A program made the translations under genes and the position numbers. Source: Flavivirga abyssicola (GTDB lineage Bacteria; Bacteroidota; Bacteroidia; Flavobacteriales; Flavobacteriaceae). Taken from it: a stretch of 64,000 nt of DNA. Location of the stretch: NCBI RefSeq assembly GCF_030540775.2, contig NZ_CP141266.1, forward strand, positions 2,839,001 through 2,903,000, in the 5' to 3' direction. Each line of letters opens with the position of its first letter. Positions within the stretch are counted from its first letter, which is position 1. Under the pieces are notes generated by a model that was given only the letters and a program-made list of their open reading frames with translations, did no database searches and was not told the origin of the DNA. Shown one piece after another: positions 1 to 64,000 of the stretch.

Positions 1-1
1 T

Positions 2-268
2 AAAAATGTTGAAGTTATTTTGGTGAGTTTAGATTTTCCTCATTTATATGAGTCTAAGCTTAAGCCGTTTATTAAAGAAAGAAAATTGGAATCTAAAGTG
101 GTTGCTTTAGATGATCCGGATATGGACACCTGGATCCCAAAAGTAAGTAAAGATTGGTCTGGTGCCATACCAGCAACAATTATATACAGAAATGATGATC
201 GTAAATTTTTTGAAGGATCATTTACTTATGAGGAATTAGAAACAGAAGTTAAATATTTTTTAAATTAA
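2..268 (+). CDS. Thioredoxin-fold protein, C-terminal part (5' end outside window)
   Basis: This is the 3' part of a gene that starts before the window: the reading frame is open from base 2, and the first usable start-like codon (TTG at 20) lies inside the fold. The visible 88 residues look like the second half of a TlpA/thioredoxin-type protein, with a beta strand (EVILVSLD), a helix, and the conserved cis-proline segment GAIPATIIY near residue 56, then a C-terminal helix. The CxxC region would lie upstream and cannot be seen. The next gene, 17 bases downstream, also has a thioredoxin fold, so the two probably form one transcript for thiol redox work in the envelope. The exact partner is unknown. 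Confidence 0.75.
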   Translation, partial: KNVEVILVSLDFPHLYESKLKPFIKERKLESKVVALDDPDMDTWIPKVSKDWSGAIPATIIYRNDDRKFFEGSFTYEELETEVKYFLN

Positions 269-285
269 TTATAAACTTTAAAGAG

Positions 286-909
286 ATGAAAAAAACAATT
301 CAAATAATTTCAGGTGCACTTGTTGTACTTTTTATTAGTGCATTTGTAACGAATGAAACTAGTACTACGGGGAATGGGTACAAAATAGGTGATACAGCTG
401 AAGATTTTTCACTTAAAAATGTGGATGGTAATATGGTATCATTATCAGATTATAAAGACGCTAAAGGTTTCATTGTAACATTTACTTGCAATACGTGCCC
501 GTATGCTGTTATGTATGAAGATAGACTCATTGCTTTAAATGACAAATATGCTTCAAGAGGATATCCTGTCATTGCCATTATGCCCAATAATACGGATGTA
601 AAACCAGGAGATAATCTGGAAGCTATGAAAGCTCGTGCAAAGAGTAAAGGATTTACTTTTCCATATTTAATTGATGAGGGGCAAAAAGTTTATCCTAAGT
701 ATGGAGCTACTAAAACACCTCATGTGTTTTTATTGCAAAAAACAGATGGCGGTAATGTTGTAAAATACATTGGAGCTATAGATGATAATTATAAAGATGC
801 CTCGGCAGTAAAGACAAAATATGTGGAGAACGCAGTTGATGCCCTTTTAGAAGGAAAGGAAGTTAAACAGACAGAAACCAAAGCTATAGGTTGTTCTATT
901 AAAGTCTAG
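286..909 (+). CDS. Thioredoxin/peroxiredoxin-like protein with signal peptide
   Basis: A 207-residue exported thiol protein. Residues 1-22 form a signal peptide (KK followed by a hydrophobic stretch) with no lipobox cysteine, so it is probably periplasmic. The AhpC/TSA-like domain starts at about residue 33 (YKIGDTAEDFSL), and the redox motif CNTCP has cysteines at 68 and 71. A cis-proline follows in TKTPHVF. The two cysteines favour disulfide exchange over peroxide reduction. It lies directly after another thioredoxin-fold gene and is followed by a hairpin terminator at 988-1020. The substrate cannot be told from sequence. Confidence 0.85.
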   Translation: MKKTIQIISGALVVLFISAFVTNETSTTGNGYKIGDTAEDFSLKNVDGNMVSLSDYKDAKGFIVTFTCNTCPYAVMYEDRLIALNDKYASRGYPVIAIMPNNTDVKPGDNLEAMKARAKSKGFTFPYLIDEGQKVYPKYGATKTPHVFLLQKTDGGNVVKYIGAIDDNYKDASAVKTKYVENAVDALLEGKEVKQTETKAIGCSIKV

Positions 910-987
910 AAATTTACCTAATGATTGTTTTTTTAGAAGTTATCAACCTTGTTAAAATGATAATTTAGGTATAACTAAATATTAACA

Positions 988-1020
988 AAAATCTGGAGTG
1001 TAATACTTCGGATTTTTTTT
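988..1020 (+). terminator. Rho-independent terminator after the thioredoxin-fold genes
   Basis: A 12-pair stem (988-999 with 1005-1016, including two G-T wobble pairs) with a five-base loop is followed by a run of T. It lies about 80 bases after the end of the thioredoxin-like gene and before the promoter of the rhodanese gene. Confidence 0.7.
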
Positions 1021-1041
1021 CGTCTATAATTTTAGATGTAC

Positions 1042-1049
1042 TAATTTTG
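1042..1049 (+). promoter_or_regulatory. Bacteroidota-type -7 promoter box (TAATTTTG)
   Basis: The box matches the TAnnTTTG consensus of Bacteroidota sigma-ABfr promoters. It lies 26 bases before the ATG of the first rhodanese gene and after a terminator, the expected place for a new transcript. No clear TTTG element is visible at -33, so this is a prediction only. Confidence 0.45.
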
Positions 1050-1075
1050 CACACATAATATTATATTAAACAAAA

Positions 1076-1393
1076 ATGGAAGATTTAACACAAGAAGAAT
1101 GGGCATCACAACTTGCTGATGACGATAACGCAATTGTATTAGATGTTAGAACGGATGCTGAAGTTGCTGATGGAATTATACCTAATGCTATACACATAGA
1201 TATATATAAAGGGCAAGAGTTTATTTCAGAAATCGAAGATTTAGATAAGAGCAAGAATTATTATGTATATTGTCGTTCTGGTAACAGAAGTGGTCAAGCT
1301 TGTAACATCATGGAAGAATTAGGTTTTGAAAATGCTTATAATCTTGAAGGTGGTATTTTAGAATGGACAGGTGATTTGGTTGATTTAGATTGA
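1076..1393 (+). CDS. Rhodanese-like domain protein (cytoplasmic)
   Basis: A 105-residue single-domain rhodanese with no signal peptide. The active-site loop CRSGNRS places the catalytic cysteine at residue 66, and the upstream VLDVRTDAEV motif is typical of the family. Such proteins carry a persulfide on the cysteine and move sulfane sulfur between thiols. The next gene, eight bases downstream, encodes a lipoprotein form of the same fold, so the pair may act on both sides of the inner membrane. The sulfur donor and acceptor are not known. Confidence 0.88.
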   Translation: MEDLTQEEWASQLADDDNAIVLDVRTDAEVADGIIPNAIHIDIYKGQEFISEIEDLDKSKNYYVYCRSGNRSGQACNIMEELGFENAYNLEGGILEWTGDLVDLD

Positions 1394-1401
1394 TTGCTTA
1401 A

Positions 1402-1797
1402 ATGAGGCGGTTATTAATATTTTTATGCAGCTTATTTAGTGTATTTGCGACTAGTTGTAAAGAGTCATCGTCTAAAGGGATAGTAAAGGTTGTTTCTCCA
1501 AAAGTAGTGCGAACACTTTTAGCTGAAAATGCCATCCAACTTGTAGATGTTAGAACCCCAAAAGAATTTAATGAAGGGCATATAGAAGGGGCAAAAAATA
1601 TAGATTTCTTATCAGATACTTTTGATTCGGAGATCAAAAAATTTGATAAGACAAAACCTATCATTTTGTACTGTAAATCTGGATATCGCAGTGCAAAAAG
1701 TGGTGAAAAATTACATCATGCTGGTTTTACAGAAATTTACGATTTAAAAGGCGGAATTGCCAAGTGGAAGAAAGAAGGCTTTGAAATCAAATTGTAA
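1402..1797 (+). CDS. Rhodanese-like lipoprotein
   Basis: A 131-residue rhodanese with a lipoprotein signal peptide: a hydrophobic N-terminus ending in FATSC, with the lipid cysteine at residue 19. The rhodanese domain follows, with LVDVRTPKEF near residue 47 and the active loop CKSGYRS, catalytic cysteine 91. It probably sits in the periplasm, anchored to a membrane, and handles sulfane sulfur there. It lies eight bases after the cytoplasmic rhodanese gene and is almost certainly co-transcribed with it. Confidence 0.88.
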   Translation: MRRLLIFLCSLFSVFATSCKESSSKGIVKVVSPKVVRTLLAENAIQLVDVRTPKEFNEGHIEGAKNIDFLSDTFDSEIKKFDKTKPIILYCKSGYRSAKSGEKLHHAGFTEIYDLKGGIAKWKKEGFEIKL

Positions 1798-1997
1798 GTA
1801 AGGACTATTGAATTTACAATAATACATATTCTGTTTTTTTTAATCAATTAGCTCTTTCAACTACTTTTTGAGTATTTCACCTTTTTTCTTTTTAAATGAG
1901 AACTGGTTTTTTCTATCTTTATATAAAAGTTCGCTGTTTTAACAGTTAAACGGCTTCTTTTTAAGCTTTTAACTTCTAAATATTTATTTTAAAAAAG

Positions 1998-2267
1998 ATG
2001 GAAAACGGTTACGTAATATTAGGCATAATTGCACTGCTATTCTTAAGTATGTATGGCTACTCATATTTATCGGTAGCTATGGAAAAAATGAAGCTTAAAA
2101 AAGAAAAGAAAATAGAAGCTCATAAAGAGGAATTAAGACGTCAACAGCGTCTTAAAAATCAAGAGATCAGAGATGAGAAATTTCGTAAGTTCAATAAACG
2201 AAAGGAAGAAATTAAGCATGAACTTATGTTGTTAGAGAAAATGAAAGAGAAGCAAAAAGCTGTTTAA
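1998..2267 (+). CDS. Small membrane-anchored coiled-coil protein, unknown function
   Basis: An 89-residue protein. Residues 5-27 form one membrane helix, and the remainder is highly charged (Lys, Glu, Arg) with heptad-like spacing, so it should form a coiled coil in the cytoplasm. I do not recognise a family. A strong terminator follows at about 2300, so the gene ends its transcript. Length, composition and a clean downstream terminator support a real gene. Confidence 0.6.
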   Translation: MENGYVILGIIALLFLSMYGYSYLSVAMEKMKLKKEKKIEAHKEELRRQQRLKNQEIRDEKFRKFNKRKEEIKHELMLLEKMKEKQKAV

Positions 2268-2299
2268 TAAAAAAATACCAACCCTATCTAAATAGAGTA

Positions 2300-2341
2300 A
2301 TAAAAAGCCCTTTTGAATTCATATTCAAAAGGGCTTTTTTA
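2300..2341 (+). terminator. Strong rho-independent terminator
   Basis: Near-perfect hairpin: AAAAAGCCCTTTTGAA pairs with TTCAAAAGGGCTTTTT across a six-base loop, and the downstream arm ends in T residues. Because the stem is AT-flanked on both sides it could work in both directions. It closes the first gene block. Confidence 0.88.
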
Positions 2342-2699
2342 ATGAACTAACTTTTAGTTTAAACTTAAATTTAACGTAATATCGGTGTTTTAAAATCTGA
2401 CAATCATCTGTTTAGTTGTTTTTCGTAAGGGTGCTATGTCATCCGAATACTAGAGGGTAAAATATATTTTAAACGTATAGCGTAACTATTGAGGAGGAAT
2501 CCCATCCTTATGAGATGTCTCGTCGCTCATGCTTCGCTTAGTCGACATGACAAGCTTTTGAAAATCATTGATTTAATGATGAAACCGTTTTTATTAAAAA
2601 TCAACAAATTACGTTTTTCGTGTCATAGAAATCAAGGTGACACAAGCGAAGACATTGGTAGATTTGGGGCTTAAAATGACGTCGCTCATGTTAATTTTA
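2342..2699. other. Intergenic stretch with dispersed repeat sequence, no gene
   Basis: This gap of about 360 bases holds no convincing gene. A 61-codon open frame at 2489-2674 has unnatural composition and overlaps repeat sequence. The part from 2594 to about 2680 recurs near 44354-44502. The stretch near 2515-2550 resembles the short GTCGACATGACA-type extragenic repeats common in flavobacteria. Confidence 0.6.
2594..2679. repeat. Dispersed intergenic repeat, copy 1
   Basis: The 32 bases at 2594-2625 match 44354-44385 with only two differences. A second block at about 2636-2679, ending in TTAAAATGA, resembles 44461-44502. Copy 2 has about 75 extra bases between the two blocks. No open frame is shared, which points to a non-coding dispersed element. 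Confidence 0.6.
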
Positions 2700-4373
2700 T
2701 CAGCCTGTAAAATAGCTTAAAACACCAATTACTAACAGAACTAGAATTCCTGATAAAACAACATCTATTTTATCATAACTGTCTTTATTAGCGATTTTCT
2801 GCTCATCGGTAAGTGTGCCAAACGCAAGTCCTTTAATAAGGCTGTAATCAGGTGCTGTAGTTGCTAAACTAACCGAAATACAAAGTATCACAGAAAAAAT
2901 AAACATGAATATGGCCATGTGAGCAAAATTAATAGTCGCAAAACCATAAATAAAACCATCTATACTTTCTCCAGCAGCTATCTGTGGTTGATAATAAATT
3001 TCTGAGCCTAATCGAATGACTAATAAAGCCAATCCAGCTAACAGTGTTGTAATTGCGGCTGTAGAGTTTACTCGTTTCCAGATAATACCAAGTAAGAAGA
3101 CGGCAGTAACCGGTGGTGCTATATAAGACTGTACGTTTTGAAGGTACTGATACATAACACCGCCTCCAATTTTTTCCATAATAGGAATCCAGATAATCCC
3201 TAATATTACAATAAATCCTGTGGCAATCTTACCTGTTGTAAGTAAGGACTTTTCAGATTTATGAGGTTTCAATTTTTTGTAAATATCTATAGTGAATATG
3301 GTAGAACAGGAGTTAAATACAGATGCTAAAGAACTCATTAAAGCAGCCATTAAGCCACCAGCAACCAATCCTTTTAAACCAACAGGTAACAAGGTTTTTA
3401 CTAGCATTGGGAATGCTCTATCTGCTTTTTCAACAGAAAAAACTTCCGGGTTTTGAATTGATAATGCAAAAGCAATAATCCCAGGTACTAAAAAGATTAA
3501 AATTGGTAATAATTTTAAGTACGCACCAAAAATAGCACCTCTTCGTCCTATCTTAATATTATTAGCGGCTAATGTTCTTTGTACAATATATTGATCTGTA
3601 CACCAGTACCAAATCCCTACAATAGTACCTCCAATTAATAATCCTGTCCAAGGAAAATTAGGGTCACTCATTGGTCGCCACATATTGAAATGATCTGGGC
3701 TTACAGCTGTTACTGTTTCTCTAAGCTGAGACCATCCTCCAACTTCCTGTAATCCTAAGTAAGTAATGATTATAGAACCCAAGATTAAGATAACGGTTTG
3801 CAAGGTTTCTGTATATATTACGGCTTTCATGCCTCCTACAACGGTGTAAATTCCAGTAAACACGACAATGCCTATAGCACCGTACCAAAAAGGAATACCT
3901 AGTAATTCAGAAACAACAATACCACCAGCATATATAGTTACAGATACTTTAGTAAGTACATAAGCAACTAAAGAGAATAAAGATAAAAACCATCTAGATC
4001 GTGAATCGAAACGTTTTTCTAAAAATTCAGGCATTGTAAAGGCGCCACTTCTAATGTAAAATGGCAAAAACAGCCAGCCTAGTAATAATACAATCCAAGC
4101 ATGAAGTTCGTAATGTGCCATAGGTGTTCCAGATTCAAAACCTGTTCCAGCTAGACCTACAACATGCTCAGATCCAATATTAGAAGCAAAAATAGAAGCT
4201 CCAATAACGAACCATCCTACATTTCGTCCTGCCAAAAAATAATCCTCGGTATTCTTGTTTTTTTGTAGCACGACCCATACGGCTACTGCAACAAGCGCTA
4301 GGAAATAAATTCCTAATACGACCCAGTCTAAATTTTCCAGTACCGATTGCGTGGCTAAAAAATTATTCCTCAT
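2700..4373 (-). CDS. Sodium/solute symporter (SSS family), probable xylose or xyloside transporter
   Basis: A 557-residue inner-membrane protein with about 13-14 hydrophobic segments. It has SSS family features: the NTEDYFLAGRNVGW motif near residue 40, and SNIGSEHVVGLAGTG at about 64-78, the sodium/sugar cotransporter signature region. It is the last gene of the operon that carries xylose isomerase and xylulokinase, 18 bases after xylA, so the likely cargo is xylose or a small xyloside driven by the sodium gradient. The exact sugar is inferred from context only. Confidence 0.85.
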   Translation of the reverse strand: MRNNFLATQSVLENLDWVVLGIYFLALVAVAVWVVLQKNKNTEDYFLAGRNVGWFVIGASIFASNIGSEHVVGLAGTGFESGTPMAHYELHAWIVLLLGWLFLPFYIRSGAFTMPEFLEKRFDSRSRWFLSLFSLVAYVLTKVSVTIYAGGIVVSELLGIPFWYGAIGIVVFTGIYTVVGGMKAVIYTETLQTVILILGSIIITYLGLQEVGGWSQLRETVTAVSPDHFNMWRPMSDPNFPWTGLLIGGTIVGIWYWCTDQYIVQRTLAANNIKIGRRGAIFGAYLKLLPILIFLVPGIIAFALSIQNPEVFSVEKADRAFPMLVKTLLPVGLKGLVAGGLMAALMSSLASVFNSCSTIFTIDIYKKLKPHKSEKSLLTTGKIATGFIVILGIIWIPIMEKIGGGVMYQYLQNVQSYIAPPVTAVFLLGIIWKRVNSTAAITTLLAGLALLVIRLGSEIYYQPQIAAGESIDGFIYGFATINFAHMAIFMFIFSVILCISVSLATTAPDYSLIKGLAFGTLTDEQKIANKDSYDKIDVVLSGILVLLVIGVLSYFTG

Positions 4374-4391
4374 AGTTTATGATTTTATTGG

Positions 4392-5717
4392 TTATATATA
4401 TTGATTAATAATGTTCTCAAACAATTCTTGTTTTCCACTTTTTAAAGGAAGCTCACCATTTTCTTGAGCTATTTTATATAGGTCTTCTAGGTTTAAGTTC
4501 CCTTTTTCAAACTCTAAGCCTTTACCAGAATCGAAAGAACTGTAGCGTTCTGTTCTCAATGCCTCATAAGGAGAAGACGTCATGATTTTGTCGGCAATTA
4601 ATAAGGCTCTAGCAAACGTATCGGCTCCACCAATATGCGCATGAAAAACATCTTCTAAGTCTGTTGAGTTTCTTCTTATTTTTGCATCAAAATTAACGCC
4701 ACCACCTTGTAAACCACCAGCTTTTAAGAAAACTAACATAGCTTCTGTGGTTTCTTGGATGTTGTTAGGAAATTGATCTGTATCCCATCCGTTTTGATAA
4801 TCCCCGCGGTTTGCATCTAAACTTCCTAGCATGCCTGCTTTTGCAGCAACTTCCAATTCGTGTTGGAAAGTATGTTGCGCCAAAGTAGCGTGATTAACTT
4901 CGATGTTGATTTTAAAATCTTTATCTAAACCATATTCTTTTAAGAAGCCTATAGCTGTAGCAGAATCAAAATCATATTGATGTTTAGAGGGCTCCATTGG
5001 TTTAGGCTCAATAAAAAAGTTCCCTTTAAATCCTTGCGCACGCGCATAATCTTTACACATATTTAAGAAACGTCCCATATGGTCTAATTCACGTCCCATA
5101 TCTGTATTTAATAAAGACATGTAGCCTTCACGACCACCCCAGAACACATAGTTTTCGCCTCCTAAGGCAATGGTAGCATCTAAAGCTAATTTAATTTGAC
5201 CACCAGCTCTGGCAACCACATTAAATTCTGGGTTTGTTGAAGCCCCATTCATATAGCGTGGGTTTGAGAAGCAGTTCGCTGTACCCCAAAGTAATTTTGT
5301 GCCTGAAACTGCTTGTTTTCCTTTTAAGTACTCTGTAATGGTTAGTAGTCTTTTTTCTGACTCTGCAAAAGTGGGGGCTTCTTGGATTAAGTCATAATCA
5401 TGGAAACAGTAGTATCCAAATCCCATTTTAGTTATAAATTCAAAAGCTGCATCGGCTTTGTCTTTGGCAGCTTGGACAGGATCAGAAGATTGATCCCATT
5501 CAAAGTTTTGTGTTCCAGGGCCGAAAGGATCAGACCCTTGTCCGCAGAATGTATGCCAATATGCCACGGAAAACTTAAAATGCTCACGCATTGTTTTTCC
5601 TGCAACTACTTGATCTGGATTGTAGTATTTGAATGCTAATGGGTTATCAGATTCTTTTCCTTCAAATTTAATTTCGCCAATACCTTTGTAGTATTCTTTG
5701 TCGCCAAGTAAAATCAT
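4392..5717 (-). CDS. xylA: Xylose isomerase
   Basis: A 441-residue enzyme of the long (class II) xylose isomerase type, converting D-xylose to D-xylulose with two divalent metal ions. The FHDYD motif carries His106 and Asp109 of the catalytic dyad. The metal-site segment [17 protein letters not shown] and the [13 protein letters not shown] segment are intact, and length is normal for the family. It sits between the GH31 gene (10 bases) and the symporter gene (18 bases), giving a full path from released xylose to xylulose for the kinase encoded upstream. Confidence 0.96.
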
Positions 5718-5727
5718 TATTATTATA

Positions 5728-8040
5728 TTATAATTTATAGTTTATTTCTGTTCCGTTATAAGGAATTGTAATTTTATCACCGTTTTGTTTACCTATTATT
5801 GTAACATTGAAATTCCTTTTTGTTAGCATGTTATCAAATTCACCTTTTGTTGGACCTATTTTTAATGTTTGATCTTGTTTTGAATAGGAAATAGGAATTT
5901 GAGTGAATTTTCCATCCAGATAATTGTAATTATCATTCTCATCTTCATATAATAAAAATGTAGCATCTGTATCGGGATAAATTTTTAGCTCTATTTCTGT
6001 ATTAGGTTTTTCGTTTGCGTATTGCATGATTTCTCCCATTGGTAATATGGAACCTCCTTTTATAAATAAAGGTATGGTTTCAATAGGGCATTCAGTTTCA
6101 ATGGTTTGTCCGCCTTCATAAACTTCATTTGTCCAGAAATTATACCATTTCGATCCTTTGGGTAAGTATATGCTTCTTTTAGTTGCATTTTCTTCAAGAA
6201 CAGGGCAAACCATGATACAATTTCCAAACATAAATTGATCATTGATCTCATGTACATTTTTATCATCCATAAAATCAAAAGCTAAAGCACGCATCATTGT
6301 ATAGCCTTCTGTACTTACTTTATGGGAAATAGTATAGATATAAGGTAGGAGTTGGTATCTTAGATTTACGTATTTTTTAAGAATTTCTTGATTTTTAGTA
6401 CCATACGACCATAATTCATTTTCTCCATCTCTCGTTTTAATTGGTTCTCTACGGCCGTGAGCCCTAAAGAAAGGCGTAAAGGTTCCGTATTGAAACCATC
6501 TGGTAAATACTTCTTGGTATTTTGGATCGTTGGGATCTCCGCCAAGATAACCGCCAATGTCTGTATTCCAATAAGGAATTCCTGTCATACAAAGATTTAA
6601 CCCAGTAGGTATTTGCTCTTTTAAGGTTTTAAAATCTATGCCAATGTCACCAGACCATAAGATACTTCCAAATTTTTGTTGACCTAGAAAACCAGAACGT
6701 GTTAAGTTTACGATTCTGTTTTTAGCAGTTTCTCTCTGTCTTTCATAAACGTTTTTCATATCGAAATAAGAAAACAGATTTAAAAATTTTGCGGTGGGAC
6801 CTAAGTAACATTGTGTTTTTTCAAATTTCTCAAGTTTTTCAGGTTCGGTAGCATCAAACCAAATACCATCAATGCCTTTATCTATATAGCTTTTTTTGAC
6901 TAAATCGTAATATAATTGACCTGCTTCAGGATTAAAGGCATCATGAACTTGTCCGAACACTCCTAAATCAAGGTCGAGTAATAAGTCATCTTTTTTAAAC
7001 AGTTTCCAATTGGGTATGTTCTTTTTTAAAGAAGGCCAGACTGAAGTAATAATTTTACAATGGTATTTATCATGTAATTCTTGTATCATTTCTTCAGGGT
7101 TAGGAAAATCAACTGGATCAAATATCATGGATCCAAATCCTGAGTCCCCCCAGTGCAGGTAGTCTAATATAATTACATCTAATGGAATATTGAGTTCACG
7201 TTGTTTTTTTACAACATCCATGAGTATCTCTCTATTTTTATATCGATTTCTACTTTGAACATAACCTAAAGCCCATTTAGGAACCATAGGAGCAGTACCT
7301 GTTAGGTCTCTTAGACCAGAAATGACATGATCTAAACGTGTTCCTTTTATGAAATAATATTGAATTTTATCACCAATTTCTGAAGCGATATATGTAGTGT
7401 CACTAGTGTCGTCAAAAGTTGAACGAGAATAATTGTCCCAATACAATCCATATCCTTTTGTTGAAAGGATAACAGGGACCGATATTTTTGTGTTTTGTTG
7501 ATCTAATATAAATTTTTGACCTCTAATATTTAATGTGTTCTTGTTTTGTTGTCCTAAACCATAAAGAACTTCATTTTTTGAAAAACTAAAATTTTGCTTA
7601 ATACTGTTTTGCTGCCCAACAATTTGGTTTTTAAATGGAGAAATTTCTTTTCCACTTTCGGTCAAAAGAACCGTTTTATTTTTATCGGTAAAATTAATAG
7701 CTCCATTTGCAAGGTTTAATTTTACAATCAAACTATCTGTACTTACTTCAAGATATTGGGATGTTTCTTTGATGTTAAAATCTACAGGTTTTTTTACAAA
7801 TTCATTTACAATTAAACTTGGGATATTTAGGATAGAATCTGTTTTCCCAGTAGTAATTTTAATAATTGTTGGAGAAAGAACATTAATACTTGTTTTTATA
7901 CCTTTTGGGAAGTTGTCTGTTTTTGAAAAATCTACAACAACACCATTATCATTATGTATTATTTTAGGCTTGTCACAACTATATGTTATGAATAGCAATG
8001 ATAAAATAAATATGAAATTTTTGTTTTTAAAAATAATCAT
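5728..8040 (-). CDS. GH31 family lipoprotein, probable alpha-xylosidase
   Basis: A 770-residue exported GH31 hydrolase. The signal peptide ends in the lipobox ITYSC (Cys22), so it is membrane-anchored, probably facing the periplasm or surface. An N-terminal beta-sandwich (about 30-240) precedes the barrel. The nucleophile is Asp396 in [10 protein letters not shown], the acid/base Asp465 in LWSGD, and a C-terminal beta domain follows. GH31 also contains alpha-glucosidases. I prefer alpha-xylosidase because the gene is inside a xylose isomerase/xylulokinase operon, four bases after xylB. Substrate specificity is inferred. Confidence 0.87.
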
Positions 8041-8044
8041 GGTT

Positions 8045-9532
8045 TTAATTAAAATTTGTTAACTTATTATCCAATTCTTTTTTCCAGTTATTATAGGCTT
8101 CCAAATAAGGTTCTTTGTTATTTAAAGGTGTATAGGTCATAACATGATCATTTTTTGTAATGTTAGCACCAAACGTTTTAAAATCACCATCAGTTAAGCC
8201 AGCAGCTCTTGCAGCACCTACAGAACCTGTTGTATTATAAATTTCTATCTCATGTCCGATTAAGGTTGCTACTGTATTTGAAAATATTTCTGAACGGAAT
8301 AAATTGTCATTTCCAGCTCTAATCACATTAATTGTTGCATTGTCATTTTTCATAATTTCCATACCATAAACAAAGGAAAAAGCTATGCCCTCTAAAGCTG
8401 CACGGTATAAATGTCCGTTATTATGTTTGTTGAAATTTAGGTTACAATAATGAGAACCAATGTTTTTACTGTTTAGCATTCTTTCGGCACCATTTCCAAA
8501 AGGAATAACACAAACACCATCAGAACCAACAGGAATTTCATTGGCTTTGTTATTCATGTCTTCATAAGAATTACAAGCCAGATTATCCTTTAGCCAACGG
8601 TATTGGATACCAGCACCATTGATACACAATAATTTTCCCAGGGTAGGGGTTTCTTTTGTGTAGTTTACATGTGCAAAATGATTGATTCTCGAAGCTTCTT
8701 TTGATTTTAATGTGTTTGTAACGGCATAAACAACTCCAGAAGTTCCTCCGGTTGCTGCAACTTCACCATGATTGAATACATTTAGAGACAATGCATTGTT
8801 TGGTTGGTCGCCAGCTCTATAGTTTACAGAAACTCCAACAGGCAATCCGGTTTCTGCTGCTCCTTTTTCGTTTACGGTTCCCTGATTTGTGAAATTATCT
8901 ACAATATTTGGCGTTAATGAAGGATCAATGCCGTAATGTTCCAATAAGAAGTTTGCTAATGAATCATTTTCATAGTCCCAAAGAATGCCTTCAGATAAAC
9001 CATTTTTTGTAGTGTTTATAACACCTGTTAGTTTGTAAGCAATAAAATCTCCAGGTAACATATACTTGTAGATTTTTGAATACAATTCTGGTTCATTTTC
9101 ACGAACCCATTTTAATTTAGATGCTGTAAAATTTCCAGGAGAGTTTAATAATTTTTCAGAGCAAAGGTTATGTCCTAAAGCATCGTATGCTTTATTGCCA
9201 ATATCAATAGCTCTACTGTCGCACCAAATGATAGAATTACGTAAAGCAGTGCCTTGTTTGTCCACAACAACCAGACCGTGCATTTGGTAAGAAATTCCAA
9301 TACCAGAAATTAAAGAAGCGTCGATATTAGCCTCTTTAATAACTTTTTTTGTAGCAATACATACATAATCCCACCACACATTTGGATCTTGTTCTGCCCA
9401 ATCTGAATGAATGGCAATAATTTCCATTTCATTTTGTGGTTCATGTAATGTTGATAATTTTTCTCCTGTTTTCGCATTTACAATCGCAACTTTCACAGAA
9501 GAGCTTCCTAAATCGTATCCTATATAATACAT
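8045..9532 (-). CDS. xylB: Xylulokinase (FGGY family)
   Basis: A 495-residue sugar kinase that should phosphorylate D-xylulose to xylulose 5-phosphate for the pentose phosphate pathway. The N-terminal phosphate loop YDLGSSSVK, the MHG segment near residue 84 (typical of xylulokinases) and the catalytic base Asp242 in RAGDQPNNAL are present. It starts one base after the stop of the regulator gene and is followed by GH31 and xylA, so one operon is almost certain. FGGY kinases vary in substrate, but MHG plus xylA makes xylulose the best choice. Confidence 0.93.
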   Translation of the reverse strand: MYYIGYDLGSSSVKVAIVNAKTGEKLSTLHEPQNEMEIIAIHSDWAEQDPNVWWDYVCIATKKVIKEANIDASLISGIGISYQMHGLVVVDKQGTALRNSIIWCDSRAIDIGNKAYDALGHNLCSEKLLNSPGNFTASKLKWVRENEPELYSKIYKYMLPGDFIAYKLTGVINTTKNGLSEGILWDYENDSLANFLLEHYGIDPSLTPNIVDNFTNQGTVNEKGAAETGLPVGVSVNYRAGDQPNNALSLNVFNHGEVAATGGTSGVVYAVTNTLKSKEASRINHFAHVNYTKETPTLGKLLCINGAGIQYRWLKDNLACNSYEDMNNKANEIPVGSDGVCVIPFGNGAERMLNSKNIGSHYCNLNFNKHNNGHLYRAALEGIAFSFVYGMEIMKNDNATINVIRAGNDNLFRSEIFSNTVATLIGHEIEIYNTTGSVGAARAAGLTDGDFKTFGANITKNDHVMTYTPLNNKEPYLEAYNNWKKELDNKLTNFN

Positions 9533-9533
9533 G

Positions 9534-10532
9534 TTACAATGATTCTCTTAATATTAAATTAGTAGGTATATAAATCTGCATAGGTTCATCTTTATAAATG
9601 AATTCAGCTGCTTTTTGCCCTAAAGCTTCAAAGTTGGTTGAAATGACAGAGATACCTTTATAAATAAATTTTTTCATGGGGGTTTCGTTGTATGATAAGA
9701 ATCCTACATCGACTCCAGGTTCCAAATCATTACTACGACATTGTTCTAAAAATGTTCCTAAAAAACGATCGCTAACACTTATATAAGCAATATGTTTTTC
9801 AATATTGAAATTCTTTACATCTGTAACGACTTTATATTTAAATTGAAAGTCGTTACAATACCTCTCGAAATGAGAAATGGCTTCTATGGGATGAAAAGTG
9901 AATTTTGGATATACAAAATGAATCTCTTTATATTTTCTGAATGACTCTTGAGCATCTTTTAATGCATTAAAAAACGCATCACCAAAATTTTGACATACAT
10001 AATTGTTGTCCACTTTAGAATGTATATTCCAGTCTATTAAAAGTAGTTTTTCGTTTCTAAAGCCATCTAAAACAGAGGAGATTGCTTTATTGTCAAACCC
10101 CATAACAACATACTTGTAATATTTTCCTTTACTATTATTTAATATCGTTTTGAAATTTTCGATATTGTAATGATGAAATTGAACATCTGTTATAATATTA
10201 TCTGGTAAATTATTTATAAAAGAATGATATAAAACCTCTTTATAGGCTTTAAATGTATCTAACACTAAAAGTATTTTTCTGGTAACATTTGCTACATAAT
10301 ACCCTTTATTTGGAACAGAATCTATTACTTTTTGTTCTTTTAATATGGTGTAAGATTTAAAAACAGTATCTCTTGATAGTTTATATTCTTTACAAATACT
10401 ATTCACAGAAGGTAACATGTCTCCAACAAGTATGGTGTTGTTTGCTAGGGCATCATTTATAGCATTGATTAATTGCTGGTATTTAGGGATATCGCTATTA
10501 ATATCAATGTTAAAAATAAGTTTATTTTTCAT
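9534..10532 (-). CDS. GntR-type transcriptional regulator with LacI-like sensor domain, probable xylose regulator
   Basis: A 332-residue DNA-binding protein. Residues about 10-75 form a GntR winged helix-turn-helix (SDIPKYQQLINAIND, then LSRDTVFKSYTIL). Residues about 85-330 resemble a periplasmic-binding-protein/LacI type sensor domain, as in sugar-responsive GntR chimeras of Bacteroidota. It is the first gene of the xylose operon and likely controls it in response to a pentose. The divergent hybrid regulator starts 89 bases away, so the shared intergenic region should hold its operator. Confidence 0.85.
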   Translation of the reverse strand: MKNKLIFNIDINSDIPKYQQLINAINDALANNTILVGDMLPSVNSICKEYKLSRDTVFKSYTILKEQKVIDSVPNKGYYVANVTRKILLVLDTFKAYKEVLYHSFINNLPDNIITDVQFHHYNIENFKTILNNSKGKYYKYVVMGFDNKAISSVLDGFRNEKLLLIDWNIHSKVDNNYVCQNFGDAFFNALKDAQESFRKYKEIHFVYPKFTFHPIEAISHFERYCNDFQFKYKVVTDVKNFNIEKHIAYISVSDRFLGTFLEQCRSNDLEPGVDVGFLSYNETPMKKFIYKGISVISTNFEALGQKAAEFIYKDEPMQIYIPTNLILRESL

Positions 10533-10593
10533 GTTAAAACTGTACTGTTCTGTTCTGGTTTGTAAATGTATAAAAAAAACATTTTTAATTTGG

Positions 10594-10601
10594 TATATTT
10601 G
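10594..10601 (+). promoter_or_regulatory. Bacteroidota-type -7 box (TATATTTG) before the hybrid regulator
   Basis: A TAnnTTTG match 20 bases before the ATG of the hybrid two-component gene, inside the short divergent region 10533-10621. There is no clear -33 TTTG. On the other side of the gap the GAACAG unit is repeated near 10543-10558, which might form part of an operator. Confidence 0.35.
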
Positions 10602-10621
10602 ACAAACATTTTATAACATTC

Positions 10622-13600
10622 ATGTACTCTCATTTAAATAAAAAACTTTGTTTTTGCCTAATTACCTATTTATTTTTATTCTTTTCGGGAATCTATGATG
10701 CCGGTAGTCAGAACGGTATCTATTTTGACCATATAACAACTGATGATGGCTTGTCTCAAAGCGATATTAATAGTATTTATCAAGATGATCAAGGTTTTAT
10801 GTGGTTTGCAACTCATGAGGGGCTTAATAAATACGATGGGTATAATTTCACTATTTATAGTCCAGACTCAAATAATCCTAATAGTATAAATAGTAATTTG
10901 ATTTTTTCGCTTGCTGGTGATAAAGATGGGAATTTATGGGTAGGTACTACCGGTAAAGGGGTTAACCATTTTGATAAATCATTAGAAAAGTTTACTCATT
11001 TTTTACATGAAGAAGGTAACGGGAATAGCTTAGTAAATAATCATATAAGCTCTATTTATGTCGATAACAAGAACAGGTTATGGGTAGGCACCATAGATGG
11101 ATTAGATTTAGCTGATCTTAACAGACCTTTAGATTCAATTAAGTTCGAACATTTTAATTTGGATCATGGAAGATTAATGTCTGTTTTTGGAGATAATAAT
11201 GTGCATTCAATTTTTGAAGATAGTAAAGGTCAGATATGGGTAGGTGGTTCAAGAGGAATTTATAAATTATCCAGAGATCAAAACGGAGATACTTATTTTA
11301 TATTAATAAATGACTGGATTGGTTTGCCAAGAATCCCTGTTCGTGATATAGATGAAGATAATCATGGCCGTTTATTAATTGGTACTACGTTTGGTTTATA
11401 TGTGTTAACTAAAAAGGGCGAAGCACGTAAGGCGAAAAACGGCCATAAAGCTTTTATAAATGACATCCTTGTTGAAGATGATAATATTTGGGTTGGAACG
11501 AACAAGGGATTATTGCTCTTTGATAATTCTAAAAGTACTAAAAGTCCAAAATTTTTAAATCAATTTACATATGATCCAAAAAATCCAAACAGCATAAGTA
11601 AAAATATGGTGAAATCATTGGAAATAGATGCCACAGGAATTATATGGGCGGGTACCAATGGTGGAGGGGTTAACAAATTTGATCCTGAGAGAAAAAGGTT
11701 TGAGCATGTAAAGAAAACATTAAATCCTAAAAGCCTTAGTTATGATAAAATCAGATCTATTTTTGAGGATAGTAATGGTGCTCTATGGATAGGAACAGAA
11801 GGGGGCGGGTTAAATATGTTACCTCCAGGAAGTAATAACTATTTAGAGTTTGTGAACTTTAAAACGATATTAAACTCTTATGTAACTATTGAAATTGAAA
11901 GAGACAATAAAAAGTTATTGATAATGGGGGCAGAAAACACTTCTGGTCTACATCAATTAGATATCACGGATCCAGAAAATATAAAAGAGAGTGATATAAA
12001 GATTTCCCGACCGGTTCAATCGAGTGTTTTTGCATTATTAGAAGACCGTTATAAAAACCTTTGGATAGGAACTTATAATGGAGGAGTAAGTCGTTGGTTG
12101 TATGACCAGTCTAGCGATAGTTATGAAGAAGATTTCTTCTCTCATGATAAGAAAGATTCCTTAGGTATTTCGAGTAATATTATTAGAAATATTTTTGAAG
12201 ATAGTAAGGGTAATATTTGGTTTGCTACTGGTAATGGGTTGTGTAAATTAAAACCGAATCAGTTAACCAAAAAAAAACCGAGGTTTGATGTTTATAAAAA
12301 TATCCCTTCAGATAGTACCAGTATAAGTCATAATTATATACTGGAACTTTTTGAAAGCAAAGATGGAAATGTTTGGATTGGAACGCTAGGTGGCGGACTC
12401 AATAAATTTATTCCTTCTAAGGATGGTTCTTCGGATAGATTCAAGTCTTACAAGGATGTTGACGGGCTGCCAAATAATGTCATTAAAGGGATTTTAGATG
12501 ATGACGAAGGTAATTTATGGTTATCTACAAATAAAGGACTTTCCAAGTTTGACCCTGTTAAAGAGGTATTTAAAAATTATGATGCTAATGATGGACTTCA
12601 AAATAATGAGTTTCAGGAATTAGCAAGATTAAAGCGTAAAAATGGACAATTATTATTTGGGGGTATAAACGGTTTTAATGCGTTTTACCCTGATGAGATT
12701 AGAGATAATGTTGTAGAAGCAGAAACCATAATTACGGATTTTTCTATTTCTAACGAAACTGTAGGTATTGGAGAAAAGATAAATGGTCGCGTTATTCTTG
12801 ATAAAACGATAAGTGAAACAAAAGACATTAGGTTAAAATATCAAGAAAATAGCTTTTCTTTTGAATTTGGCGCTTTACATTATGCATCTCCACAGAAAAA
12901 TCAGTTTGCTTATATGTTAGAAGGTTTTGATAAAGATTGGATTTATACAACTGCGAATAAACGTTTTGCTACGTATACCAATTTAAGACCTAATATCTAT
13001 ACTTTAATGGTTAAGGCTTCAAATAATGATGGTGTTTGGGATTCGACACCAGCAGAAATAAAAATAGAAGTGATTCCTCCGTTCTGGCTAACGAATTATG
13101 CTTATTTATTTTACAGTCTGGTCATTATTGGGTTCTTATTGCTTTTTAGAAGGTTTACAATAATTAAAACTACTAAAAAACATCAATTAGAAATCGATCA
13201 TTTTGAAAAAGAAAAAGCAGAAGAATTACAAAGGATTAAATTAGAATTCTTTACAAACATATCTCACGAATTTAGAACACCAATTACGTTAATTAAAGGG
13301 CCTTTAAAGTACTTACAAAAAAATGTAGGGAAACTAGATAAAAACGTCATCCAGGAACAATATAGGCTTATTCAAAAGAACAGTGATTATTTATTGAAGT
13401 TGGTTAATGAGTTATTGGATTTTAGAAAAATCAATCAAGGAAAAATGAGGTTGGTTATGCGTAAAAGTAACATTACTAACTTTATAAGAGAAGTATGCGA
13501 GCCATTTCAATTTTTGGTTCAGAAAAAACAAATATCGTTTAGTTTAACAACATCTGATGAGGAATTAGAGGCATGGTTTGACCATGATGCTTTGGAAAAA

Positions 13601-14866
13601 ATAATGAGTAATCTTTTATCTAACGCATTTAAATTTACCCCAGAAAAAGGCAGTATAAAGGTAGAGATAGCCTTGAGTAAAGATAAAGGTTTTATTAATG
13701 GATACGATGAGGATGATTTAAGTTTTGTTGATATAAAGGTTAAAGATTCCGGTATAGGAATTGAAGCGAGTAAATTGCCTAATATTTTTGAAAGGTTTTA
13801 TACCGATAAAGATAATTCTAATCCAAAAGGTGTTGGAATTGGTCTTTCTTTTACAAAGGATATTGTTGAGTTACATCAAGGAAGTATAAAAGTAGAGAGT
13901 CAGCCTAATGATGGTACGACATTTATTGTTAGATTACCTGTAGAAAAGAAGGTTTATGATGATATTCCCGAGATTAGCTGTAAAGATGCATCCGAGGTTG
14001 ATTTTTATGTTCGTACTTCAGAAACCGATTCTATTGCGATCAGTATTAATGATGAACTAGTTGATAGTAATTTATCTAAAGCGAGGTCTAAATTACCTGT
14101 ATTGCTTATTGTAGATGATAATGCAGACATTAGAAGTTTTATTAAAAGAGTTCTTGGTGAAGAGTACAATATTTATGAAGCCGAAAATGGAAAAGTAGGT
14201 TTAGAGCTGGCTAATAAATTAATGCCAAATATTATTGTTACGGATATTATGATGCCAATAATGGATGGTATTGAGTTTTGTGAAGAAATAAAAACTAGAA
14301 AGGAAACCAGTCATATTCCAGTTATTATGTTAACGGCTAAACTATCTCAAGAAACAGAAATAAAAGGATTGAAAATAGGCGCTGATGGGTATATTAGGAA
14401 ACCTTTTGATGTAGAGTTGTTAGAATTAAAATTGAGTAATATTTTAAAATTCCGCGAGGAGTTAAGAAAACGTTTTAATCGTGATATATCATTACAACCT
14501 CAAGAGGTAACAGTAACGTCTATGGATGAGAGGTTTTTGAAACAAGCCATAGAAATTGTTGAAAAAAATATGATGAATACTGATTTTAATGTAGAAATGT
14601 TGGTGAGAGAGATGGGACATAGCCGTAGTAATTTGTATTTGAAGTTTAAAGAGATAACCGGATTATCTTCGAGTGAATTTATTCGAAATATTCGTTTAAA
14701 AAGAGCTGTTCAGCTTTTCGAAAAAAGTGATTTTTCAGTTAAAGAAATTATGCATATGACTGGATTTAATACGGCTTCATACTTTGCAAAATGTTTCAAA
14801 AAACAGTTTGGAGTTATACCTAGCGAATATGTTAGCCAAAATTTAAGTAACAAGGCCGATAAATAA
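10622..14866 (+). CDS. Hybrid two-component system sensor/regulator (HTCS)
   Basis: A 1414-residue one-protein signalling system. After a signal peptide (about 1-29) come beta-propeller repeats of the Reg_prop type (about 35-690, many WxGT/WFAT and GLxxF motifs), then a Y_Y_Y domain (to about 815), one membrane helix (about 821-843), a histidine kinase with phospho-acceptor His882 in SHEFRTP, an ATPase domain (about 985-1105), a receiver with Asp1208 in VTDIMMP, and an AraC-type DNA-binding domain (about 1310-1405). Such proteins sense an oligosaccharide in the periplasm and activate polysaccharide-utilisation genes. It diverges from the xylose operon, so a xylose-containing oligosaccharide is a plausible signal. 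Confidence 0.95.
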   Translation: MYSHLNKKLCFCLITYLFLFFSGIYDAGSQNGIYFDHITTDDGLSQSDINSIYQDDQGFMWFATHEGLNKYDGYNFTIYSPDSNNPNSINSNLIFSLAGDKDGNLWVGTTGKGVNHFDKSLEKFTHFLHEEGNGNSLVNNHISSIYVDNKNRLWVGTIDGLDLADLNRPLDSIKFEHFNLDHGRLMSVFGDNNVHSIFEDSKGQIWVGGSRGIYKLSRDQNGDTYFILINDWIGLPRIPVRDIDEDNHGRLLIGTTFGLYVLTKKGEARKAKNGHKAFINDILVEDDNIWVGTNKGLLLFDNSKSTKSPKFLNQFTYDPKNPNSISKNMVKSLEIDATGIIWAGTNGGGVNKFDPERKRFEHVKKTLNPKSLSYDKIRSIFEDSNGALWIGTEGGGLNMLPPGSNNYLEFVNFKTILNSYVTIEIERDNKKLLIMGAENTSGLHQLDITDPENIKESDIKISRPVQSSVFALLEDRYKNLWIGTYNGGVSRWLYDQSSDSYEEDFFSHDKKDSLGISSNIIRNIFEDSKGNIWFATGNGLCKLKPNQLTKKKPRFDVYKNIPSDSTSISHNYILELFESKDGNVWIGTLGGGLNKFIPSKDGSSDRFKSYKDVDGLPNNVIKGILDDDEGNLWLSTNKGLSKFDPVKEVFKNYDANDGLQNNEFQELARLKRKNGQLLFGGINGFNAFYPDEIRDNVVEAETIITDFSISNETVGIGEKINGRVILDKTISETKDIRLKYQENSFSFEFGALHYASPQKNQFAYMLEGFDKDWIYTTANKRFATYTNLRPNIYTLMVKASNNDGVWDSTPAEIKIEVIPPFWLTNYAYLFYSLVIIGFLLLFRRFTIIKTTKKHQLEIDHFEKEKAEELQRIKLEFFTNISHEFRTPITLIKGPLKYLQKNVGKLDKNVIQEQYRLIQKNSDYLLKLVNELLDFRKINQGKMRLVMRKSNITNFIREVCEPFQFLVQKKQISFSLTTSDEELEAWFDHDALEKIMSNLLSNAFKFTPEKGSIKVEIALSKDKGFINGYDEDDLSFVDIKVKDSGIGIEASKLPNIFERFYTDKDNSNPKGVGIGLSFTKDIVELHQGSIKVESQPNDGTTFIVRLPVEKKVYDDIPEISCKDASEVDFYVRTSETDSIAISINDELVDSNLSKARSKLPVLLIVDDNADIRSFIKRVLGEEYNIYEAENGKVGLELANKLMPNIIVTDIMMPIMDGIEFCEEIKTRKETSHIPVIMLTAKLSQETEIKGLKIGADGYIRKPFDVELLELKLSNILKFREELRKRFNRDISLQPQEVTVTSMDERFLKQAIEIVEKNMMNTDFNVEMLVREMGHSRSNLYLKFKEITGLSSSEFIRNIRLKRAVQLFEKSDFSVKEIMHMTGFNTASYFAKCFKKQFGVIPSEYVSQNLSNKADK

Positions 14867-14871
14867 TAAAA

Positions 14872-14905
14872 AAAATAGAGCTAATATTGTTATTAGCTCT
14901 ATTTT
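14872..14905. terminator. Bidirectional terminator between convergent genes
   Basis: A perfect 15-pair stem (14872-14886 with 14891-14905) with a four-base loop and A/T ends on both sides. It separates the end of the hybrid regulator gene from the convergent mutarotase gene and should stop transcripts from both strands. Confidence 0.85.
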
Positions 14906-14929
14906 AATCAATTAAAAATTGATTCGCTA

Positions 14930-15280
14930 TTAATCCCCCAATTTAAATACCTTTTCTAGGGCAATCCATTTTTCTCCATCTTTTGCCCAAGGTAGTTCTT
15001 GTTGGTAATTCCACATGAGACTTTCCCATTCTTGTACTTTTGGGTTGTTAGCATCCATTTTAGATTTCTTAACAGGATCAAAAGTTTCATCAACTTCCAT
15101 AATCATAAACATTCTGTTTCCTGTTAAGTAAATTTCCATATCAACAATACCCGCATCCTTTATGCTTTTTGTTATTTCTGGCCATGCATTTCCTGCTGCA
15201 TGGTATGCTTTGTATTCAGCTATAAGTTTGGGGTTATCCTTTAAATCACATGAATAACAAAATCTTTTAGTACGCATCAT
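14930..15280 (-). CDS. L-rhamnose/L-fucose mutarotase family protein
   Basis: A 116-residue protein of the RhaM/DUF718 mutarotase family, which interconverts alpha and beta forms of 6-deoxy-L-sugars in the cytoplasm. The family look is clear from the N-terminal strand, the AGNAWPEI segment near residue 31 and the GNRMFMIMEV segment near residue 54. It is the last gene of the operon, eight bases after a FucP-like permease, so its substrate is more likely L-fucose or L-galactose than L-rhamnose. Confidence 0.85.
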   Translation of the reverse strand: MMRTKRFCYSCDLKDNPKLIAEYKAYHAAGNAWPEITKSIKDAGIVDMEIYLTGNRMFMIMEVDETFDPVKKSKMDANNPKVQEWESLMWNYQQELPWAKDGEKWIALEKVFKLGD

Positions 15281-15288
15281 TTTAAAAT

Positions 15289-16632
15289 TTAAGATGTTTT
15301 AGTTGCTCTATAAGCGTAAATTCCATAAAGTGCTACAAATAGTAGGCATATCATTGGTAGTATGAATGAAAAATGAATTTCTGTAATCCCACCAGATACA
15401 ATATCACCAAAAACTTCTTCACCATTTATTGTATCTCCAAAATCCATTATGGCAGCTTGAATTTTAGGTAAAAAAGCACCTCCTACTATAGCCATTATCA
15501 ATCCAGACGACGCTAGTTTTACTTCTTCTCCCATATCCTTAAGTGCCAGACCATAAATGGTTGGGAACATAATAGACATAAAAACAGAAACTAATACTAA
15601 ACAAATTAAACTTGTTAATCCAGTTGTCATTATAACTCCAAGACATAAAGCAGCTCCAGCAATAGCAAAATACGTTAGCATTTTTGCCGGGTTTATTTTT
15701 TTCATTAAAGCTGTACCTACAAATCTTGTTGATACAAATAGAATCATAGCTGCAATATTCCAAAAAGTACCATCAATTTTGTCAGCTTCATTCGAGCCTT
15801 CATTAATATATTCAACTAATTGAAAAATTGCTGTCCAGCACATGATTTGCGCACCAACATAAAACATTTGAGCAATAACTCCGGCTAGATAGGTTTTACT
15901 TTTAAAAATTCTATTAACAGATTCTTTAATAGATAAGCTTTCTCCCATAGCCATTGAAGGTATTTTAGTTTTCAAAATTATAAAGAAAACCAAAGCAACA
16001 AATAGACCTACGGCTATATAAGGCGTACTAATAATATCTAAATCATATGCCTTTATTTCGGCGGCTTTCTCAGCACCAAGGGCAACAATTTCTGAACTAT
16101 CGTCATAATCTGCCGATAAAATTCTGTCAAGTACTACAAACTTTGCAATCATCATTCCTGTTAGTGACCCTATAGGGTTAAAGGATTGAGCAAGATTTAA
16201 TCGTTGTGTAGCAGTTGATGGATCTCCCATTGATAATATAAGAGGATTGGATGTCGTTTCAAGAAACCCAAGTCCACATGTAATAACAAAAAGAGAAATT
16301 AAAAAATATGTATAACTTCCTTCAAGTGCCGCTGGGTAGAAAAGTACGGCCCCAATGGCATATAGTGCAAGACCAAGTAAAATACCAGATTTATAGCTAA
16401 ACTTTCTTATAAAAAGAGCGGCTGGAATAGCCATGACACCATAGCCAAAATAAAATGCAAATTGTACATTATAGGCTTCTTTATTAGAAAGAATCATAAC
16501 CTTTTTAAAAGCAGCGACCATCGGGTTGGTTAAATCGTTTGCAAATCCCCAAAGTGCAAAGATTGAGGTTGCTGCTATAAATGGAACCAATAGCTCTTTT
16601 GGAACCACGGGTATATTCTTAAGTTTGCTCAT
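15289..16632 (-). CDS. FucP-like MFS sugar permease (L-fucose/L-galactose type)
   Basis: A 447-residue inner-membrane transporter of the fucose:proton symporter group, with about 12 hydrophobic segments. The ATSIFALWGFANDLTNP segment near residues 21-37 contains the conserved WGFxND pattern of this family, and ETTSNPLI follows near residue 125. FucP of E. coli also accepts L-galactose, so either sugar fits. The gene sits between the SDR gene and the mutarotase gene within the sugar-acid operon. Confidence 0.88.
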   Translation of the reverse strand: MSKLKNIPVVPKELLVPFIAATSIFALWGFANDLTNPMVAAFKKVMILSNKEAYNVQFAFYFGYGVMAIPAALFIRKFSYKSGILLGLALYAIGAVLFYPAALEGSYTYFLISLFVITCGLGFLETTSNPLILSMGDPSTATQRLNLAQSFNPIGSLTGMMIAKFVVLDRILSADYDDSSEIVALGAEKAAEIKAYDLDIISTPYIAVGLFVALVFFIILKTKIPSMAMGESLSIKESVNRIFKSKTYLAGVIAQMFYVGAQIMCWTAIFQLVEYINEGSNEADKIDGTFWNIAAMILFVSTRFVGTALMKKINPAKMLTYFAIAGAALCLGVIMTTGLTSLICLVLVSVFMSIMFPTIYGLALKDMGEEVKLASSGLIMAIVGGAFLPKIQAAIMDFGDTINGEEVFGDIVSGGITEIHFSFILPMICLLFVALYGIYAYRATKTS

Positions 16633-16718
16633 TATTATCGTTTTTAGTTAATGTATAAATTTATATCTTGGTTAATTGAAAAAGCGGTTGTTTTGTTTTT
16701 AATCGCACAACAAATGAT

Positions 16719-17510
16719 TTATTCTGTTAATAAAGACCGATCTAAATGAACATATCCGCCATCAACGGTTATAAATTGCCCAGTAGTATGTGATGATCTT
16801 TTAGAAATTGTAAACAAACAAGTATCTGCAATTTCTTGTGGAGTTGTCATTCTATTTTCTAAAGGAATTTTTTTGACGATTGATTTTAATTTTTCTTCAC
16901 CATTTTCAAGTGTTTTTATCCAATTATCGTAAGCCGGAGTCCAGCTTTCTGCAATAATAATGGCATTAACTCTAATTTGATGTTTAATTAAATCTACAGC
17001 CCATTCGCGAGTTAACCCTAGTACACCGCCTTTAGATGCGGCATAACCAGATGTTCCACCTTGTCCTGTTAGCCCAACCTTAGACCCTATGTTGAGAATG
17101 TTTCCTTTCGATTTTTTTAATAGAGGCAAAGCATGTTTTACGACTAAAAAATAGCTTACCATGTTAAGCTTTAATGAGTTCATAAAATCTTCGTATGAAG
17201 CATCTAGTCCAGCACCATCATTTACTCCTACATTATTAATTACGATATCTATTTTACCATATTTTTCCGAAATAGTATCCATGGCATTTTTAACTTGATC
17301 GGGATTGGTAACATCGGTCTGACAAAATAGGGCATCAATACCTCTTTTTTGTAATTTTTCAGCATAACCAAAACCTCTGGCATTTCTATCTATAATGGCA
17401 GGTATGGCACCTTCATCTGCTAGTCTTTGTAAAATGGTTTCCCCAATACTGCCTTCAATGCCTGCAGCTCCTGATATAACAACTACTTTTCCTTTTAATC
17501 CTAAATCCAT
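16719..17510 (-). CDS. SDR oxidoreductase, probable L-fucose/L-galactose dehydrogenase
   Basis: A 263-residue short-chain dehydrogenase. The nucleotide loop SGAAGIEGSIG starts at residue 13, and the catalytic residues Ser143, Tyr156 and Lys160 (YAASK) are intact. With the neighbouring lactonase it could oxidise the sugar to its lactone at C1. The alternative is a later step such as oxidation of a 2-keto-3-deoxy acid. It is 14 bases after the lactonase gene. The dehydrogenase class is certain; the substrate is inferred from the operon. Confidence 0.82.
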   Translation of the reverse strand: MDLGLKGKVVVISGAAGIEGSIGETILQRLADEGAIPAIIDRNARGFGYAEKLQKRGIDALFCQTDVTNPDQVKNAMDTISEKYGKIDIVINNVGVNDGAGLDASYEDFMNSLKLNMVSYFLVVKHALPLLKKSKGNILNIGSKVGLTGQGGTSGYAASKGGVLGLTREWAVDLIKHQIRVNAIIIAESWTPAYDNWIKTLENGEEKLKSIVKKIPLENRMTTPQEIADTCLFTISKRSSHTTGQFITVDGGYVHLDRSLLTE

Positions 17511-17524
17511 TTTTATATTTTTTA

Positions 17525-18355
17525 TTATTTTAAACTATAAAATTTAATAGCATTATTTCCCATAATGGCATTTTGTTCTGTAATACTCATTTTTGCTATA
17601 AATTCCGTTATTAATGCTTTTACTCTTTTGTAATTTCCTGCTACTAAACAAACAGGCCAATCTGACCCAAACATAATTCTTTCAGTTCCAAAAACTTCCA
17701 AAATTAAATTCATATAGGGATGTATTTGTGCAGGTGTCCATGTATTAAAATCGGCTTCTGTAATCATTCCAGATAATTTACAATATACATTTTTATGTTT
17801 TCCAATTTCTTTCATTAAGACAGCCCACCCGTCATAAAAACCATCTTTTATGTAGGGTTTTGCTATGTGATCAATAACAAATTTCTGATTAGGAAATCGT
17901 TTTACAAACTCTAAAACAGCTCCTAATTGATGAGGGAACACCAAAATATCATACGTATAGTTGTGTTTTTCTAAAATTGAAATTCCTCTTAAAAAATTAG
18001 AACGTAATAAAAAGTTTGAATCTTTTTCACCTTGCACTACGTGTCGAAAGCCTTTTAGTTTTTCGTACGCTTTGTATGTCTCTAAAACGGTTTCCAGATT
18101 ATCTGCCCTTAAATCAATCCAACCAACAACACCTTTAATAAAATCATTTTTAGAAGCTAAATCTAATAAGAAATCAGTTTCAACGAGTGTTTGATCTGCT
18201 TGTACGGCAACACAACCATCAATACCATTCTCAGCGTATACTTCTTTCAAATCACCAGGTATAAAATCTTTACGAATTACAGACATGCTATCGTCAATCC
18301 ATTCGTGTTTCACTGGTTCATAATTCCAAAAATGCTGATGAGAATCTATGATCAT
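17525..18355 (-). CDS. Amidohydrolase-superfamily sugar lactonase (L-fuconolactonase type)
   Basis: A 276-residue TIM-barrel hydrolase of the COG3618 group. The HxH metal motif is at His6/His8 (DSHQHFW), and the metal aspartate lies in MFGSDWPVC near residue 230. Members hydrolyse L-fucono-, L-rhamnono- or L-galactono-lactones to the open acids. Its neighbours are a sugar dehydrogenase candidate and enzymes acting on hexonates, which fits the second step of an oxidative L-galactose or L-fucose route. Which lactone it prefers cannot be read from sequence. Confidence 0.85.
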   Translation of the reverse strand: MIIDSHQHFWNYEPVKHEWIDDSMSVIRKDFIPGDLKEVYAENGIDGCVAVQADQTLVETDFLLDLASKNDFIKGVVGWIDLRADNLETVLETYKAYEKLKGFRHVVQGEKDSNFLLRSNFLRGISILEKHNYTYDILVFPHQLGAVLEFVKRFPNQKFVIDHIAKPYIKDGFYDGWAVLMKEIGKHKNVYCKLSGMITEADFNTWTPAQIHPYMNLILEVFGTERIMFGSDWPVCLVAGNYKRVKALITEFIAKMSITEQNAIMGNNAIKFYSLK

Positions 18356-18421
18356 TTTTATGCTGATATTTCTATTTTAATTCCAGTAGTTTTTCGTCTC
18401 ACTATAAAGGCTTATTAAGTT

Positions 18422-19852
18422 TTACAAATCCCTTAACGCTTGTTTCATACCATTAGTCATAATGTTCTCTAGATGATTAGTCACTGTATCTAGAAGCCCA
18501 TCAAATTGTGTTAAATCGGTTCCCCAAAAATCTGTATTGGATAGTGTCGCTTTTGCTATTCCAGCGATGTCTCCAGTTGCCCATTGCGAAGCAAAGAAGT
18601 CCAATGCAGATTGATCATCTTTTAAAGTAATAGCCTCATTCTCTCTATACCCCCTATAAAAGGCAATTAAAGAAGCTAGTGAGAACAATAACCTATTTGG
18701 CAATTCATTTTTTCTTTTGATGTATTCTAACACCGAAGGCAACACCCTTGTTTTGTATTTTGAAGTTGAATTCAATGAAATACTAATGAGTGCATGCTCC
18801 AAATAAGGATTTCTAAAACGATCTAATACATCATTGGAAAATTGATCTAATTCTTCTTTAGAAAGGTCTAAAGTAGGGCAGATTTCCTTAAAAATAGCAT
18901 CTTTTAAGAAACCACCAACGACATCATCTTCTAAAGACTCACGTACTTTATCAATACCGTATAAATATCCAACAGGAACCAAGGTCGTGTGTGCACCGTT
19001 TAAGATTCTTACTTTACGCGTTCTGTAGGGTTCCATATTGTCTGTAAATACAATATTTAAACCACAAACTTCAGCAGGGATTTCTTCTTTTACAGAAGCA
19101 GGTCCTTCAATAACCCATAAATGAAATTGCTCACCTTCAACAACCAAATTGTCTTTATAGCCTAATTCTTTAGTAATGGCATCCATTTTATCTCTAGGAT
19201 ATCCAGGAACAATTCTATCGACTAGAGTATTACAGAAAATATTGTCCTCATTAATCCATTCTACAAAAGCATCACCTAAATTCCAGTCGGCAGCATATTT
19301 CAGAATAATTCGCTTTAGATTATCGCCGTTTTTGTCGATTAATTCACAGGGAATTACAATCATACCTTTGTCTGAAGCACCACCAAAAGTTTGAAATCTT
19401 TTGTATAATAACGCTGTTAATTTTCCAGGATAGCTGGATTGTGGTGCATCTTCTAACCTATCGTTGGAATTATAAGCAATGCCAGCCTCAGTTGTGTTAG
19501 AAATTACAAAACGTAAGTCTGGATTTTCGGCATTTGCCAAATATTCCGTGTAGTTTTCGTAAGGATTGATACCTCTTTGAATACAATCGATAATTTCATG
19601 TTCACTAATGGCTTGTCCATTTTTTATACCATTCAGATACAATGTGTACAATCCATCTTGATCGTTCAACATTTTAATTAAACCTTGATCAATAGGTTGT
19701 ACAGCTACAACACCAGCATCAAAGTTTGCTTTTTTATTCATTTCATGAATCATCCAGTTTGCAAAGGCTCTTAAAAAGTTGCCTTCTCCAAATTGTATAA
19801 TACGCTCCGTATAAGTTTTTACAGTAGCTGTATGTCTATTTAATTCTTGCAT
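18422..19852 (-). CDS. uxaB: Tagaturonate reductase-like protein (mannitol dehydrogenase family)
   Basis: A 476-residue NAD-dependent oxidoreductase of the long-chain mannitol dehydrogenase family, closest in layout to UxaB, which reduces D-tagaturonate to D-altronate. The N-terminal dinucleotide domain opens with IIQFGEGNFLRAFANW. The TRKVRILNGAHTTL segment near residue 277 carries the conserved KxxxxNxxH lysine-asparagine-histidine active-site pattern. A UxaA-like dehydratase is encoded directly upstream, so these would be consecutive steps. No UxaC isomerase is present, so tagaturonate is probably made by oxidation of L-galactonate. Confidence 0.85.
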   Translation of the reverse strand: MQELNRHTATVKTYTERIIQFGEGNFLRAFANWMIHEMNKKANFDAGVVAVQPIDQGLIKMLNDQDGLYTLYLNGIKNGQAISEHEIIDCIQRGINPYENYTEYLANAENPDLRFVISNTTEAGIAYNSNDRLEDAPQSSYPGKLTALLYKRFQTFGGASDKGMIVIPCELIDKNGDNLKRIILKYAADWNLGDAFVEWINEDNIFCNTLVDRIVPGYPRDKMDAITKELGYKDNLVVEGEQFHLWVIEGPASVKEEIPAEVCGLNIVFTDNMEPYRTRKVRILNGAHTTLVPVGYLYGIDKVRESLEDDVVGGFLKDAIFKEICPTLDLSKEELDQFSNDVLDRFRNPYLEHALISISLNSTSKYKTRVLPSVLEYIKRKNELPNRLLFSLASLIAFYRGYRENEAITLKDDQSALDFFASQWATGDIAGIAKATLSNTDFWGTDLTQFDGLLDTVTNHLENIMTNGMKQALRDL

Positions 19853-19931
19853 TAATTTTTGTTTTTTTAATTGACTGTAAAAAGGTTTTAAGATGACAGT
19901 ACAATTATGGTATTAAATATGTTTTTCATAA

Positions 19932-21584
19932 TTATAAAGAAACCCCTCGTTTCCAAGGAATAAAATCGTTATTACCATGTAATACTGCCTTTGAAGCCAC
20001 TTCACCACTGGCGACTTTTATAATGTGATCTAATATTTTTTCACCCATAGATTCAATAGTATCTTCTCCACTAATTACAGTTCCTGCGTTGATATCTATA
20101 ATATCATTCATTCGTTCATATAAATGCGTGTTACTAGACATTTTCAGAACTGGCGCTATGGGGTTACCAGTAGGTGTTCCCAGTCCTGTTGTAAATACCA
20201 CAACATTACATCCAGAACCTACTAAACCAGTGGTAGACTCTACATCATTTCCAGGCGTACATAATAAGTTTAAGCCTGGTTTTGTTACTTGCTCGGTATA
20301 ATCTAAAACTTGAGTTACTGGTGATGTGCCTCCTTTTTTAGCGGCTCCTGCCGATTTCATGGCATCAGTAATTAAACCGTCTTTTATGTTTCCTGGCGAA
20401 GGATTATTTTCAAATCCAGATCCTACCGCTACTGCAGCTGAAGAATAAGCCCTCATTAAATCATAGAATTTCTTTGAGTCTTTTCTTGTCTCGCAGCGAT
20501 TGATGATGTCTTGTTCTACACCATTCAATTCTGGGAATTCAGACAATACAGGGCTTCCCCCCAGTGCTACTAATAAATCGGATGCATAGCCTAAAGCTGG
20601 ATTCGCAGAAATTCCTGAAAACCCATCTGAACCACCACATTCTAAACCTAGTACTAATTTATTTAGAGGGGCAGGTTGTCTGGTAATTTTATTAGCTTCA
20701 ATAAGTCCTAAAAATGTGTGTTTAACAGCTTCTTCAATTAATTGACGTTCGCTCTCACTTCTTTGTTGTTCTAAATAGTGAACAGGCTTGTCTAAGTCGG
20801 GATTTATAGCATCCAATGCATTTTGAAGCATTTCTATCTGTGCATTCTGGCACCCTAAGCTAAAAATAGTTGCTCCCGCCACATTTGGGTTTGAAATATA
20901 TCCTGCCAGTAACTTGCATAGTGTTTCAGAATCTTGGCGGATACCACCACAACCACCATCGTGTTTTAAGAATTTAATACCATCTACATTAGGAAAGGTT
21001 CGATTTTTTGTCATTTCTTCCTTAGTTGTAATAATAGGGGTATTTAGGATAGTATCTTTTGATGCACCTGCTTTGTATTGTTTGATTAAAGCATCAGTGT
21101 CTACGGCAAAATCTTTTTTTGTTTCGTACCCTAATTTTTCAGAAAGGGCTCCTTCTAAAACATCAACGTTTCTGTTTTCACAAAATGTTAATGGAATTAC
21201 TAACCAATAGTTTCCTGTGCCTACTTTACCATCTTTTCTATGGTACCCATTAAATGTTCTTCCTTCAAATTTTGAAACATCTGGAGCAGACCATGTAAAT
21301 TTTTCTTTGGAGTCTTGAAATTCAGCAGAGGCATGTTTAACATTATCAACGGTAATGGCACAACCAGCTTGAATGGGTTTTGTGGCTTTCCCGATAAGTA
21401 CGCCATACATGAAAATTGCGTCACCTACAGCAAAATCATTTAAGGCAAACTTATGTTTTTGTTTTATATTTTCTTTTAAGATAATATCGACACCTTGAAT
21501 TGTAGTTACAGTTCCTTTTTCAAGAGGTGTAATGGCTACAATAATGTTGTCTTTGGGATCTATTTGTACGTAATTCTTAGACAT
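19932..21584 (-). CDS. uxaA: Altronate dehydratase family protein (fused UxaA type)
   Basis: A 550-residue protein with an N-terminal SAF domain (about 10-90) fused to the large UxaA domain. Conserved cysteine and glycine motifs include HDGGCGGI near residue 210, LGLECGGSDGFSG near 313 and CTPGND near 443, which belong to the metal site. UxaA converts D-altronate to 2-keto-3-deoxy-D-gluconate, and relatives act on galactarate or L-fuconate. Next to a UxaB-like reductase, altronate is the most economical assignment. Its start is eight bases after the stop of the alcohol dehydrogenase gene. Confidence 0.87.
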   Translation of the reverse strand: MSKNYVQIDPKDNIIVAITPLEKGTVTTIQGVDIILKENIKQKHKFALNDFAVGDAIFMYGVLIGKATKPIQAGCAITVDNVKHASAEFQDSKEKFTWSAPDVSKFEGRTFNGYHRKDGKVGTGNYWLVIPLTFCENRNVDVLEGALSEKLGYETKKDFAVDTDALIKQYKAGASKDTILNTPIITTKEEMTKNRTFPNVDGIKFLKHDGGCGGIRQDSETLCKLLAGYISNPNVAGATIFSLGCQNAQIEMLQNALDAINPDLDKPVHYLEQQRSESERQLIEEAVKHTFLGLIEANKITRQPAPLNKLVLGLECGGSDGFSGISANPALGYASDLLVALGGSPVLSEFPELNGVEQDIINRCETRKDSKKFYDLMRAYSSAAVAVGSGFENNPSPGNIKDGLITDAMKSAGAAKKGGTSPVTQVLDYTEQVTKPGLNLLCTPGNDVESTTGLVGSGCNVVVFTTGLGTPTGNPIAPVLKMSSNTHLYERMNDIIDINAGTVISGEDTIESMGEKILDHIIKVASGEVASKAVLHGNNDFIPWKRGVSL

Positions 21585-21592
21585 CTATATTT

Positions 21593-22603
21593 TTAATTAA
21601 AATTTACTGTCGCCTTAATAACGCCAGTTTCTGGATTCAACCAACTATCAAAATGGTTTATCATTTCTGTAAATGGAACAGTGTGTGTAATGAAAGAGTC
21701 TGTTGGAAATTGATCTAGAACACTTATTACATGTTCAAAATCTTCTGTAGTAGCATTTCTACTGCACATTAATGTCATTTCTTTAGCATGAACTGCGGGA
21801 TGTGTATATGTTAATTCACCTTTAGATAAACCTACTAGTACAAACCTACCCCCATGAGCCATATAATTTGGACCAGCTTCTAATGCACCTTTATGGCCAG
21901 AAGCATCAAATACTGCGGTTGCCATATCACCATTAGTGATTTCTGAGATTAGCTTTACAGGATCATGACCTACATTTACAGTGTAATCAACACCAATTTT
22001 GTCTTTGGCATATTGTAATCGATCATCATTTAAATCTAAAGCAATGACTTTTGCTCCTGCAATTTGAGCTAATTTCATAATGCCAATTCCTATAGGACCA
22101 CAACCAACAACCACAACAAATTCATCTTTTTTAATGTCTGCTCTTCTAACTGCATGTGCACCAATGGCCAAAGGTTCTACGATAGCCATCTCGTCATTAG
22201 AGAGGTTATTTGCAGGAAGTAAAATATTTGTAGGTACGGTTATTTGTTCTTGCATACCACCATCACCGTGTACACCAAGTACTGTAATGTTGGTACAGCA
22301 ATTTGTTTTACCATTTCTACAAGCAATACATTTGCCACAGCTAACGTAAGGCATGACTACTACTTTATCTCCGACTTTTATTCCTTGAGGATTTTCTCCT
22401 ATTTCTAAAACTTCAGAAGCTAATTCATGTCCTAAAATTCGTGGGTAAGTAAAAAAGGCTTGATTTCCAGAGTATGCATGTAAATCTGTTCCACATATAC
22501 CAACTTTATTTATCTGTAATAAAGCTTCATTTTCTTTTCTAACTGGAGCATCTTTTTCTTTTAAAAGAAATTCCCCTGGCTTTTCGCAAACAATGTATTT
22601 CAT
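21593..22603 (-). CDS. Zinc-dependent alcohol dehydrogenase, possible L-galactonate 5-dehydrogenase
   Basis: A 336-residue medium-chain dehydrogenase. The catalytic zinc site is visible (CGTDLH at residues 37-42, GHE near 59), and four structural-zinc cysteines occur in SCGKCIACRNGKTNCC. The nucleotide loop is VVGCGPIGIG near residue 168. Enzymes of this type (LgoD/YjjN in E. coli, and a Bacteroides vulgatus enzyme described biochemically) oxidise L-galactonate to D-tagaturonate, which would feed the UxaB and UxaA products in this operon. It is the first gene of the operon. The substrate is inferred from this fit. Confidence 0.82.
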   Translation of the reverse strand: MKYIVCEKPGEFLLKEKDAPVRKENEALLQINKVGICGTDLHAYSGNQAFFTYPRILGHELASEVLEIGENPQGIKVGDKVVVMPYVSCGKCIACRNGKTNCCTNITVLGVHGDGGMQEQITVPTNILLPANNLSNDEMAIVEPLAIGAHAVRRADIKKDEFVVVVGCGPIGIGIMKLAQIAGAKVIALDLNDDRLQYAKDKIGVDYTVNVGHDPVKLISEITNGDMATAVFDASGHKGALEAGPNYMAHGGRFVLVGLSKGELTYTHPAVHAKEMTLMCSRNATTEDFEHVISVLDQFPTDSFITHTVPFTEMINHFDSWLNPETGVIKATVNFN

Positions 22604-22745
22604 AAAAATCTATATTAAGAATACAAAATTAGACCCATTTTTAAGCTAAATCTACCTCATAGAAGGCATTTTGTGATACTTTAATTGCATTAAAAAAAAT
22701 ATTTAAGCTATTATTGTATAATATAATCAATAAACAACGGTGTGT

Positions 22746-23618
22746 ATGAAACTTCATTTTATAGATAGAAGTGACTTAACAAATAATACATTTAGTGTTA
22801 CGCATCATAATTACCCATATTTTTTAAAAATTTGGCACCATCATAGAGAATTGGAATTAGTGCTCTCCATAAAAAGTAAAGGCACTCGATTTGTAGGTGA
22901 TAGCATTCTTAAATTTGATGAGGGGGATTTAGTACTTATAGGTAAAGACTTGCCGCATATGTGGTTGAATGATGACGAGTATTTTGAAGCTTCATCTAAG
23001 CTTAAAGCAGAAGCGGTTGCTATTCATTTTAAACAAGATTTTCTTGGAAAGACCTTTTTTGATATTAATGAAATGAAACCAATTTCAGATTTAATAGAAA
23101 GATCTAAATATGGTATTAAATTCCTTAATATTAGTCCAGAGTTAGTACATAAAATAAAAACGATTTCCAGTCTTAATGGATTTGATAGAATTATAAGTTT
23201 TATTGATGTTTTAAACGATCTGGCACATTGTGAAACCTATGAATTACTAGCGAGTAAAGGGTTTATAAACTCTTTTAATAAAGAAAGTCATAGAAATCTA
23301 GATAAAGCTTACGAGTATATCTTTAATAATTTTAAAGAACAGATTACACTTATTGATGTTGCAAAAATAGCTTGTATGAATCCATCATCATTTAGTAGGC
23401 TTTTTAAAAAGGTAAATGGTAAATCATTTTCAGAATATTTGAATGAAGTTAGAATTGGCTATGCTTGTAAACTTTTAATGGAGAGAAATAAAAACATTTC
23501 TAAAGTATGTTATGAGTCCGGTTTTAATAACATTTCTAATTTTAATAGAAGATTTAAAGCACTTATGTCAATGTCTCCCAAGGTTTACATTCAGCATTAT
23601 AAGAAAGTGAAGTATTAA
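22746..23618 (+). CDS. AraC-family regulator with cupin sensor domain
   Basis: A regulator of about 290 residues. The N-terminal part is a cupin-like sugar-sensing domain (IWHHHRELELV near residue 30, then FDEGDLVLIGKDLPHMW). The C-terminal 100 residues hold two helix-turn-helix units of the AraC/XylS type (LIDVAKIACMNPSSFSRLFK and KVCYESGFNNISNFNRRFK). A GTG at 22740 is possible, but the ATG at 22746 is preferred. It diverges from the L-galactose/L-fucose-type operon, about 140 bases from its first gene, and is the obvious candidate to control it. Confidence 0.88.
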   Translation: MKLHFIDRSDLTNNTFSVTHHNYPYFLKIWHHHRELELVLSIKSKGTRFVGDSILKFDEGDLVLIGKDLPHMWLNDDEYFEASSKLKAEAVAIHFKQDFLGKTFFDINEMKPISDLIERSKYGIKFLNISPELVHKIKTISSLNGFDRIISFIDVLNDLAHCETYELLASKGFINSFNKESHRNLDKAYEYIFNNFKEQITLIDVAKIACMNPSSFSRLFKKVNGKSFSEYLNEVRIGYACKLLMERNKNISKVCYESGFNNISNFNRRFKALMSMSPKVYIQHYKKVKY

Positions 23619-23669
23619 TATTATTTTAAATAGATAATAAGGCTTCAGAGTTCATAATTTTATAAAAAC

Positions 23670-23701
23670 AAAGAAGAGTACATTTTTGTGTACTCTTCTT
23701 T
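23670..23701. terminator. Bidirectional terminator between AraC regulator and GH29 genes
   Basis: A perfect 13-pair stem (23670-23682 with 23689-23701) around a six-base loop, flanked by A on one side and T on the other. It lies between convergent genes and should serve both. Confidence 0.85.
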
Positions 23702-23738
23702 CATAAACAAAAAACTAAATTAAATATATTTGTCGAAA

Positions 23739-25277
23739 TTACTGCAAGGTAATTTCTAATACAAATGCATGATTGCAAGGTTTTTTAGGGGGCATTTGTA
23801 CATTTAAGCCATCGTCATTATGAGTCCATGTTATTTCAGCATCACTTCCCAGCATAGTCACCTTAGTAACTAAATCTTCCGATTTTTTAATAGATTTAAT
23901 GCTAACTTTATTGTTTTCAGGCCAGGCCATCATAATAGCATATAGCTTTCCGTCTTTTTGTGTGAAACGAATATCTTGCCCTGTAAATTCTTTATTGTTG
24001 CCTTCAGAATGGTGCCCATTATTAACCTCTGTAGGGCCTTCACCAAATACTTTCCAATATTTTGTATCGTATATGGCAGCTCCATTAATTGATAGCCAAT
24101 CACCAATTTCTAGTAAAATATCTTTTTGTTCATCTGGTATGGTACCATCAGATTTAGGACCAACATTTAATAAAAGGTTCCCGTTTTTTGATACAATATC
24201 TACTAAATCGTCAATTAATTGATTTGCCGTTTTAGACTGCCAGTTTGAAACATGGCTCCAAGAGTTTTTACCAATAGAGGTGTCTGTTTGCCAAGGTAGT
24301 TTTCTAATACCTGGTAATTTACCTCTTTCTAAATCATAAATAACGGTCCCTTCAGGAAAAGCGTCATGGTCAAAGTTTTTATCTTGTAAAACGACTTCTT
24401 TTCCCCATTCAATACCCTTATTGTAGTAATAAGCAGCAATTTTTGGGCGCATATCTTTAAAGTCTGGGATATCTAAATAAAAATCGAACCAAAGAATATC
24501 TGGTTGGTAATTATCAATTAAATCAACCGTTCTGTCCCACCATTTTTGCTTAAACTCTTCAGAAACGGGCTCTGTTAAATCTTTTCCTTTTGGAGAGTAC
24601 AAATCTGCATATTCCGGATCTGTAGTATCAAAATGATCTTTTTTATTGTAAAAAGACCAGTTAAAAGCATAATGAGAAGAAGCTCCCATAATTAAACCTT
24701 TACTTCTTCCTTCTTTAAAAAGCTCTCCTAAAACATCGCGTTTTGGTCCCATATCGAAAGCATTCCAACGCGTGGTATTCGATTTGTACATGGCAAATCC
24801 GTCATGATGATCGGCTACAGGTACAACATACCTAGCGCCCGATTTTTTAAATAAATCAATCCATTCTGCAGCATTAAATTTTTCACCTTTAAACATGGGT
24901 ATAAAGTCTTTATATCCGAATGTTTTTTGATCTCCCCATGTTTTTTTATGATGAACATAAGTATCGTTAGGTCCCGTTTTTTGTGGGTTTAATTGTGCGG
25001 AGAATGTTGCCGTATCCATATACATGCGTCTTGGGTACCATTCTGACCCATATGCAGGAACAGAATATGCGCCCCAATGTATAAATATTCCAAATTTTTG
25101 ATTGTTGAACCACGCTGGATCTTTGTAATGCTTCTTTATGGATTCCCAGTTTGGTTGATATAATTGAACAGAGTCTTTAACAATTACTTCTGCTGTCTTT
25201 TTATCATTTTTGGATCCACAAGAGGTTAGAAAAACCAGGGAGATTATTAATAATAAATGATTTTGCTTAAAAGCCAT
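23739..25277 (-). CDS. GH29 lipoprotein, alpha-L-fucosidase/alpha-L-galactosidase family (first of three)
   Basis: A 512-residue GH29 enzyme. The lipobox FLTSC puts the lipid cysteine at residue 20. The barrel shows the family signatures FGIFIHWGAYSVPAYGSEWY (residues 62-81) and HHDGFAMY, and the nucleophile is Asp265 in ILWFDF. A C-terminal beta domain follows from about residue 390. GH29 enzymes release alpha-L-fucose, and some release alpha-L-galactose, so with the nearby L-galactonate-type operon the second option deserves attention. Two more GH29 genes occur in this window, which suggests different linkages or sulfation patterns. Confidence 0.92.
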   Translation of the reverse strand: MAFKQNHLLLIISLVFLTSCGSKNDKKTAEVIVKDSVQLYQPNWESIKKHYKDPAWFNNQKFGIFIHWGAYSVPAYGSEWYPRRMYMDTATFSAQLNPQKTGPNDTYVHHKKTWGDQKTFGYKDFIPMFKGEKFNAAEWIDLFKKSGARYVVPVADHHDGFAMYKSNTTRWNAFDMGPKRDVLGELFKEGRSKGLIMGASSHYAFNWSFYNKKDHFDTTDPEYADLYSPKGKDLTEPVSEEFKQKWWDRTVDLIDNYQPDILWFDFYLDIPDFKDMRPKIAAYYYNKGIEWGKEVVLQDKNFDHDAFPEGTVIYDLERGKLPGIRKLPWQTDTSIGKNSWSHVSNWQSKTANQLIDDLVDIVSKNGNLLLNVGPKSDGTIPDEQKDILLEIGDWLSINGAAIYDTKYWKVFGEGPTEVNNGHHSEGNNKEFTGQDIRFTQKDGKLYAIMMAWPENNKVSIKSIKKSEDLVTKVTMLGSDAEITWTHNDDGLNVQMPPKKPCNHAFVLEITLQ

Positions 25278-25521
25278 AAGGTGTTTTATTTAAAATTTTT
25301 TGGTTAGAATTCATATAATCATAAAAAATTATATTGCTAAATTCTCGTTTTATTGGATTTTACGACGTGTCGAATGTTGAAAAAGATATAACAAATGGGT
25401 TTTTTAAAGATATGAGTCCTCTAGGTGAGACCAGCTATTGCACATAATGGCAGTGTTTTTCGTACTTTTTGTGTTTTTTGAAATAACCTCTTCTAAGATA
25501 CTATTAATATGTTATAAATTT
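25278..25521. other. Intergenic gap between GH29 and GH2-like genes
   Basis: A 244-base AT-rich gap. No gene or clear terminator is visible. It should contain the promoter of the GH29 gene, but no consensus box stands out. Confidence 0.4.
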
Positions 25522-28407
25522 TTAATTTTCATTTTTAAGCTGTTTCAAAATAAAACCATTTAGCCATATGTCACCTTTTTCGAGATTTTTAAATGTCATG
25601 GTGATGTTTTCTGTTCCATTAGACTTAATAACAGATTTAATATGAAGTGGTTTGCGTTCTCCCGTATTATTATTTAAGTAGTAATTCACAATATGATCAT
25701 CAGCCGTTTTTATTAATTTACCATGACTGTCGTTAATAATAACCTCAATTTTATTAGCTAGTTTTGTGTCATCTTTTCTATTGTGATGATATGTTTCCAG
25801 ATGATAATTGCCAGCCTTAAGATTGGATATGGTTAATTTTAAAATTCCTTTTTCGCTATATAAACCATCTGAACCAACAAAGCTCAAATCGCCTAGCATC
25901 GCTGAATTATGATGAAACCATTTTATATCGTTGTCATCCGCATTAATGTTGATATGGGCATTGTAGTCAGAAATAACATATTTTAAATCGTTGTCAGAAT
26001 TGCCAGTCCAAGCATCCCATTCAAATTGAACTAGCTGACTTTCAGCACCAATATCTACTTTTGAAATAGGATAGTTATAAATTGGTTTCGCTGAGTTTTC
26101 TAATTCATTTGGGTTGTATGTTTTAGTAGAAATAGAGGCAGTTCCTGACTTTAACCCTTTAGATTTTGCTGTTACAGTAATGGTTCCTGAATTATCATGT
26201 GCTCTTACATAAATTGATGCTATACCGTAATATGGTGTCGCCGGATTCGCATCAATGCTCCCATTATCTACTAGTGTACCTGCTCCTGAAATTGAAAATT
26301 CAATTTTATTTTTAGCCGAAGTTATTGTTTCCCCATTTTTATCGACAATGTAAGCATGTGCTAACCTTAAATCGGATCCATCTGCATAAAAGGGTTGGTC
26401 TGTAATATTAAATTTAATTTCTATGCGATACGGGCTTCCTTGTTTTGTTCTTGAATGTGAAGTGGCTACTTTTCCATGATTATAACCAACAGCTTTTAAT
26501 TCTCCCTCTTTCCAATTATAATTGAATGTAAATGATGGGTGATTCAAATTTGATTTAATAAGATTATTATCTGGTTTTTGAGAAGCAATCAGCTTATTGT
26601 TATGATACAGTTTTACTTCCTGACAATTGCTATAAATCCTAACTTTACCATTAGTTGAAGCCGTTTCATCTCCAATATGAACTATTGGATCTGGTATTAA
26701 TTCCGATTGATACCAGTAATAAACAGGTTTAGGGGTTCTATAAGCAGATAAGATACCATAAGTAGTCATGTAATCTCTTTGGTTATTATTATCGCCTTTT
26801 TGCAAATGGTTGTAATCTGCACCTAACCAGGCAATAGCTGCAATATTGTTTTTACTGGCTTTGTATCTTGAGATATGAAATTGATTTTTCTCAGCATTAG
26901 GAGCACTTCCATGTTCCATAACCATGGTAAAAGCAGTTTCAGGAAATTCTGTTCTTCTATAATCCATGGTAGCATGAACATCGGTAATTCCTTCATTTTT
27001 AACACCATTCCATGCACTGGAGGCGGAAGCGGTTAACCTAAAAGGATCTTCCTCTTTTGCTACAGTCTGCATTCTGGGAACTGGGCCTCTATGATTTATT
27101 CCGGCTCCCCAAAACATAATAGATGGATGATTTCTATGGTTACGAATCATAACTCTGGTAGTGGTATCTAACTTGTCAAACCAGGCTTCATCTCCCCATT
27201 CGATCCAAGTAGAAACCTCTTCATAAATAATGATTCCTAACTCATCGCAGGCTTTTATAAAAGCGTCGTCTTGAGTATAGTGCGACAATCTTATAATATT
27301 CATCCCCGCATTTTTGTATTGAAGTGCTTCGTTGCGATGAAATGAGTTGGGTACAGCATCTCCAATAACCGGATAGTTCTGATGCCGATTGGCACCTACT
27401 AAAAATAAGGGTTCTCCGTTCAAAACGAAACCTTTTCCTTTTTCTAATGAAAAGGTTCTAAACCCAAAAGTGTTCTCTACAAAGTCAACTGGAGTATCGT
27501 TATCATATATTACCGAATATACTCTATATAGATATGGAGCATCTGGTGACCACAGATTAAAGTTGTCCTCAATTGTGGAAGTTTGCCTAAATGTATAATT
27601 AGTGTTTGGAGCTATATTTACAGAGTTGATCAGTTTTTTTATAACATATCCGTCTGAGTCAATAATATGAGTTTCTATGCGACACTTTTTTAATTCTGAG
27701 TTTTCGTTATTAACGGTTGTTTTTATAGAAACAGTCCCATTATTTTTATTAACTGTTGGTGTTGTTATATGAACACCAGCATCAAAATCTTCCCAGTTAA
27801 ATGTAACGTGTAATTTATTAGAAGTTATTAAAAATAGATCACGATATAACCCTCCAAATTTCACGTAATCCGTTCTGTGGGGATCTGGAGAAATAGTTTT
27901 GTTAAATGTGTTATCAGCCTTTATTGCAATAATATTTTCTTTGCCAAACACCACATAATTTGTGATATCGAAATGAAATGGAATATAGCCATTGATAGCA
28001 TGAGTACCTACATTTTTACCGTTTACCCAGAGTTCTGTTGCATTGTGAACCCCTTCAAATTCAATATATATTTTTTTGGAACTATCGGTATCTATTTTAA
28101 TCGATTTTCTATACCAACCAATTTTTCTCAAGTAATTTTCTTGTACCCATGATTCTTTAATACTGTCTAATTCATAAGATACAAGCTCCAACGTATGTGG
28201 GATTGAAACTTTTTTCCAATTAGAATCATCAAAATCGACACGACCTGGATGTTCATCTGGAGTCCCTAGATAAAACTTCCAACTTGCGTTAATATTAGTT
28301 TTTGTTCTGTCTGTATTTAAATAACCCTCAGGTAAACCTTTATTATTTTGGGCTATTAAAAGTATGGTAAAAAAGAAAAAGAAACTAGCTGATTTAAATT
28401 TATTCAT
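25522..28407 (-). CDS. GH2 family beta-galactosidase-like protein with altered acid/base site
   Basis: A 961-residue exported protein with signal peptide (about 1-19). The order is GH2 sugar-binding domain (about 35-200), immunoglobulin-like domain (about 205-315), TIM barrel (about 320-600), then extra beta-sandwich domains to the C-terminus. The barrel motif RNHPSIMFWGAGINH aligns with the usual HPSIxxWSxGNE, so Asn438 stands where the acid/base glutamate is expected. A nucleophile candidate, Glu498 in MEHG, is retained. The protein may use another acid, a charged or sulfated substrate, or be a binding protein. It diverges from a kelch and sulfatase pair. Confidence 0.85.
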   Translation of the reverse strand: MNKFKSASFFFFFTILLIAQNNKGLPEGYLNTDRTKTNINASWKFYLGTPDEHPGRVDFDDSNWKKVSIPHTLELVSYELDSIKESWVQENYLRKIGWYRKSIKIDTDSSKKIYIEFEGVHNATELWVNGKNVGTHAINGYIPFHFDITNYVVFGKENIIAIKADNTFNKTISPDPHRTDYVKFGGLYRDLFLITSNKLHVTFNWEDFDAGVHITTPTVNKNNGTVSIKTTVNNENSELKKCRIETHIIDSDGYVIKKLINSVNIAPNTNYTFRQTSTIEDNFNLWSPDAPYLYRVYSVIYDNDTPVDFVENTFGFRTFSLEKGKGFVLNGEPLFLVGANRHQNYPVIGDAVPNSFHRNEALQYKNAGMNIIRLSHYTQDDAFIKACDELGIIIYEEVSTWIEWGDEAWFDKLDTTTRVMIRNHRNHPSIMFWGAGINHRGPVPRMQTVAKEEDPFRLTASASSAWNGVKNEGITDVHATMDYRRTEFPETAFTMVMEHGSAPNAEKNQFHISRYKASKNNIAAIAWLGADYNHLQKGDNNNQRDYMTTYGILSAYRTPKPVYYWYQSELIPDPIVHIGDETASTNGKVRIYSNCQEVKLYHNNKLIASQKPDNNLIKSNLNHPSFTFNYNWKEGELKAVGYNHGKVATSHSRTKQGSPYRIEIKFNITDQPFYADGSDLRLAHAYIVDKNGETITSAKNKIEFSISGAGTLVDNGSIDANPATPYYGIASIYVRAHDNSGTITVTAKSKGLKSGTASISTKTYNPNELENSAKPIYNYPISKVDIGAESQLVQFEWDAWTGNSDNDLKYVISDYNAHININADDNDIKWFHHNSAMLGDLSFVGSDGLYSEKGILKLTISNLKAGNYHLETYHHNRKDDTKLANKIEVIINDSHGKLIKTADDHIVNYYLNNNTGERKPLHIKSVIKSNGTENITMTFKNLEKGDIWLNGFILKQLKNEN

Positions 28408-28501
28408 AGATGGTATACTTTAAAAGGCACTATTGAATTTAGTAGAGGGATCTAAATTATTTAAATTAAAAAAAAACCTTAAGTTTAATTGTTTTTTAAT
28501 G

Positions 28502-28558
28502 TATATCAAATGGTTTTTATATTGCCCTTTATTTTATTGCGAAAAGTCATTTGATATA
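28502..28558. promoter_or_regulatory. Inverted repeat in the divergent GH2/kelch promoter region
   Basis: Two perfect 11-base arms, TATATCAAATG at 28502-28512 and CATTTGATATA at 28548-28558, are 46 bases apart centre to centre, in a short divergent intergenic region. This looks like a pair of half-sites for a dimeric or looping regulator. The binding protein is unknown. Confidence 0.4.
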
Positions 28559-28652
28559 TATTATCAGACATATTTAATGATTATTCGATAAGATAATGCG
28601 TAGATTTAATTTTTTATGTTTGAGTGTAACTATGTTTATAAAAGCCAAAAAG

Positions 28653-29642
28653 ATGTTTGAAAAAAAATCGATTACAATAATATTATTTTTATTTATTTTA
28701 TCCTGTAAAGGGTATAAGCAAGGTCGTTCAGAGCCTCAAAAATTATGGAGTCAGGTTGTTGCATCCGATAATTCAGTACCCATTGCAAGGCATGAGGCTG
28801 CTTTTGTAAATGTAGGAGATAAATTTTATTTGCTAGGAGGACGAGGTATAAGGTCAGTTAGTATTTTTAATACTAAAACTCAAAAATGGACTTTAGGAAA
28901 AAAACCACCCATAGAATTTCATCATTTTCAACCTGTTGTTTATCAGGAGAACATATATATTATCGGTGCGTTAACGGGCAAATATCCTGCAGAAACACCA
29001 GTAGAGCATGTCTATATTTACAACACAGATAATGACACTTGGGTAAAAGGCGATCCGATTCCTAAAGATCGGTTAAGAGGCTCTACAGGAAACATTATTA
29101 AAGAAGAAGTGGTTTATATATCGTGCGGGATTAGTAATGGCCATATAAGTGGACATAAAAAAGGGTTAGACAGTTATAATATAAAGACAGGAACATGGCA
29201 GGTACTTCCAGATGCACCAAGAGCAAGAGATCATTTTCAAGCCGTAGAAAATGATGATAAAATTTATGTGCTTGCTGGGCGATTATCAAAAGCACCAGAC
29301 GCTACATTTAATGAGACCATTGCAGAGGTAGATGTTTATGACATAAAGAAGAAAACGTGGACAACCTTAAAAAAAGGGATTCCAACCGAACGTGCTGGGA
29401 ATATAGCTTTGCTATACAATGATGATGTTTTGGTAATTGGAGGAGAATCCATAAATCAGGTAACAGCGCACAGTGAGGTTGAAGCTTTAAATACTAAAAA
29501 TTATACATGGAGAAATTATCCTTCTTTAGTACAAGGGAGGCATGGTACCGGAGCTGTATTATTTAATAATGAAATATACATTGCTTCGGGTTGTGGGAAT
29601 AGGGGAGGTTCTCCGGAGTTAAATACCATGGAAAAATATTAA
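28653..29642 (+). CDS. Kelch-repeat lipoprotein, unknown function
   Basis: A beta-propeller protein with about six kelch repeats (for example KFYLLGGRG, NIYIIGALTG, KIYVLAGRL, VLVIGGES, EIYIASGCG). I prefer the ATG at 28653, because it gives a compact lipoprotein signal (MFEKKSITII... ending in LSC). A start at 28596 would add 19 residues before it. Kelch propellers bind or act on glycans (galactose oxidase, sialate mutarotase), but no catalytic site could be recognised. It begins a short operon with a sulfatase gene 10 bases downstream, so a role in handling sulfated sugar is likely. Confidence 0.8.
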   Translation: MFEKKSITIILFLFILSCKGYKQGRSEPQKLWSQVVASDNSVPIARHEAAFVNVGDKFYLLGGRGIRSVSIFNTKTQKWTLGKKPPIEFHHFQPVVYQENIYIIGALTGKYPAETPVEHVYIYNTDNDTWVKGDPIPKDRLRGSTGNIIKEEVVYISCGISNGHISGHKKGLDSYNIKTGTWQVLPDAPRARDHFQAVENDDKIYVLAGRLSKAPDATFNETIAEVDVYDIKKKTWTTLKKGIPTERAGNIALLYNDDVLVIGGESINQVTAHSEVEALNTKNYTWRNYPSLVQGRHGTGAVLFNNEIYIASGCGNRGGSPELNTMEKY

Positions 29643-29652
29643 AATACTTTTA

Positions 29653-31476
29653 ATGAAAAAATCTATTAAAATAGCTGCAATATTGATTGTTTTAGTTTTT
29701 ATGAGTTGTAAAACAAAAAACGAAGACATCACAAAAAAAACAGAGAAACCCAATGTGATTTTAGTGATCACAGACGATCAAGGCTATGGTGATATTGGAG
29801 CTCATGGAAATAAAATTATTAAAACCCCAAATATTGATGATTTTTATAATGAAAGTTACCACTTAACAGATTTCCATGTTAATCCTACCTGTGCTCCAAC
29901 CCGTTCTGGCTTAATGACTGGTCGATTTGCAAATAGTACAGGTGTTTGGCATACAGTAGGAGGTAGGTCTTTACTAAGAGAAGATGAAAAAACAGTTGCG
30001 GATATGTTTACAGAAAATGGATACATAACTGGTGCTTTTGGTAAGTGGCACATGGGCGATAATTATCCGTTTAGAGCTCATGACCGTGGTTTTCAAGAAA
30101 CCGTTATGCATTATGGTGGTGGCGTACAACAAACACCAGATTATTGGGGTAATGACTATTTTGATGACACCTATTTTAAAAATGGAAAACCGGTTAAGTA
30201 TAAAGGGTATTGTACCGATGTGTTTTTCGAGGAGGCTATTAAGTTTATTCAAACGAATAAAGAAGCCCCATTTTTTTGTTACATCTCAACGAATGCTCCT
30301 CATGGACCTTATAATGTTCCTGTGAACTATTATAATATGTATAAAGACTTAAGTGATGATCTTTTAGCGGATACCCAAAAACGTTTTTATGGGATGATTA
30401 CTAACGTTGATGATAATTTTGGAAAACTAAGAAGGACTTTAAACGAATTAAATATTGCCGATAATACGATTTTAATTTTCATGACCGATAATGGTACATC
30501 ATCGGGGTATTATAATAAAAAAGGAAAGATTACAGGTTATAATGCAGGAATGAGAGGTGTTAAAGGCAGCGAGTATGAAGGAGGACACAGAGTCCCGTTT
30601 TTCATTCATTGGAAAAATGGAAATATTAATGCATCTAAGGATATTAATGAATTAACTGCCCAAATAGATATTTTACCAACATTAGCAGAGTTATGCAATT
30701 TAAAATTGCCTAAAGGGCATTTAGAAATCCATGGGCAAAGTTTAGTTTCAGTGTTAAAGGGGGTTGAGAGTTTAAATGATAGAATGTTAATTACAGATTC
30801 GCAACGTTTGGAGGTTCCTAAAAAATGGAAAAATGCTTCAGTGATGCAAAATAAATGGCGATTAATTAATGGAACAGAACTTTATAATTTAGAGCAGGAT
30901 AAAGGGCAAGTAAATGATGTTGCTTCTCAATATCCAGAAAGAGTAAAAGCAATGCGCCATTTTTATGAAGAATGGTGGGCGCGCATTTCCGGTAAATTTG
31001 ATGAACAGATCTTCTTTAAAATTGGAATCGAGGAAGAAAACCCTATAACCTTAACAGCCCATGATGTGCATTCTGCTAAAGAAGATTACCCTTGGAATCA
31101 AATTCAAATTAGAAAAGGAAAAGTAGGATCTGGCTATTGGAGTATCGATGTAAAACAAGAAGGCGATTATGAGATTTCTTTAAGAAGATATCCCGTGGAA
31201 TCAGGTTTATCTATAAATGCAACAACACCAAAAGTAACTACAGAACAACTTCCAGGATTACAGTTTGATATCCCAGAAGGCGCTAACTTAAATTTTACTA
31301 ATGCTTCCATTAAGATAGGAGACCATATCAGTGAACATGTAAAGATTTCAGATACTGATAAATCGGCAGATTTTAAAGTGCATTTAAAATCAGGGAAAAC
31401 AAAGTTAATAGCAAGTTTTACGAATTCTGAAGGAGAAGAAAATGTAGCTTATTATGCCTATGTCAAAAAACTATAA
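29653..31476 (+). CDS. S1-family sulfatase lipoprotein with C-terminal beta domain
   Basis: A 607-residue sulfatase. The lipobox FMSC gives lipid Cys19. The calcium-binding aspartates are Asp41/Asp42 (ITDDQ). The formylglycine site is CAPTR with Cys80, to be oxidised by a maturase not encoded here. The sulfatase core ends at about residue 450, and the last 130 residues form an extra domain rich in beta strands. It should remove sulfate esters from algal oligosaccharides in the periplasm or at the surface. It is paired with a kelch lipoprotein gene, and an insertion sequence lies just downstream without cutting it. Confidence 0.93.
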   Translation: MKKSIKIAAILIVLVFMSCKTKNEDITKKTEKPNVILVITDDQGYGDIGAHGNKIIKTPNIDDFYNESYHLTDFHVNPTCAPTRSGLMTGRFANSTGVWHTVGGRSLLREDEKTVADMFTENGYITGAFGKWHMGDNYPFRAHDRGFQETVMHYGGGVQQTPDYWGNDYFDDTYFKNGKPVKYKGYCTDVFFEEAIKFIQTNKEAPFFCYISTNAPHGPYNVPVNYYNMYKDLSDDLLADTQKRFYGMITNVDDNFGKLRRTLNELNIADNTILIFMTDNGTSSGYYNKKGKITGYNAGMRGVKGSEYEGGHRVPFFIHWKNGNINASKDINELTAQIDILPTLAELCNLKLPKGHLEIHGQSLVSVLKGVESLNDRMLITDSQRLEVPKKWKNASVMQNKWRLINGTELYNLEQDKGQVNDVASQYPERVKAMRHFYEEWWARISGKFDEQIFFKIGIEEENPITLTAHDVHSAKEDYPWNQIQIRKGKVGSGYWSIDVKQEGDYEISLRRYPVESGLSINATTPKVTTEQLPGLQFDIPEGANLNFTNASIKIGDHISEHVKISDTDKSADFKVHLKSGKTKLIASFTNSEGEENVAYYAYVKKL

Positions 31477-31527
31477 AACTAAGAACGATAACACTTAAAA
31501 GTTTTATTTTGATTATGGGTTTAGCAA

Positions 31528-32845
31528 AGACCTGTCAGGTTTTCAAAACATAAGTGTTCGGAAGAGCAAAGTTCATTGACATATTTTCATACATTAGTTT
31601 ATTAAATCAAGGTTACATGAGAAAAAAAGTTAGTGTTCACAGTTTATTAAAACTAATAGGCAATGATTTTTTAACGTCTTTGGCCTTGGAGACGGGTACA
31701 AACTATAAATCAAAAAAGTTACAAGGCGAAGTTGTTTTCAAATTATTGCTGATGTCCCTTTTAGACGATAAAAAGATCAGTTTGCGTCTCATGGAGAAAA
31801 CATTTTCCAACAACCTATTCAAGCTTTATTCTGGAATAGAAAAAGGTCAGACCATTAGGCACAGTAGCTTGTCAGAGCGTATTTCCGTTATAAACTCAGC
31901 GTATTTCGAAAGGATACATGCCCATGTTTATGAGCTTTCCGAACAATACTTTGATACAGAACAGGAGCCCTACAATATTCGCCAATTTGATTCAACAAGC
32001 CTGTCCCTTTCTGCCAAACTATTAAAAAAAGGGATGGTCAACGGGCTGAAGAACAAGAAAGGTGAGCATGGCAAGAAACAGATAAAATTCACTGTTGGCC
32101 TGACCAACAACCTGCCGAGCAATATTCGTTTTTATAACGAACAGAAGCACTTAGCAGAAGACCTGACCTTACGTGAGGCGATTCTTAATGCCAATATCAA
32201 GGGTACAGAGGTAGTCGTTTTTGATAGAGGTTTAAAGAAAAGAACAACGTTTCAAGAATTCAACCAGTTGGACATCTTCTTTGTCACAAGAATAAACCCG
32301 ACAAAGAGTATAAAGGTCATTGAGCAAAATAGGTTGGGAAACAGTATTGAGACCGATACTCTAAATATCTTTAGTGATGAGAGGGTATACTTGTACCATC
32401 AGAACAAATCACTTTTAAAGAAACCCTTCAGGCTTATAAGGTCACATTCAAAGCAGACAAGGGAAGAGTTACTGTTCCTGACTAATATAGAAGATTTAAA
32501 TGCGGATGATGTTACCGAGATTTATAAAAGACGTTGGGACATTGAAGTGTTCTTTAAGTTCATAAAGCAGCACTTGCATTTTAAGCATCTTGTCAACCAA
32601 AGTGAAAACGGAATCAAGGTCATGATGTATATGACCATGATTGTTGGGATACTTTTATTGCTTTACAAAAAACTAAACAATGTAAAGAGTTATAAAATAG
32701 CTAAATACGAATTTACCGAGGAACTAAATATGGAAATAATAAGAGAAATAGTAGTGATTTGCGAGGGAGATCCACGCAAATCTGATATATTTGATACCTC
32801 TTAAAGCTCTTCCGAACACTTATGTTTTCAAAACCTGACAGGTCT
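31528..32845 (+). mobile_element. IS4-type insertion sequence, intact, 40-bp inverted repeats
   Basis: A complete insertion sequence of 1318 bases. The left end 31528-31567 and the right end 32806-32845 are inverted copies of 40 bases with a single difference, and each starts AGACCTGTCAGG. One transposase gene fills the inside. It is inserted between two convergent genes and disrupts neither. I could not see a convincing target-site duplication: the 11 bases outside each end do not match. The near-perfect ends and intact gene suggest a recent, possibly active copy. Confidence 0.93.
31617..32804 (+). CDS. IS4-family transposase (DDE type)
   Basis: A 395-residue transposase from the ATG at 31617 (an upstream GTG at 31554 lies in the inverted repeat and is unlikely to be used). 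The DDE residues are Asp125 (RQFDST), Asp203 (VVFDRG) and Glu310. The last is within the YREK signature of IS4 enzymes, YKRRWDIEVFFKFIK. Length and motif spacing are normal, so it should be functional. The stop codon is one base before the right inverted repeat. Confidence 0.92.
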   Translation: MRKKVSVHSLLKLIGNDFLTSLALETGTNYKSKKLQGEVVFKLLLMSLLDDKKISLRLMEKTFSNNLFKLYSGIEKGQTIRHSSLSERISVINSAYFERIHAHVYELSEQYFDTEQEPYNIRQFDSTSLSLSAKLLKKGMVNGLKNKKGEHGKKQIKFTVGLTNNLPSNIRFYNEQKHLAEDLTLREAILNANIKGTEVVVFDRGLKKRTTFQEFNQLDIFFVTRINPTKSIKVIEQNRLGNSIETDTLNIFSDERVYLYHQNKSLLKKPFRLIRSHSKQTREELLFLTNIEDLNADDVTEIYKRRWDIEVFFKFIKQHLHFKHLVNQSENGIKVMMYMTMIVGILLLLYKKLNNVKSYKIAKYEFTEELNMEIIREIVVICEGDPRKSDIFDTS

Positions 32846-32868
32846 ACAATCCAAAATCGTAAAACCTT

Positions 32869-34068
32869 TTAGTGGTGGATATTTATTTGATTGAGGTCGA
32901 AATTTAAAAGTGTTTTGGAAATAGCGTTCAATTCATCAAAATGTCCTGAGAAATGATATACTCTGTGAAAATGTCCGATAGTTTCATTAGGTTGAAGTTC
33001 TTTCATTGCAGAAGTAGATTCTAATTCAAAAAAACTAATGTCATTTGTAGCCGAATAATCCATAGTCCCGTTATTGTAAATAGGGATAACTTCTCCATCA
33101 TAAGGGGCTTTTTGAATAGAAACATCCGAATTAAAATAAAGGCTATCGTTCGTTTTTTGATATTGAATAATAGTTAATCGTTGTTTGTCTTTAGAGTAAC
33201 ATCCATAAATTTCTGGGGCAAATTTATGAGGAATTCCAATCTTACTCCTGTATTTACCATCTGTTTTATAAAGAAGCGTTTTTCCTTTTGTATATAATCG
33301 ATTAGTGTTTAAAGCCCCCAAGTATTTATAGATGTCGGTTATAGAACCATTATTTTTAAGAGGGATAATAACAGACGTTTTATCACTGCCTTCAAACATG
33401 CCGGCACTCCATATAGAGGCTAACCCTGTTTCCTTTTTCCAGCCTATAGAATCTATATTTTTAAGGATATGAGAACTATTATAAGCAACAAAATCAATAG
33501 AAGCGTTTAATTTAAATTTTAAGTTGTCTTCAATCCTTTTTTTGTCTAAAATGGAGATATGTCGTTTAATGTTTAACTTTAAGGTTGTTCCTTGAAAATT
33601 AGTGAGCTTCACCGTGTTTTCTAACCACACTTGTGTATCCGTTTTAGAGATTTCATTAAAAGCTGTGTTTTTTAAAGCATCGGGAACTTGCCAGTTTTTT
33701 TCATTTAGAGGTTTGATTTGTTGAAAGTAAAAAGAAAACTGACTACCTAAGGGGCCTATCCAGATTCTATCTTCACCACCAATACCATTTCCATTCAGGT
33801 TTTGTTTATTAATAACATCCCTGTTTAGCCATCCATTGCTGGGGCCATTTATACCACTGTATGTACTTGTAATAATTTTGCCTTGATATTTGGGGCAAAT
33901 TATAAGTCTAGCCTTGCCTTTATTTGCAGTTAGTTCCATATAATCGGTATGGATTTTTATTAACTCTAAATCATTCTTATAACTATAATTACTGGTTTTA
34001 TTGCAACCAATAATTAGTGGCATAACTATTAATAGTTTTATTATTCTAAGATTTAAAGTAAATAACAT
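32869..34068 (-). CDS. Lipoprotein of unknown function, possibly DUF6786-like/epimerase-like beta fold
   Basis: A 399-residue exported protein. Its N-terminus has a hydrophobic signal ending in IIGC (Cys22), so a lipoprotein. The body is rich in beta strands. The segment GIGGEDRIWIGPLGSQFSFY near residue 95 recalls the GG(n)RxWxGPEG segment of sugar-binding families related to aldose epimerases, and I suspect DUF6786 membership without being able to test it. It lies downstream of a cysteine-repeat lipoprotein gene on the same strand and convergent to the sulfatase gene, with the insertion sequence in between. Confidence 0.6.
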   Translation of the reverse strand: MLFTLNLRIIKLLIVMPLIIGCNKTSNYSYKNDLELIKIHTDYMELTANKGKARLIICPKYQGKIITSTYSGINGPSNGWLNRDVINKQNLNGNGIGGEDRIWIGPLGSQFSFYFQQIKPLNEKNWQVPDALKNTAFNEISKTDTQVWLENTVKLTNFQGTTLKLNIKRHISILDKKRIEDNLKFKLNASIDFVAYNSSHILKNIDSIGWKKETGLASIWSAGMFEGSDKTSVIIPLKNNGSITDIYKYLGALNTNRLYTKGKTLLYKTDGKYRSKIGIPHKFAPEIYGCYSKDKQRLTIIQYQKTNDSLYFNSDVSIQKAPYDGEVIPIYNNGTMDYSATNDISFFELESTSAMKELQPNETIGHFHRVYHFSGHFDELNAISKTLLNFDLNQINIHH

Positions 34069-34192
34069 TTTATATATCGCTTTCTTGACAAACTCTAAAA
34101 TAATATGCTGTCAATGTAAAAATGAGTAAATTTTCGAAGTCCACTCAAGATCAATCAAGAATGATTCCTTTTTAATATAGACAATTAAGGGA

Positions 34193-34984
34193 TTAAGGTT
34201 TCTGTTCTATAAGCCTAAAAGAATCTATAGCATGAAAATCTGATCTTGCTGCAATTTCAACAGTATACACTTTTGCTTCATTAAAAGTCACATAAATTTG
34301 ATGTGCGTTATTGTCTGATGTGCTAGTTGTTATAGACCATTTATCAATATCATTCATATATATTTTAAAGAAACCGTTACCGTTTTCACCAGCTGGATTT
34401 GGTGACTTTCCTGAACCTTTAGGGTAAAGAATACTACCTCCAGCTCGTTCTGCGAAGAAGTCATCTGCATCTGGGAATTTTAGCCAGCTGTCATTATGCT
34501 CTGACCTAGGATCTACATCTGCTTTTTTTGCAATATAAGATCGCCATTGAAAAAGATAAGTACCTGCTTTTGGGACATCGATAGTATAAGTTAGTTTACC
34601 AACTTCACCTATGTTACCTTTCCAGGTTTGTCCAGGCCCTTCCCAAACAATATATCCTTCTCCTGTATAATCAGCAATATTGGTACGTTTTTTCCAATCT
34701 TCCGTTAAGGTCACAACAGAAGCATCTACTTCAATGACTTTTGCAATGAATTCTTCACACTCGCAAGTGTCTGTATTTAAAATAAAATTACCGTCACATG
34801 TTTTAGAACAAACTTCCTTTTCACATTCACAGGAATCAGTGTTAAGCACAAAACCTTTGTCACAGGTTTTGGTACAAATTTCTGTTTTTGGATCTGATTC
34901 AGAATCATCACTATTCGAACATGATATAAATATAAAAAATATAGATAAAATAGTTAATGCCGATTCTGTTTTTAATGGTTTCAT
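34193..34984 (-). CDS. Surface lipoprotein: two Cys-rich repeats plus carbohydrate-binding-like domain
   Basis: A 263-residue lipoprotein (lipobox FISC, Cys22). After an acidic linker come two tandem 22-residue repeats with the pattern CxxxCx10CxC, at cysteines 37/41/52/54 and 59/63/74/76, likely a small disulfide-bonded stalk. Residues about 80-263 form a beta-sandwich-like domain with many aromatic residues (YIVWEGPGQTW, YLFQWRS), which resembles a carbohydrate-binding module. No catalytic site is evident. The likely role is to hold an algal glycan at the cell surface. The family is not recognised. Confidence 0.65.
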   Translation of the reverse strand: MKPLKTESALTILSIFFIFISCSNSDDSESDPKTEICTKTCDKGFVLNTDSCECEKEVCSKTCDGNFILNTDTCECEEFIAKVIEVDASVVTLTEDWKKRTNIADYTGEGYIVWEGPGQTWKGNIGEVGKLTYTIDVPKAGTYLFQWRSYIAKKADVDPRSEHNDSWLKFPDADDFFAERAGGSILYPKGSGKSPNPAGENGNGFFKIYMNDIDKWSITTSTSDNNAHQIYVTFNEAKVYTVEIAARSDFHAIDSFRLIEQKP

Positions 34985-35146
34985 TTTTTAATTTTGATTT
35001 GGGGTTTAACAATAAAATGACTGTTATTAAAGTATTAAATACTTCAGATATCTAAAAAACAAAATTAAGAAAGAGACTGATGCTGTAGAAATAATATTTG
35101 ATTAAAATCAAGGGCAAATGGTTTTTAAAGGAGATAAAATGAACAA

Positions 35147-35917
35147 TTAACTTCCTATCAATTGATTTATATCTAGTTGTGTGTTTTTAAGAATATCGAT
35201 CATGGTATCAATGTTGGTGTCTTCTTCTAGACTAGAAGAAAAAATTGAAATAGCTAAAACAGCTTTTATGCTGGAGTTTTTAGACCCGAGAGGAACAGCA
35301 ATATCAGTAACACCACCAGTTAACTTACTTTTCGAGGATATATAACCATCTTTTTCTATGTTTTCAATGCTAGAAAGAAGGTTTTCCTTTTGCTCTTTGT
35401 TCCAGGTTTTAAAATGACTGTCTCTCGATAAAATAGCAAGTCTCTTTTCTTTTGAAAACATAGACAGTAGCGTTCTTCCAGATGTTGTCATAGATAGAGG
35501 GAAATGCGTTCCTTCTTCAATCGATAGCGATACAGGACTAGGACTTCTCATTTGATAAATAACCAGTAACTGATCATTATTCATAATACTTAAATGACAC
35601 GATTGTCTTGTGGTTTCAGATAAGTGTTGCATGGGAAGACTGGCGACCCGTTTCAATTCATCAAAAGGGGTATGTGTATGAGACAGGTTATACATTTTTA
35701 AAGATAACCTGTATTTACCAGCGTTAGAACCTCTAATTAAATAACCCCTTTCCTCCAGACATATAAGCATTCTGTATATTTCACTGGGCGTTCTGTCAAT
35801 ACCCTGGGCAATTTCAACCTGAGTTAAAGGAATACCCTCCTGGGATAAATATTCAATGATATCAAGACCCTTGTCTAGTGCAGGTGCGTTATATTTTGTT
35901 GAGGTTGTTTTGGTCAT
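35147..35917 (-). CDS. IclR-family transcriptional regulator
   Basis: A 256-residue regulator with an N-terminal winged helix (about 10-70; KGLDIIEYLSQEG, then LTQVEIAQGIDRTPSEIYRM) and a C-terminal effector domain (about 80-250). IclR proteins usually respond to small acids or keto acids. It diverges from the RhaT-like permease and CoA-transferase operon, and a perfect inverted repeat lies between them, so it very likely controls that operon. An acidic effector would agree with the CoA-transferase content. Confidence 0.9.
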   Translation of the reverse strand: MTKTTSTKYNAPALDKGLDIIEYLSQEGIPLTQVEIAQGIDRTPSEIYRMLICLEERGYLIRGSNAGKYRLSLKMYNLSHTHTPFDELKRVASLPMQHLSETTRQSCHLSIMNNDQLLVIYQMRSPSPVSLSIEEGTHFPLSMTTSGRTLLSMFSKEKRLAILSRDSHFKTWNKEQKENLLSSIENIEKDGYISSKSKLTGGVTDIAVPLGSKNSSIKAVLAISIFSSSLEEDTNIDTMIDILKNTQLDINQLIGS

Positions 35918-35967
35918 TTAAAACTATATTGAATGCAATATTAATAAAAACTATTTGATTCTTGTTT

Positions 35968-36011
35968 TTTTCATATATAAAATATATTTTCGCATATAAA
36001 ATATATGAAAA
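35968..36011. promoter_or_regulatory. Inverted repeat, candidate IclR operator
   Basis: Perfect 11-base arms TTTTCATATAT (35968-35978) and ATATATGAAAA (36001-36011) flank a 22-base centre that itself repeats ATAAAATATAT. It lies 20 bases before the ATG of the permease gene and about 50 bases from the divergent iclR-type gene, the expected place for its operator. Confidence 0.5.
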
Positions 36012-36030
36012 TATTTAAAACTAAACAATT

Positions 36031-37098
36031 ATGGCAAATCCGATATTAGGTACCTTAATTCATGCAGTTGGAGGTGTTGCAGCTTCTACATGTTATGTTC
36101 CTTTTCAAAAAGTAAAAAAATGGTCATGGGATTCCTATTGGATTGTCCAAGCATCTTTTGCATGGTTTATTTTTCCTTTTTTAATAGGTTTTTTAACAGT
36201 TCCTAATTTATTGGATGTTTTTAGTGAATCACCAACAGATGTTTTAGTAAATGCCACTTTATTGGGAGCTATTTACGGCTTTGGAGGGATGTGTTTTGGT
36301 TTTGCCATTAAACATATAGGATATTCGCTAACGTATACCATATCTATTGGTATTTCAGCAATATTAGGAACCATCGTGCCTTTAATATTGGAAGGTGCTT
36401 TATTTAAAAAGTTTAACGAACCAGGCGGGGCTATCATCTTTTTAGGAATGTTTGTGGCACTTATCGGAATTGTTATTTGTGGTTTAGCAGGTTATAAAAA
36501 AGAAAAAGATTTAAAAGCAAATAATGCCAATAAAGGAGAGGCTTTAACCTTTAATATGAAAAAAGGATTGACGCTAACCTTAATTGCTGGTATTTTATCT
36601 GCCGTTTTTGGTATATCACTAACAGTAGGAGCACCTGTAGCAGAAATAGCAGGAGAATATGGTGCTGGTAATTTTGAGGGAAATGCTAATTTAATACTGT
36701 CTACAGGAGGTGCATTTATTACAAACTTCATTTGGTTTACAATAGCAGGTTTAAGAAAAGGTACATTAAAAGAAATTGTTGATGTTAAAGGGGTAGGTAA
36801 AAAACATTTTACTCTTAACCTTGGAATGTCCATTTTAAGTGGCGCTTTGTGGTACGGACAGTTTTTCTTTTACGGAATAGGACATGTTCAAATGGGAGAT
36901 TATGGTTATGCAAGTTGGGTAATCCACATGTCTATGTTGATCTTCTTTAGCTACATCGTTGGTATTATTATGAAAGAATGGGTTCAGGTGACTAAAAAAA
37001 CAAATATGATATTATTAACAGCCTTAGGCGTGTTGATTATTTCATTTGTAATCATGGCATACGGAACAGTCTTGGGAGAGCAAGTAGTAGCACATTAA
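36031..37098 (+). CDS. RhaT-like sugar permease (L-rhamnose:proton symporter family)
   Basis: A 355-residue inner-membrane protein with about 10 hydrophobic segments, of the RhaT family in the drug/metabolite transporter superfamily. The N-terminal HAVGGVAASTCYVPFQKVKKW segment is characteristic. RhaT imports L-rhamnose with protons, but relatives in Bacteroidota appear in many sugar clusters. It is the first gene of an operon with two CoA-transferase genes, so it probably brings in the starting sugar or acid. A second, partial paralogue ends the window next to GH117. Confidence 0.85.
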   Translation: MANPILGTLIHAVGGVAASTCYVPFQKVKKWSWDSYWIVQASFAWFIFPFLIGFLTVPNLLDVFSESPTDVLVNATLLGAIYGFGGMCFGFAIKHIGYSLTYTISIGISAILGTIVPLILEGALFKKFNEPGGAIIFLGMFVALIGIVICGLAGYKKEKDLKANNANKGEALTFNMKKGLTLTLIAGILSAVFGISLTVGAPVAEIAGEYGAGNFEGNANLILSTGGAFITNFIWFTIAGLRKGTLKEIVDVKGVGKKHFTLNLGMSILSGALWYGQFFFYGIGHVQMGDYGYASWVIHMSMLIFFSYIVGIIMKEWVQVTKKTNMILLTALGVLIISFVIMAYGTVLGEQVVAH

Positions 37099-37107
37099 AA
37101 TACAAGA

Positions 37108-38262
37108 ATGAGTATAAAAAGAATACAATTAAAAGGAATTACATGGAACCATAGTAGAGGTTTTACATCTATGGTAGCCACAGCACAGCGTTTTTCAGAA
37201 TTAAACCCAAATGTAGATATTACATGGGAAAAGAGGTCGTTACAAGCTTTTGCAGATGAGCCGATAAATGAACTGGCAAAACGATATGATCTGCTTATTA
37301 TTGATCACCCCTGGGCGGGGTTTGCAGGTAAAAACAATGTGATTCTACCTTTAGATAAACATTTACCTAAGGCATTTATGGGTGATTTAGCTGAAAATAC
37401 TGTAGGACGCTCCCATGAAAGTTACTCATCAAACGGTCATCAATGGGCATTGGCTGTTGATGCCGCCACACCAGTAGCAGCAAGTAGACCAGATATTCTT
37501 GCAGAAAAAGGGTTTAAATTGCCAGAAACATACGATGATTTATTAGCTTTAGCTAAGGCTGGACTAGTAATCATGCCCGGGATACCCCAAGATACATTAA
37601 TGAATTTTTATATGATGTGTTGTACTTTGGGAGAAGATGTATGTGTATCACAAGATCATGTGGTAAGTGAAGAGATAGGTGTTAAAGCGTTACAATTATT
37701 GCGGGCATTGGCTGTTGAAATGGATTCCCAGATTTATGACTGGAATCCAATTCAAATATATGAAGCCATGACACTTACAGATAAATATGCTTATTGTCCT
37801 TGGGCTTATGGATATACAAACTATAGCAGACAAGGCTATGCACGAAAGTTACTGCATTTTCATGATATGGTAGATATAAAAGGTTTTGGTAAAGCTATTT
37901 CTACTTTAGGAGGTACAGGATTAGCTGTTTCTGCTGAAGCAAAAGAGTTAGAAACCATAATGAAGTATGTAGAGTATGTGGGGTCTGAAGCTTGTCAAAA
38001 AACAGTGTTTTTTGATGGAGGAGGTCAACCTGGACACAGAAAAGCCTGGACAGATGAATATACTAATAGTTTAACGGCTAATTTCTTTAAGAACACCTTG
38101 CCAGGTTTAGATCGTGCTTTTTTACGTCCACGTTATAACGGACATATGTGTTTTCAAGATAGAGCAGGCGCACCAATTAGAGATTATTTAATGAATGGAG
38201 GTGATGAAAAAAGTCTTCTTGTAAGATTGAATGAATTATATAAAAAATCATTAGAGATTTAA
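37108..38262 (+). CDS. Solute-binding-protein-like protein without signal peptide (1)
   Basis: A 384-residue protein with the fold of family 1 extracellular solute-binding proteins: two-lobed layout, ATAQRFSELNPNVDITWE near residue 25, DLLIIDHPW near 61, and late hinge segments. It begins MSIKRIQLKG and lacks any signal peptide or lipobox, so it should stay in the cytoplasm, and no ABC permease or ATPase gene is nearby. Its stop is one base before the CoA-transferase gene, so the two are translationally linked. I infer an enzyme partner, substrate carrier or sensor role. The function is unknown and the arrangement is unusual. Confidence 0.75.
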   Translation: MSIKRIQLKGITWNHSRGFTSMVATAQRFSELNPNVDITWEKRSLQAFADEPINELAKRYDLLIIDHPWAGFAGKNNVILPLDKHLPKAFMGDLAENTVGRSHESYSSNGHQWALAVDAATPVAASRPDILAEKGFKLPETYDDLLALAKAGLVIMPGIPQDTLMNFYMMCCTLGEDVCVSQDHVVSEEIGVKALQLLRALAVEMDSQIYDWNPIQIYEAMTLTDKYAYCPWAYGYTNYSRQGYARKLLHFHDMVDIKGFGKAISTLGGTGLAVSAEAKELETIMKYVEYVGSEACQKTVFFDGGGQPGHRKAWTDEYTNSLTANFFKNTLPGLDRAFLRPRYNGHMCFQDRAGAPIRDYLMNGGDEKSLLVRLNELYKKSLEI

Positions 38263-38263
38263 T

Positions 38264-39406
38264 ATGAGACCATTAGAAGGTATTTTGGTACTTGAGTTTT
38301 GTCAGTTTATGGCAGGGCCATCTGCTGGATTAAGGCTAGCAGATTTAGGAGCCAGAGTGATAAAGATTGAAAGACCTGTTCATGGTGAAGGTGGTAGACA
38401 AATAGCTATTAAGAATTTATTTGTTGATGATAGTAGTTTGGTTTTTCATACCGTAAATAGAAATAAAGAATCTTATGCAGCCAATTTAAAAGATGCAGAT
38501 GATTTAAATCGTGTGAAAAAGTTAATAGAACAGGCTGATGTGATGACTCATAATTTCCGTCCTGGAGTTATGGAAAAGATTGGGTTAGACTATAAAACAG
38601 TTCAAGAAATTAATCCGCAATTGGTTTATGCAACTGTTACAGGATATGGAACCGAAGGGCCATGGGCGAAGAAGCCTGGTCAGGATTTATTGGTGCAATG
38701 TATGTCCGGTTTGGTTAATTTAACTGGAAATAAAAAGGACGAACCCGTTCCTATGGGATTAGCGACAGCCGATCTCATTACAGGAACACATTTAGTTCAT
38801 GGGATTTTAGCAGCAATTATAAAAAGAGGGAAAACAAACAAAGGATCTTTAGTGGAAGTTAGTTTGTTGGAATCTATGTTAGATTTTCAGTTTGAAGTGA
38901 TTACTACGTATTTAAACGACGGAAATCAATTACCTAAAAGAGCAGAACAAGGATCGGCACATGCATACTTAGGAGCGCCTTATGGCGTTTATAAAACCAA
39001 AAATGGCTATATTTCATTAGCTATGGGGTCTTTAATAAACCTTGCTAAGGTTTTGGAGTGTACAGAACTAGAATCTTATACAGATACAAATTCCTGGTTT
39101 GAAAAGCGTGATGAAATTATGGATATCCTTAGAGATGTTCTTATTAAAAAGAATACAAATGAATGGTTGGAAATTTTAGATGCTAGCGGTATTTGGTGTT
39201 CAGATGTTTACGATTATAAAACATTACTCAATCATGAAGCTTATAAGGTTTTGGGAATGGATCAGAAATTACAATTGTATTCAGGCGAAGAAGTACATAC
39301 AACACGATGTCCTATTCGGTTGAATGATGAAAAGTTATACGCTTCAAAAGCAGCCCCAAAAGTAGGGCAAGATACAGAAGCTATTTTAAAAGAGTTCAAT
39401 TTATAA
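38264..39406 (+). CDS. Class III (CaiB/BaiF) CoA-transferase 1
   Basis: A 380-residue family III CoA-transferase. The N-terminal [23 protein letters not shown] motif, NRNKES near residue 66, and the catalytic aspartate Asp170 in LATADLITG are present, and length is normal. The enzyme moves CoA from a donor thioester to a carboxylic acid. It is about 55-60 percent identical by eye to the next gene product, so the two may form a heteromer or handle successive acids. It lies one base after a leaderless solute-binding-like gene. The acid is unknown; a sugar-derived acid is likely. Confidence 0.9.
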
Positions 39407-39422
39407 ATCGATAGTTATTAAA

Positions 39423-40568
39423 ATGAAACCATTAGAAGATATATTGATTATAGATTTAAGTCAGTTCTTATCGGCACCATCAGCGACATTAAGACTAGCA
39501 GATTTAGGAGCCAGAGTGATAAAAGTTGAACGACCAGAAACAGGAGATATTTGTAGACAGTTATATGTTTCTAATGTTATTTTAAATGGCGAATCTTCAG
39601 TTTTTAGAGCTATAAATAGAAATAAGGAAAGTTTTCAAGCCGATTTAAAAAATGATGTTGATAAGCAGCGTGTTTTAAAATTAATTGAAAAAGCCGATGT
39701 ATTGGTACATAATTTCAGACCAGGTGTTATAGAACGTTTAGGGTTTGATTATGAAACGATTCAGAAAATAAATCCATCCATTATTTATGGTGACATTTCT
39801 GGATATGGAAATGAAGGTCCTTGGAAATCGAAACCAGGCCAAGATTTATTAGTCCAATCTTTATCAGGTTTAACCTGGTTGAGTGGAAATGCAGGAAATG
39901 GACCAGTACCAATGGGATTAGCTATTGTTGATATTTTATCTGGATCGCATTTAGCACAAGGTATTTTAGCAGCGCTAGTTAAAAAGGCGAAAACAGGTAA
40001 AGGAACAAAAGTTTCTGTAAGTATGTTGGAGTCTATTTTAGATTTTCAATTTGAAACGATTACGACATATTATCACGATGGCGGACAACCAACAGAACGT
40101 ACAGCAAGCAATAATGCACATGCCTATTTAGGAGCACCATATGGTGTTTATGAGACTAGTAATGGGTATTTGGCTTTAGCTATGGGAGCCATTCCCTTTT
40201 TAGGAGAATTATTAGGCTGTGACGCACTTAAAAATTACCTAGAAGTGGCTAGTTGGTTTACACAACGAGACGACATAAAAAACATATTAGCAACACATTT
40301 AAAAACGGATACGACCGAAAAATGGTTGTCAATATTAGAACCAGCAGATATTTGGTGTGCCAGTGTTATGGATTGGGATACACTCTTTGACCACGATGGA
40401 TTTAAAGTTTTGGACATGATCCAAAACGTTACAATGGGAGATGGTTTTGAGTATGAAACGACACGTTGTCCAATTAAAATTGATGGACAATTATTAAAAT
40501 CCTCATTAGGATCTCCATCTTTGGGAGAACATACAAAAGCTATTATAAACGAATTAATTACTAACTAA
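39423..40568 (+). CDS. Class III (CaiB/BaiF) CoA-transferase 2
   Basis: A 381-residue paralogue of the preceding enzyme. It has the same motifs ([28 protein letters not shown], catalytic Asp170 in LAIVDILSG). Its stop codon shares one base with the start codon of the second leaderless solute-binding-like gene, mirroring the close link between the first pair. This gives the order binding protein, transferase, transferase, binding protein. Both transferases keep the catalytic residue, so neither looks like a dead subunit. Confidence 0.9.
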
Positions 40569-41800
40569 TGGCGCAAAGTAAATTTAGAATTGCTGTCCGA
40601 AAATTTGATGCATTTGAATCTGCTATAGATAAAATATGGGCTTCTTTTTGTAAAGAAACAGGTTGCAATCTAGAGTTGGAAGCAGTTCCTTTAGATTTGC
40701 ATCCATTATATGATACTATTTTAAAAGAAAATGGATTAGCTAATGGCGCATGGGACGTATCTTTAATAAACACAGATTGGATTACTGAAGCCTATGCTAC
40801 CAATGCCATAGAAGATTTAACACCGTATATTAATGAAAATGCGCCTAATGATTTCCCTAATGGCTGGTCAAGATCTTTATTGTATAAACAAGAATTTGAC
40901 AATAAAATAGTTGGGCTTCCATTTCACGACGGGCCAGAATGTTTAATTTATAGAAAAGATTTATTCGAATCTATTGAAGAAGGTGTTAATTTTTACAAAG
41001 TTCATGGTAAACCATTAGAGATTCCAAAAACATGGGATGACTTAATGCAAGTAGCAGAGTTTTTTAACAGACCGGAAGATGATTTATATGGAACTACTTT
41101 CGCTGCGTTTCCAGATGGACATAATACAGTATTTGATTTTTGCTTACAATTATGGACGCGTCATGGCGAATTATTTGATAGTCATAAGAACATCAAATTA
41201 AATTCAAAAGAAGCTATTGAAGGCATGATATTCTATAGAAAGGCACTTCAAAATTTTAATGCCATACACCCTGAATCCAGAGATTTTGACTCTGTAAAAT
41301 CAGGGATGGCTTTTGCTAACGGTAATTTAGCGATGATGGTGAACTGGTTTGGTTTTGCTTCCATGTGTGAGTTTTTAGAAGATTCAAAAGTAAAGGGAAA
41401 AGTAGATATTGCAAATGTTCCTGCTGGACCAAATGGAGAAGGAACATCATTAAACGCATATTGGATGTATGTTATTGGAAGTGGTAGCCAAAACAAAGAT
41501 TTAGCATACGAGTTTATTAAGTATGCGGTGAATGAAGAAAATGATAAGTTATTAACTTTAGAGGGTGCTATTGGTTGTCGCAAATCTACCTGGCATGATG
41601 CAGATGTGAATAAAGAAGTACCTTATTATCATAAATTAGAAGCATTACATAAAAAAACGCGATCGCTTCCAAGAAAAAGTAATTGGTCTGAAATAGCCAA
41701 TGTTATCGATCAGTTAGTGTTAGATGTTATAAATACTTCAAAAGATATTAAGTTAATTTTAGACAATGCTCAAAAACAAGTAGATCGTATGGAAAAATAA
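40568..41800 (+). CDS. Solute-binding-protein-like protein without signal peptide (2)
   Basis: A 410-residue family 1 solute-binding-like protein, starting [10 protein letters not shown] with no export signal. Family features include WDVSLINTDWITEAYATNAIEDLTPYI near residue 60-90 and SGMAFANGNLAMMVNWFGFA near 240. It is longer than, and clearly diverged from, the first copy. Its ATG overlaps the stop of CoA-transferase 2 by one base. Without an ABC transporter or a signal peptide it cannot act as a normal uptake receptor. Cytoplasmic binding of the acid or of its CoA ester is a reasonable guess, not shown by the sequence. Confidence 0.75.
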   Translation: MAQSKFRIAVRKFDAFESAIDKIWASFCKETGCNLELEAVPLDLHPLYDTILKENGLANGAWDVSLINTDWITEAYATNAIEDLTPYINENAPNDFPNGWSRSLLYKQEFDNKIVGLPFHDGPECLIYRKDLFESIEEGVNFYKVHGKPLEIPKTWDDLMQVAEFFNRPEDDLYGTTFAAFPDGHNTVFDFCLQLWTRHGELFDSHKNIKLNSKEAIEGMIFYRKALQNFNAIHPESRDFDSVKSGMAFANGNLAMMVNWFGFASMCEFLEDSKVKGKVDIANVPAGPNGEGTSLNAYWMYVIGSGSQNKDLAYEFIKYAVNEENDKLLTLEGAIGCRKSTWHDADVNKEVPYYHKLEALHKKTRSLPRKSNWSEIANVIDQLVLDVINTSKDIKLILDNAQKQVDRMEK

Positions 41801-41880
41801 TTAATTATAAAACATCCATAACTAAAAAATCGATATTTAAATACAATGCTTTTGACCATTGAAAAAATAAAGATATACAT

Positions 41881-42951
41881 ATGAAATTAGTTTACAAGCC
41901 AGAATTACCAAAAGAAAAGCGCCCAATTTATATTATTGGAGCAGGGGGGATTGTGAGAGATGCACATTTACCAGCATATAGAAACGTGGGCTTTGTGGTT
42001 GAAGGTATTACAAACAGAACGAAACAAAGAGCAGATGATTTAGCTGAAGCATTTAACATTCCTAATGTTTATAATAATGTAGAAGACATGGTAGCTGCGG
42101 CACCGGAAAATGCCGTTTTCGACCTTACACTAATGCCTAATCAATTTGTAGCTACTTTAGAATTATTGCCAGACGAAGCGGCGGTACTGATTCAAAAGCC
42201 AATGGGAGATGATTATAAGCAAACCTTAGAGATTTTAGAAGTTTGTAGAAGAAAAAAATTAAAAGCAGCTATTAACTGCCAAATGCGTTTTGCTCCGTAT
42301 GTTATGGCAGCAAAATATTTAATAGAGAAAGGGCTCATAGGTGAATTATACGATTTTGAAATTCGTTTAACAACTTATACACCATGGGAGTATTTTCCAA
42401 ATGTAGTGAATCATCCACGTTTAGAAATTCAACAACATAGTATTCATTATATCGATTTAATTCGTTCGTTTTTAGGAAACCCAAAAAAGGTATATTCAAA
42501 AACGTTGAGAAACCCAGGAAAACCTATGTCTTCAACACGAACTACAACGATTATGGATTATAATGATGCCATGCGTGCTATTATTAATACCAATCATGAT
42601 CATAATTTTGGAGAGAAAAATCAGGAAAGTTTTGTGAAATGGGAAGGAACAAAAGGTGCTATTAAAGCTAGAATAGGATTGCTATTGGATTACCCCAATG
42701 GAAAGCCAGATTTATTTCAATACTGTATAGTTAAAGAAGGAGAAGATCCAAAATGGGTTGAGGTTCCGCTAGAAGGATCCTGGTTTCCAGATGCTTTTGT
42801 TGGAACGATGGCGTCTTTAATGCGTTATGTTGAAGGATCTGCCAACGAGCTTCCAACGAGTGTGGAAGATGTTGTACATTCTATGGCAATAGTGGAGTCT
42901 GCATACGAATCAAATAACCAAGGAGGTGTTACTCCTAATTATAATATTTAA
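41881..42951 (+). CDS. Gfo/Idh/MocA family oxidoreductase
   Basis: A 356-residue NAD(P)-dependent sugar oxidoreductase. The Rossmann loop is GAGGIVRDAHLPA (from residue 20), the EKP-type motif appears as QKPMG near residue 107, and the HxxxD pair occurs in HSIHYIDLIRSF near residue 200. The family acts on sugar hydroxyls, often at C1, C3 or C4, in the cytoplasm. It follows the CoA-transferase genes after an 80-base gap on the same strand and probably belongs to the same pathway. The substrate is unknown. The Glu-to-Gln change in EKP is a known variant. Confidence 0.85.
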   Translation: MKLVYKPELPKEKRPIYIIGAGGIVRDAHLPAYRNVGFVVEGITNRTKQRADDLAEAFNIPNVYNNVEDMVAAAPENAVFDLTLMPNQFVATLELLPDEAAVLIQKPMGDDYKQTLEILEVCRRKKLKAAINCQMRFAPYVMAAKYLIEKGLIGELYDFEIRLTTYTPWEYFPNVVNHPRLEIQQHSIHYIDLIRSFLGNPKKVYSKTLRNPGKPMSSTRTTTIMDYNDAMRAIINTNHDHNFGEKNQESFVKWEGTKGAIKARIGLLLDYPNGKPDLFQYCIVKEGEDPKWVEVPLEGSWFPDAFVGTMASLMRYVEGSANELPTSVEDVVHSMAIVESAYESNNQGGVTPNYNI

Positions 42952-43000
42952 TCGAAAAGAATTCCCCGAGGCTCAGCCTTGGATTTCAGTTAAAATTGTC

Positions 43001-43040
43001 ATTCCCGTAAATCTGCCTGTCGGTAGACAGGAGTGGGAAT
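43001..43040. repeat. Palindromic extragenic repeat element
   Basis: Nested hairpin: ATTCCC (43001) pairs with GGGAAT (43035-43040), and inside it CCTGTC pairs with GACAGG around GGTA. The core CTGCCTGTCGGTAGACAGG (43013-43031) matches the reverse complement of 54177-54196 with two differences, so this is a dispersed family present in both orientations. Confidence 0.6.
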
Positions 43041-43132
43041 CTAAATTGTTCAAGTAGTTAAAAATGGATAGTTTTTATTTAATGTCTAGTATTTATCCAG
43101 TTAAATTACTCATTGGTTTTATGTACAAACTA

Positions 43133-43140
43133 TAATTTTG
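43133..43140 (+). promoter_or_regulatory. Bacteroidota-type -7 box (TAATTTTG)
   Basis: A TAnnTTTG match with a TTGG at 43113-43116 in place of the -33 TTTG. It would give a leader of about 160 bases before the alcohol dehydrogenase gene. Predicted only. Confidence 0.35.
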
Positions 43141-43305
43141 CGAGTAGTTAGAAACTAACCATTAGAGGCATTCATGGGGGCATTCAAAACATAAAAATAT
43201 CAAAAATGCTTGGAGAAAATGGTGTTTGAAGAATTTGGTCATTAATTACAAAAAAGTGCCACCTATCTTGAATTAAGAATAACAGATTACAAAATATACA
43301 CAATA

Positions 43306-44322
43306 ATGAAAGCAACACAATATGAAGGTAATAAGACCTTCAAGGTATTAGAAAAGGAAATTGAAGCACCCAAACAAGGCGACGTTAGGATTAAAGTGGC
43401 GTATGTAGGGGTTTGTGGAACAGATGTACATATTTACCACGGTATGATGGATAAGCGAGTTAATATTCCTGAAACTATTGGTCATGAAATGTCAGGTGTT
43501 ATTGATGCACTTGGAGACGGTGTAACAGGCTATAAAGTTGGAGATAAAGTGGTTGTCCGCCCGTTGGATGATAGAAAAGTAAAGCCTTCAGATAAAGGAT
43601 TTAACCACATTTGTGAAGAATTAAAGTTTATAGGAATTGATAGTCCAGGAGCCATGCAGGAATATTGGAACGTTCCCGCATTTACATTACATAAACTAAA
43701 AGACAACACCGATTTAAAATTAGCTGCTTTAATTGAGCCGCTTTCAGTAGCAACACATGATGTTCGCTTAAGTGGATTGGTGGCAGGAGAAACGGCTGTT
43801 GTTTTAGGTGGAGGCCCAATAGGTTTATTGGTAGCGATGGTTGCTAAAGAAGTTGGTGCGAATGTTATTATTTCTGAGGTAAATGAAACACGTATTGCTA
43901 AAGCAAAAGAAATGGGATTAAATGCTGTAAACCCAATGCATATTGATTTGGTGCAATATGTAAGAGAACAAACAGAAGGGAGATTGGCAGATGTTGTTTT
44001 TGAAGTGGCCGGTGTACAACCTGCTTTAGATATTATGACAGAAATAGCAGGTATTAGAGGCCGAATTTTAATGGTAGCTATTCATGGACAAAAGAAAGAA
44101 GTTGACCTGTTTAAGTTCTTTTGGAAAGAATTAAAATTAATCGGTGCTCGTGTTTATGAAAAAGAAGATTATGAAAAATCAATAGCCTTAATCACAGCTA
44201 ATGAGTTGCCGTTTGAAGATATGATTACCGATGTACAACCATTAAGTAAGGTTCAACAAGTTTTTGAAAATATAGATAATAACCCAGATGGCATGAAGGT
44301 GTTGATGGATTGTCAATTATAG
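43306..44322 (+). CDS. Zinc-type alcohol dehydrogenase (MDR family) without structural zinc
   Basis: A 338-residue medium-chain dehydrogenase. Catalytic zinc ligands are in CGTDVH (37-42) and GHE (near 60), and the nucleotide loop is VLGGGPIGLL near residue 161. The lobe that usually carries four structural-zinc cysteines has only one (HICEELKF), so the structural zinc is absent. Relatives oxidise sugar alcohols, aldonates or threonine. It belongs to the sugar-acid cluster downstream of the Gfo/Idh/MocA gene. The substrate is unknown. Confidence 0.85.
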   Translation: MKATQYEGNKTFKVLEKEIEAPKQGDVRIKVAYVGVCGTDVHIYHGMMDKRVNIPETIGHEMSGVIDALGDGVTGYKVGDKVVVRPLDDRKVKPSDKGFNHICEELKFIGIDSPGAMQEYWNVPAFTLHKLKDNTDLKLAALIEPLSVATHDVRLSGLVAGETAVVLGGGPIGLLVAMVAKEVGANVIISEVNETRIAKAKEMGLNAVNPMHIDLVQYVREQTEGRLADVVFEVAGVQPALDIMTEIAGIRGRILMVAIHGQKKEVDLFKFFWKELKLIGARVYEKEDYEKSIALITANELPFEDMITDVQPLSKVQQVFENIDNNPDGMKVLMDCQL

Positions 44323-44628
44323 TTAACGTGAATTTAATGACGAGTTTATTTTGTTAAAAATCAATAAATTATGTTTTTCGTGTCAGGTTGAGTACTTCGG
44401 CTACGCTCAGTATAAACTAAAGTCGAAACCTATTTAAACTTATAAGTTTGAATGTGTTTAGGGAGACAAGTAACGACATTAGTGAATTGATGTTTAAAAT
44501 GAGCTTCTAGTTATGAAGACTCACGTTAATCAGTTTGACAATGATTTTTCATTTAGGAAACATATTCGTTTGGTAGAGGAAGATATAAAATAGTAAAGAC
44601 ATTAAAATAACTAGTAAAAAATTATATA
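44323..44628. other. Intergenic region with dispersed repeat
   Basis: A 306-base gap with copy 2 of the dispersed repeat (44354-44502) including an inserted GAGTACTTCGGCTACGCTCAG-type segment. A 26-codon open frame at 44513-44593 has no recognisable family and is probably chance. Confidence 0.55.
44354..44502. repeat. Dispersed intergenic repeat, copy 2
   Basis: The first 32 bases match 2594-2625 with two C/T differences, and 44461-44502 resembles 2636-2679. The middle (about 44386-44460) is extra and contains a TTCGGCTACGCTCAG palindrome-like piece of the sort repeated in many flavobacterial genomes. Confidence 0.6.
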
Positions 44629-45399
44629 ATGAGTATTTTGAACAAATTTAGTTTAGAAGGAAAAACGGCCTTAGTAACAGGCTGCAAAAGAGGTATAGGT
44701 AAAGCTATGGCTATAGGTTTGGCAGAAGCAGGCGCTAATATCATTGGAGTGTCAGCTTCATTGGAATTAGAAGGTAGTGATGTTGAAAAAGCAGTGCTGG
44801 CTACAGGAAAAAGTTTTAAAGCCTATCAATGTGACTTTTCAGATAGGAAAGCCTTATACGCTTTTATTGCAGAAGCTAAAAAAGACAATCCAACCATAGA
44901 TATTTTAGTTAATAATGCAGGCACTATTTTAAGAGCCCCTGCTGCAGAACATTCAGATGAATTGTGGGATAAAGTCATTGAGGTAAACCAAAATGCGCAG
45001 TTCATTTTAACCAGAGAGTTTGGTAAAGACATGGTCGCTAGAGGTTCTGGGAAAGTCATCTTTACAGCGTCGTTACTTACATTCCAAGGAGGAATTACAG
45101 TTCCGGGATATGCTGCAAGTAAAGGTGCTATTGGTCAATTAACTATGGCTTTTTCTAACGAATGGGCTGGCAAAGGCGTTAATGTAAATGCAATTGCACC
45201 TGGCTATATTTCAACAGACAATACAGAAGCATTAAGAAATGATCCGGTAAGAGCAGAATCTATTTTATCTCGTATTCCAGCTGGAAGATGGGGAGAAGCC
45301 ACAGATTTTGCCGGACCAACAGTATTTTTAGCTTCAGAAGCTGCGGCCTACATGAATGGATCTGTCGTACTTGTTGACGGTGGATGGATGGGGAGATAA
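44629..45399 (+). CDS. SDR oxidoreductase, KduD-like (2-deoxy-D-gluconate 3-dehydrogenase type)
   Basis: A 256-residue short-chain dehydrogenase with cofactor loop TGCKRGIG (from 17), NNAG near 95, and catalytic Ser148, Tyr161, Lys165 (YAASK). The N-terminal FSLEGKTALVTG and the overall length are like KduD, which acts on deoxy-keto sugar acids from uronate breakdown. It is followed 24 bases later by a MaoC-like gene, so it may oxidise or reduce a hydroxy-acyl intermediate in the CoA pathway. The exact substrate is not known. Confidence 0.86.
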   Translation: MSILNKFSLEGKTALVTGCKRGIGKAMAIGLAEAGANIIGVSASLELEGSDVEKAVLATGKSFKAYQCDFSDRKALYAFIAEAKKDNPTIDILVNNAGTILRAPAAEHSDELWDKVIEVNQNAQFILTREFGKDMVARGSGKVIFTASLLTFQGGITVPGYAASKGAIGQLTMAFSNEWAGKGVNVNAIAPGYISTDNTEALRNDPVRAESILSRIPAGRWGEATDFAGPTVFLASEAAAYMNGSVVLVDGGWMGR

Positions 45400-45423
45400 T
45401 TTACATCACAAAAAGTATTAAAC

Positions 45424-45876
45424 ATGCATATTTTATCAAGATTTTATGAAGACTACGAATTAGGTAGTAAAAGAGAAACTTTAGGAAGGACGATAACAGA
45501 GACTGATTTTGTTGTTCATGCTGGTCATACAGGTGATTATTTTCCACATCATATGGATGCCGAATGGTGCAAAACACAACCTTTTAAACAACGTATTGCT
45601 CATGGTACATTAACATTTAGTGTAGGTATAGGCATGACAGCAACAGAGATTAACCCAGAGGCTTTTTCTAAGGGTTATGATAGATTACGTTTTATAAAGC
45701 CTGTATATATTGGAGATACCATTAGAGTGGTAGTGACTATTAGTGAAAAGAAAGCATCTAAACATCCTGAATTGGGACATGTTAATGAGCATGTTGAAAT
45801 ATTTAATCAACGGGATGAGTTGGTTTTAGTTTGCGACCATATTCTTTTAGCTAAGAAAAAAGAGTTTGAGGCTTAA
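45424..45876 (+). CDS. MaoC-like (R)-specific hydratase/dehydratase
   Basis: A 150-residue hotdog-fold protein. The hydratase motif is visible as [13 protein letters not shown], with Asp38 and His43 in the D-x4-H arrangement, followed by the helix around [12 protein letters not shown]. Such enzymes add water to, or remove it from, enoyl-CoA esters, for example mesaconyl-CoA or crotonyl-CoA. It is the only enzyme in the window that clearly needs a CoA thioester, which ties it to the CoA-transferases upstream. A terminator follows at about 45972. Confidence 0.86.
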
Positions 45877-45971
45877 ATTTTTATTTTAAAGTCGTCGTAC
45901 TCTCATAGAAGGAATAATACCTATGGTTTTGAAGCAGTATTAAAAAACAATTTCAAAAGAGAGAAGAAATT

Positions 45972-46012
45972 AAAAAAGGCGTTACTTAATAATTAAAAGT
46001 AATGCCTTTTTT
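45972..46012 (+). terminator. Rho-independent terminator at the end of the CoA cluster
   Basis: The stem AAAGGCGTTACTT/AAGTAATGCCTTT (one wobble pair) with a loop of eight to ten bases and a T run follows the MaoC gene. Confidence 0.75.
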
Positions 46013-46034
46013 GTAGCTAGAGCAGCATGTTATA

Positions 46035-46199
46035 TTATTCAAATTTATCTAATCTATCTATATTCATTAAGTGGTCGCTATCTCTCTCAAAAACTAACGT
46101 AATGTGATTTTCTATGGTAAAGCCAAGTAATTTTGAAAAAGACCAATAACCTACAAAGCTTAAAAAGAATAAAATTAATCTTTGAATTAGTATAAGCTA
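46035..46199 (-). pseudogene. Possible remnant of a small membrane protein gene
   Basis: About 54 sense codons are open on the minus strand and end in LMNIDRLDKFE and a stop, with natural-looking composition (a hydrophobic stretch, then FTIENHITLVFERDSD). A stop codon lies directly upstream and there is no start codon except a late Met. This looks like the tail of a decayed gene. The family is not recognised. Confidence 0.3.
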
Positions 46200-46326
46200 A
46201 ATCAATTGGTCAAATTTGCATAACATATGTTTTTTTGCTGAAGTTTTCCTTAATTATAATTTACTATAGAATTAGAATAACTTATCTTCAAAGTTCATAA
46301 GTTTACATGTAATAATTAAGAGACAG

Positions 46327-46425
46327 ATGAAACTCTTCAAAATCGATTTATTCAATACGATTATTATTAATAGCAGCCTCTTTTTTTCTTGCGAAGCTCC
46401 TAAAGAATCAGTCCCAATAAATTAA
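46327..46425 (+). pseudogene. Orphan lipoprotein leader peptide (32 codons)
   Basis: A short frame that reads as a lipoprotein signal only: MKLFKIDLF, a hydrophobic run, then LFFSCEAPKES and a stop. It lies 40 bases before the sulfatase gene. The leader followed at once by a stop suggests the start of a deleted sulfatase or hydrolase gene. It might also be translated as a leader peptide. Confidence 0.35.
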
Positions 46426-46465
46426 AATCTAAATCAATCACAATTAAAAAAATAAGTTTGTAAAA

Positions 46466-48142
46466 ATGAAGGATCAATTAAAAATAGTGTTATTTGCTTT
46501 TTTATGCATGTTAATGTTTACTCAATTATATGCTCAAGAACGCCCTAATATTATTTTCATTTTAACCGATGACCAGTCCTACGGATTATTAGGATGCACA
46601 GGTAATGAGATTGTAAAAACCCCTCATATAGATAAATTGGCAGAAGCAGGTACTTTGTTTACAAATGCGCATGTAACTAGTGCGATATGTACGCCAAGCA
46701 GAATTTCTATTTTATTGAGTCAATTTGAACGCAAACACGGAGTAAATTTTAATTCAGGAACCAGTGTTTCTGAAGAAGCATGGGAGCAATCTTATCCCGT
46801 TGTGATGCGAAAAGCAGGTTATTATACTGGTTGGATAGGGAAAAACCATGCACCGATTGGCAAAGGCGGTTATCAAAGTGGGGTCATGGAAAAAAGTTTT
46901 GATTATTGGTATGCTGGTCATGGACACTTAGGTTTTTATCCAAAAAAAAGGCATAAAATATTTAATGATGCCATCTCCCATACGCAACCAGAAATTATAA
47001 ATGAAGGCGTTAATGACTTTTTAGATAATAATGAGAGAAGATTGGATGGGGCTATTGACTTTTTAGATGGAAGACCAGAAGATAAGCCCTTTTTGTTATC
47101 TATTAATTTCAATTTACCACATGGAGCGAGTACTAGTAGCATGAAATTAAGAGATAATGATGATGACATTTACAAAACATTGTATCGTGATTTAGATATC
47201 CCCTTGCCGGACAATTATATAGCTAAAGCCAATATTCAAACTCCAAAATTACCAGGTGATTTACTTCGTGCAGAAGACAGACAAAAAGGGTATAGTTATG
47301 TAGATACCCCAGAAGAGACTAGAGAGAGGTATATACGTCAATTACAAGCAATGACGGGTATTGATCGCTTGGTTGGAAACCTAAGAAGTAAACTAAAAGC
47401 AATGAAATTAGATAAAAAAACGATTATCATTTTTACTTCAGATCATGGATTATTTATGGGAGAACAGGGGTTAGGAGGAAAAGCATTGTGCTATGAAAAA
47501 ACAACCCATGTACCACTAATCGTATTAGATCCATCAGTTAAAAGAAAATTAAAAGGCATCAAAACAGATGCTTTAGTACAATCTATAGATATTGCTCCTA
47601 CCATTTTAAAAATGGGTCATGTTGAAGCTCCAGAATCTTTTCAAGGGAAAGACATCTCTACTTTAGTTAAAGGTGGTGAAAATGAAGTTAGAGATTACCT
47701 ATTTACCGAAAATCTATGGTCAACGCAGTTTGGTAACCCGCGTTGTGAAGCTATTCAAAATAAAGAATGGAAATATATTAGATATTATAAAAATAACACG
47801 TTTTCGGCTCGTAAAAAAATAGCTGTAGCAAAAGAATTAGGGATCAAAGAGAATAAAATGTTGTATGCTGTACACGATACTGATATTGCGGTTTATCGAG
47901 ATTATATCGAATCGTCTGTAAATGGAGAGCAACCTGTTTATGAAGAACTGTACAACTTAAAAAATGACCCAGCAGAACTGAATAATCTAGCACAAAAAAG
48001 AGACTATAAGGCTATTCTAAAAACACTACAGTCCGTTTGGGCAAAGAAAATTAAATACGCTCGCGGAGAAGATGCTCCCAAGGTTAATAGATTTACAATT
48101 GATAGTCAGTTAGAATCAAAGAAAAAAATACACTTAGAATGA
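46466..48142 (+). CDS. S1-family sulfatase (secreted)
   Basis: A 558-residue sulfatase with a cleavable signal peptide (about 1-23, ending LYAQ). Metal ligands Asp35/Asp36 (LTDDQ), formylglycine site CTPSR with Cys75, and the late metal motif FTSDHG near residue 330 are all present. It should remove sulfate from an algal oligosaccharide. It begins a tightly packed operon: the last four bases (ATGA) overlap the start of the next sulfatase gene, and GH28, GH29 and a third sulfatase gene follow. A full set of catalytic residues suggests activity. Confidence 0.93.
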   Translation: MKDQLKIVLFAFLCMLMFTQLYAQERPNIIFILTDDQSYGLLGCTGNEIVKTPHIDKLAEAGTLFTNAHVTSAICTPSRISILLSQFERKHGVNFNSGTSVSEEAWEQSYPVVMRKAGYYTGWIGKNHAPIGKGGYQSGVMEKSFDYWYAGHGHLGFYPKKRHKIFNDAISHTQPEIINEGVNDFLDNNERRLDGAIDFLDGRPEDKPFLLSINFNLPHGASTSSMKLRDNDDDIYKTLYRDLDIPLPDNYIAKANIQTPKLPGDLLRAEDRQKGYSYVDTPEETRERYIRQLQAMTGIDRLVGNLRSKLKAMKLDKKTIIIFTSDHGLFMGEQGLGGKALCYEKTTHVPLIVLDPSVKRKLKGIKTDALVQSIDIAPTILKMGHVEAPESFQGKDISTLVKGGENEVRDYLFTENLWSTQFGNPRCEAIQNKEWKYIRYYKNNTFSARKKIAVAKELGIKENKMLYAVHDTDIAVYRDYIESSVNGEQPVYEELYNLKNDPAELNNLAQKRDYKAILKTLQSVWAKKIKYARGEDAPKVNRFTIDSQLESKKKIHLE

Positions 48143-49434
48143 AAAACGCTTTATTAATATTATTGTTCAGTTTCCTAATTTATGGAGTCAATGCACAAAG
48201 TAACTTTAATATAGTGCTCATTGAATCCGATGACCAAAGTAATCAAGCTATAGGTGCTTATGACAATCCATCTATGGTAACTCCAAATATGGACACACTT
48301 GCCAAAGAAGGGGTCTCATTTACATCGGCTTACAATATGGGGTGTTGGTCTCCTGCGGTATGTGTACCTAGTAGAACAATGCTTTTTTATGGGCAATACT
48401 TATGGGATTCACGAAAAATCACTAAAGAAAATGCACCTATATCATTACCGGAAATATTAAAAAAGCAAGGGTACAATACTTATATGACAGGCAAGTGGCA
48501 TGTTTGGGGTAATAAGCCCAAGGATATTTTTGACCAAACAGGCACCATACTTCCCGGACAACTTAAAACCTATTACAAAAAAGAAGGACATGCAACAGAT
48601 ATTGTTGGTAACGAAGCTGCTCAATACATAAAGGAATATAATAGCGACAAACCATTCTTTGTTTATGCTGCTTTTAATGCCCCACATGTGCCTAGAGAAA
48701 CAGAACAGAAATATTACGATTTATATCCCGTTAATAAAATGGAACTTCCGCCTAGTGTTATTAATAACAGTCCTTTAAATCCAAACATAAAATATAACTA
48801 TACCAAAGCGCCTATAAAAGCTGAAATAATGAAATCCAGAGTGCAGCAAAATAATGCTATGGTAACTCATATGGACGAACGTATAGGAGATATTTTAAAT
48901 GCTTTGAAAGAAAAAGGGGTTTACGATAATACGATCATTGTTTTCATGTCCGATCATGGTATAAGTTTTGGCGAGAATGGCGTTGCAGGAAAAGTGTGCT
49001 TATACGAACCAAGTGTTACAGCTCCGTTAATTATAAAAGCACCAGGTATAACTGCTAATAAAAAAATAGAAGACAGGGTCTACCTTCAAGATATACTTCC
49101 AACACTTTTAGAGTTGGTTGATGTTAAAACGGATGCAGATTTTGATTTTCAAAGTTTAACTCCCCTTATCAATAAAACAGATCAAGCAAGAGCATCTATT
49201 TATTTGGCAATGTTTGATGATCAAAGAGGGGTCATTTCTAATAATAAGAAATTGATTATTTACCCAAAATCTAATGATATTGAACTATATGATTTTAAAA
49301 TAGACCCTTGGGAAACAACTAACCTTATAGATACCAAAAAAGGAAAAAAAGAATTTAAACAACTTCATAAAGAACTAATGATCTGGCAAGAAAACGTTGG
49401 AGATACGGTAAACTTAAAATCGATTAAATACTAA
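48139..49434 (+). CDS. S1-family sulfatase, short form (secreted)
   Basis: A 431-residue sulfatase with signal peptide (about 1-20, ending VNAQ). Asp31/Asp32 (ESDDQ) bind the metal, the formylglycine site is CVPSR with Cys75, and FMSDHG occurs near residue 272. It lacks long C-terminal additions, so it is smaller than the other three sulfatases in the window. Translation is coupled to the previous gene by the ATGA overlap, and GH28 starts 11 bases later. The sulfate position attacked is unknown. Confidence 0.92.
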   Translation: MKNALLILLFSFLIYGVNAQSNFNIVLIESDDQSNQAIGAYDNPSMVTPNMDTLAKEGVSFTSAYNMGCWSPAVCVPSRTMLFYGQYLWDSRKITKENAPISLPEILKKQGYNTYMTGKWHVWGNKPKDIFDQTGTILPGQLKTYYKKEGHATDIVGNEAAQYIKEYNSDKPFFVYAAFNAPHVPRETEQKYYDLYPVNKMELPPSVINNSPLNPNIKYNYTKAPIKAEIMKSRVQQNNAMVTHMDERIGDILNALKEKGVYDNTIIVFMSDHGISFGENGVAGKVCLYEPSVTAPLIIKAPGITANKKIEDRVYLQDILPTLLELVDVKTDADFDFQSLTPLINKTDQARASIYLAMFDDQRGVISNNKKLIIYPKSNDIELYDFKIDPWETTNLIDTKKGKKEFKQLHKELMIWQENVGDTVNLKSIKY

Positions 49435-49445
49435 TTTTCTATAGT

Positions 49446-50840
49446 ATGAATAAATACCTTCTGTTTTTACTCATTACAACATCTATTTATGCTAAAGATT
49501 TTGATGTAAGGGATTTTGGCGCAAAAGCAGATGGAGTAAGTTTAGACACGCAAGCTGTTCAATCTGCCATAGATGCGTGTACTAAAAATGGAGGAGGTAA
49601 AGTTATTATTCCATCAGGGAAAACAGTTCTTATAGGTACTATTTATATAAAAGATTATGTAACACTACATATTGAAAATGGAGCTGTTTTATTAGGTAGT
49701 GCAAACATAGATGATTATACAACGGATACACATAAAAATATGTACAAAAATGAACCTCATATGGATCGTTGTTTAATTTTTGCCAGAAACGCAAAATCTT
49801 TTGCTATTGAAGGTTATGGAACAATAGACGGTAATGGTGCTTTTAAAAATTTCACCAGTAAAACGGGAAGACCAATGCTTATCAGGTTTATGAATAGTGA
49901 TAATATTCATATAAAAGATGTAACAATTAAAAACCCTGCTGCCTGGACTTCGGCTTGGTTGTATTGTAATGACATTGTTGTAGATGGGATTAAAATTCAT
50001 AGTAGAGTAAACAATAATGGTGATGGGTTAGATTTTGATGGTTGTACTAATGTTCGTGTATCAAACAGTTCTTTCGATACCAGTGATGATTCTATTTGTA
50101 TTCAAGCATCATTACAAGATAAACCCAGCAAAAATATTGTAGTTACTAATTGTACTTTTATAAGTAAATGGGCAGGTATGCGCATTGGATTATTGTCTAG
50201 AGGAGATATAGAATCGGTAACAGTTAACAATTGTACATTTAATGATATTGATGATTCTGGACTTAAAATTCAGCTTAACGAAGGTGGAGAAATGAAGAAT
50301 ATGTCCTTTTCTAATCTGGTAATGAAAAATGTGCCACGCCCTATTTTTATGACTTTTGCACAACAAAAAGCATGTGTAGACGCTCCAGAAGACATGTATC
50401 CAATGAAAGCGATGCATCATTTTGTATTCAATGGAATTATTGTAGATAACAGTGCGTTAGATAAGAACTCTGCTATTTTTATTACAGGCTTGCCTAATCA
50501 TTACATAACCGATATTCAATTGAATAATATTCAAATGACTGTTTCTGGTGGAGGAACCAAAGTACATGCAGAAAAAACAGATTTAAAAGAATATACATTA
50601 GAAACCTTAGCGGGGTGGTGGCCAGAATTTCACTTAGTAGGCACACTCCCTGCATACGGCATTTTTGCCCGTCATGTAAAAGGAATTTTCATTAGCAATG
50701 TTCAAATTAAAACTGTTAAAAAAGATGAACGGCCTCCTATTGTTTTCGATGATGTTATAAATAGTTCAGTAAACCATGTATTTATCAATGGTAATCCCAT
50801 TCTTGAAAAACATATAATTGAAAAAATAAGCCATGAATAA
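49446..50840 (+). CDS. GH28 family glycosidase with altered active-site motif
   Basis: A 464-residue right-handed beta-helix protein with a signal peptide (about 1-16). The N-terminal FDVRDFGAKADG is typical of pectinase-like GH28 proteins. The catalytic aspartates are present (Asp193 in NGDGLD; Asp214 and Asp215 in TSDDS), and Lys274 fits the RIK site. The usual GHG histidine motif is replaced by WAGMRIG (242-248). It may hydrolyse a uronic-acid or other glycosidic bond outside classical polygalacturonan. Flanking sulfatase genes imply a sulfated substrate. Confidence 0.85.
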   Translation: MNKYLLFLLITTSIYAKDFDVRDFGAKADGVSLDTQAVQSAIDACTKNGGGKVIIPSGKTVLIGTIYIKDYVTLHIENGAVLLGSANIDDYTTDTHKNMYKNEPHMDRCLIFARNAKSFAIEGYGTIDGNGAFKNFTSKTGRPMLIRFMNSDNIHIKDVTIKNPAAWTSAWLYCNDIVVDGIKIHSRVNNNGDGLDFDGCTNVRVSNSSFDTSDDSICIQASLQDKPSKNIVVTNCTFISKWAGMRIGLLSRGDIESVTVNNCTFNDIDDSGLKIQLNEGGEMKNMSFSNLVMKNVPRPIFMTFAQQKACVDAPEDMYPMKAMHHFVFNGIIVDNSALDKNSAIFITGLPNHYITDIQLNNIQMTVSGGGTKVHAEKTDLKEYTLETLAGWWPEFHLVGTLPAYGIFARHVKGIFISNVQIKTVKKDERPPIVFDDVINSSVNHVFINGNPILEKHIIEKISHE

Positions 50841-50943
50841 AAAACGAATTCTCTTTTCTACAGCTATGTTGTTTTGCTTATTAAAAATCAAAGCAGAACT
50901 ATTTGGTGATGTAGATAATCAAAATATAGAAACAAATAAGTAA
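50833..50943 (+). pseudogene. Orphan signal-peptide frame (36 codons)
   Basis: A short frame overlapping the end of the GH28 gene by eight bases. It reads as a signal peptide (MNKKRILF, hydrophobic run to about residue 17) and a short tail, ending at a stop eight bases before the ATG of the GH29 gene. It may be the start of a deleted exported protein gene or a true small peptide. No family is recognised. Confidence 0.35.
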
Positions 50944-50950
50944 GAGTATA

Positions 50951-52534
50951 ATGAAAACAATTAAAACTGCTATTCTTTTTTTATTTGTTGTGCTTTTGAA
51001 TTGTAATGAAAAGCCAGCAAGCGAAAAAAAAGTTGATTTAAACACAGAGTCTTCGACAGCTTTTGAAGCCAATTGGAAGTCTCTTGAAAAAGTTAATCCG
51101 GAACCACACTGGTTTAAAGATGCCAAATTTGGTATTTATACACATTGGGGACCAATATCAGAAGCATTTCAAGGCGCTAATCCTGAAAGAAGTTATGGGG
51201 GGTGGCATGGAATGATTATGTATCAGGATGGGGATAAGGTTGAAACAAAAAATGGAGCACCCTCAAATAATTTTCTACACCATAAAGAAAAATATGGAGA
51301 TCCTGCTGAATTTGGTTATAAACATGTTATAGAACAATTTAAACCCACTAAATTTAATGCTAAAGAATGGGCAGAACTATTTGAGAAATCTGGAGCAAAA
51401 TTTGCTGGGCCTGTAGCCATGCACCATGACAATTTTGCCATGTGGAATAGTAAAGTTACAAGATGGAACTCAATGAATTATGGAGGGATTGATCCATCTG
51501 CGGAACTTAAAAAAGAAATTGAAGGCAGAGGAATGAGATTTATGGCTTCCTTTCATCATGCCTTTACATGGAAATATTTTGCACCAGCGCATAAATATGG
51601 CGGTGTAGATTCTGCTGATTATGATTTATATACTAATCCACACGACATAGATTCAGATCTTCCAGATGAAGATTTTTACGAACAATGGTGGGCAAAATTA
51701 AAAGAATTTATAGATGTTTATCAACCAGATTTAATTTGGTTTGATTGGTGGTTGGAAAATATGACAGAAGAAGCACGTCAAAAGTTTTTAGCATACTATT
51801 ATAATAAAGGACAGGAATGGGGAAAGGAAGTTGTTGTTTGTTATAAAGAAACAACATTTCCTGAAAATGTAGGCATCAAAGATTACGAAAGAGGTAGGCC
51901 AAATCAACCTAAAAACCAATTTTGGCTAACAGATACGTCTCCGGGAGCTTGGTTTTATAGACCCAATACCGAGTTTAAAACATCTAATGAATTAATAGAT
52001 ATACTGGTAGATATTGTTTCTAAAAACGGCTCTATGCTTTTAAATGTACCACCAGATCCAGATGGATCCATTCCCCAAGAAATGAAAGATTTGTTAATTG
52101 GTATGGGAGCCTGGTTAGAAGTAAACGGTGAAGCTATTTACGGAACAAGACCATGGACTATTTTCGGAGAAGGACCAACAAGGTTACCAGAAGGAGGTCA
52201 TAAGGTTGAAAAACACAACATAGAATATACAAATAAAGATATTCGATTTACAAAAAAGTCAGATACAGAATTTTTTGCTATTGTTTTAGACAAGCCAGAA
52301 AATAACATTGTAATTAAATCACTAAGCACGGACATTGGTGTTCTCAATTCTAAGATTGAAAATGTGACGCTTCTAGGAAGTGGAGAACAAATTCAATGGA
52401 CAAGAAATGAGCAAGGCTTAATTATAAAAGTGCCTAAAGTACTTGAAAACAAAGAGGCTTATGCTTTTAAAATAGTTATGGAAGGCTACAAGGAAAATAA
52501 TATTGGAGGCGATGTAGATGCCCATGTTGATTAA
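50951..52534 (+). CDS. GH29 lipoprotein (second of three)
   Basis: A 527-residue GH29 enzyme. The lipobox region LLNC gives lipid Cys18. Family signatures are FGIYTHWGPISEAF (from 60), HHDNFAMW (158-165), and nucleophile Asp265 in LIWFDWW. The HHD segment and the extended loop with YGGWHGMIM differ from the other two GH29 proteins, which points to another linkage or substituent. It sits in an operon between GH28 and a sulfatase. Product: alpha-linked L-fucose or L-galactose. Confidence 0.92.
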   Translation: MKTIKTAILFLFVVLLNCNEKPASEKKVDLNTESSTAFEANWKSLEKVNPEPHWFKDAKFGIYTHWGPISEAFQGANPERSYGGWHGMIMYQDGDKVETKNGAPSNNFLHHKEKYGDPAEFGYKHVIEQFKPTKFNAKEWAELFEKSGAKFAGPVAMHHDNFAMWNSKVTRWNSMNYGGIDPSAELKKEIEGRGMRFMASFHHAFTWKYFAPAHKYGGVDSADYDLYTNPHDIDSDLPDEDFYEQWWAKLKEFIDVYQPDLIWFDWWLENMTEEARQKFLAYYYNKGQEWGKEVVVCYKETTFPENVGIKDYERGRPNQPKNQFWLTDTSPGAWFYRPNTEFKTSNELIDILVDIVSKNGSMLLNVPPDPDGSIPQEMKDLLIGMGAWLEVNGEAIYGTRPWTIFGEGPTRLPEGGHKVEKHNIEYTNKDIRFTKKSDTEFFAIVLDKPENNIVIKSLSTDIGVLNSKIENVTLLGSGEQIQWTRNEQGLIIKVPKVLENKEAYAFKIVMEGYKENNIGGDVDAHVD

Positions 52535-52545
52535 AACCATTCAAA

Positions 52546-54102
52546 ATGATTTCAATACGGGGTTTATCAAAAACATTAGTAATAATTACCACTGTTTTTT
52601 TTATGCAGAATGCATTAGCACAGAAGAAACCTAATGTGCTGATTATTTATACAGACGACCACCGTTTCTCTGGAGTACATGCTTTGGGAGGAATGGATGT
52701 AAAAACACCTAATATTGATACACTTGCAGATGATGGAATTGCTTTTACAAATACGTATTTAATGGGGGCTTTTTCTGGAGCTACCTGTATTCCAAGTAGA
52801 GCCATGCTATTTTCTGGACGCCACCTTTTTAAATTAAAAGGGCAAGGGCATGTTATTCCAGATGAGCACATAACCATTGGCGAGGCTTTTAAAGAAGCAG
52901 GTTATGATACACACATTGTAGGGAAATGGCATAATGATAATAAGTCTTTGTTACGTTCGTTTGATTCTGGTGATAAGATCATGGGGCGGGGTGTATATTT
53001 AGTAGACCATTTTAGAATGCCATTCTGGGATTGGGATAAAACTGGAGCATTTAAAAAAGAAGATGCCTATGTATTGGCTTATGATAATAGAGGAAAAGAA
53101 ATTCGAAGCCCAATAACAAAAGATGATGTAAAAGGACCAATTAGAACAGAACTAGATGGACCACATACTTCTGAGGTTTTTGCAAGGCATGCTGTGCAAT
53201 ATTTGAAAAAAAAGGAAAAGAACAACAAACCTTTTTTTATGTATGTAGCATTTCATGCACCCCATGACCCTCGACAAGCTCCAAAGGCGTATAGAGATAT
53301 GTATACTCCAGAGACTATTAAATTGCCACCTTCTTATAAGTCTCAACATCCTTTTGATAATGGTCATATGTTTTTAAGAGATGAAGAATTAGCTCCTTGG
53401 CCACGAACCAAAGAAGTTGCTAAGCAACATGTAGCAGACTACCATGCTATAATTTCACATTTAGATCATCAAATAGGAAAAATAATTACAGCTTTAAAAG
53501 AAAGCGGTGCTTATGAAAATACATTAATCGTTTTTGCTGGCGATAGTGGTTTAGCGGTTGGAAATCATGGATTAATGGGTAAGCAAAATATTTATGATGA
53601 AGATGGCATTCATGTTCCTTTTATTCTTTCCGGACATTTAATTAAAAACAAAGGAAGAAAAATTAACGCCCTTAGTTACATTCATGATATTTTCCCAACG
53701 ATTTGTGATATGACAGGTGTTGCTATACCAAACACGGTTAAAGGGAAAAGTTTAGTTCCTGTCATTAAAAATAAAACAGATCAAGTAAGAAATGAAACGT
53801 ATCATGCATATAAACAATTTCAAAGAGCTTACAGAAAAGGCGATTATAAATTAATTGAATATGTGAGAGCAAATGATAATCATTGGCAAAGAGGAGAAGA
53901 AATAAGAGGTTCTAGAGTAACTCAACTTTTTAATATCACAAAAGACCCTTGGGAAATTCAAGATTTGTCATTTTTTCCTGAGCATGCCAAATTAGTAGCT
54001 AAGATGAAAAAAGAATTAAAAATTAAAGCTGAAGAGTTAGGTGATGTCAAAGAGAATATCGAAGGGGAAATTTATGGTTTTTGGGAGTTTTATACAGATT
54101 AA
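52546..54102 (+). CDS. S1-family sulfatase (secreted), end of the sulfatase operon
   Basis: A 518-residue sulfatase with a signal peptide (about 1-26, ending ALAQ). Metal ligands Asp37/Asp38 (YTDDH), formylglycine site CIPSR with Cys81, and FAGDSG near residue 328, where the more common SDHG/TDNG is changed to GDSG. It starts 11 bases after the GH29 gene, so it is co-transcribed. It probably removes a sulfate ester before or after the GH29 step. Confidence 0.92.
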   Translation: MISIRGLSKTLVIITTVFFMQNALAQKKPNVLIIYTDDHRFSGVHALGGMDVKTPNIDTLADDGIAFTNTYLMGAFSGATCIPSRAMLFSGRHLFKLKGQGHVIPDEHITIGEAFKEAGYDTHIVGKWHNDNKSLLRSFDSGDKIMGRGVYLVDHFRMPFWDWDKTGAFKKEDAYVLAYDNRGKEIRSPITKDDVKGPIRTELDGPHTSEVFARHAVQYLKKKEKNNKPFFMYVAFHAPHDPRQAPKAYRDMYTPETIKLPPSYKSQHPFDNGHMFLRDEELAPWPRTKEVAKQHVADYHAIISHLDHQIGKIITALKESGAYENTLIVFAGDSGLAVGNHGLMGKQNIYDEDGIHVPFILSGHLIKNKGRKINALSYIHDIFPTICDMTGVAIPNTVKGKSLVPVIKNKTDQVRNETYHAYKQFQRAYRKGDYKLIEYVRANDNHWQRGEEIRGSRVTQLFNITKDPWEIQDLSFFPEHAKLVAKMKKELKIKAEELGDVKENIEGEIYGFWEFYTD

Positions 54103-54455
54103 AATAAATAACTTGAATCTTGGATAAGAAAATTTATGTCAGTTAGAGTGATTTTTGCAAAAAATCGTATCGAAAACCTGTCTGCCGATAGGCAGGCAAA
54201 TAAATTTTCGACAAAAAAAGCTTCTCGATACATCCCGAAGCAAATTCGGGACACTCGAAGTGACATCTTGAACTCTTAAACAAGAATACGTTAAATAATA
54301 AGTCAAATTCATTTTCTTGTGAAATTATTGTTCAATGTTATTGAGTTAAGATTGAAATGTTAGGAGCGTAGTTGAAGCATACCTCAATGGCTCTGCCGAG
54401 GAGAGGATAATTGGTTTCAAGAAATTCTTTATTGAAAATTTTTATTGAATTTGCT
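54103..54455. other. Intergenic region between convergent genes, with palindromic repeats
   Basis: A 353-base gap without a gene. The left half is a mosaic of nested palindromes (54171-54260). In the right half I see no pattern beyond AT-rich sequence. Confidence 0.6.
54171..54260. repeat. Mosaic of palindromic extragenic repeats
   Basis: CGAAAA (54171-54176) pairs with TTTTCG (54205-54210) around an inner CTGCC/GGCAG hairpin, and a second hairpin TCCCGAA (54233-54239)/TTCGGGA (54245-54251) follows. The core 54177-54196 recurs in inverted form at 43013-43031. The hairpins may also end transcription of the sulfatase operon. Confidence 0.6.
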
Positions 54456-55508
54456 TTACTTTATTTCTGAAGTAACACAAACAGCAGAAACGATATCGTA
54501 ATTACGGGCTTGTTCCAATAATTCGCCATTTGGTGCTATTTTATATGTAATTACTTCATTAGAATCTTGTAAGCAAGCGATCAACCATTTACCATCAGAT
54601 ATAATATTAAACTCTCTTAATGTTTTTCCATTTGTTGATTGAAATGATTGTAATTCTAGGTTATCACCTTGTATTTTGAATATTGTAATGGCATCTAAGG
54701 TTCTGTTTCCCACATATAAATAGTTACCGTTAGGGTGAATTCTAAGGGCAGAACCGCTGGGGGTTTCACTAAAAGTGCTAGGTAAGGATCTAACAGATTT
54801 TAAAAGGGTAAATTTGTTGTCTTTTCGCTTTAAAATCGATACATCTCCAGTTAGTTCATTTATCAAATACCCTAAATCACCTTTTTTGTTAAAGACCATA
54901 TGTCTTGGTCCTCCACCTTTTTCAACAGCAATGTCATCCTCTTTTACATCAACTAAGATATTGTTTTCTAATCTGTAGGCTTTTATTAAATCAATACCTA
55001 AATCTGGTACAAAAACATCCTTTCCATTAGGGTGAATCATCGTTTGATGTGCATGAGGACCTTCTTGTCTCAATAAATTGATACTACTTCCTGTATGTTG
55101 AAAGTTTTGGACACTAGGTAACAATGTCCCATTGTCTTTTGTAGGGAATAAAAGCATGTTGCCAGAACCATAACAAGCAATTAATAAGCCGTTATTCATG
55201 TAAGTAATATGACATGGTAAATCGCCATCAATCGCTTGTTCGTTTAATAATTGCAACGAATAATCTTCTTGTATCTTAAAGGCTTTTACTTTTGGGTTTT
55301 CGTTAATTGAAACTTCAGTTAGAGCATATAAATAGTGTTGGTCATCACTTAGAGTTAAATATGCTGGATTTGTTATTGAGAACGTGTGAAGTACTTTGAG
55401 CACTCCACTATTATTATTTATTTCAACAGTGTATATGCCATCACCTTTACCACCAAAGTCTTCAGTGAGCATGTGCGTATAACATCCAATATAGAAAACA
55501 GAATTCAT
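54456..55508 (-). CDS. Lactonase family beta-propeller protein (6-phosphogluconolactonase/PgL type)
   Basis: A 350-residue seven-bladed propeller protein of the lactonase family, with no signal peptide, so cytoplasmic. Recognisable blades include YIGCYTHM (N-terminus), GPHAHQTMIHPNGKDVFVPDLG near residue 160, GGGPRHMVFNKKG near 198 and IHPNGNYLYVGNR near 255. Members hydrolyse 6-phosphogluconolactone or other sugar lactones. In this cluster it could open a galactono- or anhydrogalactono-lactone. A perfect 12-base palindrome sits just before its start. Confidence 0.85.
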   Translation of the reverse strand: MNSVFYIGCYTHMLTEDFGGKGDGIYTVEINNNSGVLKVLHTFSITNPAYLTLSDDQHYLYALTEVSINENPKVKAFKIQEDYSLQLLNEQAIDGDLPCHITYMNNGLLIACYGSGNMLLFPTKDNGTLLPSVQNFQHTGSSINLLRQEGPHAHQTMIHPNGKDVFVPDLGIDLIKAYRLENNILVDVKEDDIAVEKGGGPRHMVFNKKGDLGYLINELTGDVSILKRKDNKFTLLKSVRSLPSTFSETPSGSALRIHPNGNYLYVGNRTLDAITIFKIQGDNLELQSFQSTNGKTLREFNIISDGKWLIACLQDSNEVITYKIAPNGELLEQARNYDIVSAVCVTSEIK

Positions 55509-55512
55509 TATG

Positions 55513-55524
55513 ACTAACGTTAGT
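55513..55524. promoter_or_regulatory. Palindrome ACTAACGTTAGT before the lactonase gene
   Basis: A perfect 12-base palindrome four bases upstream of the lactonase ATG on the minus strand. Its position overlaps the ribosome-binding area, so a repressor bound here, or the RNA hairpin, could limit expression. A single occurrence was noticed, so chance is possible. Confidence 0.3.
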
Positions 55525-55709
55525 TAATACCAGTTCTTATTTATTATTCCTCGTAGTATTATACAAATTAAACAATTTATTGGCCGTTATTTTATTTTTG
55601 GCATTATTTATTACGTTTTTTCTTCTATTATTATTTGAATGGCGTTTGCGATAATGTGAAAGATCTCCAACACTAATTATTAATGAAAATCGTGATTATT
55701 TATATCGAG

Positions 55710-57044
55710 TTATTTTAATTCTAACCAATTTAAGTTTACAATTTTATCGGCACCCCATTCAGAAACAAAAACCACGACTATATTTTGAATTCCAGTTACT
55801 TTTTTAAGTATAGGAGTTTCGATGGTTTGCCAATTATTCCACCCTCCCGTATATTTTACAGGGAAATCTGCAATGAGTTTTCCTTTTTTATCTCCTATTC
55901 TAATTTCAAAATGACCAATCCGTTGACCGCTTGATACTCTTGCTTTCATTTTAGTAGCAGATCCATCACCAAAATCAACATTGTTGAACTTAACAGAACT
56001 CATCATTTTGGTATCACAGACCATCCAACCTATGGGTTCGTTACCGCCAACAAAAGCTGTTTTGGCACCATCAATTTCATTGTATCTATCAACTTGGATT
56101 TTTTCTCCAATGGTAGGAGCTCCAATCCCTCTAATGGTTGGTTTAACCTTTTTTATGGTACCATTTTCTTTAAATTCCATATAATCCGCTCTTATAGAAC
56201 GTAATTTATTAAAGCCGCTGATTTCCCACCAATGGTAAAATAAAATCCATTTCCCATTATAATTTACTACAGAATGATGATTAGTTCCTTTTCCAATATT
56301 ATCCATGATTTTTCCCTGATAAACAAATGGTCCCATAGGGTTGTCACTTATAGCATATCCAATCGTATATCCTTCGTTAATAAAAACATGAGCAAATGTT
56401 AGATAGTATTTTCCCTTGTATTTAAAAGTAAAAGGCCCTTCAACGTATCCTGCAGGAATTCCTTGGATTTTTATAGCTTCTCCATCAATCTTTTTCATGT
56501 TGTCTTTTAACTTGGCAACTTTTAACGTTTTATCGCCTGCATAGTATAAATATGCTTTCCCATCATCATCCAGTAATAAACCAGGATCTATGCCACTAAT
56601 GCCTTTTATATAATTCTTTTCCCATTTAAATGGTCCTGTTGGACTTTTAGAAACACCAACACCAATCCTTCTAAAAGAAGAACTGTCTTTAGGTGTAGCA
56701 GGATAGTAATAATAATAGTTGTCTCCTTTTTTTATGCAATCTGGAGCCCACATACCATTGGCATCTTTTTTACCCCAAGGCACTTCATTTTGATCCAATA
56801 TAACACCGTAATCTTTCCAGGTATTACCATTTTCTAGAGAAAACATATGATAATCCGGCATACAAAATCGAGGGGCTTTAACACCTTCCTTTGGTATAAT
56901 GTCATGCGAAGGGTATATATATAATTTACCATCGAAAACACGTGCTGTCGGGTCTGCTGTAAACATGTGCGTAACCAATGGATTTTGGGCGTTTAAACTT
57001 GTTATTAAAAGTAAGGCTACACTAGTAAAAAATTTGTTACTCAT
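55710..57044 (-). CDS. GH43 family glycosidase with C-terminal CBM6
   Basis: A 444-residue secreted enzyme with a signal peptide (about 1-20, LNAQ). The five-bladed propeller carries the catalytic base Asp31 (TADPTARVF), a supporting Asp153 (GIDPG) and the acid Glu202 (GYVEGPF). Residues about 315-444 resemble a CBM6 domain that binds glycan ends. GH43 includes xylosidases, arabinofuranosidases and exo-galactanases; the substrate is not clear. Its neighbours (GH16, GH29, GH117) suggest an algal galactan, whereas the xylose operon at the other end of the window leaves xyloside possible. Confidence 0.88.
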   Translation of the reverse strand: MSNKFFTSVALLLITSLNAQNPLVTHMFTADPTARVFDGKLYIYPSHDIIPKEGVKAPRFCMPDYHMFSLENGNTWKDYGVILDQNEVPWGKKDANGMWAPDCIKKGDNYYYYYPATPKDSSSFRRIGVGVSKSPTGPFKWEKNYIKGISGIDPGLLLDDDGKAYLYYAGDKTLKVAKLKDNMKKIDGEAIKIQGIPAGYVEGPFTFKYKGKYYLTFAHVFINEGYTIGYAISDNPMGPFVYQGKIMDNIGKGTNHHSVVNYNGKWILFYHWWEISGFNKLRSIRADYMEFKENGTIKKVKPTIRGIGAPTIGEKIQVDRYNEIDGAKTAFVGGNEPIGWMVCDTKMMSSVKFNNVDFGDGSATKMKARVSSGQRIGHFEIRIGDKKGKLIADFPVKYTGGWNNWQTIETPILKKVTGIQNIVVVFVSEWGADKIVNLNWLELK

Positions 57045-57204
57045 AGTTTTTTGGTATTTTAAAATTTTAGATGAACTTTAAAAACATTAGCAAAGTCATG
57101 TAAATCTTTTAAGGGTATGAAGATGCTATAATTATTGTTATTGAAAGACGCCGAAAAAAACAGGTCCTATAAAAAAACTTAGTTTTAAAATTTGGTTTAT
57201 GTTA

Positions 57205-58041
57205 TTATTCAGGTATTAAAGTATATGATCTCACCCAATCGTAGTAAGTTGTATTTTTAGTATCGTCTGCTAATTCCTCTGGAGTAGGAGGTGTCTCCCA
57301 ATGATAAGTTTCAGTTACTAAGTGCATATACATTTCTCTATTAAAAGGCTTATCTGTGAAAAATGTACTAGGGTTCATTGTAAATTGATATTCACCATCT
57401 AAGTATATTTTTACAGTATTAGCATCTACCCACCAACAGCCATATACATGATAGGCTTCATTGGCAGGTGGTTCTATATCGGTTACTTTACCGCCAGCTG
57501 ACTTTACAATTTTTTCTCCGTTACAGTCTCTATGAAATATATGTGTGTTGGAGTGGAGTTTAGTTCTGAAATCAAAACCTCTTTTTTGATGTCCTACAAC
57601 TTCCACAATATCCAATTCTAGTTGCTCAAAAGGGCATTCTTTTGATATCGGTTTGTTTTTTAACCAAAAAGTGGAGGACATTGAGATACTTGATGCTTTC
57701 ATACGAGTTTCGTAATATCCATAAAAGGCATCTTTTGCAACTGATGCTACGGCACCACCTGCTATATTATATTTCTTGTCTCCTTTTAAGACTGAATTTT
57801 TAATTTGTAGATTTCCATTCTTTACAGATACGGAATAAGCTCTAAACGTAGCTGGAGGCCTTCCATGTACCCAGTAGGGGGATCTGTCATACCATTTTGT
57901 TTTATCTAATTTATTTTCATTGAATTCGTCCGAAAACTTCTCATTCTTAATCCATTTATATCCTTCGGGAGCCTTGGGTGTTTGTGCCTGAAAAATACTT
58001 GGGATCATTAATGAAATTAAAAAAAATAGAGTTCTTATCAT
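57205..58041 (-). CDS. GH16 family enzyme, probable beta-agarase/beta-porphyranase
   Basis: A 278-residue secreted endo-enzyme with signal peptide (about 1-20, FQAQ). The GH16 catalytic motif ELDIVE places nucleophile Glu142, assisting Asp144 and acid/base Glu147. The segment YWVHGRPPATFRAYSVSVKNG before it, and HWETPPTPEEL near the C-terminus, resemble GH16 enzymes cutting agar or porphyran more than laminarinases or carrageenases. Product: oligosaccharides with L-galactose 6-sulfate or anhydrogalactose. GH117 and GH29 genes nearby would work next. Subfamily choice is by eye. Confidence 0.85.
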   Translation of the reverse strand: MIRTLFFLISLMIPSIFQAQTPKAPEGYKWIKNEKFSDEFNENKLDKTKWYDRSPYWVHGRPPATFRAYSVSVKNGNLQIKNSVLKGDKKYNIAGGAVASVAKDAFYGYYETRMKASSISMSSTFWLKNKPISKECPFEQLELDIVEVVGHQKRGFDFRTKLHSNTHIFHRDCNGEKIVKSAGGKVTDIEPPANEAYHVYGCWWVDANTVKIYLDGEYQFTMNPSTFFTDKPFNREMYMHLVTETYHWETPPTPEELADDTKNTTYYDWVRSYTLIPE

Positions 58042-58150
58042 TGTATGGATTATTATTGTGTTCTCAGCTCAAAAACGGAGATTTATGAATTATAAACAGT
58101 ATTTGCGTTTAAAGAATTAGTGTTGATATTTCTTTTAAATCGAGCAAATA

Positions 58151-58158
58151 CAAAGTTA
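58151..58158 (-). promoter_or_regulatory. Bacteroidota-type -7 box (TAACTTTG) before GH16
   Basis: A TAnnTTTG match on the minus strand, about 110 bases before the GH16 start codon. No clear -33 element. Predicted only. Confidence 0.35.
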
Positions 58159-58216
58159 CTTTATAGCTATCCTTGATATGAAGAACATATGTTTTAAATG
58201 GTAGAACGAATGTGTT

Positions 58217-59359
58217 TTACTTAAATTTATTTCTAATCCATTTACGAGTAGGGGTTTCAATATATTTAAAAGATAAATAACCGATGAGAATTACTGTAAG
58301 AATGAACACAGCGAAATAAATTCTAGCCTCAGAAAGGCTACTATTAAATGGTCTTAGCAGACCATTTACTTTTTCTTCCCTATCCAGCATGAAGTAAAAG
58401 CGTACTAAATTTATTATAAACATATGCCATATGTAAATAGAAAAAGACCAATCGCCTAATTTTCTTAGTATTTTAAATGAATAAAATTTATCAATAGATG
58501 GGCCTCCATAGGCTGATGACAATATGATCATCATAAATATAGAAACAGTAATGGTGTCATACCATAAGTTCATAGATACAATACTGAGTAATAATAAAGC
58601 AATGAATATCCAACTTTTAGAGAACACGTTTTTAAATGTTGATGCTTTATAAACCTGCCAAACTATCATTCCTGCAATGAATCCAACAATGCCTCTAAGT
58701 GTTCCCCAATGCCAGTTTACATCTAGGTCTTTTTTATTTGGGTTTGGGGGATAGGTTAAGAATGGTTGTAGTGGAGCAAGTACAAATTCAATAAAAAACC
58801 AAAGTAGTACAACTACCATTAACCCTAAAAACCATTTTTTATATCCTATTTTTTTAAATAGAATAAAGGCAAATGGAAAGATCATATAGGCCCACCATTC
58901 TGCACTCAAACTCCATGCAGGCATGTTCCATGTAGCAAAATCGAAAATACCTACTGTTTCTAAAAATAGTAATTGAACAGGAATAGCGTCTAACCTATAA
59001 AGATGTTGGTTGAAATCACTTAACAATTCAAATTTTCCAACATATATATAAGCTATAAAAAGACACACTTCTGCTGTTAATACTAAAAAATGCAAGGGGT
59101 AAATTCTTGCGAATCTTGCTATTAAAAAGTTCTTATAATTTTTTTTTACAACTCCTTTGTCAAATATATCTTCATATACATAGCACATAATGAAACCACT
59201 TAAAATAAAGAATAGGTCAACCATTAGATATAATTTACCAATAAAATCGCCGTCTTTAAATGGAATTAAAGGACCTAGAAAAAAATGGAAGTGTAATAAA
59301 GCTACTAAAATAGCGGCGATGCCTCTTAAAGATGATAGGTTGTTTAAGTAAGGCTTCAT
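58217..59359 (-). CDS. Acyltransferase family 3 membrane protein (OafA/YrhL-like)
   Basis: A 380-residue inner-membrane protein with about 10 hydrophobic segments. The N-terminal NNLSSLRGIAAILVALLHFHF motif contains the family RG(x)AxxxVxxxH pattern, with the conserved histidine near residue 23; FILSGFIMCYVYE follows near residue 52. The family O-acylates sugars of cell-surface or secreted glycans. It begins one base after the stop of a GH29 gene, an unusual partner for a breakdown enzyme. The acceptor is unknown; acetylation of a surface or imported sugar is possible. Confidence 0.88.
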   Translation of the reverse strand: MKPYLNNLSSLRGIAAILVALLHFHFFLGPLIPFKDGDFIGKLYLMVDLFFILSGFIMCYVYEDIFDKGVVKKNYKNFLIARFARIYPLHFLVLTAEVCLFIAYIYVGKFELLSDFNQHLYRLDAIPVQLLFLETVGIFDFATWNMPAWSLSAEWWAYMIFPFAFILFKKIGYKKWFLGLMVVVLLWFFIEFVLAPLQPFLTYPPNPNKKDLDVNWHWGTLRGIVGFIAGMIVWQVYKASTFKNVFSKSWIFIALLLLSIVSMNLWYDTITVSIFMMIILSSAYGGPSIDKFYSFKILRKLGDWSFSIYIWHMFIINLVRFYFMLDREEKVNGLLRPFNSSLSEARIYFAVFILTVILIGYLSFKYIETPTRKWIRNKFK

Positions 59360-59360
59360 G

Positions 59361-60938
59361 CTATTTTATAGGTGTTATTTTAAATGAAAAAGCATGTTTT
59401 CCTGTTGGTTTTTTAGGTAGTTTTATTTTTAAGCCTTCAGTGTCAGTTTTAAAATCTAAATGCCCTTCATGTCCTAACAATTCAATAGATGCTATTTCAG
59501 TTTTATACCATTCGTTCCCTTCTTTTAAAGTATGTATAACAAGTTCTTCTTCCTTTGGCCAATCTAAAACAATAGCATACAGAGTATCTCCTTTAGTTGT
59601 GAAACGAATATCTTTTGCTGTATTATCGACATTTTGGTGTTCGCTTAGATGGCCTTCTTTTACTTTGGCATCACCTTCACCATATATTTTGAAAGTTCTT
59701 GTACCATAAATAGCTTCACCATTTACTTCTAACCAAGCTCCCATTTCTAAAAGACGTTCTTTTACCGGTTCTGGGATTTCACCATTTGATTTTGGTGTTA
59801 TGTTTAATAAAACAGCACCATTTTTACTAACAACATCAACTAAAAAGTCGATAAGCCTGTTGGTAGATTTATAATCAGGATCACTGATGTGTGACCATGA
59901 TTTCCAGTCGATTGAATCGTCTGTTAGCCAAGGAAAATTTTTCTTTTCACTCATTCTAGAACGCTCCAGATCTAATACAGCTGTTCCGGGTTTAAAATCA
60001 TGGAATTTGTAAGTGGCCACCACATCTTTTCCGCTTTTATCTGCCGCGTTATAATAGTGTTCTAAAAATTCTTTTCTATGGGTCTCACTAATAACATCCA
60101 TTTTATTATCAAACCAAACTAAATCCGGATCGTATTTTTTAATGATTTCTTTTAATCTAGCTAGCCATTCATCATTAAATTTTTTGTCGGCCAGAGGGTA
60201 GTATTTCTTAACACCATTTTCAATGTCATGGTTGTTACGGGGCATTTGGTTGTCTCCCTTCTTTAATTTAGGGCCATATAAGCCAGCATATTTAGGGTTT
60301 GAAGCATCTGTAGTTTCATCCCAGGTTGGGTACCATCCAAATAACCACTGACGGTGGTAGGTAGCAATAAATTTCATATCCCGTTTGCGAATTTCTTTAG
60401 ATAATTCACCCATAACGTCACGTTTAGGCCCCATATCTTTGGCATCCCATTGGGTTAGTTCGCTATCCCACATGGCAAATCCGTCGGCGTGCTCAGAAAC
60501 TGGACCAGCAAATTTTGCTCCTGCTTTTTGAAATAGGTCAGCCCATTCTGCTGCATCAAATTTTTCTGCCTTGAACATTGGAATGAAATCTTTATATCCA
60601 AATTTATCAAGTGGTCCATATGTTTTTACATGATGGTCGTAAAAAATACTAGCTTTTCCATTTTTTGCCTCTGGATTGTCCTTATTTACATACATCCAGT
60701 GTGCATACCATTCATTTTCGAATTCTGGCACAGAATAAGGCCCCCAATGGCAGTAAATACCAAATTTAGCATCTAAAAACCATTCTGGAGTTTCATGTTG
60801 TTTTAGTGATTCCCAATCGGCAGTATATTTGGCTTCCGCTTTTGAAACTTCTACATCTTCTTTTTGTTTGTTTTCTTTACAAGCAAAAGAAAGTAATGCA
60901 ACAAAGAGAATAAAAATTGATTTTTTAATAAATGTCAT
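59361..60938 (-). CDS. GH29 lipoprotein (third of three)
   Basis: A 525-residue GH29 enzyme. The lipobox LSFAC gives lipid Cys20. Signatures are FGIYCHWGPYSVPEFENEWY (from 59), EHADGFAMW (149-157), and nucleophile Asp277 in LVWFDNKMD. It is closer in its N-terminal signature to the GH29 at 23.7 kb than to the one at 51 kb. The insert around residues 200-250, rich in Lys and Asp, is unusual in length. The downstream acyltransferase gene is translationally close. Confidence 0.92.
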   Translation of the reverse strand: MTFIKKSIFILFVALLSFACKENKQKEDVEVSKAEAKYTADWESLKQHETPEWFLDAKFGIYCHWGPYSVPEFENEWYAHWMYVNKDNPEAKNGKASIFYDHHVKTYGPLDKFGYKDFIPMFKAEKFDAAEWADLFQKAGAKFAGPVSEHADGFAMWDSELTQWDAKDMGPKRDVMGELSKEIRKRDMKFIATYHRQWLFGWYPTWDETTDASNPKYAGLYGPKLKKGDNQMPRNNHDIENGVKKYYPLADKKFNDEWLARLKEIIKKYDPDLVWFDNKMDVISETHRKEFLEHYYNAADKSGKDVVATYKFHDFKPGTAVLDLERSRMSEKKNFPWLTDDSIDWKSWSHISDPDYKSTNRLIDFLVDVVSKNGAVLLNITPKSNGEIPEPVKERLLEMGAWLEVNGEAIYGTRTFKIYGEGDAKVKEGHLSEHQNVDNTAKDIRFTTKGDTLYAIVLDWPKEEELVIHTLKEGNEWYKTEIASIELLGHEGHLDFKTDTEGLKIKLPKKPTGKHAFSFKITPIK

Positions 60939-61097
60939 TTTATAATTAGTGCTGTTTTATAAAACACTAATTTATTTATTAAGTAGTATTCTTATTAGGT
61001 CATATGAATAATATTATACAACGTATGTTCAACTAAACTTATACACCAAATATTGAAAATAAGGTGTTTAATAGAAAAGAGATGTTATACACAAAGA

Positions 61098-61997
61098 TTA
61101 CAAACCTGCCATGTCTTTATGTTTTTTCGATAATTCTTTTAAGGATTTAATTTTTATATTTTTATAGAAGATTTCGGCAGCTTCAGACTGAATTTGTATC
61201 TTACCTTCGGTCATAGGAATCCACTTATTGTTTATTTTGGCTTGTGCATTTTTTACAACCATAACAACCTCATTATTTAATATATGAATGGCTATATTGT
61301 CATAGCAAATGAGTTCCATTGTATTCCATTTTCCATGTTGTTTTTCTGGGTCTCCGGGTTTATAACATCTGCCTGTTTCAAAACCATCACCCCAACCATA
61401 ATCTATTAACGGTGCTTTTGGTGAAAAATAAAATTTGCCGTCTTTTTTGATACTAGGAGCTTGTGCTTTTACATTGTTATGGCCTATGGTTATAAAATCA
61501 CCGCAATCGGTTTGTTGTACTTCACACTCTAAACTCGTCATCCAGACATTCCAGAAATCTGTATAATCACCAATACTGTGATAAAGAACCCCACTGTTTC
61601 TTTTTTTGTTTAAGCGTGGTTCCCATTTTTTATCACCCCATTTGAATTGCCATTTTAAATGATAATTTTTATAAGATTTTTTTGTTACAAGTCCTGCAAA
61701 AATCTCTCCCGAAATTTTTAAAACCTGTGTTCCGTTTTCTTCAATAATAGTAAAAACCTTTTTTGGGTCTTTATTTAAACCAATTGGTGTGCCTTTGGTT
61801 ACATCATCAAACTTTTCGTAGCCCTCAATTTCTGTTGAGCTGTGTGGAGCTCCCATAAAAATATCCCACTCACTTAATTTGTCTTCTAATAAATCATGCC
61901 AGGAGTTACTGGGTTTATTGGTGTTTTGTCCTATTAATTCATTCGTTGAAACCAGGATTAGGAAGTTAACAAGTAATAATAAGACTATTTTTTTCAT
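61098..61997 (-). CDS. DUF1080 (3-keto-disaccharide hydrolase domain) protein
   Basis: A 299-residue secreted protein with a signal peptide (about 1-23). The concanavalin-like DUF1080 fold is indicated by NSWHDLLEDKLSEWDIFMGAP near the N-terminus, YHLKWQFKWG near 126, NSGVLYHS near 154, GKWNTMELICYDNIAIHILNNE and GKIQIQSEAAEIFYKNIKI at the end. Some members hydrolyse 3-keto-glycosides. It lies six bases after GH117 and would share its transcript. Whether a keto-sugar is made in this organism is open; a Gfo/Idh/MocA gene 20 kb away is one candidate source. Confidence 0.88.
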   Translation of the reverse strand: MKKIVLLLLVNFLILVSTNELIGQNTNKPSNSWHDLLEDKLSEWDIFMGAPHSSTEIEGYEKFDDVTKGTPIGLNKDPKKVFTIIEENGTQVLKISGEIFAGLVTKKSYKNYHLKWQFKWGDKKWEPRLNKKRNSGVLYHSIGDYTDFWNVWMTSLECEVQQTDCGDFITIGHNNVKAQAPSIKKDGKFYFSPKAPLIDYGWGDGFETGRCYKPGDPEKQHGKWNTMELICYDNIAIHILNNEVVMVVKNAQAKINNKWIPMTEGKIQIQSEAAEIFYKNIKIKSLKELSKKHKDMAGL

Positions 61998-62003
61998 AAA
62001 CTA

Positions 62004-63212
62004 TTATTCCTTATTTACACCCTTTGCAACATGTCTTTTCACATTCCAAGTTGTAAATCTTCTAATATATTGATAATCCGAAGTTTTATATTCATGCGTT
62101 AATCCCCATCTTAAAATTTCTGTTGGGTTCTTGTCATTATCTGCAGTTCTATTTAAACCAATAGCATGTGGCGCACCTTTAATAACACTTTTAATTTCAA
62201 AATTAATACCGTCTGGAGCCCATTGTACCGTATTTTTTTCAGGACCATCGGTTGTTATTAAAGAAGCTATCCCTTCCTTATAGGGCCAAACACAAATTTC
62301 ATGACCACTATTGCTAATGGGATTGTAAGGTGATTTTATATAGGGCCCTTTTGGATTATCTGCTATAGCTACACCATGTCTAATTTGACGCCCACCAAAA
62401 GTAATGGCTTCCCCCATTTGTTCACCTTTGTAATACAAATAAAATTTCCCATTGTAGGGTAAAATACAAGGGTCATGGACTTTATGACTATCAAAATCTC
62501 CTTTTTTCTCTACAGCGAATCTATTTTGGACTTCACCTTTCCAAATTCCATTATCCGCAGGGCTTAATATAGGTTCTTCACTTTTGGTCCATGGACCATT
62601 TGGAGAATTTGACCATGCCAAACCAATTTGATTCTTAACCCTAATATTATAAGGCGATTTTACCGTTTGATAGCATAAATAGTACATGCCTTCATGCTCC
62701 ATAATTTCAACTGTAAAAACAGAACGATCATCATAAGCGCCTTTTTCACCACGAGCCACTGCTAACCCTTCTTCTTTCCATGTCCATCCATCTTCTGAGG
62801 TAGCGTACCAAATATCACATCGATCCCAAGGAAACACCTTCTCATTTTCTATATCGCCTCCGAAGCCTTGAGAAGGTCCAGTACTTTTGCTATACCAAAC
62901 ATAATATTTGCCATCATGTTTAATCATGGCACTTGGATCTCTTCTAACAACACCTTCTTCATATGCCAAATCACCTTTTAAGTCTTCAACTTCGTGTTCG
63001 AAAAACCAATCATTACCTAAATCTGTTGGCCATTTTAAAGCTCTCTTAGAGGCTGCACTTAACGTATCTTTATTAGTAATGCCTAAAAAGTCAAGTTGTT
63101 CATCAGAAATTTCCATTTGATTACTTTCTTTTATCGATTCTTTTTTTTCTTTATTGCAGGAAATTAATGAGATTCCCAGAGATGCTAATAATATGCATGA
63201 CATTTTTTTCAT
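62004..63212 (-). CDS. GH117 family enzyme, probable alpha-1,3-(3,6-anhydro)-L-galactosidase
   Basis: A 402-residue lipoprotein (LISC, Cys19) with a five-bladed propeller. Strong GH117 hallmarks are visible: [11 protein letters not shown] near 52, [15 protein letters not shown] with Asp92, [13 protein letters not shown] near 127, [13 protein letters not shown] near 155, KVHDPCI with Asp247, and [13 protein letters not shown] with His304/Glu305. The spacing of the two aspartates (155 residues) equals that known for the Zobellia enzyme AhgA. Members release 3,6-anhydro-L-galactose from neoagaro-oligosaccharides. Transcribed with a RhaT-like permease and DUF1080. This is the clearest pointer to an agar or porphyran substrate. 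Confidence 0.88.
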
Positions 63213-63230
63213 CTTAATCTTTCTTATTTA

Positions 63231-64000
63231 TTAAACGGCTCCGTTTCCAATGGCAACTATTATAATACCACTAACCATACAGATTAAGCTTAAATACAAG
63301 TATTTCTTTGCCTTAGAAGACGCATTGATCCATTCTTTAGTTATAATCCCACTTACAATGGCTGTTACTACACATGAGGTATTAAATATGGCATACCCAA
63401 CAGTATTTCCGCTTTCTCCCAATTTAAAAGCTGCAAATGCAAATAAGGCTGAAGCTGCATAGTGAAACACCGCCATGATTAAAATAAGCACAAAGTTTTT
63501 ACCAAATGCAGGCGTTTTAAAATCTCTCCATGCTTTTTTCTGAGATAATTGCCATAAAAAATAAGCTGTCATTACAATCCCCCCGCTTAAAAAAATAGGA
63601 AACATAACAGCTACTGCGGTAACCCATTCAGGGTTTCCAGCTGCCTGACAAACTTCATGTAAATAGGGTCTTCCAGCAGCATTAGCATAAGCAAATCCTG
63701 TAGCAAGCAAACCGCCTATCACAGCAATTAAGATTCCTGTAACCATGGCTCCTTTACCTTCTTTCTTTTCGCTAGCATCTGCTTCATCTTTCTCTCTAAT
63801 CAATCCTGCTTTACCATTGGCAAAAACACCTATTAAAACGACTCCCAAGCCAATTAATATGGTAATTAAGACATTGTTTGCTGGTAAACCTTCTTCCAAA
63901 TACGGTAGTAAGGAACCTACTAATATTATAGTTCCTATAAATAATGAAAAGCCTAATGATAAACCAATATGATTGATGGCTTTACTCCACATCATTACAC
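63231..64000 (-). CDS. RhaT-like sugar permease, 5' end outside window
   Basis: The C-terminal part of a RhaT family transporter. The frame is open to the window edge: the Met at 63995 is preceded by an in-frame Val codon, and by comparison with the full paralogue at 36031 about 95 N-terminal residues are missing. About seven or eight hydrophobic segments are visible. Its stop is 18 bases before the GH117 gene, so the operon order is permease, GH117, DUF1080, which suggests uptake of anhydrogalactose, L-galactose or a disaccharide. Confidence 0.82.
   Translation of the reverse strand, partial: VMMWSKAINHIGLSLGFSLFIGTIILVGSLLPYLEEGLPANNVLITILIGLGVVLIGVFANGKAGLIREKDEADASEKKEGKGAMVTGILIAVIGGLLATGFAYANAAGRPYLHEVCQAAGNPEWVTAVAVMFPIFLSGGIVMTAYFLWQLSQKKAWRDFKTPAFGKNFVLILIMAVFHYAASALFAFAAFKLGESGNTVGYAIFNTSCVVTAIVSGIITKEWINASSKAKKYLYLSLICMVSGIIIVAIGNGAV

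Follow-up and report, generated by a model that had tools for sequence, protein, structure and literature searches.

The window analysed here is a stretch of 64,000 nucleotides from Flavivirga abyssicola, in which two leaderless homologues of the family-1 binding proteins of ABC transporters (SBP1 and SBP2) flank two class III CoA-transferases (CaiB1 and CaiB2). These four genes and their neighbours are as follows, in window coordinates:

35147..35917, minus strand: IclR-type regulator, divergent from the cluster (PF01614, 84.1 bits; PF09339, 42.4 bits)
36031..37098, plus strand: RhaT-type sugar-proton symporter, likely an importer (PF06379, 190 bits)
37108..38262, plus strand: SBP1, leaderless family-1 binding-protein homologue (PF01547, 31.7 bits; model with sugar-SBP fold, pLDDT 93.9)
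38264..39406, plus strand: CaiB1, class III CoA-transferase, Asp170 intact (PF02515, 331.2 bits)
39423..40568, plus strand: CaiB2, class III CoA-transferase, Asp170 intact (PF02515, 321.6 bits; 53% identity to CaiB1)
40568..41800, plus strand: SBP2, second leaderless family-1 binding-protein homologue (PF01547, 96.2 bits; model with sugar-SBP fold, pLDDT 91.7)
41881..42951, plus strand: Gfo/Idh/MocA oxidoreductase (PF01408, 41.1 bits)
43306..44322, plus strand: zinc-type alcohol dehydrogenase (ADH; PF08240, 91.4 bits)
44629..45399, plus strand: SDR oxidoreductase, KduD-like (PF00106, 175 bits; TIGR01832, 316.6, below the KduD cut-off of 338.85)
45424..45876, plus strand: MaoC-type hydratase/dehydratase with the motif GDYFPHHMD (PF01575, 80.5 bits)

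The order of the four central genes, which an earlier note on this DNA had described, is real, as is the spacing it gave: a single base separates SBP1 from CaiB1 and CaiB2 overlaps SBP2 by one base, with 16 bases between CaiB1 and CaiB2. All four reading frames are intact, and both transferases carry the catalytic Asp170, as had been claimed, together with a full-length PF02515 profile, the two marks of the class III CoA-transferase (CaiB/BaiF) family, among whose members are also racemases. SBP1 passes the PF01547 cut-off of 26 bits. In the 4.68-Mb genome, PF01547 (SBP_bac_1) matches SBP1 and SBP2 alone (in a six-frame scan the best SBP1 fragment scored 23.7 bits, under this cut-off), and PF02515 (CoA_transf_3) matches CaiB1 and CaiB2 alone. 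The grouping of the four genes is not due to chance. No ABC permease or ATPase was seen in the window among open reading frames of at least 150 amino acids, read by eye with HMMs run on part of them, in agreement with the earlier description. Inspection of the three PF00528 matches in the whole genome revealed dipeptide- and nitrate-type permeases and no sugar ABC permease, which rules out a partner ABC transporter elsewhere in the genome.

SBP1 and SBP2 match SBP_bac_1 and SBP_bac_8 alone in Pfam (E 0.001), whereas in NCBIfam SBP1 has no match and SBP2 matches weak SBP models only. The predicted model of SBP1 has a TM-score of 0.83 to SmoF and LpqY, and that of SBP2 a TM-score of 0.87 to 1eu8. 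Both proteins therefore show the profile and, as judged from the models, the two-lobed fold of family-1 ABC binding proteins, but lack the export signal or lipobox as well as the cognate permease and ATPase. An in-frame stop lies 3 codons before the start of SBP1 and 1 codon before that of SBP2, so that no longer start could conceal a signal peptide, and an overlooked upstream start is ruled out. The absence of signal peptides extends to the relatives: by hydropathy, a hydrophobic N-terminus was found in none of 80 SBP1 and none of 46 SBP2 proteins from the nearest loci, compared with 33 of 40 generic SBPs used as a control, the seven below the line including open reading frames with doubtful starts. 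Since cytoplasmic proteins may also score high in this test (hydropathy of at least 2.0 in 40/46 Gfo and 28/153 CaiB proteins), only the absence of such a stretch was taken as informative. The leader may have been lost independently in the two proteins, as suggested by a tree in which SBP1 forms one clade (100/100) and SBP2 another (100/99) with leadered SBPs between them, although the fork splitting the leadered sequences is weak (73/88), long branches are in play in this tree and in a smaller one, and for the latter the AU test does not reject a single clade uniting the leaderless proteins (p 0.115).

The conservation of the arrangement was followed in the 80 nearest loci, out of at least 577 confirmed relatives. 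Genes in these loci were called as long non-overlapping open reading frames, so that small neighbours (MaoC, SDR, ADH) are at least as frequent as stated. Two CaiB domains come after SBP1 in each of the 80 loci, with a gap of 30 bases or less in 62, and the catalytic Asp is present in 160/160 CaiB domains; the order that the earlier note had proposed to look for in other genomes is thus conserved, except that SBP2 is not found everywhere. PF02515 occurs in 14/14 SBP1-bearing relatives versus 8/135 others, and SBP2 occurs in 10 of 296 genomes of the phylum, all ten among the 16 with a full-length SBP1. Two forms of the module exist, one with SBP2, Gfo and MaoC and the other with a crotonase and an aldehyde dehydrogenase; the latter lacks SBP2 and keeps both CaiBs. 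Either MaoC or crotonase is found next to this CaiB pair, one taking the place of the other. Gfo/Idh/MocA accompanies SBP2 in 45/46 loci, and the MaoC motif GDxxPxHxD is conserved in all 39 homologues of the 80 loci. Other neighbours include an IclR gene (38/80), an MFS protein (cluster 6; 35/80), a RhaT homologue (13/80), an SDR (called in at least 6/80) and a zinc-type ADH (at least 5/80), while glycosidase neighbours vary between loci. AMP-binding proteins, present in two clusters, also point to CoA activation. CaiB1 is fused to CaiB2 in seven of the 80 loci, all from Hymenobacter, suggesting that the two proteins make up a single unit; no fusion of an SBP to a CaiB was found in these loci (open reading frames of 378–419 amino acids for SBP1 and 404–468 for SBP2).

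CaiB is tightly coupled to SBP1 in 13 of 15 plasmid regions, and a single CaiB is paired with SBP1 in many proteobacterial loci, but no CaiB lies near SBP1 in 7 of 13 more distant loci, two of the seven being cut by contig ends. CaiB is 2.6 kb from SBP1 in Streptomyces ITFR-6 and 4.5 kb in Jannaschia, and in S. meliloti 1021 it reads as two overlapping open reading frames in different frames adjoining an intact SBP1; a Sinorhizobium medicae strain (L016) and Zobellia uliginosa (L067), by contrast, have an intact CaiB as neighbour. The earlier suggestion that each binding-like protein is made together with one transferase does not hold in view of these single-CaiB loci, the Hymenobacter fusions, the crotonase form and the distant loci, the last two of which rule out a strict one-to-one pairing.

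In several proteobacterial clusters, the SBP1-CaiB pair adjoins transporters, which include ABC transporters in several alphaproteobacterial clusters. These transporters vary in type and each brings its own leadered binding protein (a clearly hydrophobic leader in 9 of the 11 such proteins examined, Tat- or lipobox-like starts in the other 2), indicating that SBP1 is not a transport part. No permease match was found in the 80 loci, and ATPase-like matches were found in two (L081 and L100); homologues with signal peptides and ABC permeases, which would have spoken against the earlier interpretation, were not encountered in these loci. SBP1 and SBP2 are leaderless, intact, co-inherited and conserved across phyla, and they differ from the binding proteins that serve adjacent transporters.

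The reading that we favour, tentatively and as something short of probable, is a widespread cytoplasmic catabolic module acting on the CoA thioester of a sugar-derived acid, with the SBPs as the substrate-handling partner of CaiB. In the scheme that we infer, from ligand and CaiB contact to chemistry, step order and sugar identity, a monosaccharide would enter through RhaT and would be oxidised to an acid by the Gfo/Idh/MocA, ADH and SDR enzymes; CaiB1 and CaiB2, probably one hetero-unit, would pass CoA to this acid via Asp170; MaoC (or crotonase in the other form) would remove or add water at the thioester; and a further acid would then take over the CoA, in the manner of the CaiB/CaiD cycle of carnitine. 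SBP1, joined by SBP2 in this form, would be a former transport binding protein without export signal, most likely holding the sugar acid in its cleft for CaiB. The recruitment to the cytoplasm that the earlier note had envisaged, for substrate presentation, sensing or catalysis, is supported in part: leaderless relatives, the conserved CaiB module and the separation from adjacent transporters favour the cytoplasmic location, and the sugar-acid and CoA theme fits the neighbours, while the choice among the roles is a matter of probability.

A close rival, possible though less probable, is that SBP1 (and SBP2) are themselves enzymes, a periplasmic-binding-protein (PBP) fold that would catalyse a sugar-acid or keto-acid step (isomerase, lyase or dehydratase) beside CaiB and not as its subunit. 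In 107/107 aligned SBP1 sequences, which include 80 close kin, eleven residues with aromatic or polar side chains are fixed (W13, R17, W40, D61, D66, Y106, D118, Y239, Q307, W314 and R340), and the polar R17, D66, D118, Y239, Q307 and R340 among them exceed the needs of a change-prone transport receptor. SBP1 relatives without a nearby CaiB are accompanied by SDR, crotonase and dehydratase genes. The distant loci, the larger CaiB distances, the S. meliloti gene, the crotonase form and the absence of SBP-CaiB fusions in the 80 loci all count against the favoured reading. PBP-fold enzymes exist, MqnA, MqnD and THI5 being precedents for work in the cytoplasm, although they belong to other sequence families. 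Against catalysis stand the tight coupling to CaiB in near relatives and plasmid regions, the resemblance of the models to ordinary sugar receptors, and the fact that a catalytic motif is not known for this branch of the fold. A role for SBP1 and SBP2 in the cytoplasm as sensors or buffers, signalling the sugar-acid level to, for instance, the IclR regulator, is rather improbable: most alphaproteobacterial regions examined, as well as the loci counted above, have an IclR gene nearby, but IclR proteins own a ligand domain (PF01614), LacI-type regulators replace IclR at other loci, and the translational coupling is with CaiB and not with the regulator. Ordinary transport binding proteins using an unusual export route or a distant ABC transporter are very improbable; their family-1 sequence and fold and the alphaproteobacterial ABC transporters would agree with such a role, but no sugar permease was seen in the genome, the adjacent transporters own separate SBPs, and SBP1 is constant where transporter type varies. 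Chance or decay of the neighbourhood can be dismissed, since nothing in the window favours it, the patchy presence in the genus (8 of 12 members listed) is outweighed by frames that are open and a gene order that recurs in other families and phyla, and the families of all four genes are restricted to this genome block.

Several known systems come close to this module. The family-1 ABC SBPs (SmoF, MalE3, LpqY and the Thermococcus trehalose/maltose-binding protein) share their sequence family and fold, but SBP1 and SBP2 lack a leader and a partner permease and are tied to CoA-transferases, and in SBP1 the LGGW motif has Thr, Val or Ala in place of its Trp. As in the carnitine CoA cycle (CaiB and the crotonase CaiD), a class III CoA-transferase adjoins a crotonase- or MaoC-type hydro-lyase; in contrast to that cycle, sugar genes and a binding-protein partner are found here, and CaiB1 (106.7 bits) and CaiB2 (80.9 bits) fall far under the cut-off of 413 for L-carnitine CoA-transferase. 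Benzylsuccinate CoA-transferase also consists of two different CaiB-type subunits (PDB 9fn0, chains A and B). Its substrate is aromatic. CaiB1 is nearer to other class III enzymes, and the Asp is kept in both CaiBs here. We know of no SBP associated with that enzyme. Some neighbours in the loci examined (L-rhamnose mutarotase, enolase-type dehydratase, lactonase-like amidohydrolase and FAA hydrolase) are shared with the oxidative non-phosphorylating L-fucose and L-rhamnose pathways, which to our knowledge use no CoA-transferase, MaoC or cytosolic SBP. A more specific version, held with somewhat greater reserve, is that a sugar-receptor clade, now cytoplasmic, became an obligatory partner of class III CoA-transferases, handing them the substrate or sharing in catalysis, within a pathway that takes 6-deoxy-sugar acids of the fucose or rhamnose type through CoA thioesters and has spread through Bacteroidota, Pseudomonadota, Actinomycetota and a haloarchaeon (with an SBP2 relative); the second binding protein may be an independent recruit. 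Like the earlier note, a literature search, with subscription papers and preprints mostly outside its scope, found the SBP-CaiB layout described nowhere, nor do passages of PMC9007349 describe it.

Annotation places family-1 binding proteins outside the cell as parts of transporters, including in the loci examined; since the leaderless SBP1 clade cannot be such a part, many of its database records are probably misnamed. The SBP-CaiB pairing also raises a testable question, namely the role of a receptor fold for a CoA-transferase. We know of no description of sugar-acid breakdown through CoA thioesters by polysaccharide eaters; if the proposed pathway is true, bacteria feeding on algal or plant polysaccharides would degrade sugar acids in this way. 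Two leaderless binding proteins tied to CoA-transferases in many bacteria point to an undescribed intracellular breakdown of sugar acids.

The four open reading frames (ORFs) are placed as the earlier note had given them, and its family assignments proved sound:

37108–38262, forward strand: SBP1, leaderless homologue of family-1 binding proteins (SBP_bac_1, PF01547)
38264–39406, forward strand: CaiB1, class III CoA-transferase (PF02515)
39423–40568, forward strand: CaiB2, class III CoA-transferase (PF02515)
40568–41800, forward strand: SBP2, leaderless homologue of family-1 binding proteins (PF01547)

SBP1 is a weak yet genuine member of SBP_bac_1 (31.7 bits, cut-off 26) and SBP2 a clear one (96.2 bits); likeness between the two was not above chance by BLASTP (best E 0.07), and CaiB1 and CaiB2 are 53% identical. 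In-frame stops lie three codons (SBP1) and one codon (SBP2) upstream of the starts, which excludes a hidden signal peptide and bears out the claim that neither protein has one. Genes for a Gfo/Idh/MocA oxidoreductase (Gfo), ADH, SDR and MaoC lie downstream in the cluster, and a RhaT gene and a divergent IclR gene lie upstream. A GTG-start ORF at 31554–32804 resembles, by reading only, an IS4-type transposase.

A scan of genome contigs confirmed at least 577 SBP1 relatives, and gene order was compared in the best 80 loci (59–87% identity, the near part of the family; 67 from Bacteroidota and 13 from Pseudomonadota). Two same-strand CaiB domains were found downstream of SBP1 in all 80 loci, in the order CaiB1-CaiB2 in 78, and the gap between SBP1 and CaiB was 30 bases or less in 62 (median 2.5, maximum 586). 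SBP2 was called in 46 of the 80 loci and a crotonase in 31. Both occurred in one locus (L034, with the crotonase upstream on the opposite strand) and neither was called in four (L051, L069, L072 and L092). SBP2 was accompanied by Gfo in 45/46 loci and by MaoC in 39/46, and crotonase by ALDH in 29/31, the crotonase form being that of all 12 Gammaproteobacteria and the sole alphaproteobacterium. The catalytic Asp170, reported earlier for the window, was intact in all 160 CaiB domains. Head-to-tail fusion of CaiB1 and CaiB2 in one ORF of 792–835 aa, with both catalytic Asp residues kept, was observed in 7 of 10 Hymenobacter loci (L060, L061, L063, L064, L071, L074 and L102), which argues for a hetero-unit of the two proteins.

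The association was also evident among genomes. SBP1 was present in 14 of 149 relatives, and PF02515 in 14/14 of those versus 8/135 of the others (hypergeometric P 2e-14, without kinship correction, 8 of the 14 carriers belonging to the window's genus). Among 296 genomes of the phylum, SBP1 matches at E 0.001 were found in 42, comprising 16 full-length members (E at most 4.5e-150) and 26 partial matches to generic SBPs (E at least 1.8e-10); SBP2 was found in 10, every one among these 16, and in one genome (G426) it lies ~60 kb from SBP1 on one contig. Surveys of the classes to which two proteobacterial carriers belong gave full-length SBP1 in 6 of 337 genomes (any match, 68) and 2 of 274 (any match, 18), the seed genome counted in each. 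Ten near regions from whole genomes (L018–L027) all contained SBP1-CaiB1-CaiB2, and nine SBP2. Three of them, all from the window's genus, carry between CaiB1 and CaiB2 an extra MaoC-like gene of 167 aa that the window lacks:

L018, 5655–6158
L021, 6089–6592
L022, 10335–10838

In another genome, a second CaiB gene pair (G010:C8:155315-157569) shares its contig with the SBP1 cluster, at a distance of ~92 kb.

The lack of a leader extends to the relatives: an N-terminal hydrophobic stretch was found in 0/80 SBP1 and 0/46 SBP2 proteins versus 33/40 generic SBPs, and because cytoplasmic proteins may score high in this hydropathy test (Gfo 40/46, CaiB 28/153), only its absence was counted. SBP1 was further matched by 145 plasmid records, from which 14 regions were opened for spread, plus two picked via SBP2. 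CaiB directly adjoins SBP1 in 13 of the 15 opened plasmid regions with SBP1 (Persicobacter, Rufibacter, Sinorhizobium meliloti 1021, S. medicae, Rhizobium BG6, Croceibacterium, Streptomyces NBC_00184, Roseibium, Variovorax, Methylobacterium, Qingshengfaniella, Sinorhizobium M103 and Pararhizobium; S. meliloti 1021 and Rhizobium BG6 read from ORFs called in this analysis), and lies 2.6 kb away in Streptomyces ITFR-6 and 4.5 kb away in Jannaschia. On pSymB of S. meliloti 1021 (L015 10839–11998), this CaiB reads as a pair of ORFs that overlap and differ in frame, whereas in S. medicae (L016) it is one ORF of 386 aa. Transporter types near SBP1 vary among regions:

ABC, two permeases: Roseibium, Qingshengfaniella, Pararhizobium, Rhizobium, Variovorax
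ABC, one permease: Croceibacterium, Sinorhizobium M103
TRAP: Jannaschia (an ABC system also, further off)
MFS: Methylobacterium, Streptomyces ITFR-6
RhaT: Persicobacter, Rufibacter, the window

The neighbouring ABC and TRAP systems have their own SBPs (11 examined, one of them haloarchaeal), with a strong leader in 9/11 and a Tat- or lipobox-like start in 2/11, versus leaders in 0/13 SBP1 and 0/2 SBP2 in the same comparison; on this evidence, which we rate the strongest, SBP1 is, judged by sequence, not a transport part. A leaderless haloarchaeal SBP2 relative (36%) on a Halostagnicola larsenii plasmid (L182 7992–9227) is clustered with a CoA-transferase, an AMP-binding protein, MaoC, Gfo and a separate ABC transporter; an AMP-binding protein gene also follows SBP1 in Methylobacterium. 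In the F. abyssicola genome, a single contig of 4,684,200 bases, PF01547 is represented only by SBP1 and SBP2 (the SBP1 fragment in that scan being under the cut-off) and PF02515 only by CaiB1 and CaiB2. Its three PF00528 permeases read as two dipeptide-type and one nitrate-type, so no sugar ABC importer for SBP1 or SBP2 to serve was seen among these matches.

AlphaFold models of SBP1 (pLDDT 93.9, pTM 0.90) and SBP2 (pLDDT 91.7, pTM 0.88) both matched sugar-binding proteins in Foldseek. The SBP2 model gave a TM of 0.85 versus maltose-bound and 0.75 versus apo MalE3; for SBP1 the difference was small (0.81–0.84 versus the listed SmoF complexes, 0.77–0.81 versus ligand-free SmoF). In an alignment of 107 SBP1 sequences, 80 from the near set, W13, R17, W40, D61, D66, Y106, D118, Y239, Q307, W314 and R340 are invariant, and H15 and H67 are each altered in two. 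R340 aligns with Arg at residue 345 of the SmoF chain, and the LGGW-motif Trp of SmoF and 1eu8 lines up with T270 (Thr 96, Val 6, Ala 5); loss of this aromatic would suit an open-chain acid over a ring sugar. SBP1 and SBP2 each form one clade with leadered SBPs in between, and a joint leaderless clade was not rejected (AU p 0.115).

MaoC and crotonase have unrelated folds, and both hydrate or dehydrate CoA thioesters; their exchange beside one CaiB pair argues that the intermediate is a hydroxy acid carried as its CoA thioester. The motif GDxxPxHxD is present in 39/39 MaoC homologues and the Glu motif in 28/31 crotonases. The pathway would be a carnitine-like CoA cycle in which SBP1 and SBP2, given their coupling to CaiB, may act at the acid-handing step. 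Alpha-L-rhamnosidase, alpha-L-fucosidases and L-rhamnose mutarotase among the neighbours of related clusters point to 6-deoxy sugars, and a further neighbour resembles 2,4-didehydro-3-deoxy-L-rhamnonate hydrolase under the cut-off (411.6 of 500). The window contains, ~20 kb upstream of the cluster, an L-fucose dehydrogenase above its NCBIfam cut-off (353.8 of 300), in a set whose fuconolactonase-like protein is under its cut-off (274 of 400):

16722–22603, reverse strand: oxidative L-fucose set (L-fucose dehydrogenase, fuconolactonase-like, galactarate/altronate-dehydratase-like, alcohol dehydrogenase)
23739–25277, 29653–31476, 46466–54102 and 59361–60938: sulfatase-like and alpha-L-fucosidase-like ORFs (names by reading)

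The latter ORFs, which flank the cluster, resemble a region for sulfated-fucan degradation.

The link to CaiB is looser in 13 more distant whole-genome loci (L028–L033, L164–L169 and L173), where CaiB adjoins SBP1 in five, is one gene off in one (L030), and was not found in the examined stretch of the other seven (two of these, L166 and L167, are truncated by contig ends); for L032 the contig carries a CaiB at a distance of ~19 kb. Neighbours in these loci include SDR, crotonase, UxuA-type and, by reading, enolase-type dehydratase genes, indicating a broader tie of the SBP1 family to sugar-acid catabolism than to CaiB alone. Both cytosolic enzymes with the PBP fold and cycles that combine CaiB with a crotonase are already known. 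The seven loci keep strong the alternative that SBP1 and SBP2 are enzymes in their own right beside CaiB, and made it slightly more probable, though it is still less likely than not. That they are cytoplasmic sensors or buffers of the sugar-acid level is quite improbable, and a little more so given the seven loci. No description of an SBP-CaiB system was found in the literature searched, including part of PMC9007349. The seven distant loci also slightly lowered our confidence, to somewhat short of even, in the most far-reaching reading, namely that these SBP receptors may have become obligatory cytoplasmic partners of class III CoA-transferases, handing over substrate or taking part in catalysis, in a CoA route for 6-deoxy-sugar acids.
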